Shown: one piece after another, positions 1 to 40,400 of the stretch | Position numbering within the stretch: the stretch's first letter is position 1 | Layout: each line of letters starts with the position of its first letter | NCBI GenBank assembly: GCA_029552245.1 | Contig: JAKPDW010000078.1 | Coordinates: 1 to 40,400 of the forward strand | Direction of reading: 5' to 3' | DNA from: Deltaproteobacteria bacterium | GTDB taxonomy: Bacteria > Desulfobacterota > Desulfomonilia > UBA1062 | DNA: 40,400 nucleotides | Notes under the pieces: generated by a model | What the model was told of the DNA's origin: nothing | What the model saw: the letters and a program-made list of their open reading frames with translations, nothing else | Databases searched by the model: none | Translations under genes and position numbers: made by a program

Positions 1-148
1 TTTTCGTCTTTGTCCGGCCGTGGCGGGGCGTCCCCCAAGGGACCCCAGGCCCCCGAAGCCGTCCTCATCCACCCTGCCCGTCCAGGGGGAAATTGTAAAA
101 TATCTTGTCCGACTCACGTCGATATTTGCAACCACTTAATCTCGTCGC
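1..148. other. Left-edge non-coding stretch
   Basis: No convincing gene is seen here. The short open frames have neither a ribosome binding site nor the strongly G/C-ending codons of the neighbours. An AT-richer patch near 88-137 interrupts the GC-rich sequence and could be a promoter or the tail of an off-window transcript. Nothing firmer can be said. Confidence 0.4.
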
Positions 149-213
149 CCGGGGCGACGTTACGGGGAAACGGCCCCTTTTGCCCGCTTTCGCCACCGCC
201 CCCCACCATTTTT

Positions 214-234
214 CGCCCCGTCGGGGGCGTTTTT
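214..234 (+). terminator. Intrinsic terminator inside left repeat (plus strand)
   Basis: Arms CGCCCC (214-219) and GGGGCG (224-229) enclose a 4-base loop and are followed by five T (230-234). The T tract lies on the correct side only for plus-strand transcription, so it would stop transcripts entering from the left. The same hairpin recurs at 40277-40297. Confidence 0.55.
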
Positions 235-275
235 CGAGAAACGGGCCTTTTTGGCCCATTTCTCCTTCCCGGCGG

Positions 276-307
276 AAAAAAACGGGCCGTTTTGGCCCAT
301 TTTTTTT
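276..307. terminator. Bidirectional intrinsic terminator inside left repeat
   Basis: Seven A, a GGGCC (284-288) / GGCCC (294-298) stem with a 5-base GTTTT loop, then eight T after one A. Read on either strand, the stem is followed by a T tract. It can therefore end the minus-strand gene block arriving from the right as well as plus-strand transcripts. It is the first convincing terminator downstream of the last minus-strand gene (stop at 750). Confidence 0.6.
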
Positions 308-345
308 CGGCCCCCGAAAAACGGGGCAAAAACGGCCGTTTGGGG

Positions 346-544
346 GGCAAATTTCGGCCTTTTTTATGAGGTTATTATCTATGCTGTATTAGAACAAAAC
401 CGGGCGACCGCGGGGGTATGTCGGCGCGCCGACGTAGGTAGACTACCTGAAATCATTGAGAAATCAGCGATCGACAAAAAATTTTCCCCCTCGAATTTTC
501 CCTCCCCGCCCCCCAAAAGGGGAAAAACGTCTCCCCCAATACCC
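346..544. other. Non-coding AT-richer stretch with two adjacent palindromes
   Basis: No gene is seen. Two dyads lie side by side: the perfect 12-bp palindrome TCGGCGCGCCGA at 421-432, and AGGTAG-A-CTACCT at 436-448. They are followed by AT-rich sequence to about 500. The dyads could be protein-binding sites, but no gene start nearby needs an operator. The stretch separates the flanking repeat from the end of the minus-strand block. Confidence 0.35.
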
Positions 545-688
545 TCAGGCAAGACTCCTATCGGCGGGATTGAGAAAGACCTCGGCGGCCTCCCTCAGGG
601 CCTCGACGGCCCCCCGGGCCTCCTGGAGCTCCTCCTCGCTCCAGGCGGAGGTGTCCGTCCCCGTCAGGCGCAGGCGCCTGGTCCATGG
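545..688 (-). pseudogene. Short coding-like fragment, unrecognised
   Basis: A minus-strand frame ending in TGA at 545-547 reads as ordinary protein for about 45 residues, including TDTSAWSEEELQEARGAVE and ending in NPADRSLA. Its codons end in G or C as in the surrounding genes. That suggests real or formerly real coding sequence. No ATG, GTG or TTG with a ribosome site opens this frame. An ATG at 684-686 lies in another frame, so a frameshift or decay is likely. It lies just downstream of the last acyl-CoA dehydrogenase. I do not recognise the family. Confidence 0.3.
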
Positions 689-749
689 CGGCGACGAAGC
701 GCCCCGCCGGTGTCGCCTTCCCTGCCGCTTAGCCGACGGGGCGGCCGTT

Positions 750-1901
750 TTACCGGAACCGCCCCAGGCCGTCCCGGGCGATGGAGACCCGCTGCCTCTC
801 CGTCGTCCCGTAGGCGAGCTCGGCGAAGCGGGCGTCCCGGTAGAGGCGCTCGATATCCGTCCCCCTCAGGTAGCCGTGGCCGCCGTGGGTCTGCATGGCC
901 AAATCGGCGATCTTGTTGACCGACTCGCCGGTGAAGACCTTCGCGCACGAGACGAGGACCGCCCCGTCCTCGGCCCCCCGATCGAGGGCCCACGCCGCCC
1001 GCAGGGTCAGCATCCGTCCCAGGTCGTTGTGGGTGAACATGACGGCCAGCTTCGCCCCCACCCCCTCGAAGTGACCGATGGGCTTCCCGAAGGCCCGCTT
1101 CTGTTTGCCCTGGCGCGTCGAGACCTCCATGCACGCCACCCCGATCCCCACGGACATGGCCGACATAGCCAGGCCGAGCCAACAAGAGACGGCGCTGAAG
1201 ACGCCCATCCCCCCGCCTTCACCCCCGACGAGGGCATCGGAAGGGACGAAGCAGTCCCGCAGGGTTATCCCCGCCGTCGGGGCGCCCCTGAGTCCCATGG
1301 TCTCCACCGTCTCTCCCACCTCCAGGCCCGGCGCGCCCCTGTCCACGAGGAAAAAGGAGAGTCCTCCATCCAAACCGGACTCGCGGTTCGTCCAGGCCAA
1401 AACGAGAAAGGTATCGGCCAGGGGGGCGTTGGTCACCAGGTCCTTGGCGCCCTCGAGGACCCAGCCGCCGGGGGCGGGACGCGCCTCCGTGACGATGCCC
1501 CCCAGGTCCGAACCCCCCGTCGCCTCCGTGGCGGCCAGGGCGCCGATGACCTCTCCCTTGACAATCCCGTCCAGAAAACGGGACCGCTGGCTCTGGGTGC
1601 CGAAAACGGCCAGGGTCCGACCGAAGGCCGTCCCCGAGGACATGGCGGCCAGGAAGGTGGAGGGGCAGGCCTTGGCCACCTCCTCCCCGGCGACGCACTG
1701 GGCGACGAAATCACCCCGGACGAGGGTTTCCATGTATCCCGCCGCGGCGAGCTTCCTGAGCCGGACCGGCAGGAGGGCCCTTATCTCCTCCCCCGCGCCG
1801 TTCGCCAAGATAGGGGCGTGCGGGGCGATCTCTTCACGACACAGGGCCCGGAGGCGCTTCTGGAGTTCCTTTTCCATCTCGGTCAATTCGTAGTCGATCA
1901 T
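750..1901 (-). CDS. Acyl-CoA dehydrogenase family protein, catalytic base missing
   Basis: This 383-residue flavoprotein-type protein has the acyl-CoA dehydrogenase fold: N-terminal helical part, middle beta domain (TEATGGSDLGG near residue 130) and C-terminal helical domain (RAFGKPIGHFEG, then THGGHGYLRG). The position that carries the catalytic Glu in short-chain enzymes (IYEGT) is Tyr364 here (AYGTTERQR). The alternative isovaleryl/long-chain Glu position is Leu. It may therefore be a non-catalytic subunit. It directly follows another acyl-CoA dehydrogenase gene 12 bp upstream, a layout used by heteromeric alpha2-beta2 dehydrogenases of steroid side-chain breakdown (ChsE-type). GGAGGT precedes the ATG by 5 bases. 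Last intact gene of the block. Family assignment is sure; partner role is inferred. Confidence 0.9.
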   Translation of the reverse strand: MIDYELTEMEKELQKRLRALCREEIAPHAPILANGAGEEIRALLPVRLRKLAAAGYMETLVRGDFVAQCVAGEEVAKACPSTFLAAMSSGTAFGRTLAVFGTQSQRSRFLDGIVKGEVIGALAATEATGGSDLGGIVTEARPAPGGWVLEGAKDLVTNAPLADTFLVLAWTNRESGLDGGLSFFLVDRGAPGLEVGETVETMGLRGAPTAGITLRDCFVPSDALVGGEGGGMGVFSAVSCWLGLAMSAMSVGIGVACMEVSTRQGKQKRAFGKPIGHFEGVGAKLAVMFTHNDLGRMLTLRAAWALDRGAEDGAVLVSCAKVFTGESVNKIADLAMQTHGGHGYLRGTDIERLYRDARFAELAYGTTERQRVSIARDGLGRFR

Positions 1902-1913
1902 CTTCCACCTCCG

Positions 1914-3062
1914 TCACATCAACATGTAGCGGGCCACGATCATCCTCATGATATCCGAGGTGCCGCCGCCGAGCTGGCCGAGCTTGGCGTCCCTCATGCC
2001 CCGCTCCACGGGGTACTCGTGGATGTAGCCGTAACCGCCGAAGAGGTCCACGCCGGCGGAGCACATCTCGAAGCCCCGGTCGCCTACGTACATCTTGTTC
2101 ACCGACGCCAAGAGGGGATTGAGCATGACGCCGTTGTCCTTCGACGCCGCCACCCGATAGATCGCCAGCCGGGCCGCCTCGATGAAGATCCTCATGTCGG
2201 CGATCCGGTTCTGGATGGACTGGAACTCACCGATGGGCTGCCCGAAGGCCCAGCGCTGGTTGGCGTAACGGCAGCAGTTTTCGTACATGAACATGGCGTT
2301 CCCCAAGAAGGGCGACAGCAAGACGCTGCGGTCCCACTCCACGCCGCCCAGGGCGATCTCCCAGCCCTTGCCCTCCCCTCCCAGGAGGTTCTCCTCCGGG
2401 ACCTCGCAGTCCTCGAAGAAGACCTCGGAGGTGGTGGAACAGCGGCAGCCCATCTTGTGCATGGGATTCCCCGTGGAGATGCCGGGGAAATCCCTCTCGA
2501 CGATGAAGGCCGTTATACCCTTGTGCTTCCGCGCCCGGTCGATGGTGGCGAAGACGACGAAGACCTTGGCGAGGGGGGCGTTGGTGATGAAGGTCTTGGA
2601 ACCGTTGAGGACATAGCGGTCCCCCTTCTTCACCGCCGCGGTCACCAGGGCCGCCGCGTCGGAACCGCACCCCGGCTCGGTGAGACACATGCAGCCGATA
2701 TCCTCACCCGTGGCGAGACGCGGCAGGTAGCGCCGCTTCTGCGCCTCCGTGCCGTGGAGCATGATATTGGCCGCGCAGAGATAGGTGTGGGCCCCCAGGG
2801 CCAGGGTGTGTCCCCCGTCGATGCCCGCGTGGCCCATGGCCTCGCCGGCGAGGCAACAGGTCACGAAATCCGCCCCGCCGCCCCCGTACTCCTCAGGTAT
2901 GGGGAGGCCCAGGAGGCCCATGGCCCCCAGCCTGCGCCAGACCTCGAAACTGAACTCCCCCTTCAGATCGGCCTCCTCGCACAGGGGGGCGATCTCCTCC
3001 CGGCAGTACCGGTAAACCGTATCGCGGAACATCCGCTGCTCGTCCGTAAAGGTGAAATCCAT
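1914..3062 (-). CDS. Acyl-CoA dehydrogenase, likely partner of the next gene
   Basis: This 382-residue acyl-CoA dehydrogenase would oxidise an acyl-CoA to the 2-enoyl-CoA, passing electrons to ETF. Family features seen: PEEYGGGGADF, LTEPGCGSDAAA, GSKTFITNAPL, WAFGQPIGEFQS and FGGYGYIHEYPVERGMRD. The short-chain-type Glu position is Gly366 (QLGGGTSD). At the isovaleryl/long-chain-type position (helix G) there is Asp244 (VEWDRS) instead of Glu, so a base may be retained. ATG at 3062 was chosen over the GTG three bases upstream because it sits 6 bases after AGGAGG. The next gene (750-1901) lacks a base at both sites, so the two may form a heteromer with one active subunit. No ETF genes are in the window. 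Confidence 0.92.
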   Translation of the reverse strand: MDFTFTDEQRMFRDTVYRYCREEIAPLCEEADLKGEFSFEVWRRLGAMGLLGLPIPEEYGGGGADFVTCCLAGEAMGHAGIDGGHTLALGAHTYLCAANIMLHGTEAQKRRYLPRLATGEDIGCMCLTEPGCGSDAAALVTAAVKKGDRYVLNGSKTFITNAPLAKVFVVFATIDRARKHKGITAFIVERDFPGISTGNPMHKMGCRCSTTSEVFFEDCEVPEENLLGGEGKGWEIALGGVEWDRSVLLSPFLGNAMFMYENCCRYANQRWAFGQPIGEFQSIQNRIADMRIFIEAARLAIYRVAASKDNGVMLNPLLASVNKMYVGDRGFEMCSAGVDLFGGYGYIHEYPVERGMRDAKLGQLGGGTSDIMRMIVARYMLM

Positions 3063-3072
3063 CACGATCCTC

Positions 3073-3942
3073 CTATTCCTTGCGGATACCCATGATCCGA
3101 CGGGCCTCGGCGGTGGTGGCGGGCCGCCGTCCCAGGGAGGCGGCCACCTTCACCGCCCACTCCACCTGTTCCCAGTTTCCCTTGGCGAGGTCGCCGTTGG
3201 GCATCCGGGTGTTGTCCTCCAGGCCGACCCTCATGTGACCCCCCATGAGGCAGGACATGAAGTTCGCCGGAAACTGCTCGTTCCCCACGGCGCAGGTGGT
3301 GAAATTGGCCGTCTGGGGAAGGGCGTTGACCATGGCGATGAACACCTCGGGTCGGAACTTCTGTCCCCCCACGACCCCCCAGACGAAGTTGAAGTTCATC
3401 GGTTCCGTGAAGAACCCCTGTTTGCCGATGATGAGGGTGTTGTCGATGCCGCTGACGTCGTAGCACTCGATCTCGGGTTTGACGCCGTGGGACTCGAAGG
3501 CCCGGCCGAAGTCCTGGAGCATCGTGAAGGTGTTGTCGAAGAGGTAATCGAAGAGGATCTGACCCGTGTTGCGGTCGATGAGGCTGAAGTTCATGCTGTT
3601 GGTGTTGTAAGAGGCCATTTCGGGTCTGACGGCCAGGATCTGGGCGAGGCGCTGCTCCGGCGTCTTGAAGATCCCCACCGCCGAGCTGAGGCAGACGATC
3701 AAATCGGGGCAGCGGGACTTTATGGCGTCGTAGATGGCCTTGATCCGGTCGATCTCGTGGGTCGGCTCCCCGTCGTCCGTCCGCCCGTGGACGTGGACCA
3801 TGGCGGCCCCCGACTGATAACACCGGTAGGCCTCCTCGGCGAATTCCGCGATGGTGTAAGGCACGCCGGGGTTGTTGTTCTTCATGGTCGTGGCGCCGCA
3901 GAGGGCGGCGGTGATGATCACTTCCTTGGATGTTCTCGCCAT
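3073..3942 (-). CDS. Beta-keto acid cleavage enzyme (BKACE, DUF849 family)
   Basis: This 289-residue protein matches the BKACE/Kce family. Members use a divalent metal to condense a beta-keto acid with acetyl-CoA and release acetoacetate plus a shortened acyl-CoA. It opens with VIITAALCGATTM and has the metal-binding pair His50/His52 in MVHVHGRTDDGEPT. Further family segments include NFSLIDRNTG, the GHMRVGLEDN block near the C-terminus, and the ending ARRIMGIRKE. Length fits the family. The start was moved to ATG 3942, which follows AGGAGG by 8 bases; the longer frame runs into the preceding gene. It lies between a DUF35 gene and an acyl-CoA dehydrogenase pair, so its substrate is probably a beta-keto acid made by this cluster. 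Confidence 0.9.
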   Translation of the reverse strand: MARTSKEVIITAALCGATTMKNNNPGVPYTIAEFAEEAYRCYQSGAAMVHVHGRTDDGEPTHEIDRIKAIYDAIKSRCPDLIVCLSSAVGIFKTPEQRLAQILAVRPEMASYNTNSMNFSLIDRNTGQILFDYLFDNTFTMLQDFGRAFESHGVKPEIECYDVSGIDNTLIIGKQGFFTEPMNFNFVWGVVGGQKFRPEVFIAMVNALPQTANFTTCAVGNEQFPANFMSCLMGGHMRVGLEDNTRMPNGDLAKGNWEQVEWAVKVAASLGRRPATTAEARRIMGIRKE

Positions 3943-3965
3943 TGGTCTGACACCTCCTGCTCGTC

Positions 3966-4415
3966 TCAAAGGGGTCTGAAGTGGTCTATCTGCATCAGGG
4001 TGTTGACGGGACCGTCGGCGAAGACGGCCTGGACCTTCATGCCCGGATAGACGTCCGCCGGGTCCACGTCGCCGACGATGTGGGTCAGGGGGGTGTCGGC
4101 CCCGGCGAGCCTTATCTGCCCGAGGACGTAGGGGGCCTTCTTCGGCGTGTGCTTGTCGTTGTACCTCACGACGGTGTAGTTGACCAGTTCCCCCGTCGTC
4201 CCCACCTCGACCCAGTTGTCGGCGATCCAGGACCAGCAACGGTGGCACTGTTCCCGGGGCGGCACGTAGGTGACGCCGCACTTCTCGCAGCGCAGCCCCA
4301 TGATCTTCTTCTGGTCCCGCATGGCGATGATCCACCGCGAGCCGATGCGGCCCACGAAGAACTGGTTGGGCAGGGCCATCTTCGCCTCGACGACGAAACA
4401 ATCCTTTAAGTCCAT
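3966..4415 (-). CDS. DUF35 Zn-ribbon/OB-fold protein, module I
   Basis: This 149-residue protein has the rubredoxin-like Zn ribbon Cys43-X2-Cys46 and Cys57-X2-Cys60 (RCEKCGVTYVPPREQCHRC), then an OB fold (VNYTVV, YVLGQIRLAGADTPLTH, GMKVQAVF). DUF35 proteins bind thiolase-fold enzymes and help form a CoA channel. Known examples are Ltp2-ChsH2, BbsAB, PhlACB and the archaeal thiolase/HMG-CoA synthase complex. The ATG at 4415 has GAAGGAG 8 bases upstream; the TTG further upstream overlaps the preceding stop. It follows the SCP2-DUF35 fusion by 17 bp and closes module I (B1-A1-fusion-DUF35). The helix before the ribbon (VGRIGSRWIIAMRDQKKIMG) resembles the other short DUF35 proteins here. Confidence 0.92.
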   Translation of the reverse strand: MDLKDCFVVEAKMALPNQFFVGRIGSRWIIAMRDQKKIMGLRCEKCGVTYVPPREQCHRCWSWIADNWVEVGTTGELVNYTVVRYNDKHTPKKAPYVLGQIRLAGADTPLTHIVGDVDPADVYPGMKVQAVFADGPVNTLMQIDHFRPL

Positions 4416-4432
4416 ATCTCGCGCTCCTTCCT

Positions 4433-5599
4433 TCAATCGATGATCTCAAAGTACAGGAGGTCCCGGAAGCTCCCCACGGTCTTCTCCGCCCACACGGGCC
4501 GGACCCGGGAACCGATCTTCAGGCGGGGGAGATCCTCCTTCTTGATCTCGAAGGCGAAGGCCTCCTCCGGTGACGCCCCGTCGAGCATGATCCAGGCGCA
4601 GGCGTAGGGCGTGTCACGAACGGCCCCCGTGAGGGGGTCGGGGCTGGCGTAGTAGACGAGGTCGTAGTTCGTCACGTACCCCTCCGGTCCCAGCTCGACG
4701 TACTCCCCCGCCCGGACGTGGCAGGAGGCGCAGACCTCCCGGGGATGGATCATGGTCCTCCGGCAGACGGGGCAGACGTTGGCCAGGAGCTTGCGTTCCC
4801 TCAGGCCGGCGAACCACTTCCCCATGACGGGGCCCGTGGCGAAACGCTGGTCGATGGAGGTGACCTTCTTCAGGGACAACAGCTCCTCCACCCGGGGGGC
4901 GTCGGGGGGGACGTACCGGTCGAAATATCGACCCGTGGCGGCCGCCGCCCCCATGTCGCCGTCGATCCTGACCTTGCCGGAGGTGAAGGCCGCCGTCGCG
5001 TCCATGGTGCCCGTCATGAGACCCACGAAGGTGGAGGCCTCCATGGTCATCTTCACGGCCGCGTCCTTCTCGAGTCCCTCGGTGACACGGCAGCGGCCGT
5101 CGGCGATGGCGACGGTGAACCGCCCTCCCCCCTCACCCGTCAGATCGTAGGCGAACTTCAGGCTCACGCCGGCGGCCTTGTCGGGGCGGAAGCGATCCGC
5201 CATGCCGGCGACGATGTCCCTCGCCGTGACGGGGGCCGGCCCCGGCACCCGGTAGGGCTTGAAGATCCGCGGCAGGAGGTTCATCAGCAAAGAGGCGTCC
5301 CCCGTGATCCTCAGCTTGCCCGAGGTGAGGGCGTCCAGGGCGGCGATCTTGTTGAGGGTGACGCCGATGAAGGTCTCCGCGTCGGCGGCGAAGACGGTGG
5401 CCGTGCAGGGGCCGAGGTCCCCCTCCACCTTCTCGACGGCCATGGCGCCCTCCCTGACCTTCAGGCGCCACTTGCCTCCCCCCTCGCCGCCGCACTCGTA
5501 ACCGACGACTACATCCACGTCCTTCGCCTCCTGGGGCTGGAAGCGCTCCGGCATGGTGTCGAATATGTCGTCAACGGTCGTTCCGTAGTACCGGCTCAT
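4433..5599 (-). CDS. SCP2-SCP2-DUF35 fusion protein, module I
   Basis: This 388-residue protein joins two sterol-carrier-protein-2 folds to a DUF35 domain. The first SCP2-like unit (about residues 30-115) contains the family pattern LTSGKLRITGDASLL. The second (about 135-225) contains FTSGKVRIDGDMG. The Zn ribbon is Cys276/Cys279/Cys290/Cys293 (VCPVCRRTMIHPREVCASC), followed by an OB fold ending FRDLLYFEI. SCP2 domains bind fatty acyl-CoA, sterols or other hydrophobic ligands, so the fusion could deliver a bulky acyl-CoA to the thiolase-fold partners encoded just upstream. Of two near ATGs, 5599 is chosen because it is 7 bases from AGGAGG while 5605 is only 1. In module II the same position holds a plain DUF35 (11689-12186) of the same subtype. 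The function is inferred. Confidence 0.9.
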   Translation of the reverse strand: MSRYYGTTVDDIFDTMPERFQPQEAKDVDVVVGYECGGEGGGKWRLKVREGAMAVEKVEGDLGPCTATVFAADAETFIGVTLNKIAALDALTSGKLRITGDASLLMNLLPRIFKPYRVPGPAPVTARDIVAGMADRFRPDKAAGVSLKFAYDLTGEGGGRFTVAIADGRCRVTEGLEKDAAVKMTMEASTFVGLMTGTMDATAAFTSGKVRIDGDMGAAAATGRYFDRYVPPDAPRVEELLSLKKVTSIDQRFATGPVMGKWFAGLRERKLLANVCPVCRRTMIHPREVCASCHVRAGEYVELGPEGYVTNYDLVYYASPDPLTGAVRDTPYACAWIMLDGASPEEAFAFEIKKEDLPRLKIGSRVRPVWAEKTVGSFRDLLYFEIID

Positions 5600-5610
5600 G
5601 ATCATACCTC

Positions 5611-6807
5611 CTACCAGTTGGGTTCCTTCTCGAGGATCATCAAAACGGTCCACAGGCTGCCGCCGAATCCCGACGCCAGGGCGTGGCGGACCTCCTTCTT
5701 TATCTGATGGCCCCCGGCGTCACCCCGGATCTGGAGGGCCGCCTCGGCGATGCGGAGCATGGCCGTGGCCCCGATGGGGTTGCTGGCGATGACGCCGCCC
5801 GAGGGATTTACGGGGAGCTTTCCGTCGAGGTCGAACTCGCCGGCCTCGAGGAGACGGAGGTGTTCGTCCCCCTCGAGGAGGAGGAACTCCCCGAGCCAGT
5901 CGACGGCCCAGAAGGCGGAGGGGTCGTACATCTCGAAGACGTCGAAATACCCCAGGGGGTCCGTGATGCCGTTGCGGGCGAAAAGACGCTCGGCGCAGTC
6001 CCGGTGGGTGCTCTTGGGCTTCCGCGCGCCGTAGAGGTTCGACATGTTCTCCTCCCGGTGGGAGGTCTCGTGGTCCCTGATCCAGACGGGCGGCTTGGCC
6101 GTCCCCTCCCTCACCCGGTCTTCCGAGGTGAGGATCATGGCGCAGGCCCCGTCGGACTGGGAGCACATGTGGATCAACCGCAGCTCCCCGACGAGCTGGG
6201 GCGAGGTCTCCATGAGGGTCTCCATCTGATCGTACTCGAGGCCGAGGCGCCGATGGGCCCGGGGGTTGAGCATGGCGTGCTTGTCCATCATGATGCGGTA
6301 CTTCATGGCCGCCCTCAGGACCCGTTCCTTCCCGAACTTCTGGATCAGCTCCATCGCCGTGGTGGACGTGAGGGCGCCCGTCTGGAGGTTCCGGAACCAG
6401 AGGGGGTCGGCCATGTTGGTGATGCCGCCCGTCGTGTTCCCCTCCTGGAGCTTCTCGAAGCCGATGCACAAGACGGTGTCGTAGAGGCCGGACGCCACGA
6501 GGTTGTCGGAGGCGCAGACCAACGTGGCCCCCACGGTCCCGCCGGTGGTGATGCGATACTCCTCCTTGCCGTAGGAACCGCAGCCCAGGGCGTGCCACAT
6601 GTCGGGCTGGAACTGCATCTCGAAGAGCTCCATGTTGCCGTGGACGACGCAGTCGATATCGTCGATGGTCTTACCGGCGTCCTCCAGGGCGTTCCTCACC
6701 GCCTCCGCCACCATCTCCACCTGGTTCTGGTCTTCCTTGTGACTGGACAGGGCCGTCTGACCGATGCCGATGATGGCCACGTTCCTGTTCTTCCTGTGTT
6801 TCTGCAT
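5611..6807 (-). CDS. Thiolase-fold protein type A1 (SCP-x/Ltp2-like), catalytic Cys absent
   Basis: This 398-residue protein has the full thiolase fold of the SCP-x/lipid-transfer group: VAIIGIGQT at the N-terminus, SDGACAMIL mid-protein and VNPSGGVIASNPIGAT at the C-terminus. The nucleophile position (Cys in NNNCATGST of SCP-x) is Gly89 in ITTGGTVGAT. The GHP histidine is Asn343. Ordinary thiolysis is therefore unlikely; aldol or retro-aldol chemistry as in Ltp2, or a structural role, are alternatives. AAGGAGG precedes the ATG. B1 lies 15 bp upstream and the SCP2-DUF35 fusion 11 bp downstream, consistent with one complex. Its closest relatives in the window are A2 and A3. Confidence 0.9.
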   Translation of the reverse strand: MQKHRKNRNVAIIGIGQTALSSHKEDQNQVEMVAEAVRNALEDAGKTIDDIDCVVHGNMELFEMQFQPDMWHALGCGSYGKEEYRITTGGTVGATLVCASDNLVASGLYDTVLCIGFEKLQEGNTTGGITNMADPLWFRNLQTGALTSTTAMELIQKFGKERVLRAAMKYRIMMDKHAMLNPRAHRRLGLEYDQMETLMETSPQLVGELRLIHMCSQSDGACAMILTSEDRVREGTAKPPVWIRDHETSHREENMSNLYGARKPKSTHRDCAERLFARNGITDPLGYFDVFEMYDPSAFWAVDWLGEFLLLEGDEHLRLLEAGEFDLDGKLPVNPSGGVIASNPIGATAMLRIAEAALQIRGDAGGHQIKKEVRHALASGFGGSLWTVLMILEKEPNW

Positions 6808-6822
6808 GATCGTCGGACCTCC

Positions 6823-7980
6823 TTAAGCCTCGAGGATGAGGACGGAATGGAACTGACCGGCCGGGCCGTTGGTGGAGTGGGCCACGGCGCACCTCGCATC
6901 GGGGACCTGGTGGTCCCCCGCCTCGCCCTTCAGCTGCAGGGCCGCCTCCACGGCGCGGTAGAGACCGGCGATGATCATGGGATTGCCGGCCAGGGCCCCG
7001 CCGGACAGGTTCACCCGGTACTTCCCGGGACCGCCCTCGTCGATGAAGCGGGCCCCTTCCCCGTCGCCGCAGAACCCCAGCCCCTCCATCCACATAGGCT
7101 GCTGGTAGGCGTAGCAGTCCATGACCTCCACGACGTCGGCGGCCCCCTTCAGATCGCGGATCCCCGCGCGTTCGCAGGCCTTGGCCGCGGCCTTCTTCAG
7201 GGCGAAGTTGGAGGTCAAGTCCCGGTCCCCGAAGAAAAAGGCGTCCATGGCGTTGGCGAAACCCGTGATCCAGACGGGCCGGTCCGTGTATTCCCTCGCC
7301 CTCTCCTCCGAGGCGAGGAGGAGCCCCACGGCGCCGTCGGAGACGGGGTAGGCGTGGAGCTGCCGGATGGGGTCGCACAACATGGGCGAGGCCTTGACCT
7401 TCCCCGGGGGCAGCGTCTCGCGGGCGTTGGCGTAGGGGTTCTTGGCCGCCCATTGGCGGCTCCGCGCGACGATCCGGGCGAGGTGGTCGTCCGTGAGGCC
7501 GCTCTTGGCCATGTAGGCCCGGGCCTGGAGACCGGCGGCGTTGAGGTAGTCGAGACCCACGGCCCGGCCGTAGAAGGGGTCGAAACCGCAGTTGGTGATG
7601 AGGTTGCGGCTCTCCCCCTGGGATTCCTTGCAGTGTCCCATGATGAGGACGACGTCCTTGTGACCCGAGAGGATAACGGCGTTGGCGTAGCCGATGGCGT
7701 TGAGCCCCTCCTGGGCCATCTTCTCCTCGGCGAGGTACTGGCCGCCGAGGACGTCCTGGACACCGTTGTTGGAGATGGTCCGGGCGTCGAGGAAGTCGTC
7801 GGACACGCTGACGATCTGCTCCACCCCCCCTTCACCGTACCGGAAACCCGTCTGTCTCTGGAGGTCTTCCAGGATCTCCAGGAGCATCCCCTGGAAGCGC
7901 GTGTGCCAGAGATCCGGGTCGTTCTTGAGCTGGGCGACGGCACAGATGGCCACCCTCTTCTTTCCGACTCCAACGGTCAT
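6823..7980 (-). CDS. Thiolase-fold protein type B1, catalytic residues absent
   Basis: This 385-residue thiolase-fold protein is the second type found in each module. It has VAICAVAQL, a long N-terminal half with DDFLDARTISNNGVQDVLGG, mid-protein VSDGAVGLLLASEERAREYT, and C-terminal NLSGGALAGNPMIIAGL. At the nucleophile region it reads MAQEGLNAIGY, with no Cys. GHP is replaced by GNP. The tail GPAGQFHS lacks the Cys that its paralogues B2 and B3 carry (CGQ-X2-C). AAAGGAGG sits 5 bases before the ATG. It starts module I and is followed by A1 after 15 bp. A/B heteromers are plausible by analogy with the two-component PhlAC and archaeal thiolase/HMG-CoA synthase pairs; the reaction is not known. 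Confidence 0.88.
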   Translation of the reverse strand: MTVGVGKKRVAICAVAQLKNDPDLWHTRFQGMLLEILEDLQRQTGFRYGEGGVEQIVSVSDDFLDARTISNNGVQDVLGGQYLAEEKMAQEGLNAIGYANAVILSGHKDVVLIMGHCKESQGESRNLITNCGFDPFYGRAVGLDYLNAAGLQARAYMAKSGLTDDHLARIVARSRQWAAKNPYANARETLPPGKVKASPMLCDPIRQLHAYPVSDGAVGLLLASEERAREYTDRPVWITGFANAMDAFFFGDRDLTSNFALKKAAAKACERAGIRDLKGAADVVEVMDCYAYQQPMWMEGLGFCGDGEGARFIDEGGPGKYRVNLSGGALAGNPMIIAGLYRAVEAALQLKGEAGDHQVPDARCAVAHSTNGPAGQFHSVLILEA

Positions 7981-8002
7981 AATGCCTCCTTTCCCGTTCC
8001 GA

Positions 8003-8605
8003 TCAGGCGAAACGGATGATCCTTGGCGCCTTGGTAGGCTTTCTCTTGACCTCCCCGGCGGCGAAGCAGTTCACGAAGCGGCCCTCCTTGACGGCCCGGA
8101 TGATGGCGTCCTTCTCCAGGGCCCCGTCCAGCTCCACCCAGCAGCGCCCGCATCCCGAGGGGGTGTGGGCGTCGTCGGCGGCCACCTTGGGGTACGGGAT
8201 CTCGGGGATGTCGAACTCGGGGGTGTAGAAGCCGTGGCTCGTCACCTCCACGGCGTCGATGGGCTGGACGGCGGCGACCTCGGCGATGAGGCGGGCGCAC
8301 TCCCGGGGTGAGACGCCGAGATCGGCGGGGTGGTTGAAGATGTGGAGCACCTCCCGTTCCCCCTCGATGCGGCTGACGTGGACGTACCCCTTGCGGCAGT
8401 GGATCGTCAGCTCGATGCCCGTGAAAATCAGCAGGGGGGAGTCCAGGGCGGCGATGGTGTCGCCGTAGGAGGGCTTGAGGAGGTGGTCGTGATCCGTGAC
8501 GGCGAGGAAATGGAACCCGAGCCGCTCGTAGGCCGAGACGACCTCTTCGGGCGTCATGGTGCCGTCCGAGAAGGTCGTGTGGACGTGAAACTGACCCCTG
8601 AGCAT
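8003..8605 (-). CDS. PHP-domain metal-dependent hydrolase
   Basis: This 200-residue protein has the PHP metal-binding series: HVHTTFSDG near the N-terminus, AVTDHDHL, GIELTI, FNHPAD, and DDAHTPSGCG near residue 150. PHP enzymes use two or three metal ions, usually to hydrolyse phosphoesters; the substrate here is unknown. ATG 8605 follows an AGGTG by about 6 bases and places the first metal motif right at the N-terminus. A GTG three codons upstream is an alternative start. It lies between a CrtI-like gene (9 bp upstream) and the module I thiolase-fold pair, so it is co-transcribed with acyl-CoA genes. A second PHP gene is at 19213-19911. Confidence 0.85.
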   Translation of the reverse strand: MLRGQFHVHTTFSDGTMTPEEVVSAYERLGFHFLAVTDHDHLLKPSYGDTIAALDSPLLIFTGIELTIHCRKGYVHVSRIEGEREVLHIFNHPADLGVSPRECARLIAEVAAVQPIDAVEVTSHGFYTPEFDIPEIPYPKVAADDAHTPSGCGRCWVELDGALEKDAIIRAVKEGRFVNCFAAGEVKRKPTKAPRIIRFA

Positions 8606-8614
8606 GGCGTTCAC

Positions 8615-10141
8615 CTAACGGATCCCGAAGTCCTTGCCCAGGATCTCCCCCGCGCAGATGACCCCGGAGGCGATGGCGCAGTCCATGGCCACGCCGTAGC
8701 CCTTGGCCGTGTCGCCGGCGAAGTACAGGCCCTCCACGTGCTCCGACTTGACGGGCACCTTCTGGGTCCCCGCCTGGGAGATGCTCTTGGCGACCCCCTC
8801 CAGCTTCCAGCAGACGAGGTCGATCTTCCAGTCTATGCTTTCCCTGAAGCCGGGGTAGATCTCCTCCATGAACTCGGGGAGACGCTTTATCAATTTGCCC
8901 ACGAGGTCGCGGTTGAGGGCCTCCTTCTCCGTCAGGGGGAGATAGGCCGTGTAGAGGTACTTGCCCGCCGGCGCCACGGACGGATCCACGGCCGACTGGA
9001 TGTTCCAGCAGATGTAAACGTCGTAGTCAAACCCCTCCGTCCGGGGGAGGACGCAGGTGTGCTTGATCCCCATCTTCGCCTCCTCTTCGGGCATGACGAG
9101 GCGGTTGAGGCCCATGTAGGGGACGTAGCTGCCGTAACCGTAGAGGGACTCCGTCTTCTTCGCCCACTGTTCGGGGAAGTGCCTCCGGTCGATGACCCGG
9201 AAGGTGTGCTGGGCGGGAATGTTGCTCACCACGCAGGGGGCGGCGAAGACCTCTTCCCCCGCCGTCGTCTGCGCCCGGACGCCGACGACGCGGCCGTCCT
9301 CCACGAGGATCTCCTTCACGGGGCTCTCGAAGCGGATCTCGCCGCCGAATTCCCGGAACCTCCTCACGACGGCCAGGGACCACTCCATGGTCCCCCGGCC
9401 GACGAAGCCCCCCACCCAGCCGAGGACGCCCCGGTTGAGTTTCGGGCCGAAGGCGTGTTTGAAGTAGCGGAAGATGTCGCCGATGGAGATGTCCTTGGGG
9501 TCGTTGATGGTGGAGAAGAGGGTGCTCACCGAGTGGAGGTGGTTGAAGATGACGTCGCTCTTCGTGATCCCCTTGGCCTCGGCCCACTGTTGGAAAGACA
9601 CCTTCTCCAGGCGGTCGATCTCCTCCTCGGGCAGGGTGTAGGCGTCGGAGTAGAAGGACAAGAAGGGTATCTTCAACTCCTTGCCGATCTTCTTGAGCTG
9701 GGGATCGATGAAACTCCCGGCGACATCCCTGTAGAGGGTCCCCCGGTAGTAATTACCGTACATGGCCCCGTGCTTGTCCACCCCGGGGAGGCCGCCGATG
9801 AGGTCCTCGAAGTCCAGCATATAGCCGGCCCCGTTGGCGCTGATGGCGTGGTAACCCACGTCGAGGGTGAAACCGTCGAGGAGGCGCCGGTCGATGATCT
9901 CCTCCATGGGCGGCTCCGAGGAGGCGATGTAGGTGTACTGGGAGGCCAGGACCTTCCGGTACCAGTCCAGACCCTTGTCGCAGATCTCCTCCCCCCGCAT
10001 GGACAGGGCCCGGCCGCCGGGGCGGTCGAGCTGTTCCAGGACGAGGACCTTTTTACCTTCCTTCGCCAGGAGGGTGGCCACAGCCAGGCCGCCCACGCCG
10101 GCGCCGACGACGATGGCGTCGTATCTTCTTGGTTCCGTCAT
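8615..10141 (-). CDS. CrtI-like FAD-dependent oxidoreductase
   Basis: This 508-residue protein belongs to the phytoene desaturase/amine oxidase superfamily. The N-terminal dinucleotide fold reads [20 protein letters not shown], with PGGRALS after it. The C-terminal FAD motif reads [18 protein letters not shown]. Family members desaturate, isomerise or saturate C=C bonds in lipids, carotenoids or rings with bound FAD; no membrane segment is obvious. A paralogue sits at 27784-29187. The gene follows the CrtC/AttH-like gene by 35 bp, so two carotenoid-type enzyme families lie together, suggesting a polyunsaturated or cyclic hydrophobic substrate. Start ATG 10141 has GGAAAGGA upstream. Specific activity is unknown. 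Confidence 0.88.
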
Positions 10142-10176
10142 ATCCCGTCATTCCTTTCCGAAGGTCGTGTTTTTTT

Positions 10177-11199
10177 TCAAAGGACCATGTACTCGTGGAG
10201 CATCTCGCCCCGCACAAGATCCCTCTCGCCGTCGATCTGAATATCCAGGACGTAGTCCCCGAGGAAACGGAAGTAGAACTGATCCCACGCCGCGGCCTTG
10301 GGCAGGCGCATGGACTCCACGAGGCGGGTGGTTTCGATGGTCAGCTCCATCTTCACCCCCAGATTGTCCGTGGAGACGACGAGACGCCGGGCGTAGGGTT
10401 TCATCGTCTTGGGGTCCGTCGCGAAGTCGTCCAGGCGGGTACGCATGATATTGGTGGACAGGACGATCTCGCCGCCCCGGGCGACCATGAGGGGTGACAC
10501 GACGGGGGCCTCGGGGTCGCGGGGAAGGACCCAGCCGTAGTCGACGCAGTAATCGCCGTGGTGGACCCTCCCCCAGTACCAGGACGAGCAGATCTCGTGG
10601 AGGCGCATGTTCCCCCAGTTGTGGTCATGGTAGGCGGCGCCCTTCACGGGGATCGCCACGCCGTCCAGGTACAGCTCCCCCTCCGCCCGGGCGTAGGGCA
10701 CGGGCACCACCCAGCCCGCCACCTTCCCCGTCTCCTCGTTCTTGTAGTTGAAGCCGCTGCCGAGCTTCCACCCGGGGACGACGTTCTCCAGGGTCAGCCT
10801 CGCCCCCGCGCCGTCGATCACCAACTCCAGGTCGTATCTACCGCCGCCCAGGTCCCTCAGGCGGCCGTCACCCATGCGGACGTCGCACCAGTCGGGGCAG
10901 GCAAACGTCTCCCTGGGTTTCCAAGCGGCGAAACGGGCCGTCTGGGCGCCGTCGGGGCCGTAGATCATGACCTGGGTGGTGGGGATGATGGGGTCGAGGA
11001 AATGGTTTCGGAAGTGGAAGGTGATGACGGCGTGATAGCCGTTGTCGAAGGAGCAGTCCACGTACCACCACTCGTAGTAATCCCCCTCCGTGTAGATGTG
11101 GCTCCCGTCGTCGCGCCGCTGGTAGTTGGCGGGGTTGCGCTCCGCCCCCGGGACGCCGTCGAAGGAGGCCAAATAGCAGCGTCTCTCTTTTTCGTCCAT
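10177..11199 (-). CDS. CrtC/AttH-like lipocalin-domain protein
   Basis: This 340-residue protein resembles the carotenoid 1,2-hydratase (CrtC)/AttH lipocalin-like family. Near residue 42 it has the typical YEWWYVDCSF. Mid-protein it has AAYHDHNWGNM followed by SSWYWGRVHHGDYCVDYG, which matches the region holding the acid/base residues of CrtC. CrtC adds water to terminal isoprenoid double bonds; related proteins catalyse cyclisations. No signal peptide or membrane helix is seen. GGAGGAAGGG lies just before ATG 11199; the longer frame upstream overlaps the DUF35 gene and is rejected. It sits between module II and the CrtI-like gene. A hydratase or cyclase acting on the cluster substrate is the likeliest role. 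Confidence 0.75.
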   Translation of the reverse strand: MDEKERRCYLASFDGVPGAERNPANYQRRDDGSHIYTEGDYYEWWYVDCSFDNGYHAVITFHFRNHFLDPIIPTTQVMIYGPDGAQTARFAAWKPRETFACPDWCDVRMGDGRLRDLGGGRYDLELVIDGAGARLTLENVVPGWKLGSGFNYKNEETGKVAGWVVPVPYARAEGELYLDGVAIPVKGAAYHDHNWGNMRLHEICSSWYWGRVHHGDYCVDYGWVLPRDPEAPVVSPLMVARGGEIVLSTNIMRTRLDDFATDPKTMKPYARRLVVSTDNLGVKMELTIETTRLVESMRLPKAAAWDQFYFRFLGDYVLDIQIDGERDLVRGEMLHEYMVL

Positions 11200-11210
11200 T
11201 CCCTTCCTCC

Positions 11211-11666
11211 CTAAAGAGGCTTGAAGTACAAGATATCCAGGATGTTGCCCTTTCTTTGGGGGGCGAAGACCGGCCGGACCCTCATCCCTACATGGACTCT
11301 CTCGTACTCGACCTCGTCGAGGAAATGGGCCATGCCCGTGTCGGCGCCGTCCAGGCGGATGACGGCGTAGATGAAGGGGGCGGGGCGGGGATGGACGGGT
11401 TCGGCGTAGGTGACGAGGGTGAAGGTCTCCACGGTCCCCAGGGGTCCGATCTCGACCATCTCCCTCAACTCGGAGAAGCAAAAGGTGCAGATGGACCGGG
11501 GCGGCCAGAAGACCTTCCGGCAATTCCGGCAGGGGGAACCCAGGATCCGGCGGCGGTCCCGCAGGGCCCTGTAGAACCGGCTCCCCGCCCGGCCCGCCCA
11601 GTAGTTCCCGTGGGCCGTCAGGTGCTGGTCCACCTCGAAGGGTTGGTACTGATTAAGGTCATCCAT
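11211..11666 (-). CDS. DUF35 Zn-ribbon/OB-fold protein, module II (second)
   Basis: This 151-residue protein has Zn-ribbon cysteines 46, 49, 60 and 63 (CRNCRKVFWPPRSICTFC) with the same CX2C-X10-CX2C spacing as the other five DUF35 domains here. An OB fold follows (VETFTLVTYAEP, YAVIRLDGAD, GMRVRPVFAPQ). The pre-ribbon helix (GRAGSRFYRALRDRRRILG) groups it with the DUF35 proteins at 3966, 31978 and 34794. GAGGAG lies 7-8 bases before ATG 11666. It follows another DUF35 gene by 22 bp, so module II encodes two DUF35 subunits, presumably one per thiolase-fold partner. Expected role: CoA-binding scaffold of a thiolase-fold complex. Confidence 0.92.
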   Translation of the reverse strand: MDDLNQYQPFEVDQHLTAHGNYWAGRAGSRFYRALRDRRRILGSPCRNCRKVFWPPRSICTFCFSELREMVEIGPLGTVETFTLVTYAEPVHPRPAPFIYAVIRLDGADTGMAHFLDEVEYERVHVGMRVRPVFAPQRKGNILDILYFKPL

Positions 11667-11688
11667 GATCCCTCTCCTCGTCTCTGAT

Positions 11689-12186
11689 CTATGACCCGGG
11701 TCTGGACTGATCCGGCAGGGGCTCAAAGTGGACGATGTCGCTCAGATCCCCCACGCGCTCCCCCGGCGGCCGCAGGACGACCCGGCAGCGCATGCCGACC
11801 CACACCTTCCCCCTGTCGGGCTCGGCGTGGATCAGGTGGTCCAGGACGGAGTCGCAGCCGTCGAGGCGGACGGACCCGTAGACGAAGGGAGGCTCGTGGG
11901 GCTTGCCCGTCGTGGGGTCCGTCAGGGGCAGAAACATGATGGTGAAGGCCACGAGGGTACCCTCCAGGGGCAGCTCGACCCAACGGCCGTTCCTTACGTG
12001 ACACTGGGCGCACACGATCCGGGGCGGCAGCTGGATCCGCCGGCACCGGGGGCACTCGACGGCGAAGATCCGGCCGTTGTCCCGCAGCTGGGTCAGGGTC
12101 TTCGTCAGGTAGCGCCCCGCGGCGAAGCGGTAGGGCACGTCCACCGTCATGGGGATGGAGATCCATTCCGTCTCTCTCGCAGTCAT
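11689..12186 (-). CDS. DUF35 Zn-ribbon/OB-fold protein, module II (first)
   Basis: This 165-residue protein has ribbon cysteines 45, 48, 59 and 62 (ECPRCRRIQLPPRIVCAQC) and an OB fold (LVAFTIMFLPLTDPTTG, VYGSVRLDG, GMRCRVVLRPP). The segment before the ribbon (RFAAGRYLTKTLTQLRDNG) resembles that of the DUF35 part of the SCP2 fusion in module I (RFATGPVMGKWFAGLRERK). It therefore fills the same slot without the SCP2 domains. AAGGAG lies 6 bases before the ATG. It follows type A2 by 13 bp. Probable partner of A2 in a thiolase-fold/DUF35 complex. Confidence 0.92.
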   Translation of the reverse strand: MTARETEWISIPMTVDVPYRFAAGRYLTKTLTQLRDNGRIFAVECPRCRRIQLPPRIVCAQCHVRNGRWVELPLEGTLVAFTIMFLPLTDPTTGKPHEPPFVYGSVRLDGCDSVLDHLIHAEPDRGKVWVGMRCRVVLRPPGERVGDLSDIVHFEPLPDQSRPGS

Positions 12187-12199
12187 CTCGTCTCCTTAT

Positions 12200-13369
12200 T
12201 CAATCGTCAAGGGCGCCGGAGAGGGCGATCATCACCGTCCAGTTCGTGCCGCCGTAGGCCGTCGTCAGGGCCCGGCGCACCTCCTTGGGGACCTGGTGCC
12301 CGCCGGCGTCGCCGCGGATCTGGAGGGCCGCCTCCCACACCCGCAGCATGGCCGAGGCGCCGATGCAGTTCGTCGACAGGACGCCCCCCGAGGGGTTCAC
12401 GGGGATGGGACCGTCGATGTTCGTCTTCCCCTCCTCGATGAGGCGGAAGCCCTCGCCGGGTCCGCAGAGGCCCAGGTCCTCGTACCAGACCAGCTCCGCC
12501 CACGTGGCGGGCTCGTAGATCTCGAAGACGTCGAAATAGGTCTTGGGGTCCGAGACACCCAGCCTGCCGTAGATCCGCCCGGCGCAGACCTTGGAGAAAA
12601 TGGGTCTCTTCGTCTTCACGTCCCGCCAGTCCAACTCGAATTGCTCGTTGTGGGCCGTCTCCATGGCCCTGATCCAGACGGGCTTGCGGCAGCGGTCCTT
12701 GGCCGTTTTGTCGTCCGCCAGGATCACGGCGCAGGCCCCGTTGGAGGCCGGACACATGTCCAGCATCCGGATGGGCCAGGCCAGCATCCGGGAGTTGAGG
12801 ACATCCTCAACGGTTATATCGAGTTTCAGGTGGGCGTACTTGTTCTTGCGGGCGTTCTGGCGGGCCTTGACGGCCACCATGGCCGAGTGCTCCTCTTTCG
12901 CGCCCCAGGCGGCCATGTAGGAGGATCCCATCATGGCGAAGTAGCCCACGGCCGCCCCGGCCATGGAGCGGCCCCAGAGGGGGTTGGCGACGCCGCTGAG
13001 GATGGCCCCCGTGTCGCCCTCCTCCTGCTTCTCGAAACCGATGCACAGGACCCTGTCGCAGAGACCGGAGGCCACGAGGTGGGCCCCCGCGCAGACCACC
13101 GTGGCCCCCACGGTGCCGCCCGTGGTTATCTTGAGGCCCTGGCGGCCGTAGGCCCCCGTGGCGTGGACGAGCCAGCAGTCCGTCATGTGGGTCCCCTCGA
13201 AGAACTCCATGTTCCCCAAGACCACCATGTCCATCTCGTCCATGGTCATCCCCGCGTCCTTAAGGGCGGCCCGCACCGCCTCGTTGACCATCTCCGCCTG
13301 ATCGACATCGTGGCGGCGCGCCCGGTGATAGGTCTGACCGCCGCCGACGATGGCCACGTTCCTTTTCAT
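12200..13369 (-). CDS. Thiolase-fold protein type A2, catalytic Cys absent
   Basis: This 389-residue SCP-x/Ltp2-like thiolase-fold protein has NVAIVGGGQTYH at the start, ASNGACAVILADD mid-protein and NPSGGVLSTNCIGASA near the C-terminus. The nucleophile position is Gly84 (ITTGGTVGAT). The GHP motif is changed to T-N-C, so His becomes Asn and Pro becomes Cys, as in A3 but unlike A1. AGGAGG is 5 bases before ATG 13369; the upstream frame to 13405 would overlap the B2 gene and is rejected. Neighbours are B2 13 bp upstream and a DUF35 gene 13 bp downstream. Aldolase-type C-C bond cleavage as in Ltp2 or acyl transfer are the main alternatives to thiolysis. Confidence 0.9.
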   Translation of the reverse strand: MKRNVAIVGGGQTYHRARRHDVDQAEMVNEAVRAALKDAGMTMDEMDMVVLGNMEFFEGTHMTDCWLVHATGAYGRQGLKITTGGTVGATVVCAGAHLVASGLCDRVLCIGFEKQEEGDTGAILSGVANPLWGRSMAGAAVGYFAMMGSSYMAAWGAKEEHSAMVAVKARQNARKNKYAHLKLDITVEDVLNSRMLAWPIRMLDMCPASNGACAVILADDKTAKDRCRKPVWIRAMETAHNEQFELDWRDVKTKRPIFSKVCAGRIYGRLGVSDPKTYFDVFEIYEPATWAELVWYEDLGLCGPGEGFRLIEEGKTNIDGPIPVNPSGGVLSTNCIGASAMLRVWEAALQIRGDAGGHQVPKEVRRALTTAYGGTNWTVMIALSGALDD

Positions 13370-13382
13370 AAAGACCTCCTGC

Positions 13383-14528
13383 CTATGTTCCCAGGACGAC
13401 GACACACTGGTGCTGGCCGCAGAACCCGCTGTGCCCCTGCGCCACGGCCACTTGGGCCCCCTTGACCTGCCGCTCCCCCGCCTCGCCCCGCAGTTGGATG
13501 ACCGCCTCGGCCACGCGGTTCAGACCCGCCACGTTGATGGGGACGCCCGAGAGGAGGCCGCCCGAGGGGTTCACGGGGATGCTTCCCCCGACGGCCGTGG
13601 CCCCGGAGGCGGTGAGGCGCGCCGCCTCGCCGCGGCCGCAGAGGCCCAGGCCCTCGATCCAGAGGAGCTCCTGGTAGGAGAACTCCTCCCCCACCTCGAC
13701 GAGGTCGACGTCCCGGCGGGGGTTGCGGATCCCCGCCATGGCGTAGGCCCGGGCGGCCGCCTCCCTGAGGGCCTTGACGTCGGCCAGGTCCCGGTCGCCG
13801 AGGTAGTGGGCGTCGTAGCTGGTGCCCATCCCCAGGATCCAGACGGGCCGGTCCGTGATCGCCCGCGCCCGCTCCTCCGAGGCGAGGATCATGGCCACGG
13901 CGCCGTCCGTGTCGGGGGCCATGTCGAGGCGGTGGATCGGAGGGGCCACGGGAGGGGAGCTCAACACCTCGGAGACGGTTACCTCCCGGCCGTTCCAGGC
14001 GCAGGGGTTGAGAAGGGCGTTGCGGAGGTTCTTCACCACCACCCTCGCGAAGTCCTCCCGCTTCAGACCGTATTTGTAAAGGTAGCGCCGCGCCTGGAGG
14101 GCCGCGGCGGAGGTGTAGTCGAAACCGAGCATCCGGGTGTAGATGGGGTCGAAGGCGACGTTGTTGACGATGTTGCGGTTCGTCTGGGACATCTTCGTGT
14201 GGGCCAACAGGAGGGTGCAGGAGTACTCCCCGGAGAGGATGCCCGCGGCGCCGTAGAAGACCGCCGTCGAACCGTCCATGGCCATCTTCTCCTCCGTCCG
14301 CAGGTGGCCGCCGATGACGTCGGTGATGCCGATATCGGAGATCGTCTGGCCGTCCCAGATATCGTGGGAACAGCTGACGGCGTTGTCTATGTCGCCGGGG
14401 AGGGAAAGGCCCGTCTCTTCAAGGACTCGGGAAATCACCTCGTAGGCCAGCTCGGCGTAGTTCACCTCGGGGCGCCGGGGGGCGAAGCGGCTCTGGGCCA
14501 CCCCGACGATGGCGACTCTCTCGTTCAT
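13383..14528 (-). CDS. Thiolase-fold protein type B2, catalytic residues absent
   Basis: This 381-residue thiolase-fold protein opens RVAIVGVAQSRF. It has the type-B segments HDIWDGQTISDIGITDVIGG and MAMDGSTAVFYG at the nucleophile region, with no Cys. The C-terminus reads VNPSGGLLSGVPINVAG, where GHP has become GVP, and GFCGQHQCVVVL. The CGQ-X2-C pattern near the C-terminus is shared with B3 and could supply a different reactive thiol. AGGAGGAGG lies directly before the ATG. It follows a classical thiolase gene by 10 bp and precedes A2 by 13 bp. It likely forms a hetero-oligomer with A2 and the two DUF35 proteins; activity unknown. Confidence 0.88.
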   Translation of the reverse strand: MNERVAIVGVAQSRFAPRRPEVNYAELAYEVISRVLEETGLSLPGDIDNAVSCSHDIWDGQTISDIGITDVIGGHLRTEEKMAMDGSTAVFYGAAGILSGEYSCTLLLAHTKMSQTNRNIVNNVAFDPIYTRMLGFDYTSAAALQARRYLYKYGLKREDFARVVVKNLRNALLNPCAWNGREVTVSEVLSSPPVAPPIHRLDMAPDTDGAVAMILASEERARAITDRPVWILGMGTSYDAHYLGDRDLADVKALREAAARAYAMAGIRNPRRDVDLVEVGEEFSYQELLWIEGLGLCGRGEAARLTASGATAVGGSIPVNPSGGLLSGVPINVAGLNRVAEAVIQLRGEAGERQVKGAQVAVAQGHSGFCGQHQCVVVLGT

Positions 14529-14538
14529 ACCTCCTCCT

Positions 14539-15720
14539 CTACAGCCTCTCGAAGACGGTGGCGATCCCCTGGCCGCCGCCGATGCACAGGGTGGCCAGGC
14601 CGTAGCGGCCGTTGGTCCTCTTGAGGTGTCCGAGAACGGCCAGGACGAGACGGCCGCCGCTCATGCCGTTGGGGTGGCCGAAGGCGATGGCCCCGCCGTT
14701 GGGGTTCCACTTCTCGCGGTCGACGGCGTAGCCGTTCTTCTCGAGCTCCTTCATCACCGCCAGGGTCTGGGCGGCGAAGGCCTCGTTGCATTCCACGACG
14801 TCCATGTCCTCCAGGCGCAACCCCGCCCTTTCGAGGGCCTTGGGGACGGCGTAGGCCGGGGCGATACCCATGTATTTGGGTTCGACGCCCGCCAGGGCGC
14901 AGGCGACGAAACGGCCCAGGGGTTTGAGACCCAGGGTCTCGCACCGCCGACGGGACATGACGAGGATGGCCACGGCCCCGTCGTTCAGCCCCGACGAGTT
15001 GCCCGCCGTGACGGTCCCGCCCCTCTTGAAGGCGGGCCCCAGGGCGGCGAGCTTCTCCATGGTCGTGGCGCGGGGGTGTTCGTCCCGGTCGAAAACGACC
15101 GTCTCCCCTTTCTTCCGGATGACGACGGGGACGATCTCATCCCGGAAATAGCCCCTCTCGATGGCCTCCAGGGCCCGCTCCTGGCTCCTTAAGGCGTAGG
15201 CGTCCTGCTCCTGACGGCTGACGTTCCACTCCTCGGCCAGGATCTCCGCGACGATCCCCATGGGGGCGTTCGTCTCGGGCGTGGGGCCGACTTCCCGGGT
15301 GATGAAGGCGTTGGGGGCCAGGGAGTAGGGGACCTTCTGGCGTTCCATGAGGTAGGGCTGGTTACTCCAGCTCTCGCAGCCACCGGCGATGTAGACCTCG
15401 CCGAACCCCGCCATGATGGCCATGGCGGCCGTGTTGACCGTCTGGAGGGAGGAGCCGCACTGCCTCTCCACCGTCTGGGCCGTCACGGTGGGGGGAAAAC
15501 CGGCCTTGAGGACGGCCCAACGGGCGATGTTGACGGCGGCGTGGTTGGTGCAGGCGTGGCCGATGAGGACGTCGTCCACCAGGGCGGGATCGAGGCCCGT
15601 TTTCTTGATGAGGCCCTCCAGGGCCACGGCGGCCAGTTCCTCGGGACGGAGGGACGCCAGGGACCCCCCCATCCTCCCGATGGGGGTACGGACCCCCGCG
15701 ACGATGTACACCTCTGTCAT
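14539..15720 (-). CDS. Acetyl-CoA C-acyltransferase (classical thiolase)
   Basis: This 393-residue thiolase cleaves 3-ketoacyl-CoA with CoA to acetyl-CoA and a shortened acyl-CoA. All catalytic elements are present: nucleophile Cys88 in RQCGSSLQTV, the GHPNGMSGGR histidine motif and the C-terminal CIGGGQG cysteine motif. The conserved NEAFAAQTLAV and GNSSGLNDGAVA segments also fit. GAGGAT precedes the ATG. It lies between the enoyl-CoA hydratase (10 bp upstream) and the module II B2 gene (10 bp downstream). A second classical thiolase opens the whole block at 36502. No signs of damage. Confidence 0.94.
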   Translation of the reverse strand: MTEVYIVAGVRTPIGRMGGSLASLRPEELAAVALEGLIKKTGLDPALVDDVLIGHACTNHAAVNIARWAVLKAGFPPTVTAQTVERQCGSSLQTVNTAAMAIMAGFGEVYIAGGCESWSNQPYLMERQKVPYSLAPNAFITREVGPTPETNAPMGIVAEILAEEWNVSRQEQDAYALRSQERALEAIERGYFRDEIVPVVIRKKGETVVFDRDEHPRATTMEKLAALGPAFKRGGTVTAGNSSGLNDGAVAILVMSRRRCETLGLKPLGRFVACALAGVEPKYMGIAPAYAVPKALERAGLRLEDMDVVECNEAFAAQTLAVMKELEKNGYAVDREKWNPNGGAIAFGHPNGMSGGRLVLAVLGHLKRTNGRYGLATLCIGGGQGIATVFERL

Positions 15721-15730
15721 CTGTCCATCC

Positions 15731-16516
15731 TCACTTTCCCTTGAATTCCGGTTTCCGCTTCTCGAGAAAGGCCTTCATCCCCTCGATGCGGTCCTCCGAC
15801 CCGAAGCAGAGGCAGAAGCAGCGCGCCTCGATGGAGAGACCCGTGCGGAGATCCGCCTGGAGACCCATGTTGACCGCCTCCTTGGCCATGGCCAAGGCGA
15901 TGGGGCCCTTGGAGGCGATGCGGGCGGCCAGTTTCGCCACCGCCTCGTCCAGCTCGGCCTTGGGCACCACCATGTCGACGAGGCCGATGCGGTAGGCCTC
16001 CTGGGCGGAGATGTGCTCCCCCGTCAGGATGAGGCGCTTGGCCATCCCCGCGCCGACGATCCTCGGGAGGCGTTGGGTACCCCCGTAGCCGGGGATGATC
16101 CCCAGGTTGATCTCGGGGAGGCCCATGACGGCCGTGTCGGCGGCCACGCGGATGTCGCAGCACAGGGCCAGTTCCGTGCCCCCGCCCAGGGCGATGCCGT
16201 TGATCCGGGCGATGACGGGCTTGGGGAAATGCTCGATGTTCCAGGTGATCTGCTGGCCGGCGGGGAGGGTGTGCAGGACGTCGAGATAACCGGAGCCCTT
16301 GGCCATGATGGAGATGTCGCCGCCCGCCACGAAGGCCTTGTCACCCGCCCCCGTGAGGACCACGACCCTCACGGCGTCGTCCTTGGCTACACCGTCGAGG
16401 ACGTCCTGGATCTCCACCATCGTCTCGTAGCGGATGGCGTTGAGGACGGCGGGCCTGTTGACGGCGATGGTGGCCACCGCCCCTTCCCTTGTCACGATGA
16501 TGTCCTGATATTCCAT
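15731..16516 (-). CDS. Enoyl-CoA hydratase (crotonase family)
   Basis: This 261-residue crotonase-fold enzyme would hydrate 2-enoyl-CoA to the 3-hydroxyacyl-CoA. The oxyanion/CoA-binding segment VIARINGIALGGGTELAL and both catalytic glutamates are present. Glu115 lies in GGTELALCCD and Glu135 in GLPEINLGIIPGYGGT, with the 20-residue spacing of hydratases. The C-terminus ends KRKPEFKGK, as is common in the family. AAGGAT precedes ATG 16516. It sits 102 bp after a 3-hydroxyacyl-CoA dehydrogenase gene and 10 bp before a thiolase gene, giving three consecutive beta-oxidation steps in one stretch. Confidence 0.94.
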   Translation of the reverse strand: MEYQDIIVTREGAVATIAVNRPAVLNAIRYETMVEIQDVLDGVAKDDAVRVVVLTGAGDKAFVAGGDISIMAKGSGYLDVLHTLPAGQQITWNIEHFPKPVIARINGIALGGGTELALCCDIRVAADTAVMGLPEINLGIIPGYGGTQRLPRIVGAGMAKRLILTGEHISAQEAYRIGLVDMVVPKAELDEAVAKLAARIASKGPIALAMAKEAVNMGLQADLRTGLSIEARCFCLCFGSEDRIEGMKAFLEKRKPEFKGK

Positions 16517-16618
16517 GGCCTTAATCCTTCCTTCTTCGTTAATTTTTTCCGCCCCCCGGTCGGGGGCCCGCGACCGGCGAAGCCGGGGGCATCCCGCCGG
16601 GCGGCGGCGGATGGGCGT
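16517..16618 (-). other. Intergenic stretch with GC-rich inverted repeat
   Basis: The 102 bp between two beta-oxidation genes holds the enoyl-CoA hydratase ribosome site (AAGGAT) and a GCCCCCCGGTCGGGGGC dyad near 16552-16568. The T-rich tract lies upstream of the dyad with respect to the minus strand only as A residues, so this is not an intrinsic terminator for the block. No promoter was recognised. Confidence 0.35.
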
Positions 16619-17506
16619 TCAGAAAATTTTGAAGGGCCGCTTCGTGCCGTCCGGCAGGTAATCGTAGAAACCCTTCCCGTTCTTCACCCCCAGGCGTCCC
16701 GCCTCGATCATCTTCCGGTAGAGGATGCAGAGGCGGTCGGATTCCTGGTGGGTGTAGTCGAAGATGGCGTCCTGGGCCATCTGGATCACGTCGAAACCGC
16801 CGAAATCGGCCAGTTCGCAGGGTCCCATGGGGTGCCCCGCCCCGAGCTTCATGGCCGTGTCGATATCCTCCGCCGTGGCCACACCGTCTAAGACCATCTG
16901 GGCCGCCGTCATGTAGAGGGGCCCCAGGAGACGGTTCACGATGAATCCCGGCGTGTCCTTCACCCGGATGGGGACCTTCCCCATGCGTCTTATCGTCTCC
17001 ATGGCGATCGCCACCGTCTCTTCCGCCACGCCGACGGGACAGACGACCTCCACGAGTCTCATGACGGCGGCGGGGTTGAAAAAGTGGGTGCCCACCACCT
17101 TGTCCTTGCGGTTCGTGGCCCCCGCCACGGCCGTGACGGACAGGACGGAGGTATTCGTCGCCAGGATCGTCTCCGCCTTGCAGTAGCCGTCGATCTCGGC
17201 AAAGATCTTCTTCTTCAGGGCCAGATCCTCCGGGGCCGCCTCGATGACGAAATCCGCCTCCCCCACGGCCTCTCTCAGGTCCGCGGACGATCTCAGGCGG
17301 CCCATGACGGCGTCCTTCTCCTCCCGGGAGAGCTTGCCCTTGGCGACGCGCTTCTCCAGGGCGCCCTCGATCCGGGCCCTTCCCCTCGCGACCAATTCCG
17401 GCGTGACGTCGTACATCACCGTCTCGAAACCGGCGGCGGCGGCCGCCTGGGCGATGCCGTGCCCCATGGTCCCCGCGCCGAGGACCCCTATCTTTTTCAC
17501 CTCCAT
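16619..17506 (-). CDS. 3-hydroxyacyl-CoA dehydrogenase
   Basis: This 295-residue NAD-dependent dehydrogenase would oxidise 3-hydroxyacyl-CoA to 3-ketoacyl-CoA. The Rossmann motif GVLGAGTMGHGIAQAAA is at the N-terminus. NTSVLSVT and the catalytic-histidine segment GTHFFNPAAVMRLVEVV are mid-protein, and GFIVNRLLGPLY opens the C-terminal helical domain. Length matches single-function FadB-type/3-hydroxybutyryl-CoA dehydrogenases. The start was placed at ATG 17506, after GAGGGG; frames running further upstream pass through a hairpin and are not supported. It lies 127 bp after a PaaK-type ligase gene. A paralogue is at 25504-26352. Confidence 0.93.
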   Translation of the reverse strand: MEVKKIGVLGAGTMGHGIAQAAAAAGFETVMYDVTPELVARGRARIEGALEKRVAKGKLSREEKDAVMGRLRSSADLREAVGEADFVIEAAPEDLALKKKIFAEIDGYCKAETILATNTSVLSVTAVAGATNRKDKVVGTHFFNPAAVMRLVEVVCPVGVAEETVAIAMETIRRMGKVPIRVKDTPGFIVNRLLGPLYMTAAQMVLDGVATAEDIDTAMKLGAGHPMGPCELADFGGFDVIQMAQDAIFDYTHQESDRLCILYRKMIEAGRLGVKNGKGFYDYLPDGTKRPFKIF

Positions 17507-17565
17507 AAAGAAACCCCTCTTTCTTGAACTGTCGGTATCCCTCGCCCCTCCCTCCCGCCTGGTAC

Positions 17566-17595
17566 CCGGAAGGGGCTGAGACCAGCCCCCTCCGG
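17566..17595 (-). other. Strong intercistronic stem-loop
   Basis: CCGGA-A-GGGGCTG (17566-17578) pairs with CAGCCCC-C-TCCGG (17583-17595) around a 4-base AGAC loop: twelve pairs with one A-C mismatch. It lies between the PaaK-type ligase and the dehydrogenase. No T tract follows on either strand, so it may be an mRNA stability or processing element rather than a terminator. Confidence 0.5.
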
Positions 17596-17633
17596 GACAC
17601 AAGGAGGGTTGGCAGATTATCGTCCCGCCGCCC

Positions 17634-19097
17634 TCACCCCTTCGGCCGCTGATCCACGACGCGGACCGCCTTCAGGGTCTGGCCGGGGTTGAAGATCTCG
17701 GAGAAGGGCACGAATTCCACCTTGGGGGTCAGCTCCACGGCCCTCTTGACCTTCTCCTTCAGTTCCCCCTCCAAGGCCGCCCTGTCGACGCCCTCGTCCG
17801 CCCCCACCTTCAGGATGAGGACGTCCATGGAATAGGGATCGTCGGGCCGCTCCTTGGTGATGACGAACTGGTACTCGACAACCCCGGGCGTGTTCGCCAC
17901 GGCGTCCCTCATGATCTCGGGGTTGATCAGGGTCCCCTTGACCTTCATCAGCTCGCTCGTCCTGGTCCCGTAGGTGCTCCCCACGGTCGTGACGATCCGT
18001 GTGTCGTTGCGACCGCAGAAGGGGCACTGTTCGTTGGTCACGGCCACGATGTCGCCCACGAGGTAACGCAGGAGGCTGGTGCCCCTCCGGTCCAGGTGGG
18101 TGATGCACAACAGCCCCGGCTCGCCGTCCGGTTTCCTCTTGCCGCTCTCGTCGACGGCCTCGATGAAGAACAGATCCGGCGTGCCCGTGTGGGCCCCGCC
18201 CAGCTCGCAGCACTCCTGGAAGGCCGTCTGGCACTCCGTGAAGCCGAAGGCGTTGCTGATGTAGACCTCACCCGCCCCCATGTTCTGGAGGCGCCGGCGC
18301 ATGTCGTCCCGCATCCCCTTGGGGACCGCCTCGCCCAGGGCCTGGATCTTGTTTATCCGCGAGAAATCCCGGCCCTGCTCCTCGGCGGCGATGATGAGAC
18401 GGCGGATATAGGAGCCGATCCCGGAGAGGGCGTTGACCTTCTTCCTCTCGATGTCATCGATGGCCTTCTGCATGGAGCGGTGGATCGTGCGGGGGAAGCC
18501 GGGAAGGGGCGCGCCCGTGTAACCCCAGCACATGGACATGCCGATGGCGGAGGCGAAGTGGACGGTCTTGTAGTACCCGATGTGGGGGATGAAATGGTAA
18601 GGGAAGATGTTCATGACGAAGTCGTCGGGCTCGAGGTAGCAGATCTTGCAGCCGATGTGGAAGACCCAGCTCTGCATGAACATGTCGTAGGTCGTGTTGT
18701 AGAACCGCGAGGGGAGACCCGTTGTCGTGCCCGTCGTGTAGGTGATCTCGTAGATGATGTACTCCATGATCCGGGATGGGTCGATTTCGAGCCGGAAGGA
18801 CTCGCCCCGGTCCTTCATGTAGTCGGCCTTGCTCGTGGGGGGCACCTTCTCCAGGTCGTCGACGGTACGGATGGAGGCGGGATCGATCCCCCACTCCTTG
18901 AATTTCTCCCGGTAGAAGGGACTCTGTTTCGCCAGGCGCTCCATCTGCTTCACCAGATTGGCGTTCTGCATCTCCCGGATCTCCTCCCTGCTCTTGAAGG
19001 AGGGGTCCTTGTCGTGCTCGTCCCGGTAGAGTGGGATGCTGTTGATCCAATCCATCATCTCCTGCCTGTTCCTCGGAACCTTGAAAGGTTTTGCCAT
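17634..19097 (-). CDS. PaaK-type adenylate-forming CoA ligase 1
   Basis: This 487-residue protein belongs to the phenylacetate-CoA ligase (PaaK) family, which activates carboxylic acids via an acyl-AMP. The phosphate-binding motif TYTTGTTTGLPSRF is near residues 117-130. Later segments are AFGFTECQTAFQEC, GEPGLLCITHLDRRGTSLLR, YLVGDIVAVT, a Cys-containing CPFCGRNDTR, and MKVKGTLINPEIM before the C-terminal domain ending RVVDQRPKG. GGGAGG precedes ATG 19097. A close paralogue is at 30477-31886 (ending RVVDERPKVD), so the cluster has two activating ligases, perhaps for the starting acid and an intermediate. Substrate cannot be read from sequence. Confidence 0.9.
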   Translation of the reverse strand: MAKPFKVPRNRQEMMDWINSIPLYRDEHDKDPSFKSREEIREMQNANLVKQMERLAKQSPFYREKFKEWGIDPASIRTVDDLEKVPPTSKADYMKDRGESFRLEIDPSRIMEYIIYEITYTTGTTTGLPSRFYNTTYDMFMQSWVFHIGCKICYLEPDDFVMNIFPYHFIPHIGYYKTVHFASAIGMSMCWGYTGAPLPGFPRTIHRSMQKAIDDIERKKVNALSGIGSYIRRLIIAAEEQGRDFSRINKIQALGEAVPKGMRDDMRRRLQNMGAGEVYISNAFGFTECQTAFQECCELGGAHTGTPDLFFIEAVDESGKRKPDGEPGLLCITHLDRRGTSLLRYLVGDIVAVTNEQCPFCGRNDTRIVTTVGSTYGTRTSELMKVKGTLINPEIMRDAVANTPGVVEYQFVITKERPDDPYSMDVLILKVGADEGVDRAALEGELKEKVKRAVELTPKVEFVPFSEIFNPGQTLKAVRVVDQRPKG

Positions 19098-19212
19098 GTC
19101 GTCTACCTCCCTCTTTCTCTGGTCTCTTGATTGGTCATAACCCGGGGGGCCGCCACATCCCCCGTCATCCCCGCACCGGCGGGAACCGCCCCGGACGACG
19201 GCGGCGGCAAGT
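19098..19212 (-). other. Intergenic stretch with REP-like dyad and TGATTGGTCA
   Basis: The 115 bp between the PHP gene and ligase 1 contain CGTCATCCCCGCACC then GGCGGGAACC (19163-19187), a dyad of the widespread CGTCAT-TCCCGC...GCGGGAAT type found dispersed in many proteobacteria. It also holds TGATTGGTCA at 19128-19137, which recurs in inverted orientation at 23540-23549. The ligase ribosome site is at its low-coordinate end. No sigma-54 promoter was found. Confidence 0.35.
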
Positions 19213-19911
19213 TCATGCCCCCACACCGCCGCGTCTTCCCCTCGGTCCCCCCTTCCCTGCCGGCCCGCCCCTGCCCCGGGCGGCCACGGCGGCCACACGG
19301 CGTTCCCGGACGGCCCGGCAGAGGTCCTCCATGGCCGCGATGGTATCGAAGAACAGGGTCCGGCAGGCACCGACACCGGCCAGGTCGTGGGCGTCGCTGC
19401 CCCCGACGCCGGCGACGCCCAGGTCCTCCGCGGCCCTTCTCGCCAGGGCGAGACCCTCCTCGTCGTAGGACGGGTGGATCACCTCGAGGCCGTCGATCCC
19501 GTAATCGTAGACACCCATCCCGGCGCCGTAGAACCCCCCCGGGTCGGCGGCGGCCCTCTTGAACGGATGGGCGGCGATGACCACCCCCCCCACGGCGTGG
19601 ACCATCTCCAGGACCGACGCCACGGCCCGGGAGGAACCGAGGCTCCGGGGGTATCCGAAGACGAGGAACTCCCCCTCGAAGACACCGCTTGGGGAGAAGC
19701 ACGCCACCTCCTGGCCCGCCAGGACCAAGAGTCCCGCCTCCGCCCCGGCCTCGGCGAGGGGGCGCAGCTTCTCCTCGGGCCAGAGGATCCCGTGCTCCGT
19801 CAGAACGACGCCGTCCAGGCCCACCTCCACGGCCCGCCTGACGAGGAGGTCCGCGTCGAGGTTGCTGCATCCCGAGTACCGGTTCGTGTGGATGTGGAGA
19901 TCGAACTCCAT
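19213..19911 (-). CDS. PHP-domain metal-dependent phosphoesterase-like protein
   Basis: This 232-residue PHP protein begins directly with the first metal motif, DLHIHTNRYSGCSNLD. It then shows VLTEHGILWP, GQEVACF, IAAHPFKR and GGSDAHDLAGVGAC, the full set of PHP metal ligands. The last roughly 25 residues are Gly/Arg-rich (RGRGGPAGKGGPRGRRGG) and look like a disordered tail. Substrate is unknown; family members hydrolyse phosphoesters. It follows an acyl-CoA dehydrogenase by 30 bp and precedes PaaK-type ligase 1. It is distinct in sequence from the PHP protein at 8003-8605, so this is a second recruitment rather than a recent copy. Confidence 0.85.
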   Translation of the reverse strand: MEFDLHIHTNRYSGCSNLDADLLVRRAVEVGLDGVVLTEHGILWPEEKLRPLAEAGAEAGLLVLAGQEVACFSPSGVFEGEFLVFGYPRSLGSSRAVASVLEMVHAVGGVVIAAHPFKRAAADPGGFYGAGMGVYDYGIDGLEVIHPSYDEEGLALARRAAEDLGVAGVGGSDAHDLAGVGACRTLFFDTIAAMEDLCRAVRERRVAAVAARGRGGPAGKGGPRGRRGGVGA

Positions 19912-19941
19912 GGGGTTTTCCCCGCTCCCTCCCCGCCGTCC

Positions 19942-21081
19942 TCAGAGGCCCATCTGCCGGCCGATGACCTCGTTCATGATCTCGTAGGTCCCGCCCCCGA
20001 TGGCGAAGAGGCGGGAGTCCCGGTAGAGGCGTTCCACGGGGTACTCCCGGCAGAAACCGTAGCCTCCGTGTATCTGCACGGCCTCGTAGACCACCTTCTC
20101 ACAGGCCCGGGTGGCGAAGTTCTTCGCCATGCAGACCTCCTTCACGACGGACCGCCCGGCCTCGATCATGGCGGCGACGCTGTAGTCGAACCTCTTAGCC
20201 GCCTCGACGAGGGTGGCCATCTCGGCGAGCTTGTGCCTCGTCACCTGGAAACCCGCCAGGGTCCTCCCGAAGGCCGTCCGCTCCTTGGCGTAGCGGATCG
20301 ACAGCTCCAGGGCCATCTCCGCCACGGCGTGGGCCTGGACGGCGAGGTAGAGGCGCTCCTTCTGGAAATTGACCATGATGCCCATGAAGCCGCCGTTTTC
20401 ATTGCCCAGGAGGTTTTCCGCCGGGACCTCGCAGTCCTCGAAGGAGAGTTCCGCCGTGTCGGAACACCACCACCCCATCTTCTTGAGCCTCCGGGAACAG
20501 GTGAAGCCCGGCGTCCCCTTCTCGACGACGAGGAGGCTGATACCCCCCCGGCCCGAACCGCCCGTGCGGACCGCCGTGGTCACGAGATCGGCCCTGCTGC
20601 CGCTGGTGATGAAGGTCTTGGACCCGTTGACGACGTAGGACCCTCCCCTCCTCACGGCCCGCGTGGCGATGCCGGCCACGTCGGAGCCGCCCCCGGGCTC
20701 CGTTACGGCCAGGGCCGCGACCTTGTCCCCCGCCAGGACGGGCGGTATGAAGCGCCTTTTCTGCTCCTCCGTCCCCAGGGCCAGGATGGGCGGCAGGGCG
20801 ATGGCACTGGACCCGAGGCCCGAGGCCAGGCCCACGGAACCGCACCGCACGATCTCCTCCGTGTAGGCCACCATGTGGAAGGTATCGGCGGGCGTGCCGC
20901 CGTATTCCTCCGGGTAGCCGAGACCGATGAAACCAGCCGCCGCCGCCTTGTGGTAGAGCTCCCGGGGGAAGATCCCCTCCTCCTCCCACTCCTCCAGGTG
21001 GGGGGCGATCTCCCGGGCGATGAAGCGCCGGACGCTCTCCCTCAGCATTTGGTGGGAGGGGCCGAAATACCCTTCATCCAT
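19942..21081 (-). CDS. Acyl-CoA dehydrogenase, long-chain/isovaleryl type
   Basis: This 379-residue acyl-CoA dehydrogenase has GYPEEYGGTPAD, TEPGGGSDVAG, NGSKTFITSGSRADLV, TAFGRTLAGFQV and HGGYGFCREYPVERLYRD. The C-terminal short-chain Glu site is Gly (AIGGGTYEI). Glu242 (FQKERLYLA) occupies the helix-G position used by isovaleryl- and long-chain dehydrogenases, so it should be active. It is closely similar to 29218-30357, which shows the same base. ATG 21081 is chosen after AAGGGG; a GTG at 21099 lacks a ribosome site. MaoC hydratase is encoded 14 bp upstream. Confidence 0.93.
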   Translation of the reverse strand: MDEGYFGPSHQMLRESVRRFIAREIAPHLEEWEEEGIFPRELYHKAAAAGFIGLGYPEEYGGTPADTFHMVAYTEEIVRCGSVGLASGLGSSAIALPPILALGTEEQKRRFIPPVLAGDKVAALAVTEPGGGSDVAGIATRAVRRGGSYVVNGSKTFITSGSRADLVTTAVRTGGSGRGGISLLVVEKGTPGFTCSRRLKKMGWWCSDTAELSFEDCEVPAENLLGNENGGFMGIMVNFQKERLYLAVQAHAVAEMALELSIRYAKERTAFGRTLAGFQVTRHKLAEMATLVEAAKRFDYSVAAMIEAGRSVVKEVCMAKNFATRACEKVVYEAVQIHGGYGFCREYPVERLYRDSRLFAIGGGTYEIMNEVIGRQMGL

Positions 21082-21095
21082 CGCCGCGACCCCTT

Positions 21096-21554
21096 TCACG
21101 CCGCCGGCCTTCGCCCCACGAGGGCCCGGGTGGTGTAGACGACCACGTCCTCCCCCCGCTGGTTCTTGATGGCGTTGTTGGCCACGATGATCCCCGATCT
21201 CTCGTCCTTGACCTCCAGATTCTCCACCGTCACCTCGCAGTGGATGGTGTCGCCGATCTTCACGGGGGCGGTGAAACGGACCTTGTCCATGCCGTAGAAG
21301 GCGATGAACGACTTGGGTATGGCCACGAAGGGCCCCAGGCGGAAGATCAGGGCGCTGCCCACGCAGAGGCTCAGCATGCCGTGGGCGATCCGTTCGCCGA
21401 AGGGTGTCTTCTTGGCGTACTCCACGTTCGTGTGGAGGGGGTGCCAGTCCCCCGTGAGCATGGAAAACATGACGATGTCCGTCTCCGTGACGGTCCGCCC
21501 CGGTGACGTGAACACCTCTCCCACCCGGTAGTCCTCGAGATAAACCTTCTCCAT
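21096..21554 (-). CDS. MaoC-like (R)-specific enoyl-CoA hydratase
   Basis: This 152-residue hot-dog-fold protein carries the hydratase-2 motif with Asp36 and His41 (LTGDWHPLHTN), followed by PFGERIAHGMLSL. It would hydrate an enoyl-CoA to a 3-hydroxyacyl-CoA and complements the crotonase-type hydratase at 15731. AAAGGAGG lies 6 bases before ATG 21554. It sits between the 600-residue acyl-CoA dehydrogenase (11 bp upstream) and another dehydrogenase (14 bp downstream). A branched or bulky acyl-CoA substrate is plausible, since bacterial steroid side-chain routes use MaoC hydratases for such steps; that is inference. Confidence 0.9.
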   Translation of the reverse strand: MEKVYLEDYRVGEVFTSPGRTVTETDIVMFSMLTGDWHPLHTNVEYAKKTPFGERIAHGMLSLCVGSALIFRLGPFVAIPKSFIAFYGMDKVRFTAPVKIGDTIHCEVTVENLEVKDERSGIIVANNAIKNQRGEDVVVYTTRALVGRRPAA

Positions 21555-21565
21555 GGATCCTCCTT

Positions 21566-23368
21566 TCACAGGGACGCCTCGGGAACCCTCAGGGCCGAGT
21601 CGTCCTGAAGCTTGATGATCCGGGCCCGCCCCATCACCTGGGGGAGCAAATTCTTGAAGTAGTAGCGGACCGTCATGATCTTCCCCTCGTAGAAGGGGAG
21701 GTCCGCCGCGGTCGCCCCTCCTTCGAGCCTCTCCCGGGCCGTGAAGGCCTGCTCCAGGAGGAGATGGGCCACCGCCGTCTCGGCGACGCAGTCGAGGAAG
21801 CGGGTCGCCGTGAGGGAGATGAGATCCGTCTTCGCCGCCTTCATGGAGGCCTCGTAGAGGGAGACCACCTCGAGGAGGGCCGCCGCGGCCTCACCGAGGA
21901 GGGACGCCTCTTCCCGGAAAAGGTCGTCCTGACGGGCCCGCGCGGCGAGGCCCTTCACTTCGCCGAGCCAGTCCTGGAAGACCTTTCCGCCCTCCATGGG
22001 GATCTTGCGGGCGATGAGGTCGAGGGCCTGGATGTAGTTCGTCCCGTCCCAGATGGAGAAGATCTTGCCGTCCCGGACGTACTGCTCGACGGGGTATTCC
22101 TTGGTGAAACCGTAGCCCCCCAGGATCTGGATACCCTCCCTCCCGAGTTCGTAGAGGCGGTCCGACCCGTAGGCCTTCACCAGGGGCGTGAGGAACCCCA
22201 GACGCGCCGCCGCCGCGGCCCTCTCCTCGGCCGTGGACGCCGCCTTGGCCAGGTCCTCCATGAGGTAGGCCTTAAACACCAAGGCCCGCAGCCCCTCCGT
22301 GACGGCCTTGATGTTCATGAGCATCCGGCGGACGTCGGCGTGTTCCACGATCCTCACGCGTCCCTGGGTCTTCCCGAAGGGGACGCCCTGGACGCGCTCC
22401 TTGGCGTAGGCCAGGACGTTGGCGTAGATGTTGGCCCCGAAGGCCACGGACTCGAGGCCGACGGCCATGCGGGCCAGGTTCACCATGTCGAACATATAGG
22501 CCAGACCCAGGCCCGGTCTCCCCACGAGGAAACCCCGGCACCTGCCGTTCTCCCCGAAGTTCAGGACGCAGGTGGCGGAGCCGTTGAGGCCCATCTTGTG
22601 CTCGATGCCGACGCACGTCACATCGTTGGGCTCCCCGAGGGACCCGTCCTCGTTGACCCAGATCTTGGGCACGGCGAAGAGGGAAACACCCTTCGCCCCC
22701 GGGGGCGCCCCCTCGATCCGGGCGATGACGAGGTGGATGATGTTCTCCGTCAGGTCGTGCTCCCCCGAGGTGATGAAGATCTTCGTCCCCTGGATGCTGT
22801 AGAGGTCATCGGCGACGGGGGAGGCCTTCGTCGCGACGAGATGGGCGTCGGAACCGACGGCCGGTTCCGTCAGACACATGGTGCCGCACCAGGTGCCGTC
22901 GTACATCTTGGGGACGAAGAGGGCCTTCAGGGCGGGGGAGCCGTATTTCTCGATCATGGCCCCGTTGCCCGGCCCCATGCCGGCGTAACACATGAAGGCG
23001 AAATTGGCGCTCATGAAGAATTCCTGGGCCGCCTCCGCCACGGTGAGGGGCAGGCCCTGGCCGCCGAAGGCGGGGTTGCAGGCGAGGGAGAACCAGCCGC
23101 CCTCCTTGAACACCTGCCAAACGCGGTGAAAGGACGGCGGCACCGTGACCTTCCCGTTCTCGAAACGGCAGCCGTCGCGGTCTCCGTCCTGAAAGGTGGG
23201 GGCCACGACGTCGGCGGCGATGCGCTGGGCCTGGTCCAGGATCAAGTCGAAATCCTCTCTGGCGAAATGACGGTAGGCCTCGAGGTTCAACAGCCCCTGC
23301 ACCTTCAGGTGCTCCCAGAGGACGAACCTCAGGTCCCGGTCGTCCCGTTTGTAAAGATTCCGGCCCAT
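21566..23368 (-). CDS. Large acyl-CoA dehydrogenase (DmdC/FadE5-like, 600 residues) with Asp base
   Basis: This 600-residue protein is of the long acyl-CoA dehydrogenase class with an extra C-terminal domain (DmdC, FadE5). It shows LTEPAVGSDAHL, GTKIFITSGEHDLTENI, a glycine-rich insertion near residue 215, and LGGYGFTKEYPVEQYVRD. The extra C-terminal helices run from about residue 465 onward. The catalytic Glu in the usual YEGT is Asp441 (IWDGTNYIQALDL). The ribosome site AAGGAGGTG is contributed by the end of the upstream TetR-like remnant, whose TAA abuts this ATG. The Asp could slow or redirect the elimination; it is a clean substitution in otherwise intact sequence. Confidence 0.93.
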   Translation of the reverse strand: MGRNLYKRDDRDLRFVLWEHLKVQGLLNLEAYRHFAREDFDLILDQAQRIAADVVAPTFQDGDRDGCRFENGKVTVPPSFHRVWQVFKEGGWFSLACNPAFGGQGLPLTVAEAAQEFFMSANFAFMCYAGMGPGNGAMIEKYGSPALKALFVPKMYDGTWCGTMCLTEPAVGSDAHLVATKASPVADDLYSIQGTKIFITSGEHDLTENIIHLVIARIEGAPPGAKGVSLFAVPKIWVNEDGSLGEPNDVTCVGIEHKMGLNGSATCVLNFGENGRCRGFLVGRPGLGLAYMFDMVNLARMAVGLESVAFGANIYANVLAYAKERVQGVPFGKTQGRVRIVEHADVRRMLMNIKAVTEGLRALVFKAYLMEDLAKAASTAEERAAAAARLGFLTPLVKAYGSDRLYELGREGIQILGGYGFTKEYPVEQYVRDGKIFSIWDGTNYIQALDLIARKIPMEGGKVFQDWLGEVKGLAARARQDDLFREEASLLGEAAAALLEVVSLYEASMKAAKTDLISLTATRFLDCVAETAVAHLLLEQAFTARERLEGGATAADLPFYEGKIMTVRYYFKNLLPQVMGRARIIKLQDDSALRVPEASL

Positions 23369-23578
23369 TTACACCTCCTTTGGGGAGAATCCCCGTTTGA
23401 GTGCCGTCATGATCCGGTTTTTCACCTCCTCGCAGGCGAAGGCCTCCGGGAGGTACCGGCGGACGGCGGTGTCCACGGCCCCGCAGACGATGAAGGACGC
23501 CCTTGATCGGTCATGGATCCCCCTTCCGGACGCCATGACTGACCAATCAGCCCTGACCGGGGCATAGACTTTCCGCAC
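23369..23578 (-). pseudogene. Remnant of a TetR-type regulator C-terminus
   Basis: A 69-codon frame ends right before the next gene. Its last ~45 residues (FIVCGAVDTAVRRYLPEAF, then CEEVKNRIMTALKRGFSP) have the look of the ligand/dimer domain end of TetR-family regulators. No DNA-binding helix-turn-helix precedes it; the frame is cut off by the acyl-CoA dehydrogenase stop at 23585. The first 20 codons look unlike protein. It is most likely the tail of a TetR regulator whose front was deleted when the gene block was assembled. It was kept because its end supplies the ribosome site of the next gene. A true small protein cannot be excluded. Confidence 0.4.
23540..23549. promoter_or_regulatory. 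Possible TetR-type operator remnant
   Basis: CTGA-CCAA-TCAG (23538-23549 region) is an inverted repeat within the non-protein-like part of the TetR remnant. Its core TGACCAATCA recurs inverted at 19128-19137. The TGA-N4-TCA form resembles operators of fatty-acid TetR regulators, but such short dyads arise by chance. Confidence 0.2.
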
Positions 23579-23584
23579 GGCCCG

Positions 23585-24730
23585 TTACCTCAGGATCTGA
23601 CCCGCCACGATGGTGCGCTGGATCTGGTTGGTCCCCTCGTAGATCTGGGTGATCTTGGCGTCTCTCATCATCCTCTCCACGGGGTACTCCCGGGTGTAAC
23701 CGTAGCCGCCGAAGACCTGGACGGCGTCCGTGGTCACCGCCATGGCCGCGTCGGAGGCGTACCATTTGGCCATGGAGGCGATCTTGGGGATCTGTGGCGA
23801 TTCCGGGTCGGCGTCGATCATGGCCGCCGCCCGGTAGACGAGGGAACGGGCCGCCTCCACCCGGAGGGCCATCTCGGCGAGCATCCACTGCATGCCCTGG
23901 AAAGAGGCCAGGGGTCGGCCGAACTGAACCCGTTCTTTGGCGTACCCGATCGCCGCCTCCAGGGCGCCCTGGGCGATGCCCAAGGCCTGGCCGCCCACGG
24001 CGGGGCGGGTGTAGTTGAAGGTCTTCATGAGGGTGAGAAAACCCGACCCCTCGGGGCCCAGGAGGCGGTCGGAGGGCACGAACACCTCCTCGAACACCAA
24101 CTCCCGCGTGTCGGATCCGTGGAGGCCCATCTTGTGCTCCTTCTTGCCCGTCGTGAATCCCCGGTCCCCCTTTTCCACGATGAGCATGCTGATGCCCCGC
24201 CTGCCCTTCTCCCGGTCCGTGTAGGCCAGGACGGTGACGATCTCGGCCTCGCCGCCGTTGGTGATGAAGATCTTCGCCCCGTTGACGACGTAGCCCCCCT
24301 GAACCCGGCGGGCCGTGGTCTTCATCCCCGCCACGTCGGAGCCGGCGGCCGGTTCCGTGATGGCGCAGGCGCCGAGACAGGCGCCGGAGGCCAAACGATG
24401 GAGGTAGTTCTTCTTCTGTTCTTCCGTGCCCGCAAGGAGCAGGGGGTCGCTGGCCAGGGCCTGGGTGGTGAGGATGACGGAGGTGGAGGCACACACCCGG
24501 GCGATCTCCTCCACCGCCAGGACCAGGGACAGGGTCCCGGCCCCGGCGCCGCCGTACTCCTCCGGCACCTGGATGCCGAGGAGGCCGTTTTCCGCCAGGA
24601 TCTGCACCGCTTCCCGGGGAAACTCCTCCGCCGCGTCGATCTCCCCCGCCCGGGGCAGGAAACGGCTCTCCGCGATGCGCCGCACCGTGTCCCGCAACAT
24701 CTTCTGATCGTCTCTCAAGATGAAATCCAT
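23585..24730 (-). CDS. Acyl-CoA dehydrogenase, short-chain type
   Basis: This 381-residue enzyme is a textbook short-chain-type acyl-CoA dehydrogenase. It has [79 protein letters not shown] and [11 protein letters not shown] with catalytic Glu365. It oxidises an acyl-CoA to the trans-2-enoyl-CoA with electrons passing to ETF. GAGGTGAGG precedes the ATG. It follows the PP2C-like gene by 9 bp. Of the six dehydrogenases in the window it is the only one with the canonical C-terminal Glu, so it probably handles a simple, straight-chain intermediate. Confidence 0.95.
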
Positions 24731-24739
24731 CGCCTCACC

Positions 24740-25507
24740 TCAGTCGTTCTCTCTTCCCGCCTCCGCGGCCTCACCGCAGCGGTCCGGGTCGATCGCCACG
24801 AGGGCCAGGTCATCCCGGCCTTCCCTCCTCCCGTCGCCGCAGGCGATCAGCTCGTCGGGCACCTCCTCCACGGGGCAGCGTCCCAGTAGCTCCTCCAGGC
24901 AGCCCTCCAGTCCCCCATGGTCCGGCGGTTTGAGGTCGTACACGCCGTCCGTGGCCATCAGGAGCCTGTCGCCCCTTCTCCAGGTGAAGTAATCTACCTG
25001 GTAGAGGCTCCTGACCTTCCCCAGGAGCCAGAAGTTCGGTTCCGTCAGACGCCTGACCCCGCCCTTCCGGCTGTAGGAAAACAACACGGAGTCGCCGGCA
25101 TGGAACAGGAGGCCCCGGGATTCGCCGTACCCCTTCAGGAGCAGAAACCCCGTGAAGGTCGTCGTCCCCTGGAAGGGAAAGGTCGCCAGCATCTCCCGTA
25201 TCCTTCCTGTCAGGGTGGACCGGAGTTCGTCCCAGGGGTCGGCGCCCCGCGAACCCCGCGGCCCCTCGCCCCGGAACCGTTCCATGACGAGGCCGAACTC
25301 CCTGAGGAACCGCGCGGCCTCCCACGGCCCCCGGTCGGAACTGTCGCCGCAGGCGAACAGACCCGTCGCCGGGTCCAGGAGGACGGCGTCCCCCATGACC
25401 CGGCCTTCCTTCGACCCATCGCCGCCCCGGAGACGGGCCCCCAGGACCCCGGGGAGGCGGAGACTCACATCCCCCCCCTGGAGCACCACGCCGGAGGGTA
25501 TGCTCAA
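24740..25507 (-). CDS. PP2C-like serine/threonine protein phosphatase
   Basis: This 255-residue protein has the PP2C-fold series: GDAVLLDPATGLFACGDSSD, GTTTFTGFLLL, LLFHAGDSVLF, RLLMATDGVYD and GRDDLALVAI. These carry the metal-binding aspartates. It has no membrane segment or sensor domain. The frame opens with TTG 25507, whose TTGA overlaps the TGA of the preceding dehydrogenase, suggesting translational coupling; GTG 25489 is an alternative. PP2C enzymes dephosphorylate Ser/Thr in proteins. Its place inside a catabolic operon suggests post-translational control of pathway enzymes or a stress response. No kinase gene is in the window, so the partner is unknown. Confidence 0.8.
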   Translation of the reverse strand: MSIPSGVVLQGGDVSLRLPGVLGARLRGGDGSKEGRVMGDAVLLDPATGLFACGDSSDRGPWEAARFLREFGLVMERFRGEGPRGSRGADPWDELRSTLTGRIREMLATFPFQGTTTFTGFLLLKGYGESRGLLFHAGDSVLFSYSRKGGVRRLTEPNFWLLGKVRSLYQVDYFTWRRGDRLLMATDGVYDLKPPDHGGLEGCLEELLGRCPVEEVPDELIACGDGRREGRDDLALVAIDPDRCGEAAEAGREND

Positions 25508-26352
25508 TAGGTGTAGAATCCCCGTCCGGTCTTCCTCCCCAACCGGTTTTCCCTGACCATCCGCTCCAACAGGGGCGACGGCCGGTAACGCTCGTCCCCC
25601 GTCATCTCATAGAGGGCCTTGAGGGCGTTGAGGACCACGTCCACCCCCGCCATGTCCATGATCTCCACGGGGCCCATGGGGTGGTTCGCCCCCAGCTTCA
25701 GCCCCAAGTCGATATCCTCCGGCGTGGCGTAACCCTTCTCGATCTGGTCCGCCGCCTCGTTGTACAGGAGGCAGAGGAAGCGGTTCACGATGAAACCGGG
25801 CACGTCCTTAGCCATGACGGGCGTCTTGCCCACGGCCCGGCAGAACTCCGTCGTGGCCTCCACGACGCGCTCCGCCGTCTTTTCCCCCCGGATGACCTCC
25901 ACCAGTCTCATGAGCGGCACGGGGCTGAAGAAGTGGGTCCCGATGACCCGCTCGGGGTTCTCCGTGGCGGAGGCGATGGCGGTGATGCTCAGCGTCGAGG
26001 TGTTGGAAGAGAGGATGGTGTCTCTCCCGCAGAGGGAGTCGAGTTCGGCGAAGACCTTCTTCTTCAGGGCCAGGTCTTCGAACACCGCCTCGATGACCAT
26101 GTCGGCCCCGGCCACGGCCGCGGCCAGGTCCGTCGTCCCCCGCAGACGGTCGAGGATCTCGTCGTGGCGCTCACGGTCCAGTTTCCCCTTCTCCAGCTTT
26201 TTGCCGATGAAGGTCCTGATGGTCTGAAGACCCCGCTCGACGAACCTTTCCTCCACGTCCCTGATGGTCGTCTCGATACCGCCCTCCGCGGCCACCTGGG
26301 CGATTCCCGCCCCCATCGTCCCCGCCCCGACAACGCACAACTTCTTGATCAT
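25504..26352 (-). CDS. 3-hydroxybutyryl-CoA dehydrogenase-type enzyme
   Basis: This 282-residue NAD-dependent 3-hydroxyacyl-CoA dehydrogenase has the Rossmann motif VVGAGTMGAGIAQVAA. It also has SSNTSTLSIT, GTHFFSPVPLMRLVEVIRG with the catalytic His, GFIVNRFLCLLYNEA and the C-terminal RKTGRGFYTY. Length and ending are typical of Hbd/PaaH. GGAGG lies 6 bases before the ATG. It follows the CoA-transferase gene by 37 bp and overlaps the PP2C-like gene by 4 bp. It is a paralogue of 16619-17506; two copies suggest separate chain-length or stereochemical substrates. Confidence 0.94.
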   Translation of the reverse strand: MIKKLCVVGAGTMGAGIAQVAAEGGIETTIRDVEERFVERGLQTIRTFIGKKLEKGKLDRERHDEILDRLRGTTDLAAAVAGADMVIEAVFEDLALKKKVFAELDSLCGRDTILSSNTSTLSITAIASATENPERVIGTHFFSPVPLMRLVEVIRGEKTAERVVEATTEFCRAVGKTPVMAKDVPGFIVNRFLCLLYNEAADQIEKGYATPEDIDLGLKLGANHPMGPVEIMDMAGVDVVLNALKALYEMTGDERYRPSPLLERMVRENRLGRKTGRGFYTY

Positions 26353-26389
26353 ATCCGCCTCCGTTCAGTATTGATGTCGCCTTCGCGGC

Positions 26390-27751
26390 TCATTTGAACA
26401 GCCCCTTCTCCTTGGCCCCCCTCATGAGCTCCTCCTGGAGATCGGGATGGGCGACGCCGATGAGGGCCTCCGCCCGCTCGTCGATGGACAGGCCGTCCAG
26501 GGGTCCGGCGATGCCGAATTCCGTCACCACGTAGTCCACGTGGACGGCCAGGGTCCCCACGAGGGCCCCCGGGGAGAGGTTGGGGACGATGCGGCTCACG
26601 AGGTTGCCCTGGGCGTCCCGCGTGGCGGCGGACATGACGATGATCATGCGTCCGAAACGGGACATGCGGCACCCCATGGCGAAATCGGACTGCCCGCCGT
26701 AGCCGGACACCATCTTGTTGCCGATGGTGAGGGACGCCACCTGGCCGGCGAGGTCGATCTCCAGGGCCCCGTTGATGCCCACCATGCGCTCTTCCGCCCC
26801 GATCACGGCCGGGTTGTTCATCACGTCCCCGGCGTAAAAGCCGATCTTTTCGTTGTCCCGCACGAAGTCATAGAGATCCTTGACGGGCCCGATGAAGCTC
26901 GCCGATATCTCCCCCGGCCGGAAGGTCTTGTACTTGCCCGTGAGGATCCCCTTCTCCAGCCAGAGGGGCGCCCCCGTGGGTAGCATCTCCGTGAAGAGGC
27001 CTATGTCCTTCAGATCCGAGTGGCTGATGAGGTCCGAGATCAACATGGGGACCGCCCCGATGCCGATCTGGATGCTGTCCTTGTCCCTCAGGAGGCTGAC
27101 GACGAACTCCGCCATCTTTTTGTGCTTCTCCGTCGGGTTGGGTGGAGGGAAGGCGGGCAGGGGACTGGAGTGCTCCACGATATGGGTGAACCTGGAGATA
27201 TGGAGCTTACTGTCGCCGCAGACGGGGATGTACTGGTCATTCACCTCCCCGATCAGGACCCGGGGCCCCCCGACGAAGCCCTGGGAGGTGGCCTTGCCTT
27301 CCAAAAGGGCCCGGGAGAACATCAAATCGGGCCCGATGTTGACGAAACCGTCCTTGTCCGGCGGCGTGACCATGGCGACGATGACGTCCGGTTTCCGAAA
27401 ATAGGTCCACTGCTTGATGGAAGAAAAGACCGTCGCCGGGGCGTAGGCGCCGTAGCCCATACCCTGGAACTGGGAAAGGATGAAGGGCGTGCCCGTGAAG
27501 GCCGAGGTGATCTTGAAGGCGCCGCGGTACTCGGGCTTCAGGATCTTGTAGGGTCGGATGGCCAGATTCCATCGCCACTCCACGCCCTTGAGCTCGTCCT
27601 TCCTGTCGGCGATGGCGTCGGGGATGAGGGTGCTGGGCTGACCCAGGCACAGGGGGGTCATGATGAAGTCGTCGTCACGCACGGCCCTCGCCGCCTCTTC
27701 GGCGGTGCAGAGCTTCTTCTTGTACTGATGGATCCATTCCGTCTTGAGCAT
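26390..27751 (-). CDS. Acetyl-CoA hydrolase/CoA-transferase family protein
   Basis: This 453-residue protein belongs to the Cat1/4-hydroxybutyrate CoA-transferase family, which moves CoA between acyl-CoA and free acids through a glutamyl-CoA thioester. The probable catalytic residue is Glu255 in IGLFTEMLPTGAP. Family segments IQIGIGAVPMLI, INGALEIDLAGQV, VSGYGGQSDFAMG and VTEFGIAGPLDGLSIDERA are clear. Length is that of the family (about 430-460). GGAGGG precedes ATG 27751. It offers an ATP-free way to activate the substrate acid or to recover CoA from a product, alongside the two PaaK-type ligases. Donor and acceptor are unknown. Confidence 0.9.
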   Translation of the reverse strand: MLKTEWIHQYKKKLCTAEEAARAVRDDDFIMTPLCLGQPSTLIPDAIADRKDELKGVEWRWNLAIRPYKILKPEYRGAFKITSAFTGTPFILSQFQGMGYGAYAPATVFSSIKQWTYFRKPDVIVAMVTPPDKDGFVNIGPDLMFSRALLEGKATSQGFVGGPRVLIGEVNDQYIPVCGDSKLHISRFTHIVEHSSPLPAFPPPNPTEKHKKMAEFVVSLLRDKDSIQIGIGAVPMLISDLISHSDLKDIGLFTEMLPTGAPLWLEKGILTGKYKTFRPGEISASFIGPVKDLYDFVRDNEKIGFYAGDVMNNPAVIGAEERMVGINGALEIDLAGQVASLTIGNKMVSGYGGQSDFAMGCRMSRFGRMIIVMSAATRDAQGNLVSRIVPNLSPGALVGTLAVHVDYVVTEFGIAGPLDGLSIDERAEALIGVAHPDLQEELMRGAKEKGLFK

Positions 27752-27783
27752 CTACGATCCCTCCGATCGGGCCCCCTTGGGGA

Positions 27784-29187
27784 CTACCGCTGTTTTATGG
27801 TCTTCAAGATCAAGTCGGCGCAGAGCATCGCGCTCAGGGAGGCGCCGTTGACGGCCAGGCCGCGCCCCACGTAGGTGTCCCCGGCAAAGTAGAGATTGGG
27901 GACGCCCGGGGCCTGGAGGCCGGGTTTGAAGTTGCCCACGAGGCCGGGCTGCCTGGCCAGGCCGTCGCAGCCGTCCACGTAGTAGGGGAGCCGCCACTCG
28001 AGCTTCTCCTCGAGGCCGGGGAACATCTCCTTCAGGTCTTCCCACATGAGGGCCAGCAGGCGCTCCCGCTCGAACTTGTCCGCCGCCTGGGCGTGCTCCA
28101 CGACGATATCCGTGTGGAAGAGCTGTTTCCCCTCCGGGGCGACGGCGGGGGAGAAGTTCGACACGGGGCATCCCTGGAAGGGGAACCCGGCGTGTTTCAG
28201 TTTCAGGGCGCTGTAGAAGACCCGCTTCTTCGGGTCCACGAGGTAATCCTTCGTCCCGAAGATGAAGCCGATGAGGCCCGTCCGCTCGCACTTGATGTCC
28301 TCGATCCGCTTCAGCCACCACCTGGGCAGGGGGCTCGTCCGGGGGTTGAAGTCGAGGACGTCGGGGAGCTTGTAGATGGGCAGGGCGCAAACGACGAGGT
28401 CGGCGGCGATGAACTGGGTCTCGTACATGCGGTACTCCGCCTCGTAGATGTGCCTCTTCGCCGGGATCCGCACGCCGACGGCCCGTCCCTTCTCGATGAC
28501 CACCTCCTGGACGTCGCAGTTGACCTTTATCTCCCCGCCGTTCTCCCTGATGACCTCCACCAGGCCCCTCGTGATGCCCTCCATGCCGTCGATGGGGTAG
28601 CTGGCCTGGAGGACCTGGCGGACCTTGAGGAGATTGTGCTTGGCGATCCAGAGGACCTCCCCCGCCGCCATGTCGATGGCCTCGGGGATGGTGGTCATGA
28701 TCATGCCCAGATCGGTGAAGAGCTCCCGGACGGCCTTCTGCGGGACGTTCTCCTCGAGCCACTCGGCGAGGGAGCGGTTGTCCCACCTCTCGATCTCCTC
28801 GTCGGACATGGCGGCGATCTTTCCCAACAGGGCGCGGAAGCTCCGCTTGTCCTCGTCGGACATGGGCACCAGCTGGGCCACGTTGATAAACTCCTTGCCG
28901 TCCCAGAAATCCACGGTCTCACTGAAGGGCCCCCACCGGACCTCCTTACCCACCCGGGCATTGAGCTCGTGGCACGTCGATTTCTCCCCCAGTTCGATGA
29001 GGTGGAGACCGATGTCCACCCGCCAGCCCTCTTTGGGGTAACCGGCGTAGCTCATGGTCCGCCCGCCGAACTTGGGGTAACGATCGAGGATCAGGACCTT
29101 CCGGCCGCCTTCCTTGGCCAGGATCGCCCCTACGCCCAGGCCGGCGATACCGGCCCCGACGATGATAACGTCATATTTCTTCGTCAT
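27784..29187 (-). CDS. CrtI-like FAD-dependent oxidoreductase, second copy
   Basis: This 467-residue FAD protein starts with VIIVGAGIAGLGVGAILAKE and has FGGRTMSYAGYP. It ends with NLYFAGDTYVGRGLAVNGA, the FAD-contacting motif of phytoene-desaturase-like enzymes. It shares architecture with the protein at 8615-10141 but is clearly diverged. It probably oxidises, reduces or isomerises a C=C bond in a hydrophobic or cyclic intermediate. AAAGGAT precedes the ATG. Neighbours are an acyl-CoA dehydrogenase 30 bp upstream and the CoA-transferase 32 bp downstream. Exact reaction unknown. Confidence 0.88.
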   Translation of the reverse strand: MTKKYDVIIVGAGIAGLGVGAILAKEGGRKVLILDRYPKFGGRTMSYAGYPKEGWRVDIGLHLIELGEKSTCHELNARVGKEVRWGPFSETVDFWDGKEFINVAQLVPMSDEDKRSFRALLGKIAAMSDEEIERWDNRSLAEWLEENVPQKAVRELFTDLGMIMTTIPEAIDMAAGEVLWIAKHNLLKVRQVLQASYPIDGMEGITRGLVEVIRENGGEIKVNCDVQEVVIEKGRAVGVRIPAKRHIYEAEYRMYETQFIAADLVVCALPIYKLPDVLDFNPRTSPLPRWWLKRIEDIKCERTGLIGFIFGTKDYLVDPKKRVFYSALKLKHAGFPFQGCPVSNFSPAVAPEGKQLFHTDIVVEHAQAADKFERERLLALMWEDLKEMFPGLEEKLEWRLPYYVDGCDGLARQPGLVGNFKPGLQAPGVPNLYFAGDTYVGRGLAVNGASLSAMLCADLILKTIKQR

Positions 29188-29217
29188 AGGTCTTATCCTT
29201 TCTGCTTCGATTCCCCT

Positions 29218-30357
29218 TCAGATGATCATTCTGCCGACGATTTCCTTCATGACTTCCGTCGTCCCCCCGCCGATGCTCAGGACCCGGGAGTCCCGATAGA
29301 GCCGCTCCACGACGTACTCCCTGGCGAAACCGTAGCCGCCGTGGATCTGGACGGCGTCGAAGACCGCCTGGTCGCAGACCCGGCAGGAGAAGATCTTCGC
29401 CATGGACACCTCCCTGGTGACGTCCATCCCGGCGTCCATCTTCGCCGCCACCCGGCAGTTGAACTCCCGGGCGACCTCCACCTGCGTCGCCATATCGACC
29501 AGCTTGTGACGAAGGGCCTGGAACCCCGCGAGGGGGCTCCCGAAGGCCTCCCGGCTCTTGGCGTAGCGGATGGATTCCTCCAGGGCCAGCATGGCCGTGG
29601 CGTGGGCTTGAACGGCCAGGGAGAGGCGCTCGTTCTGGAAGTTGACCATGATGCCCTTGAAACCCTCGTTTTCCTTCCCCAAGAGGTTCGCCGCGGGCAC
29701 CCGGCAATCGACGAAGCTCAACTCCGCCGTGTCCGAGCAGTGCCATCCCATCTTGCGGATCTTCTTGGAGACGCTGAAACCCGGCGTCGAGGTCTCCACG
29801 ACGAGGAGGCTGATCCCCTTGGCCCCCGGACCCCCCGTCCTCACCGCCGTCGTGACGAAGTCGGCCCGACAGCCGCTGGTGATGAAGGTCTTGGCCCCGT
29901 TGACGACGTAGTGATCGCCGTCCCGCACGGCCCGTGTCGCGAGGTTCGCCACGTCGGACCCGGCGTTCGGCTCCGTGACGCCCAGGGAGGCGATCTTCTC
30001 TCCCGCCAGGACGGGCACGAGAAACCGCCGCTTCTGCTCCTCCGTGCCCAGGTGATTGACGTGGGGCATGGAGATGGTATGGCTGAAGAGGCCGCAGTAC
30101 AGCCCCGTCGAGCCGCTCTGCCGGACGAATTCCTCGATGAGGGCCACCACCATGAGCTTGTCCGCCGGTGTCCCGCCGTACTCCTGGGGGTACTCGAGGC
30201 CCAGAAAACCGGCCTGGGCCGCCTTCTTGTAGAGGTCCCGGGGAAATTCCCCCTTGTCCTCCCACTCCTCGATGTGCGGCCTGACCTCCCGCTCCACGAA
30301 ACGCCGCACGCTGTCCCTCAGGAGGCGGTGCTCCTCACCGAAGTATTCCTGGAACAT
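29218..30357 (-). CDS. Acyl-CoA dehydrogenase, long-chain/isovaleryl type
   Basis: This 379-residue enzyme has EYPQEYGGTPADK, VTEPNAGSDVAN, NGAKTFITSGCRADFV, EAFGSPLAGFQA and HGGYGFAREYVVERLYRD. As in 19942-21081 the C-terminal Glu is Gly (SIGGGTTEV), while Glu243 (FQNERLSLA) fills the helix-G base position, so it should be active. The two are recent-looking paralogues. The ribosome site is modest (AAGGTAAC upstream of ATG 30357). It follows PaaK-type ligase 2 by 119 bp and would take the first oxidation after activation. Confidence 0.93.
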   Translation of the reverse strand: MFQEYFGEEHRLLRDSVRRFVEREVRPHIEEWEDKGEFPRDLYKKAAQAGFLGLEYPQEYGGTPADKLMVVALIEEFVRQSGSTGLYCGLFSHTISMPHVNHLGTEEQKRRFLVPVLAGEKIASLGVTEPNAGSDVANLATRAVRDGDHYVVNGAKTFITSGCRADFVTTAVRTGGPGAKGISLLVVETSTPGFSVSKKIRKMGWHCSDTAELSFVDCRVPAANLLGKENEGFKGIMVNFQNERLSLAVQAHATAMLALEESIRYAKSREAFGSPLAGFQALRHKLVDMATQVEVAREFNCRVAAKMDAGMDVTREVSMAKIFSCRVCDQAVFDAVQIHGGYGFAREYVVERLYRDSRVLSIGGGTTEVMKEIVGRMII

Positions 30358-30476
30358 CCCTTTTGTTACCTTACCTTTCCCGACGGATCTTCGTCCCCAC
30401 CCGTCGTGTCTTTACCCGGGGCAAGGAGACCGCCCCGAGAGGGCGATCCCCGATGCCCCGATGCCTTTTCCTGCCG
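30358..30476 (-). other. Intergenic stretch between ligase 2 and acyl-CoA dehydrogenase
   Basis: These 119 bp hold a small hairpin CGCCC-CGAGA-GGGCG (30431-30445) and a tandem CCCCGATG pair just beside it. A TTGC lies near 30421 on the minus strand, but the matching -24 sequence is poor, so no sigma-54 promoter is called. No T tract follows the hairpin. Confidence 0.3.
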
Positions 30477-31886
30477 TCAATCCACCTTCGGCCGCTCATC
30501 GACGACGCGGACGCTCTTGAGGGACTTGGTGGGATCGAAGATCTCCATGATCCCCACGAAGACCACCTCGGGCGTCATCTCCACGGCCCGTCTCCCCCTG
30601 GCGATCAGTTCCTCTTTGATCCTTTCCCGGTCCGCCCCTTCCGCCGCCGCCACACGGATCTGGAGCTTGTCGAGGGACAAGGGGTCTTTGAGGTCTTCCT
30701 TCGTGAAGACGATCTGGTATTCCTCCACGCCCTTGACCTGGGTTATCTCCGTCTTGAGGATGTCCGGGTTGATCAGGGTGCCCTTGATGTTGACCAGTTC
30801 CATGGTGCGGATGGGCTGCATGACCACGCGGACATCGTTGCGCCCGCAGTGGGGGCACGTCTCGTGGGTCAGGGTCGTGATGTCCCCGACGACGTAGCGG
30901 AGGAAGCAGGTCCCGCGCCGGTCGACATGGGTGATGGTGAGCAGACCCGTCTCCCCGTCGGGAAGCCGCTTACCCGTCTTCTCGTCCACGATCTCGAGGA
31001 AGTGGAGATCGGGGGCGCACAGGTGCATGCCGCCCCGCTCGGTACACTCCAGGGTCGTCCCCTGCATCTCCGTAAACCCCAAACCGCTGCAGATGAAGGG
31101 ATCCTTGGCCCCCATGGCCATGAGGCGCTGTTTCATATCCGTCCGCATCCCCTCGGGACAGGCCTCACCGAGGACGAAGCACATCCGGACGGACGAGAAG
31201 TCTTTTTTGAGTTCCTCGGCCCTCATGATGACCCGGCGGACGAAGGAAACGATGCCCGAAAGGACCGTGGCCTTCGTCCTCACCACCATATCCACGGCGT
31301 AATCCAGGGAGCGGTGGATCGGGAAGGGCGGGTAGGCGGCGCCGGTCATGGCGTTCACCACCTTCGCCCCGGAGGCGATGGAATAATCCACGGTCTTCCA
31401 GAAACCGATGTGGGGCACGGGCGTCAGGGGGAAGATGTTGGCCACCGTATCGTCGGGGCCGATGGTCCCTACCTCGCACATGCGGGACAGCTGCATGATA
31501 TTTCCGAAGTAATCGTGGGTGTTGGAGAAGAACGGCGTCGGCACACCCGAGGTGGTCCCCGTCGTGTAGTGAACCCCCCAGAGGATCCGCTCGTGGGGCT
31601 GAACCGGCGCGTCGGGCGGAATGGCCAGGCGGAAACTCATGGGATCGGCCATATACTCCTTCTTGTATAGGAGGGGTATCTTCTCCAAATCATCCACCGT
31701 TTTGATATCCCCCGACTGGAGTCCCCACTCCTTGAACTTCTTGCCGTAATAGGGGCTGTACCTTTCCAGAAGCGTCATCTGGTGTCTGAGCTTTCCGTTC
31801 TGCACCGCCCGGATCTCATCCTGGGACCTGTAAAGAAACTTCCCGAACTCACTTACGACCTTCGGTTTCTTCGGATACTCCCTCAT
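30477..31886 (-). CDS. PaaK-type adenylate-forming CoA ligase 2
   Basis: This 469-residue PaaK-family ligase has YTTGTTSGVPTPFFS near residues 105-119, SGLGFTEMQGTTLECTE, GETGLLTITHVDRRGTCFLR, YVVGDITTLTH, CPHCGRNDVR and NIKGTLINPDIL, ending RVVDERPKVD. It would activate a carboxylic acid to its CoA ester with ATP. It is a paralogue of 17634-19097, with the same order of motifs and the same Cys-pair segment. GGGGGG lies ahead of ATG 31886. Placed directly after module III, it may act on the entry substrate, being nearest the promoter. Substrate unknown. Confidence 0.9.
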   Translation of the reverse strand: MREYPKKPKVVSEFGKFLYRSQDEIRAVQNGKLRHQMTLLERYSPYYGKKFKEWGLQSGDIKTVDDLEKIPLLYKKEYMADPMSFRLAIPPDAPVQPHERILWGVHYTTGTTSGVPTPFFSNTHDYFGNIMQLSRMCEVGTIGPDDTVANIFPLTPVPHIGFWKTVDYSIASGAKVVNAMTGAAYPPFPIHRSLDYAVDMVVRTKATVLSGIVSFVRRVIMRAEELKKDFSSVRMCFVLGEACPEGMRTDMKQRLMAMGAKDPFICSGLGFTEMQGTTLECTERGGMHLCAPDLHFLEIVDEKTGKRLPDGETGLLTITHVDRRGTCFLRYVVGDITTLTHETCPHCGRNDVRVVMQPIRTMELVNIKGTLINPDILKTEITQVKGVEEYQIVFTKEDLKDPLSLDKLQIRVAAAEGADRERIKEELIARGRRAVEMTPEVVFVGIMEIFDPTKSLKSVRVVDERPKVD

Positions 31887-31977
31887 GATGTCTTTCCCCC
31901 CTTGATCGTTTATCTAAGCCGCCGGTCCCCCTGTACCGGCCGCTTGGTTTTCGCCGTGCCACCAGGACGCAGCCCGC
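31887..31977 (-). other. Intergenic stretch with stem-loop
   Basis: GCCGGT (31921-31926) and ACCGGC (31935-31940) form a hairpin with an 8-base loop between the module III DUF35 and ligase 2. A perfect -24 hexamer TGGCAC occurs on the minus strand at 31961-31956, but the -12 position reads AAACC, so it is not called as a promoter. Confidence 0.3.
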
Positions 31978-32457
31978 CTATGGCAGAAGATCGAAGTATT
32001 TGATGTCCTGGATGTTTCCCTCCATCTCTTCGGGATTCTTGAAGACCGCCCGGACCCTCATGCCCACCTTGATCTTGTGCCAATCCTTCTCGTTGATGAG
32101 GTGGGAGAAGATGTTGTCCGCCCCGTCGAGGCGTATGTAACCGTAGGTGTAGGGGATGGGCCTTAGCTCCCCCGTGGCGGGATCGATGAAGGGGTAGTTC
32201 ACCACGGAGAAGGCCGTGAGGACCCCCGTGTCGGACAGGGGCACCAACTCCGTCAGTTCCCGGAAGCAGGGCCCGCACACCCGCCGGGGCGGCACGTAGA
32301 CGGAGCCGCAGCCGTCGCAACGGATGCCGATGAAACGCCTCTTTTCCCTGATCTCCTGGAAAAATCTGCTGCCGTACCGGCCGATGGACCACTCGTACGG
32401 CATGGGGTGCTTGAAGGTGATCTCCAGTCTCTCCACGGGCGTACCGTTTTTCTCCAT
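31978..32457 (-). CDS. DUF35 Zn-ribbon/OB-fold protein, module III (distal)
   Basis: This 159-residue protein has ribbon cysteines 47, 50, 61 and 64 (CDGCGSVYVPPRRVCGPC) and an OB fold (LTAFSVVNYPFIDPATG, YTYGYIRLDGADNIFSHL, GMRVRAVF). The leading helix IGRYGSRFFQEIREKRRFIG resembles the DUF35 proteins at 3966 and 11211. AAGGGG precedes the ATG. It follows type A3 by 16 bp, the same order A then DUF35 as in modules I and II. Expected to bind A3 and shape the CoA channel. Confidence 0.92.
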   Translation of the reverse strand: MEKNGTPVERLEITFKHPMPYEWSIGRYGSRFFQEIREKRRFIGIRCDGCGSVYVPPRRVCGPCFRELTELVPLSDTGVLTAFSVVNYPFIDPATGELRPIPYTYGYIRLDGADNIFSHLINEKDWHKIKVGMRVRAVFKNPEEMEGNIQDIKYFDLLP

Positions 32458-32473
32458 GTGAAACTCCCCTTTC

Positions 32474-33634
32474 CTACGGCCTTACGGCGCTCAAGATGAC
32501 CACGTCCGACCAGAAACAGCCGCCGAATCCCGTCGCCAGGGCCGTCTTGACGTCAGGGACCTGGCGCTTGCCTCCCTTGCCCATGATCTGGATGGCCGCC
32601 TCCGCCACCCGGAGGAGGGCCGTGGCGCCGATGCAATTCGTGGAGAGGACGCCGCCGGACGGATTGACGGGCAGCTTGCCGCCCATGTGGGTGTTGCCGT
32701 CGCCCACGAAGCGCGCCGCCTCACCGGGACCGCAGAAACCGAGGTCCTCGATCCACTTGAGACCCGCCCACGTGTAGGGCAGATAGAGCTCGGCCACGTC
32801 GATCTCCTCGACGGGGTTCTTGATCCCCGCCTGCGCGTAGGCCTCCCGGGAGGCCCGCTGGAGGGACACCAGGCCCTTGTTGTAATCCGTCGAGTCGCCG
32901 AACCAGGTGTAGGTGTGACGCACCGACACGGCCTTGAACCAGGCGGGTCTGCTCGCGATCTTCTGGGCGATGCCGTCGGCGGCGAGGATCACGGCGCAGG
33001 CGCCGTCGCTCCGCGGGCAGATGTCGCCCAGCTTGATGGGGTAGGCCAGCATGGGGGAGGCCATGATGTCGGCCACTGTGAGGGGCCGCCGGAGGTGGGC
33101 GTAGGGGTTGTTCAGGGCGTGCCCCCGATCCCGCTCACCTACCATCGCCGCGTCCTCCTGGGTGGCCCCGTACTTTTCCATGTAGGCCGTGGCCTCCGTC
33201 GCCAGGCTCGGGATCGCCCCGGAATAGGAAAAGCGATCCCAGACGGGGTCGGAGCAGGTAATGATGGCCGCCGTCGTGTCGCTTTCCGAGTTCTTCTCGA
33301 AGCCGACGGCCAGCACCCGGTCGAAGAGACCCGAGGCCACGTGATAGTAAGCGGCGATGGCCACCGTCGAACCCGTCGTGCCCCCCGTGGAGACCTTCAT
33401 GACGGGTTTCATGAAGGCGCCGGAACCCTCGACGCTGTACGTGTCCACATAATTGATGGACTCGAAGTGGTCCATGTTGCCGATGACGACGGCATCGATA
33501 TCCTTGATGGTGAGGTCGGCGTCGGCCAGGGCCGCCACGACGGCCTCCCTGATCATCTCCCGGGACGTCACGTCGGGGCGATGGCTCTTGTGATAGGTCT
33601 GTCCCGTTCCTACGATCGCTACCCTTCTTCCCAT
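32474..33634 (-). CDS. Thiolase-fold protein type A3, catalytic Cys absent
   Basis: This 386-residue SCP-x/Ltp2-like protein begins RVAIVGTGQTYHKSH. It has RSDGACAVILAADG mid-protein and VNPSGGVLSTNCIGATA near the C-terminus. The nucleophile position is Gly84 (VSTGGTTGST), and GHP is replaced by T-N-C as in A2. The C-terminal Cys motif of thiolases is absent (GFGGCFWSDVV). GAGGTG precedes the ATG. B3 lies 8 bp upstream and a DUF35 gene 16 bp downstream. Like A1 and A2 it is better viewed as a candidate aldolase or acyltransferase subunit than a thiolase. Confidence 0.9.
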   Translation of the reverse strand: MGRRVAIVGTGQTYHKSHRPDVTSREMIREAVVAALADADLTIKDIDAVVIGNMDHFESINYVDTYSVEGSGAFMKPVMKVSTGGTTGSTVAIAAYYHVASGLFDRVLAVGFEKNSESDTTAAIITCSDPVWDRFSYSGAIPSLATEATAYMEKYGATQEDAAMVGERDRGHALNNPYAHLRRPLTVADIMASPMLAYPIKLGDICPRSDGACAVILAADGIAQKIASRPAWFKAVSVRHTYTWFGDSTDYNKGLVSLQRASREAYAQAGIKNPVEEIDVAELYLPYTWAGLKWIEDLGFCGPGEAARFVGDGNTHMGGKLPVNPSGGVLSTNCIGATALLRVAEAAIQIMGKGGKRQVPDVKTALATGFGGCFWSDVVILSAVRP

Positions 33635-33642
33635 GATTCACC

Positions 33643-34788
33643 TCATCCTTCGGCGCCGACGATCCACACGCAGTGGCTTTGGCCGCAGGGCCCGTTGAAA
33701 CCGTGGGCGAGAGCCGTCTTCGCCCCTTTGATCTGCCTTGCCCCCGCCTCGCCCCGCACCTGGAGGACGGCCTCGACGAGGCGGGCCAAGCCGGCGACCA
33801 GGATGGGGTTGGCGGAGAGGGCGCCCCCGGAGGGGTTCACGGGGAGCCGCCCGTCCATGGTCGTGACCCCCCGCTCGACCAGAGAGGCCCCCTCCCCGGG
33901 ACGGCAGACCCCCAGCCCTTCGAGCCAGAGGGGCTCCATGTAACTGAAGGGTTCGAGGACCTCCATCACGTCGATCTCGGAGAGGGGGTCTTCGATGCCG
34001 GCCATGGCGTAGGCCTTCGCCGCCGCGGCGCGCAGGGCCGCCGGGTCGGCCAGGTCCCGGTCCCCGAGGAGGTAGTCCTCGCAGCAGTGGGCCACACCCT
34101 TCACCCACGCGGGCCTCCGGCCGCCCCGCTTCGCCGTCTCCTCGTCGGCGATGATGACCGCCGCGGCGCCGTCGCTGACGGGACAGCAGTCCAGGAGCTT
34201 CAGGGGGTCGGCGATCTTCCGGGAGGCCATGACGTCCGCCACGGTGATCCGCAGGGGCACCTGGGCGTAGGGGTTGTTCAGGGCGTTGCCGTGGTTCTTG
34301 ACGGATACGGCGGCGATCTCCTCCTCCGTGACGCCGTGCCTGTTCATGTACACGTTCGCCTGGAGGGCCGCCGACGAGACGGCGTCCACCCCCAGGAGGC
34401 GGTGGAAGAGGGGGTCGAACATGCCGTTGGTCGTGACGGGCACGCTGCCCTCGCTGCCCTTGTAGTGGGCCACGACGAGGGTGGTCCGAAAACCGGAGAG
34501 GACCCTCATGAGGCCGTAGAAGGCCCCGAAGGTCCCGTCGCCGGAGACGGTGGAGATGTTCTTGTCCTGGCCGCCGCAGGCGTCGCCCACGGCCATGCCG
34601 GAGATGGTCCGCCCGTCGAAGAAGTCGTTGGACACCGTCACGACGCTCTCGATGTCATCGATGGTCATCCCCGCGTCGGCGAGGGCCTCCCGGGTGACGT
34701 CGAATACCAGGTCCGCGAAGATCTGGTCCTTTTTCCTCCGCTCGTATTTCGTCTGGGCGACCCCGACGATTGCCGCTTTCCCCATCAT
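33643..34788 (-). CDS. Thiolase-fold protein type B3, catalytic residues absent
   Basis: This 381-residue type-B protein begins AAIVGVAQTKYERR. It has SNDFFDGRTISGMAVGDACGG, then VSGDGTFGAFYG where thiolases carry the Cys. Mid-protein is PVSDGAAAVIIADEETAK, and the C-terminus has NPSGGALSANPILVAG plus GPCGQSHCVWIVG. The nucleophilic Cys and the GHP His are both gone; the late CGQ-X2-C pattern is shared with B2. Two ATGs (34788, 34785) open the frame and the ribosome site is weak. It follows a DUF35 gene by 5 bp and precedes A3 by 8 bp, suggesting tightly coupled synthesis of the complex. Confidence 0.88.
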   Translation of the reverse strand: MMGKAAIVGVAQTKYERRKKDQIFADLVFDVTREALADAGMTIDDIESVVTVSNDFFDGRTISGMAVGDACGGQDKNISTVSGDGTFGAFYGLMRVLSGFRTTLVVAHYKGSEGSVPVTTNGMFDPLFHRLLGVDAVSSAALQANVYMNRHGVTEEEIAAVSVKNHGNALNNPYAQVPLRITVADVMASRKIADPLKLLDCCPVSDGAAAVIIADEETAKRGGRRPAWVKGVAHCCEDYLLGDRDLADPAALRAAAAKAYAMAGIEDPLSEIDVMEVLEPFSYMEPLWLEGLGVCRPGEGASLVERGVTTMDGRLPVNPSGGALSANPILVAGLARLVEAVLQVRGEAGARQIKGAKTALAHGFNGPCGQSHCVWIVGAEG

Positions 34789-34793
34789 AGGTC

Positions 34794-35258
34794 TCAGTGC
34801 TCCCCCACCGGTTCGAAGGCATCAATGTCAAGGATATGGCCGTCCCGTTTCTCCTTGAAGACCGCCCGGACCCGCCTGCCCACCCCGAGGTCCTGCAGGT
34901 CCTTCTTGACGATATGGAGAAAGGAGACGTCCGCCCCGTCGAGCTTCACCAGGACGTAGGCGAAGGGCGGCTCGGCGGGCTGGATGGGGTGGGCGTAGCG
35001 AACGATCGTGAAGGCCTCCACGACGCCCTCCGGGGGCAATTCCACCCACTGGTCCATCTCGACGAAACAGCGGCTGCAGCTCCTCCGGGCCGGCACGAAC
35101 ACCTTTCGGCACTCGGGGCATCTCGTCCCCAAGATCTTCCCCTCGTCCCGCAGGGCCGTAAAGAACCTGCTCGCCGTGTCGCCGGCCCACCACGTGTAGG
35201 GCACGGCGATCTGCCCCTTCAACGTCAGGGGCTCCACCTCTCGCAACCAGTCCGTCAT
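34794..35258 (-). CDS. DUF35 Zn-ribbon/OB-fold protein, module III (proximal)
   Basis: This 154-residue protein has ribbon cysteines 47, 50, 61 and 64 (CPECRKVFVPARRSCSRC) and an OB fold (VEAFTIVRYAHPIQP, YVLVKLDGADVSFLH, GRRVRAVFKEKRDG). It belongs to the same subtype as the short DUF35 proteins at 3966, 11211 and 31978. AAGGAGG lies 6 bases before ATG 35258; the longer upstream frame overlaps the thiolase and is rejected. Unlike modules I and II, where both DUF35 genes follow A, this one precedes B3, so module III was rearranged. Confidence 0.92.
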   Translation of the reverse strand: MTDWLREVEPLTLKGQIAVPYTWWAGDTASRFFTALRDEGKILGTRCPECRKVFVPARRSCSRCFVEMDQWVELPPEGVVEAFTIVRYAHPIQPAEPPFAYVLVKLDGADVSFLHIVKKDLQDLGVGRRVRAVFKEKRDGHILDIDAFEPVGEH

Positions 35259-35269
35259 CCCGAACCTCC

Positions 35270-36502
35270 TTATCCGTCCACCCGGAGCGTGAGGGCCTCC
35301 CCCTGGGAGAGGCCGCCGCAAATGGCCGCCACGCCGAGACCGCCGCCGCGGCGGCGCAGTTCGTACATCAGGGCCATGGTGATCCGGGCGCCGCTGGCGC
35401 CGACGGGATGACCGATGGCGATGGCGCCCCCGTTGACGTTCGTCCTGGCCTGCAAACGACGCCACGCCTCGTCGTCGTCCCGGGCCAGCATCTTCAGGGA
35501 GACGAGGGTGACGGCGGCGAAGGCCTCGTTGATCTCGATCAGGTCCATGTCCTCGATCGTTTTGCCCATCTTCTTCAACATCTTCTCGATGGTCTGGGCG
35601 GGGACACAGGCCATGTACTTCGGTTGACCGGCGGCCCCCTCGCAGGCGACGATCTGGGCGAGTGGTTCCAGGCCCAGGGCCTTCGCCTTGCGGCGGGACA
35701 TGACCACGATCGCCGATGCCCCGGAGTTCAACCCCGGGGCGTTGCCCGCCGTCACGGTGGGACTGCCGTACACGGTCCTGAGGGCCGCCATCCTCTCCAG
35801 GCTCAGGTTCTCCCGGGGCGATTCATCCCTCTCCAGGACGATGGGCTCCCCCTTTCCCCGGGGGATCTCGAGGCGCATCAGTTCCTCCCCCACCCTGATC
35901 CGGCCCTCCCGGTGGGCCGCGAAATAACGCTCGTGGCTCATCAGGGCCCAGCGGTCCTGCATCTCCCGCGTGACCCCGTACTCCAGGGCCACGTGCCCCG
36001 CGTCGGTCGCCACGGGGGCGAAACCCGTCCGGCCGTAACCCAGCTCGAAGAGCACGTCCTCCAGGACGACGGGCCCCAGACGGGCCCCCCAGCGGGCCCT
36101 CTCGGCGGCGGCGATGAGGGGGACGTTCCCCATGTTCTCGGCGCCGGCGGCGATGACGACCTGGGCGTCCTGGGCCTTGATGGCCCGGTAGGCCAGACGG
36201 AGGGCCGTCATGGAGGAACAGCAGGCCCGGTCGATGGTCAGGGAGAGGTTCGTCTCGGGGAAGCCGGCCAGGAGGGTGATCTGGCGGGCCGGGACGTTGG
36301 TGTAGAGGGCGTATTCGGCGGGGATGCAGGTCCCGTAGTAAACCTCGTCCACCAGGCGGGGCTCGAGGTCGATGCGCCGCACCGCCTCCTTCACGGCGGC
36401 GATGGCCAAGTCGAAACTCAGCACGTTCTTAAGGACACCGTCGAAACGCCCGAAGGGCGTCCGAACGGCGCTCACGATCACCACGTCGTTGTCCTGCGCC
36501 AT
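35270..36502 (-). CDS. Acetyl-CoA C-acyltransferase (classical thiolase), first gene of the block
   Basis: This 410-residue thiolase keeps all catalytic parts: Cys94 in DRACCSSMTAL, the His motif AIAIGHPVGASGARI and the C-terminal AAICGGLSQG. It also has INEAFAAVTLVSLK and NAPGLNSGASAIV. It would cleave 3-ketoacyl-CoA with CoA to acetyl-CoA plus a shorter acyl-CoA. GGGAGG precedes ATG 36502; the longer frame has no ribosome site and would run into the proposed promoter. As the promoter-proximal gene next to the module III proteins it may work together with them. A paralogue is at 14539-15720. Confidence 0.94.
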   Translation of the reverse strand: MAQDNDVVIVSAVRTPFGRFDGVLKNVLSFDLAIAAVKEAVRRIDLEPRLVDEVYYGTCIPAEYALYTNVPARQITLLAGFPETNLSLTIDRACCSSMTALRLAYRAIKAQDAQVVIAAGAENMGNVPLIAAAERARWGARLGPVVLEDVLFELGYGRTGFAPVATDAGHVALEYGVTREMQDRWALMSHERYFAAHREGRIRVGEELMRLEIPRGKGEPIVLERDESPRENLSLERMAALRTVYGSPTVTAGNAPGLNSGASAIVVMSRRKAKALGLEPLAQIVACEGAAGQPKYMACVPAQTIEKMLKKMGKTIEDMDLIEINEAFAAVTLVSLKMLARDDDEAWRRLQARTNVNGGAIAIGHPVGASGARITMALMYELRRRGGGLGVAAICGGLSQGEALTLRVDG

Positions 36503-36535
36503 CCCTTGCCTCCCTTCACATCCTGACCGGAAGAT

Positions 36536-36552
36536 AAACAAAAGGCGTGCCA
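36536..36552 (-). promoter_or_regulatory. Candidate sigma-54 promoter of the minus-strand gene block
   Basis: On the minus strand TGGCAC (36552-36547), five bases, then TTGTT (36541-36537) match the -24/-12 consensus TGGCAC-N5-TTGCW. The GG and the -12 G are correctly spaced (GG-N10). The single departure is T for C in the -12 GC. Initiation about 12 bases on would leave a leader of roughly 25 bases before ATG 36502. A sigma-54 activator is encoded divergently. Supported by position, match and partner gene. Confidence 0.65.
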
Positions 36553-36577
36553 GGGATCCTCTCTATCAAAAGCTCAA

Positions 36578-36665
36578 TAATTTCAACAAGTTAATGCCAT
36601 TTGACGGGGCCTGCGCCCCCCTCTGTCATTGTCAAACGTCAGTTATTGAACATGTGTTGACATTA
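36578..36665. promoter_or_regulatory. Candidate upstream activator sites between divergent genes
   Basis: This AT-rich island contains TTCAACAAGT (36582-36591) and TTGAACATGT (36646-36655), 8 of 10 identical and 64 bp apart, about six helical turns. Each contains a dyad (AACAAGTT; AACATGTGTT). The related 11-mers TAATTTCAACA (36578-36588) and TGTTGACATTA (36655-36665) are near-perfect inverted copies. They lie about 30-115 bp upstream of the -24 element, where sigma-54 activators bind. A weak sigma-70 promoter for the activator (TTGACG 36601, TGTCAT 36624) overlaps, which would allow autoregulation. Confidence 0.4.
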
Positions 36666-36714
36666 CGCCGCGAATCTGCCATGGGAGGGGGGACCATGTC
36701 CCGGAGGTGGGGGA

Positions 36715-39700
36715 ATGAACGGCGCGGCGGGGTTGATCGATACCTTGGGTCCCGAGGAGAGGGACGTCTTCTTTTCTTTCGCCTCCTTCCCCGACTATTT
36801 CTCCGTGGATTGGCTCCCCCATCACCCCCCGTCGAGACTCATGGCCGTCGTTCAGCGCCTCGGCCGCGCGGGCTGGATCGTCCCCAAGGGCGATGAAATA
36901 GGCTTTTTCACCTGGACGGGGGATTTCCCGAAAGGGGAGGTGGCGGAGCTGATGGGCCCCGACGAGTGGGCCGCCCGTTACCGGAAGGCCGTCGACGTCC
37001 TTTCCTCCCTCTCCTCCCAGACCGCCGACACCCTCCTGACCCTCGCCCGCCTGAGCCTGAGGGCGGGCCTGCGGGCCGAGGACCTCGATTTCGTCTTGAG
37101 GGCGGCCCAAGAGGAGCAGAACAGGCACAAGATCTCCTCCGCCATCGACCTGTACGACGCCGTCCTGAACTTTATGGAAAGGAGCGCGGCGGCCTCCGAC
37201 GCCGACCCCCCGCCGGCGGCCTGGCAGGCCTTCGTCACGGCCGGGGAGCGCCGCGTCGCCCTGTCCCTCTTCCACCCCGACGTGAAGAGGCTCAAGGGCC
37301 AGCTCATGACGGCCATCAAGATCGCCCGGCGCCTCGGGGACGTGAAGGCCGAGGCCTTCCTGGAGCTCCTCATCGGCCAGAACCACTGGATGTACTTCCA
37401 GTACGAGGACGCCGTCTGCCATTTCCAGCGGGGCTGGGAGATCATCGAGGGCCTGGAGGACGAAGAGTTGAGGAAATGGGGTCTGAAGGTCCGGGGCCTT
37501 ACGTACATCATCCAGGGGCGGTTCTTCGAGGCCATCGAGGCCTACGAGCAGTCCCTGGGGGAGCTGGAATCGGCCGACGGGGGCGATTTCTTCCACCTCG
37601 TGGGCCTCAACCTCGCCCTCTGTTACACCCAGGTCGGGATGCCCCAGCGGGGTCTGGGCATCACGGAGATCATCCAGAGCCATTGCCGGGAAAACAACAA
37701 CCGGCCCCTCCTCTCCTACGCCCTCGTCACGGCGGGCATCATCCTCCTGGAGCTGAAAAAGCTCAAGAACAGCCGATCCTACTTCGAACGGGCCCTCGCC
37801 CTGGCCCGGGAGGAGAGGATCCCCATGGTGGAGGTCCTGGCGGGGATCGGCCTGGCGAGCATAGAGTGCCAGCTGGGTAATTTCGCGGCGGCGGCGGAGC
37901 ACTACAAGGTCCTCTGGCGGATCCGGAAATCCAGCTGGTACCACATCCTCAACTTCTATCCCCTCCTCGACACGGGCTACATCCTCCATTCCCAGGGGGC
38001 CTCCCCCATCGACCTGCGACCGGTGTTCGATTTTCTGTGCAACCTGAAGCAGAACGAGGTCAACCCCCTCATGTACGGCATGATCCAGCGCCTCCAGCTC
38101 CGCTTCCTCAAGGACGGCCTTTCCCCCGGGGAAAAGATCGCCGTCCTGGAAGACCTGGAGCGGACCGTCGAGGAGATGGGGGCGACCTTCGAGCTGGCCA
38201 AGATCAGGGTGGAGCTGGCTAGGCTCTTCAACCAGACGAGGAACTGGGAGAAAGCGGAATTTTACGCCCGCAAGGCCTACGAGTTCTTCGAACCCATCGC
38301 CAAGGACTGCTTCCCCCCCGATCTGCATCACCTGGTCCCCTACGATCAGAGCGGCGACGGTCACGACCGCCTCTACGACCTCATCATCGAGATGGGCGAG
38401 GCCCTGACGAGTCAGGACAACATCGAGAAACTCCTCACCAACATCATCACCTCCCTCTCCCGCCTCATGGGTTCCGAGCGGATCATCCTTTTCATCAAGA
38501 CCAAGGATTCCGACGAGCTGGCCGTGGCGGCCTCCCGCAATCTCCTCGTGGAGGAGATCAAGGGCCCCGCCTTCGCCGAGGCCATGAGCAACATCAAGGC
38601 CGCCGCCGCCGACCCCCAGGGGCGGGTGATCTGGTACGAGGCCCGCGGCCTGACGTCGGACGACTACCGCCGCGTCATCATCACCCCCCTCAAGCTGGGC
38701 CGGCGCATCATCGGGGTCCTCTATCAGGACAGCCGGTACTTCGTCCGCGACTTCACCAAGGAAAACGTCAAGCTCTTTTCCGCCCTGGCCTCCCAGATCG
38801 CCGTCACCATCGACCGGGCCCAGGCCTATGACGAGATCGCCCGTCTCAACAAGCGCCTCATCCAGGAAAACCTCTACTACCTGGGCGAAATGGAGGAACT
38901 CCAACCCTTCGGAGAGATCATCGGGGTCAGCGAGGGCATCCGGACCGTGCGGAACCTCATCCGCAAGGTGGCCCCCACCCAGTCCTCCGTCCTCATCCAC
39001 GGCGAGACGGGTGTGGGCAAGGAGCTCGTGGCCCGGGCCATCCACCGGGAGAGCCCCCGCCGGGGCGGGCCCTTCATCAGGGTCAACTGCGCCGCCTTTC
39101 CCGAGACCCTCATCGACACCGAGCTCTTCGGCCACGAGAAGGGGGCCTTCACGGGGGCCGTCAGGGCCAAGGAGGGGCGTTTCGAATTGGCCGACGGGGG
39201 GACCCTGTTCCTGGACGAGGTCTCGGAACTGCCCCTGGCCACCCAGAGCCGCCTCCTGAGGGTCCTCCAGGAAAAGGAGTTTCAGCGCGTCGGCGGCACG
39301 AAGACCCTCAAATCGGACTTCCGCCTCATCAGCGCCACCAACGTGGACCTGGAGAAGGCCGCCGCCGCGGGGAGGTTCCGTTCCGACCTCTTCTTCCGCC
39401 TGAACGTCTTCCCCATTTACGTCCCCCCCCTGAGGGAGAGGGTGGAGGACATCCCCCACCTGGCCCTCCATTTCCTCAAGATCTACTGTTCCCAGTCGAA
39501 AAGGGATTACCCGGGCATCCCGGAGTCGGAGATGGCGAAGCTCCAGGCCTACCCCTGGCCCGGCAACATCCGGGAACTCTCCAACATGATCGAACGGGCC
39601 GTCATCCTCGGCGGGGAGACGATACGGTTCCGGGACCTCGGGAACGACAAAACCACCAGGCCCCCCGCCCGCCGCCGTGTCACGCCGAACGGCGCCGCCG

Positions 39701-39891
39701 ACGGCGACACCCTGGAGGACATAGAGAGGAGGCACATCCTGGAGGTCCTCGAAAGGTGCGGGGGCAGGCTGGGGGGGAAAAACGGCGCGGCCGAGCGCCT
39801 GGGCCTGAACCGGACCACCCTCATCTACCGCATGAAGAAACTCGGCATCGCCCTGACCCGCCGGCCCGAGATCGGGGGGCAGAACACCTGA
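36715..39891 (+). CDS. Sigma-54-dependent activator with helical/TPR and GAF sensor domains
   Basis: This 1058-residue protein activates sigma-54 promoters. The N-terminal ~80 residues (EERDVFFSFASFPDYFS, LGRAGWIVPKGDEIGFF) look like the winged-helix unit of STAND/MalT-type proteins. Residues ~100-545 are helical repeats of TPR type (YEDAVCHFQRGWEIIEGL, YFERALALAREERIPMV). A GAF domain covers ~563-705. The AAA+ domain (~731-965) has Walker A GETGVGKE (763-770), the sigma-54 contact motif GAFTGA (810-815) and Walker B LFLDE (Asp834, Glu835). A Fis-type helix-turn-helix (ERLGLNRTTLIYRMKKLGI) lies at ~1025-1045. GGAGG lies 6 bases before the ATG. It probably senses a pathway acid or CoA ester and switches on the divergent block. 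Confidence 0.93.
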   Translation: MNGAAGLIDTLGPEERDVFFSFASFPDYFSVDWLPHHPPSRLMAVVQRLGRAGWIVPKGDEIGFFTWTGDFPKGEVAELMGPDEWAARYRKAVDVLSSLSSQTADTLLTLARLSLRAGLRAEDLDFVLRAAQEEQNRHKISSAIDLYDAVLNFMERSAAASDADPPPAAWQAFVTAGERRVALSLFHPDVKRLKGQLMTAIKIARRLGDVKAEAFLELLIGQNHWMYFQYEDAVCHFQRGWEIIEGLEDEELRKWGLKVRGLTYIIQGRFFEAIEAYEQSLGELESADGGDFFHLVGLNLALCYTQVGMPQRGLGITEIIQSHCRENNNRPLLSYALVTAGIILLELKKLKNSRSYFERALALAREERIPMVEVLAGIGLASIECQLGNFAAAAEHYKVLWRIRKSSWYHILNFYPLLDTGYILHSQGASPIDLRPVFDFLCNLKQNEVNPLMYGMIQRLQLRFLKDGLSPGEKIAVLEDLERTVEEMGATFELAKIRVELARLFNQTRNWEKAEFYARKAYEFFEPIAKDCFPPDLHHLVPYDQSGDGHDRLYDLIIEMGEALTSQDNIEKLLTNIITSLSRLMGSERIILFIKTKDSDELAVAASRNLLVEEIKGPAFAEAMSNIKAAAADPQGRVIWYEARGLTSDDYRRVIITPLKLGRRIIGVLYQDSRYFVRDFTKENVKLFSALASQIAVTIDRAQAYDEIARLNKRLIQENLYYLGEMEELQPFGEIIGVSEGIRTVRNLIRKVAPTQSSVLIHGETGVGKELVARAIHRESPRRGGPFIRVNCAAFPETLIDTELFGHEKGAFTGAVRAKEGRFELADGGTLFLDEVSELPLATQSRLLRVLQEKEFQRVGGTKTLKSDFRLISATNVDLEKAAAAGRFRSDLFFRLNVFPIYVPPLRERVEDIPHLALHFLKIYCSQSKRDYPGIPESEMAKLQAYPWPGNIRELSNMIERAVILGGETIRFRDLGNDKTTRPPARRRVTPNGAADGDTLEDIERRHILEVLERCGGRLGGKNGAAERLGLNRTTLIYRMKKLGIALTRRPEIGGQNT

Positions 39892-40088
39892 TACAACGCC
39901 AATTCGTCGCTCTGCCCGCCCCCCGGGGGCCGGCGCCGGAAAGTGGCGTCGTTTCGCCTATCTCGTCGCCGCCGGGGCGCGTCCCCCGGGCCGGGCGACG
40001 GGGGAGGGTCGAAAAGGGTTCGCCCCGGGAGACGGACCCGGGGGCTTCATGGGAAAACGTTCTATTTTGCCCGTTTTGTTACCGGCAC
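39892..40088. other. Non-coding stretch after the activator gene
   Basis: No gene is seen. The sequence is very GC-rich with a GCCCCCCGGGGGC dyad at 39918-39930 that has no loop or T tract. The open frames here lack ribosome sites. The terminators for the activator transcript are in the repeat that follows. Confidence 0.4.
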
Positions 40089-40276
40089 CGGGGCGACGTT
40101 ACGGGGAAACGGCCCCTTTTGCCCGCTTTTGCACCGGAGCGTGCGGTTTCTCTCTTCGCCGGGTTAGTCTTGGGGGAAAACGGCTCTTTTCGAGCGTTTC
40201 GCCCCCGGAGGCCGGGGGAGCCCAAGGGAAAAACGGCCCCTTTTGCCCGCTTTCGCCACCGCCCCCCACCCTTTTT

Positions 40277-40297
40277 CGCCCCGTCGGGGGCGTTTTT
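40277..40297 (+). terminator. Intrinsic terminator inside right repeat
   Basis: CGCCCC-GTCG-GGGGCG stem-loop followed by five T (40293-40297), identical to the hairpin at 214-234. It is correctly oriented to end the activator transcript coming from 39891. Confidence 0.6.
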
Positions 40298-40338
40298 CGA
40301 AAAACGGGCCTTTTTGGCCCATTTCTCCTTCCCGGCGG

Positions 40339-40370
40339 AAAAAAACGAGCCGTTTTGGCCCATTTTTTTT
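40339..40370. terminator. Bidirectional terminator-like hairpin inside right repeat
   Basis: An A7 tract, stem GAGCC/GGCCC with a GTTTT loop, then eight T (40363-40370). Compared with the left copy one stem base has changed (GGGCC to GAGCC), giving an A-C mismatch and a weaker hairpin. It backs up the terminator at 40277-40297. Confidence 0.45.
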
Positions 40371-40400
40371 CGGCCCCCGAAAAACGGGGTGAAAACGGCC

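Follow-up and report, generated by a model that had tools for sequence, protein, structure and literature searches.

Gene and domain layout

The window, i.e., the whole analysed stretch of 40,400 nucleotides of contig JAKPDW010000078.1 from a deltaproteobacterial assembly (GCA_029552245.1), carries on its reverse strand a gene for a protein with two SCP2 domains, a disordered linker and a C-terminal DUF35 part, which is preceded by two thiolase-like genes (ThlA and ThlB) and followed by a second, plain DUF35 gene (Table 1).

Table 1 Features of the window and the evidence on which they were placed
Feature	Position	Strand	Evidence
SCP2-SCP2-DUF35 protein, 388 aa	4433..5599	(-)	ATG at 5599, stop 4433-4435
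SCP2 domain 1, residues ~7-115	5255..5581	(-)	Pfam on domain alone, model of domain alone
SCP2 domain 2, residues ~123-228	4916..5233	(-)	Pfam on domain alone, fold search
Disordered linker between SCP2 pair and DUF35, residues 235-254	4838..4897	(-)	pLDDT <50
DUF35 part, zinc ribbon (C276, C279, C290, C293) and OB fold, residues 263-388	4436..4813	(-)	Pfam, alignment, fold
ThlB, thiolase-like, without thiolase Cys/His, invariant Y294-D-P	5611..6807	(-)	Profile, alignments
ThlA, thiolase-like, without thiolase Cys/GHP	6823..7980	(-)	Profile, alignments
PHP-domain protein, operon head	8003..8614	(-)	Locus comparison
DUF35a, plain DUF35 just downstream, the second zinc-ribbon/OB subunit; true start maybe further in	3966..4436	(-)	
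BKACE, a beta-keto acid cleavage enzyme that follows in most loci	3073..3936	(-)	
Acyl-CoA dehydrogenase ACAD2, wider cluster	1914..3065	(-)	
Acyl-CoA dehydrogenase ACAD1, wider cluster	750..1901	(-)	
Plain DUF35, 165 aa, matching slot of module II (comparison)	11689..12186	(-)	Pfam
MaoC-type hydratase; homolog directly after DUF35 pair in ligase-type operons	21096..21569	(-)	

The initial annotation had proposed two sterol-carrier-type folds followed by DUF35 in a single protein, with a plain DUF35 in the corresponding slot of module II, and both were recovered. Pfam searches with the whole protein returned SCP2 (PF02036, 2.1e-23) over two stretches, Alkyl_sulf_C (an SCP2-like fold) at residues 7-109, OB_ChsH2_C at residues 300-370 (6.4e-7) and PF01796 with 29.6 bits (cut-off 27.1), while zf-ChsH2 (residues 263-296, 1.8e-4) scored 21.7 bits, just below its curated cut-off of 23.2. 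The doubling of SCP2 held when each repeat was searched by itself: residues 1-122 matched SCP2 (9e-8, 32.8 bits, cut-off 21.3) as well as Alkyl_sulf_C (3.2e-8), and residues ~120-232 matched SCP2 (3.7e-15, 56.5 bits, same cut-off). As the AlphaFold model of the whole protein, built from 17 orthologs, reached a mean pLDDT of 78.9 with a pTM of 0.37, the domains are considered sound and no claim is made on their arrangement relative to each other. The second SCP2 domain aligned with alkylsulfatase SCP2-like domains (Z 16.2) and with the SCP2 domain of human MFE-2 (1IKT, Z 14.1), and the first one, modelled by itself (pLDDT 92.6, pTM 0.84), matched the same two kinds of domain with Z 13.9 and 12.0; a different fold for the N-terminal repeats was thus ruled out by the per-domain Pfam and fold matches. 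For the DUF35 part, the best fold matches were the DUF35 subunits of Ltp2-ChsH2 (6OK1 chain D, Z 10.8) and Sal-Shy (Z 10.1), and the four zinc-ribbon cysteines were invariant in 17 out of 17 orthologs.

An SCP2 HMM from which the window's own copies were removed matched a single one of the 310 frames of the window, the SCP2-SCP2-DUF35 ORF, and had no match in 1000 shuffles plus the reversed sequence. This control, together with a start codon and Shine-Dalgarno sequence kept across orthologs and the existence of orthologs with 42-72% identity, rules out a chance or mis-framed ORF.

Distribution and operon structure

The search for other proteins with this domain order, as suggested in the initial annotation, retrieved those orthologs at full length from relatives. 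Both SCP2 domains were found at one place, in frames of ~390-430 aa, in 12 of 395 sampled genomes of the phylum. Among 118 genomes sampled as relatives of a Spirochaetes MAG, 20 had a match that spanned either the larger part of the protein or a piece of it. Named ortholog records include Deltaproteobacteria, Syntrophaceae, and Spirochaetes MAGs, assignments that should be treated cautiously, as is generally the case for MAG taxonomy.

The operon PHP-ThlA-ThlB-[SCP2n-DUF35]-DUF35 occurs in several families of the phylum as well as in the Spirochaetes MAG and its relatives, and its order was the same in ~30 loci wherever the contig was long enough, small rearrangements aside. Downstream of DUF35a, the usual order is a beta-keto acid cleavage enzyme followed by acyl-CoA dehydrogenases. 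The SCP2-SCP2-DUF35 gene starts after a gap of 11 nt from ThlB in the window, and its Shine-Dalgarno sequence overlaps the ThlB stop codon in orthologs (TGGTAGGAGG), an arrangement that fits a matched production of the subunits. Two PHP-domain genes are present in the window (8003-8614 and 19213-19911), and the first one heads the operon in nearly all loci. ACAD1 was also checked for an inert half of the ChsE1/ChsE2 type, and the positions of the base were found to align poorly across the ACAD1 set.

Several other parts of the window were inspected. At 31978-35465 there is a further module, the third, of thiolase-like and DUF35 genes; its gene order differs, and its homologs lie close to module I in several relatives. 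Its DUF35 gene (34794-35465) was considered as a second fusion and rejected, as the long open frame contains no SCP2; translation probably starts near MTDWLREVEP, yielding a plain DUF35. A large sigma-54-dependent protein with TPR, GAF, AAA+ and Fis-type HTH domains is encoded at 36715-39891 (+), with the catabolic genes on the other strand, and is a candidate regulator. Between modules I and II, a CrtC-like lipocalin-type protein (10177-11196) and a CrtI-like FAD oxidoreductase (8615-10141) are encoded, a possible hint at an isoprenoid-like substrate. Steroids, hopanoids and terpenoids were considered as substrates, and none was assigned, as nothing specific in the cluster backs any of them.

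SCP2 copy number and ligase fusions

The number of SCP2 domains in the slot after ThlB varies. Two copies are present in the window type and most other loci, as well as in the first copy in L097; three copies occur in L110, L111 and L112, and one copy in L053, L094, L095, L097 and L101. A single locus (L100, on a contig with unresolved bases elsewhere) has none, and the room between ThlB and DUF35 amounts to only 27 nt there. The variants with no copy and with one copy show that the core enzyme does not need two SCP2 domains.

Proteins of the window type have two copies with 25-46% identity to each other, and first copies cluster with first copies, which identifies the two, at the level of sequence, as old and diverged. 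On the same kind of evidence, the extra copies have at least two separate origins: the second copy was duplicated in L110, L111 and L112 (84-89% identity), and in a lineage with ligase fusions (see below) the repeats within a protein are 80-94% identical. Several proteins have copies that resemble one another more than they resemble the copies in other species, suggesting recent duplication or gene conversion. On inspection of its sequence, the L053 paralog with its single SCP2 resembles a first copy at its start and a second copy thereafter, consistent with a loss through recombination between repeats.

One lineage has an acyl-CoA ligase joined to the N-terminal side, giving ligase-SCP2(1-3)-DUF35 in the same slot after ThlA-ThlB. 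These proteins carry one (L098, L099, L100), two (L096) or three SCP2 domains (L079, L093, L094, L095), and their ligase portion exceeds the curated cut-off for PRK06187, a long-chain acyl-CoA ligase subfamily. For instance, L079:2352-5447 encodes an acyl-CoA ligase, three nearly identical SCP2 domains and DUF35 directly after the ThlA/ThlB orthologs. The window's own nearest ligases differ in type (PaaK-like) and are not adjacent. In L101:6758-7665, one TGA breaks a ligase-SCP2-DUF35 frame, either through a sequencing error or in a broken gene. Another way to join SCP2 and DUF35 in one system is seen in L080:3700-8573, where a 908-aa polypeptide combines KAS III-like, DUF35, SDR, and SCP2 parts next to a 708-aa MFE-2-like hydratase-SDR-SCP2 protein and a Cys-containing SCP2-thiolase-type gene.

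A thiolase-fold pair without thiolase residues

Both ThlA and ThlB were assigned to the thiolase fold family by profile. An alignment of orthologs and solved thiolases placed TTGG(T) at the nucleophile loop of ThlB, with no Cys in any of 37 sequences, and [SAT]NP at the GHP position, with no His (37/37). ThlA has [AS]Q[ED][GS] at the loop and G[NS]P at the GHP position, again with neither Cys nor His among the variants listed for 34 sequences. In place of the HDCF motif of SCP2-thiolases, ThlB has an invariant MYDP (37/37), with Tyr294 aligned to the His of HDCF. This position is occupied by YDHF in Ltp2 and YDCY in Sal (PMC12329534), where the Tyr acts as the catalytic base of retro-aldol cleavage and the DUF35 partner is required (PMC12329534; PMC12502768). 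The second catalytic residue of these enzymes (Tyr344 in Ltp2, Cys304 in Sal) was compared at the Sal position, where ThlB has Pro296 and thus lacks the Cys, and with Pro in place of the His of Ltp2 and the Cys of Sal the active site is not the same. ThlB thus resembles the Ltp2/Sal family in sequence, a likeness short of established membership, and its nearest PDB sequences are SCP2-thiolases, not Ltp2.

Two ordinary Cys-type thiolases with Thiolase_N/Thiolase_C domains are encoded elsewhere in the window (14539-15720 and 35270-36541), so that ThlA/ThlB need not supply thiolysis and a non-thiolase role is left open. Judging from these residues, the most likely enzyme served by the DUF35 subunit is a C-C lyase other than a thiolase, and ThlA/ThlB would be better named a thiolase-fold enzyme, possibly of the aldolase type. 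The initial annotation had placed SCP2 on the partner subunit of a thiolase: the pairing of the SCP2-SCP2-DUF35 protein with the adjacent ThlA/ThlB is well supported by the invariant operon order and by known DUF35 biology, the complex itself being predicted, whereas the term thiolase finds no support, the Cys and the His of GHP being missing in the orthologs compared.

Proposed role and alternative explanations

Taken as a whole, the data are best explained by a DUF35 subunit that bears an SCP2 carrier arm and serves a Tyr-type C-C lyase of the thiolase fold, an explanation to which we give a somewhat better than even chance. A heteromeric enzyme would be formed by ThlA, ThlB, the SCP2-SCP2-DUF35 protein and the second DUF35. 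The DUF35 end would dock on the ThlA/ThlB core, by analogy with ChsH2 on Ltp2 and Shy on Sal and in line with the operon structure, and the two SCP2 domains, on a flexible linker of 20 residues, would bind a CoA-activated substrate non-covalently by its hydrophobic part. The arm would receive the substrate after the acyl-CoA ligase and dehydrogenase steps and keep it at the mouth of the active site, and the core reaction would probably be not thiolysis but a Tyr-based, retro-aldol-like C-C cleavage by Tyr294 of ThlB. Points that speak against this explanation are the variants with fewer than two SCP2 domains, the Pro in the MYDP motif and the SCP2-thiolases as nearest PDB sequences of ThlB, the neighbouring BKACE, and the type and position of the ligases in the window. 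The delivery of a hydrophobic acyl-CoA to ThlA/ThlB by SCP2, put forward in the initial annotation, is plausible, while the bulk of the substrate is something that we infer; a tethered non-covalent carrier of hydrophobic acyl-CoA is favoured by the variation in SCP2 number and by the ligase fusions. A further reading, offered tentatively, would see tandem SCP2 as the non-covalent counterpart of tandem acyl carrier proteins, with an array of one to three domains leading from pickup at the ligase to the Cys-less lyase through the DUF35 dock. Equally tentative is the idea that, in such an array, the copies would be kept similar by duplication or gene conversion, with the ligase fused or neighbouring.

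The main rival is a structural role, in which the SCP2 repeats bind no ligand and form a scaffold or oligomerisation arm for the ThlA/ThlB/DUF35 assembly or dock neighbouring enzymes. We regard it as unlikely, if well worth considering: the flexible copy number and the SCP2-free DUF35 in the same slot of L100 speak for it, but SCP2 folds elsewhere bind lipid, the alkylsulfatases that provide the nearest folds work on aliphatic substrates, and both the near-identical repeat expansions and the ligase fusion fit a carrier better. Alternatively, the complex could join acyl-CoA units, with the SCP2 repeats holding a growing hydrophobic product. Such condensation is carried out by DUF35 complexes of the PhlABC and archaeal HMG-CoA synthase types, and the related L080 polypeptide has a KAS III-like part together with DUF35, SDR and SCP2; the abundance of dehydrogenases, hydratases, thiolases and a CoA-transferase-type protein in the cluster is, however, typical of degradation, and the nucleophilic Cys of a Claisen condensation is missing, which makes this reading improbable. 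The neighbouring BKACE is a hint of beta-keto acid chemistry, which could mean condensation or another cleavage. Least probable is a true thiolase (acyl-CoA C-acyltransferase) with the SCP2-SCP2-DUF35 protein as a BbsA-like partner, even though ThlA/ThlB match thiolases and SCP2-thiolases best in sequence and DUF35 proteins do partner benzoylsuccinyl-CoA thiolase (7PXP) and archaeal acetoacetyl-CoA thiolase (6ESQ). The residues missing from all 37 ThlB sequences and the listed ThlA variants, as well as the separate Cys-type thiolases in the same window, argue against it.

One operon slot offers a natural series running from no SCP2 domain to three, in which some members have a substrate-activating ligase on the chain and others do not, so that the role of a tethered SCP2 for an acyl-CoA enzyme becomes directly testable by domain deletion or swapping. 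The series also points to a widespread thiolase-fold system in uncultivated bacteria that lacks thiolase residues and is as yet uncharacterised.

Comparison with known systems

The best-known role of SCP2 is that of a lipid-transfer module in animals, and what it does beside beta-oxidation enzymes is still debated. The parallel to animal SCP-x drawn in the initial annotation is a loose one: in both cases SCP2 is linked to a thiolase-family system, but SCP-x carries one SCP2 on the active thiolase itself, while in the window SCP2 sits on the DUF35 protein, i.e., on the partner subunit of a core without Cys and His. MFE-2 and the hydratase/SDR-SCP2 proteins likewise tether SCP2 to beta-oxidation enzymes, there on the catalytic polypeptide, and the MFE-2-type domains grouped apart from the SCP2 of DUF35 proteins in a tree that has few columns and is weakly resolved. 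The closest folds to both SCP2 domains, the C-terminal SCP2-like domains of the bacterial type III alkylsulfatases (SdsA1, Pisa1, SdsAP), belong to hydrolases of the metallo-beta-lactamase fold without DUF35 or a thiolase core.

A fusion of SCP2 and DUF35 was listed in 2010 for the SSO2064/PF01796 family, with acyl-CoA delivery proposed (PMC2954200); that report names the fusion class only, and mentions no tandem copies, copy-number variation, ligase fusion or PHP-ThlA-ThlB operon. We found no description of tandem SCP2, of a ligase-SCP2 fusion or of this operon in the open-access literature searched, although one may exist elsewhere. The fusion as such is therefore already known, and what appears to be new are the tandem and variable copies, the ligase-SCP2n-DUF35 proteins and the operon with a Cys-less pair.

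The nearest known parallels are the steroid side-chain aldolases ChsH2/Ltp2 (6OK1) and Shy/Sal (9MYR), in which a DUF35 zinc-ribbon/OB protein is, as predicted for the window, the partner of a Tyr-using thiolase-fold enzyme, and whose clusters contain dehydrogenases and a MaoC hydratase, as does the cluster in the window. The window system differs from them in having a second DUF35 gene and two distinct thiolase-like subunits, in the motif (MYDP in ThlB vs. YDHF/YDCY in Ltp2/Sal), and in the extra domain on DUF35, which is a MaoC hydratase in the ChsH2/Shy systems and one to three SCP2 domains here.
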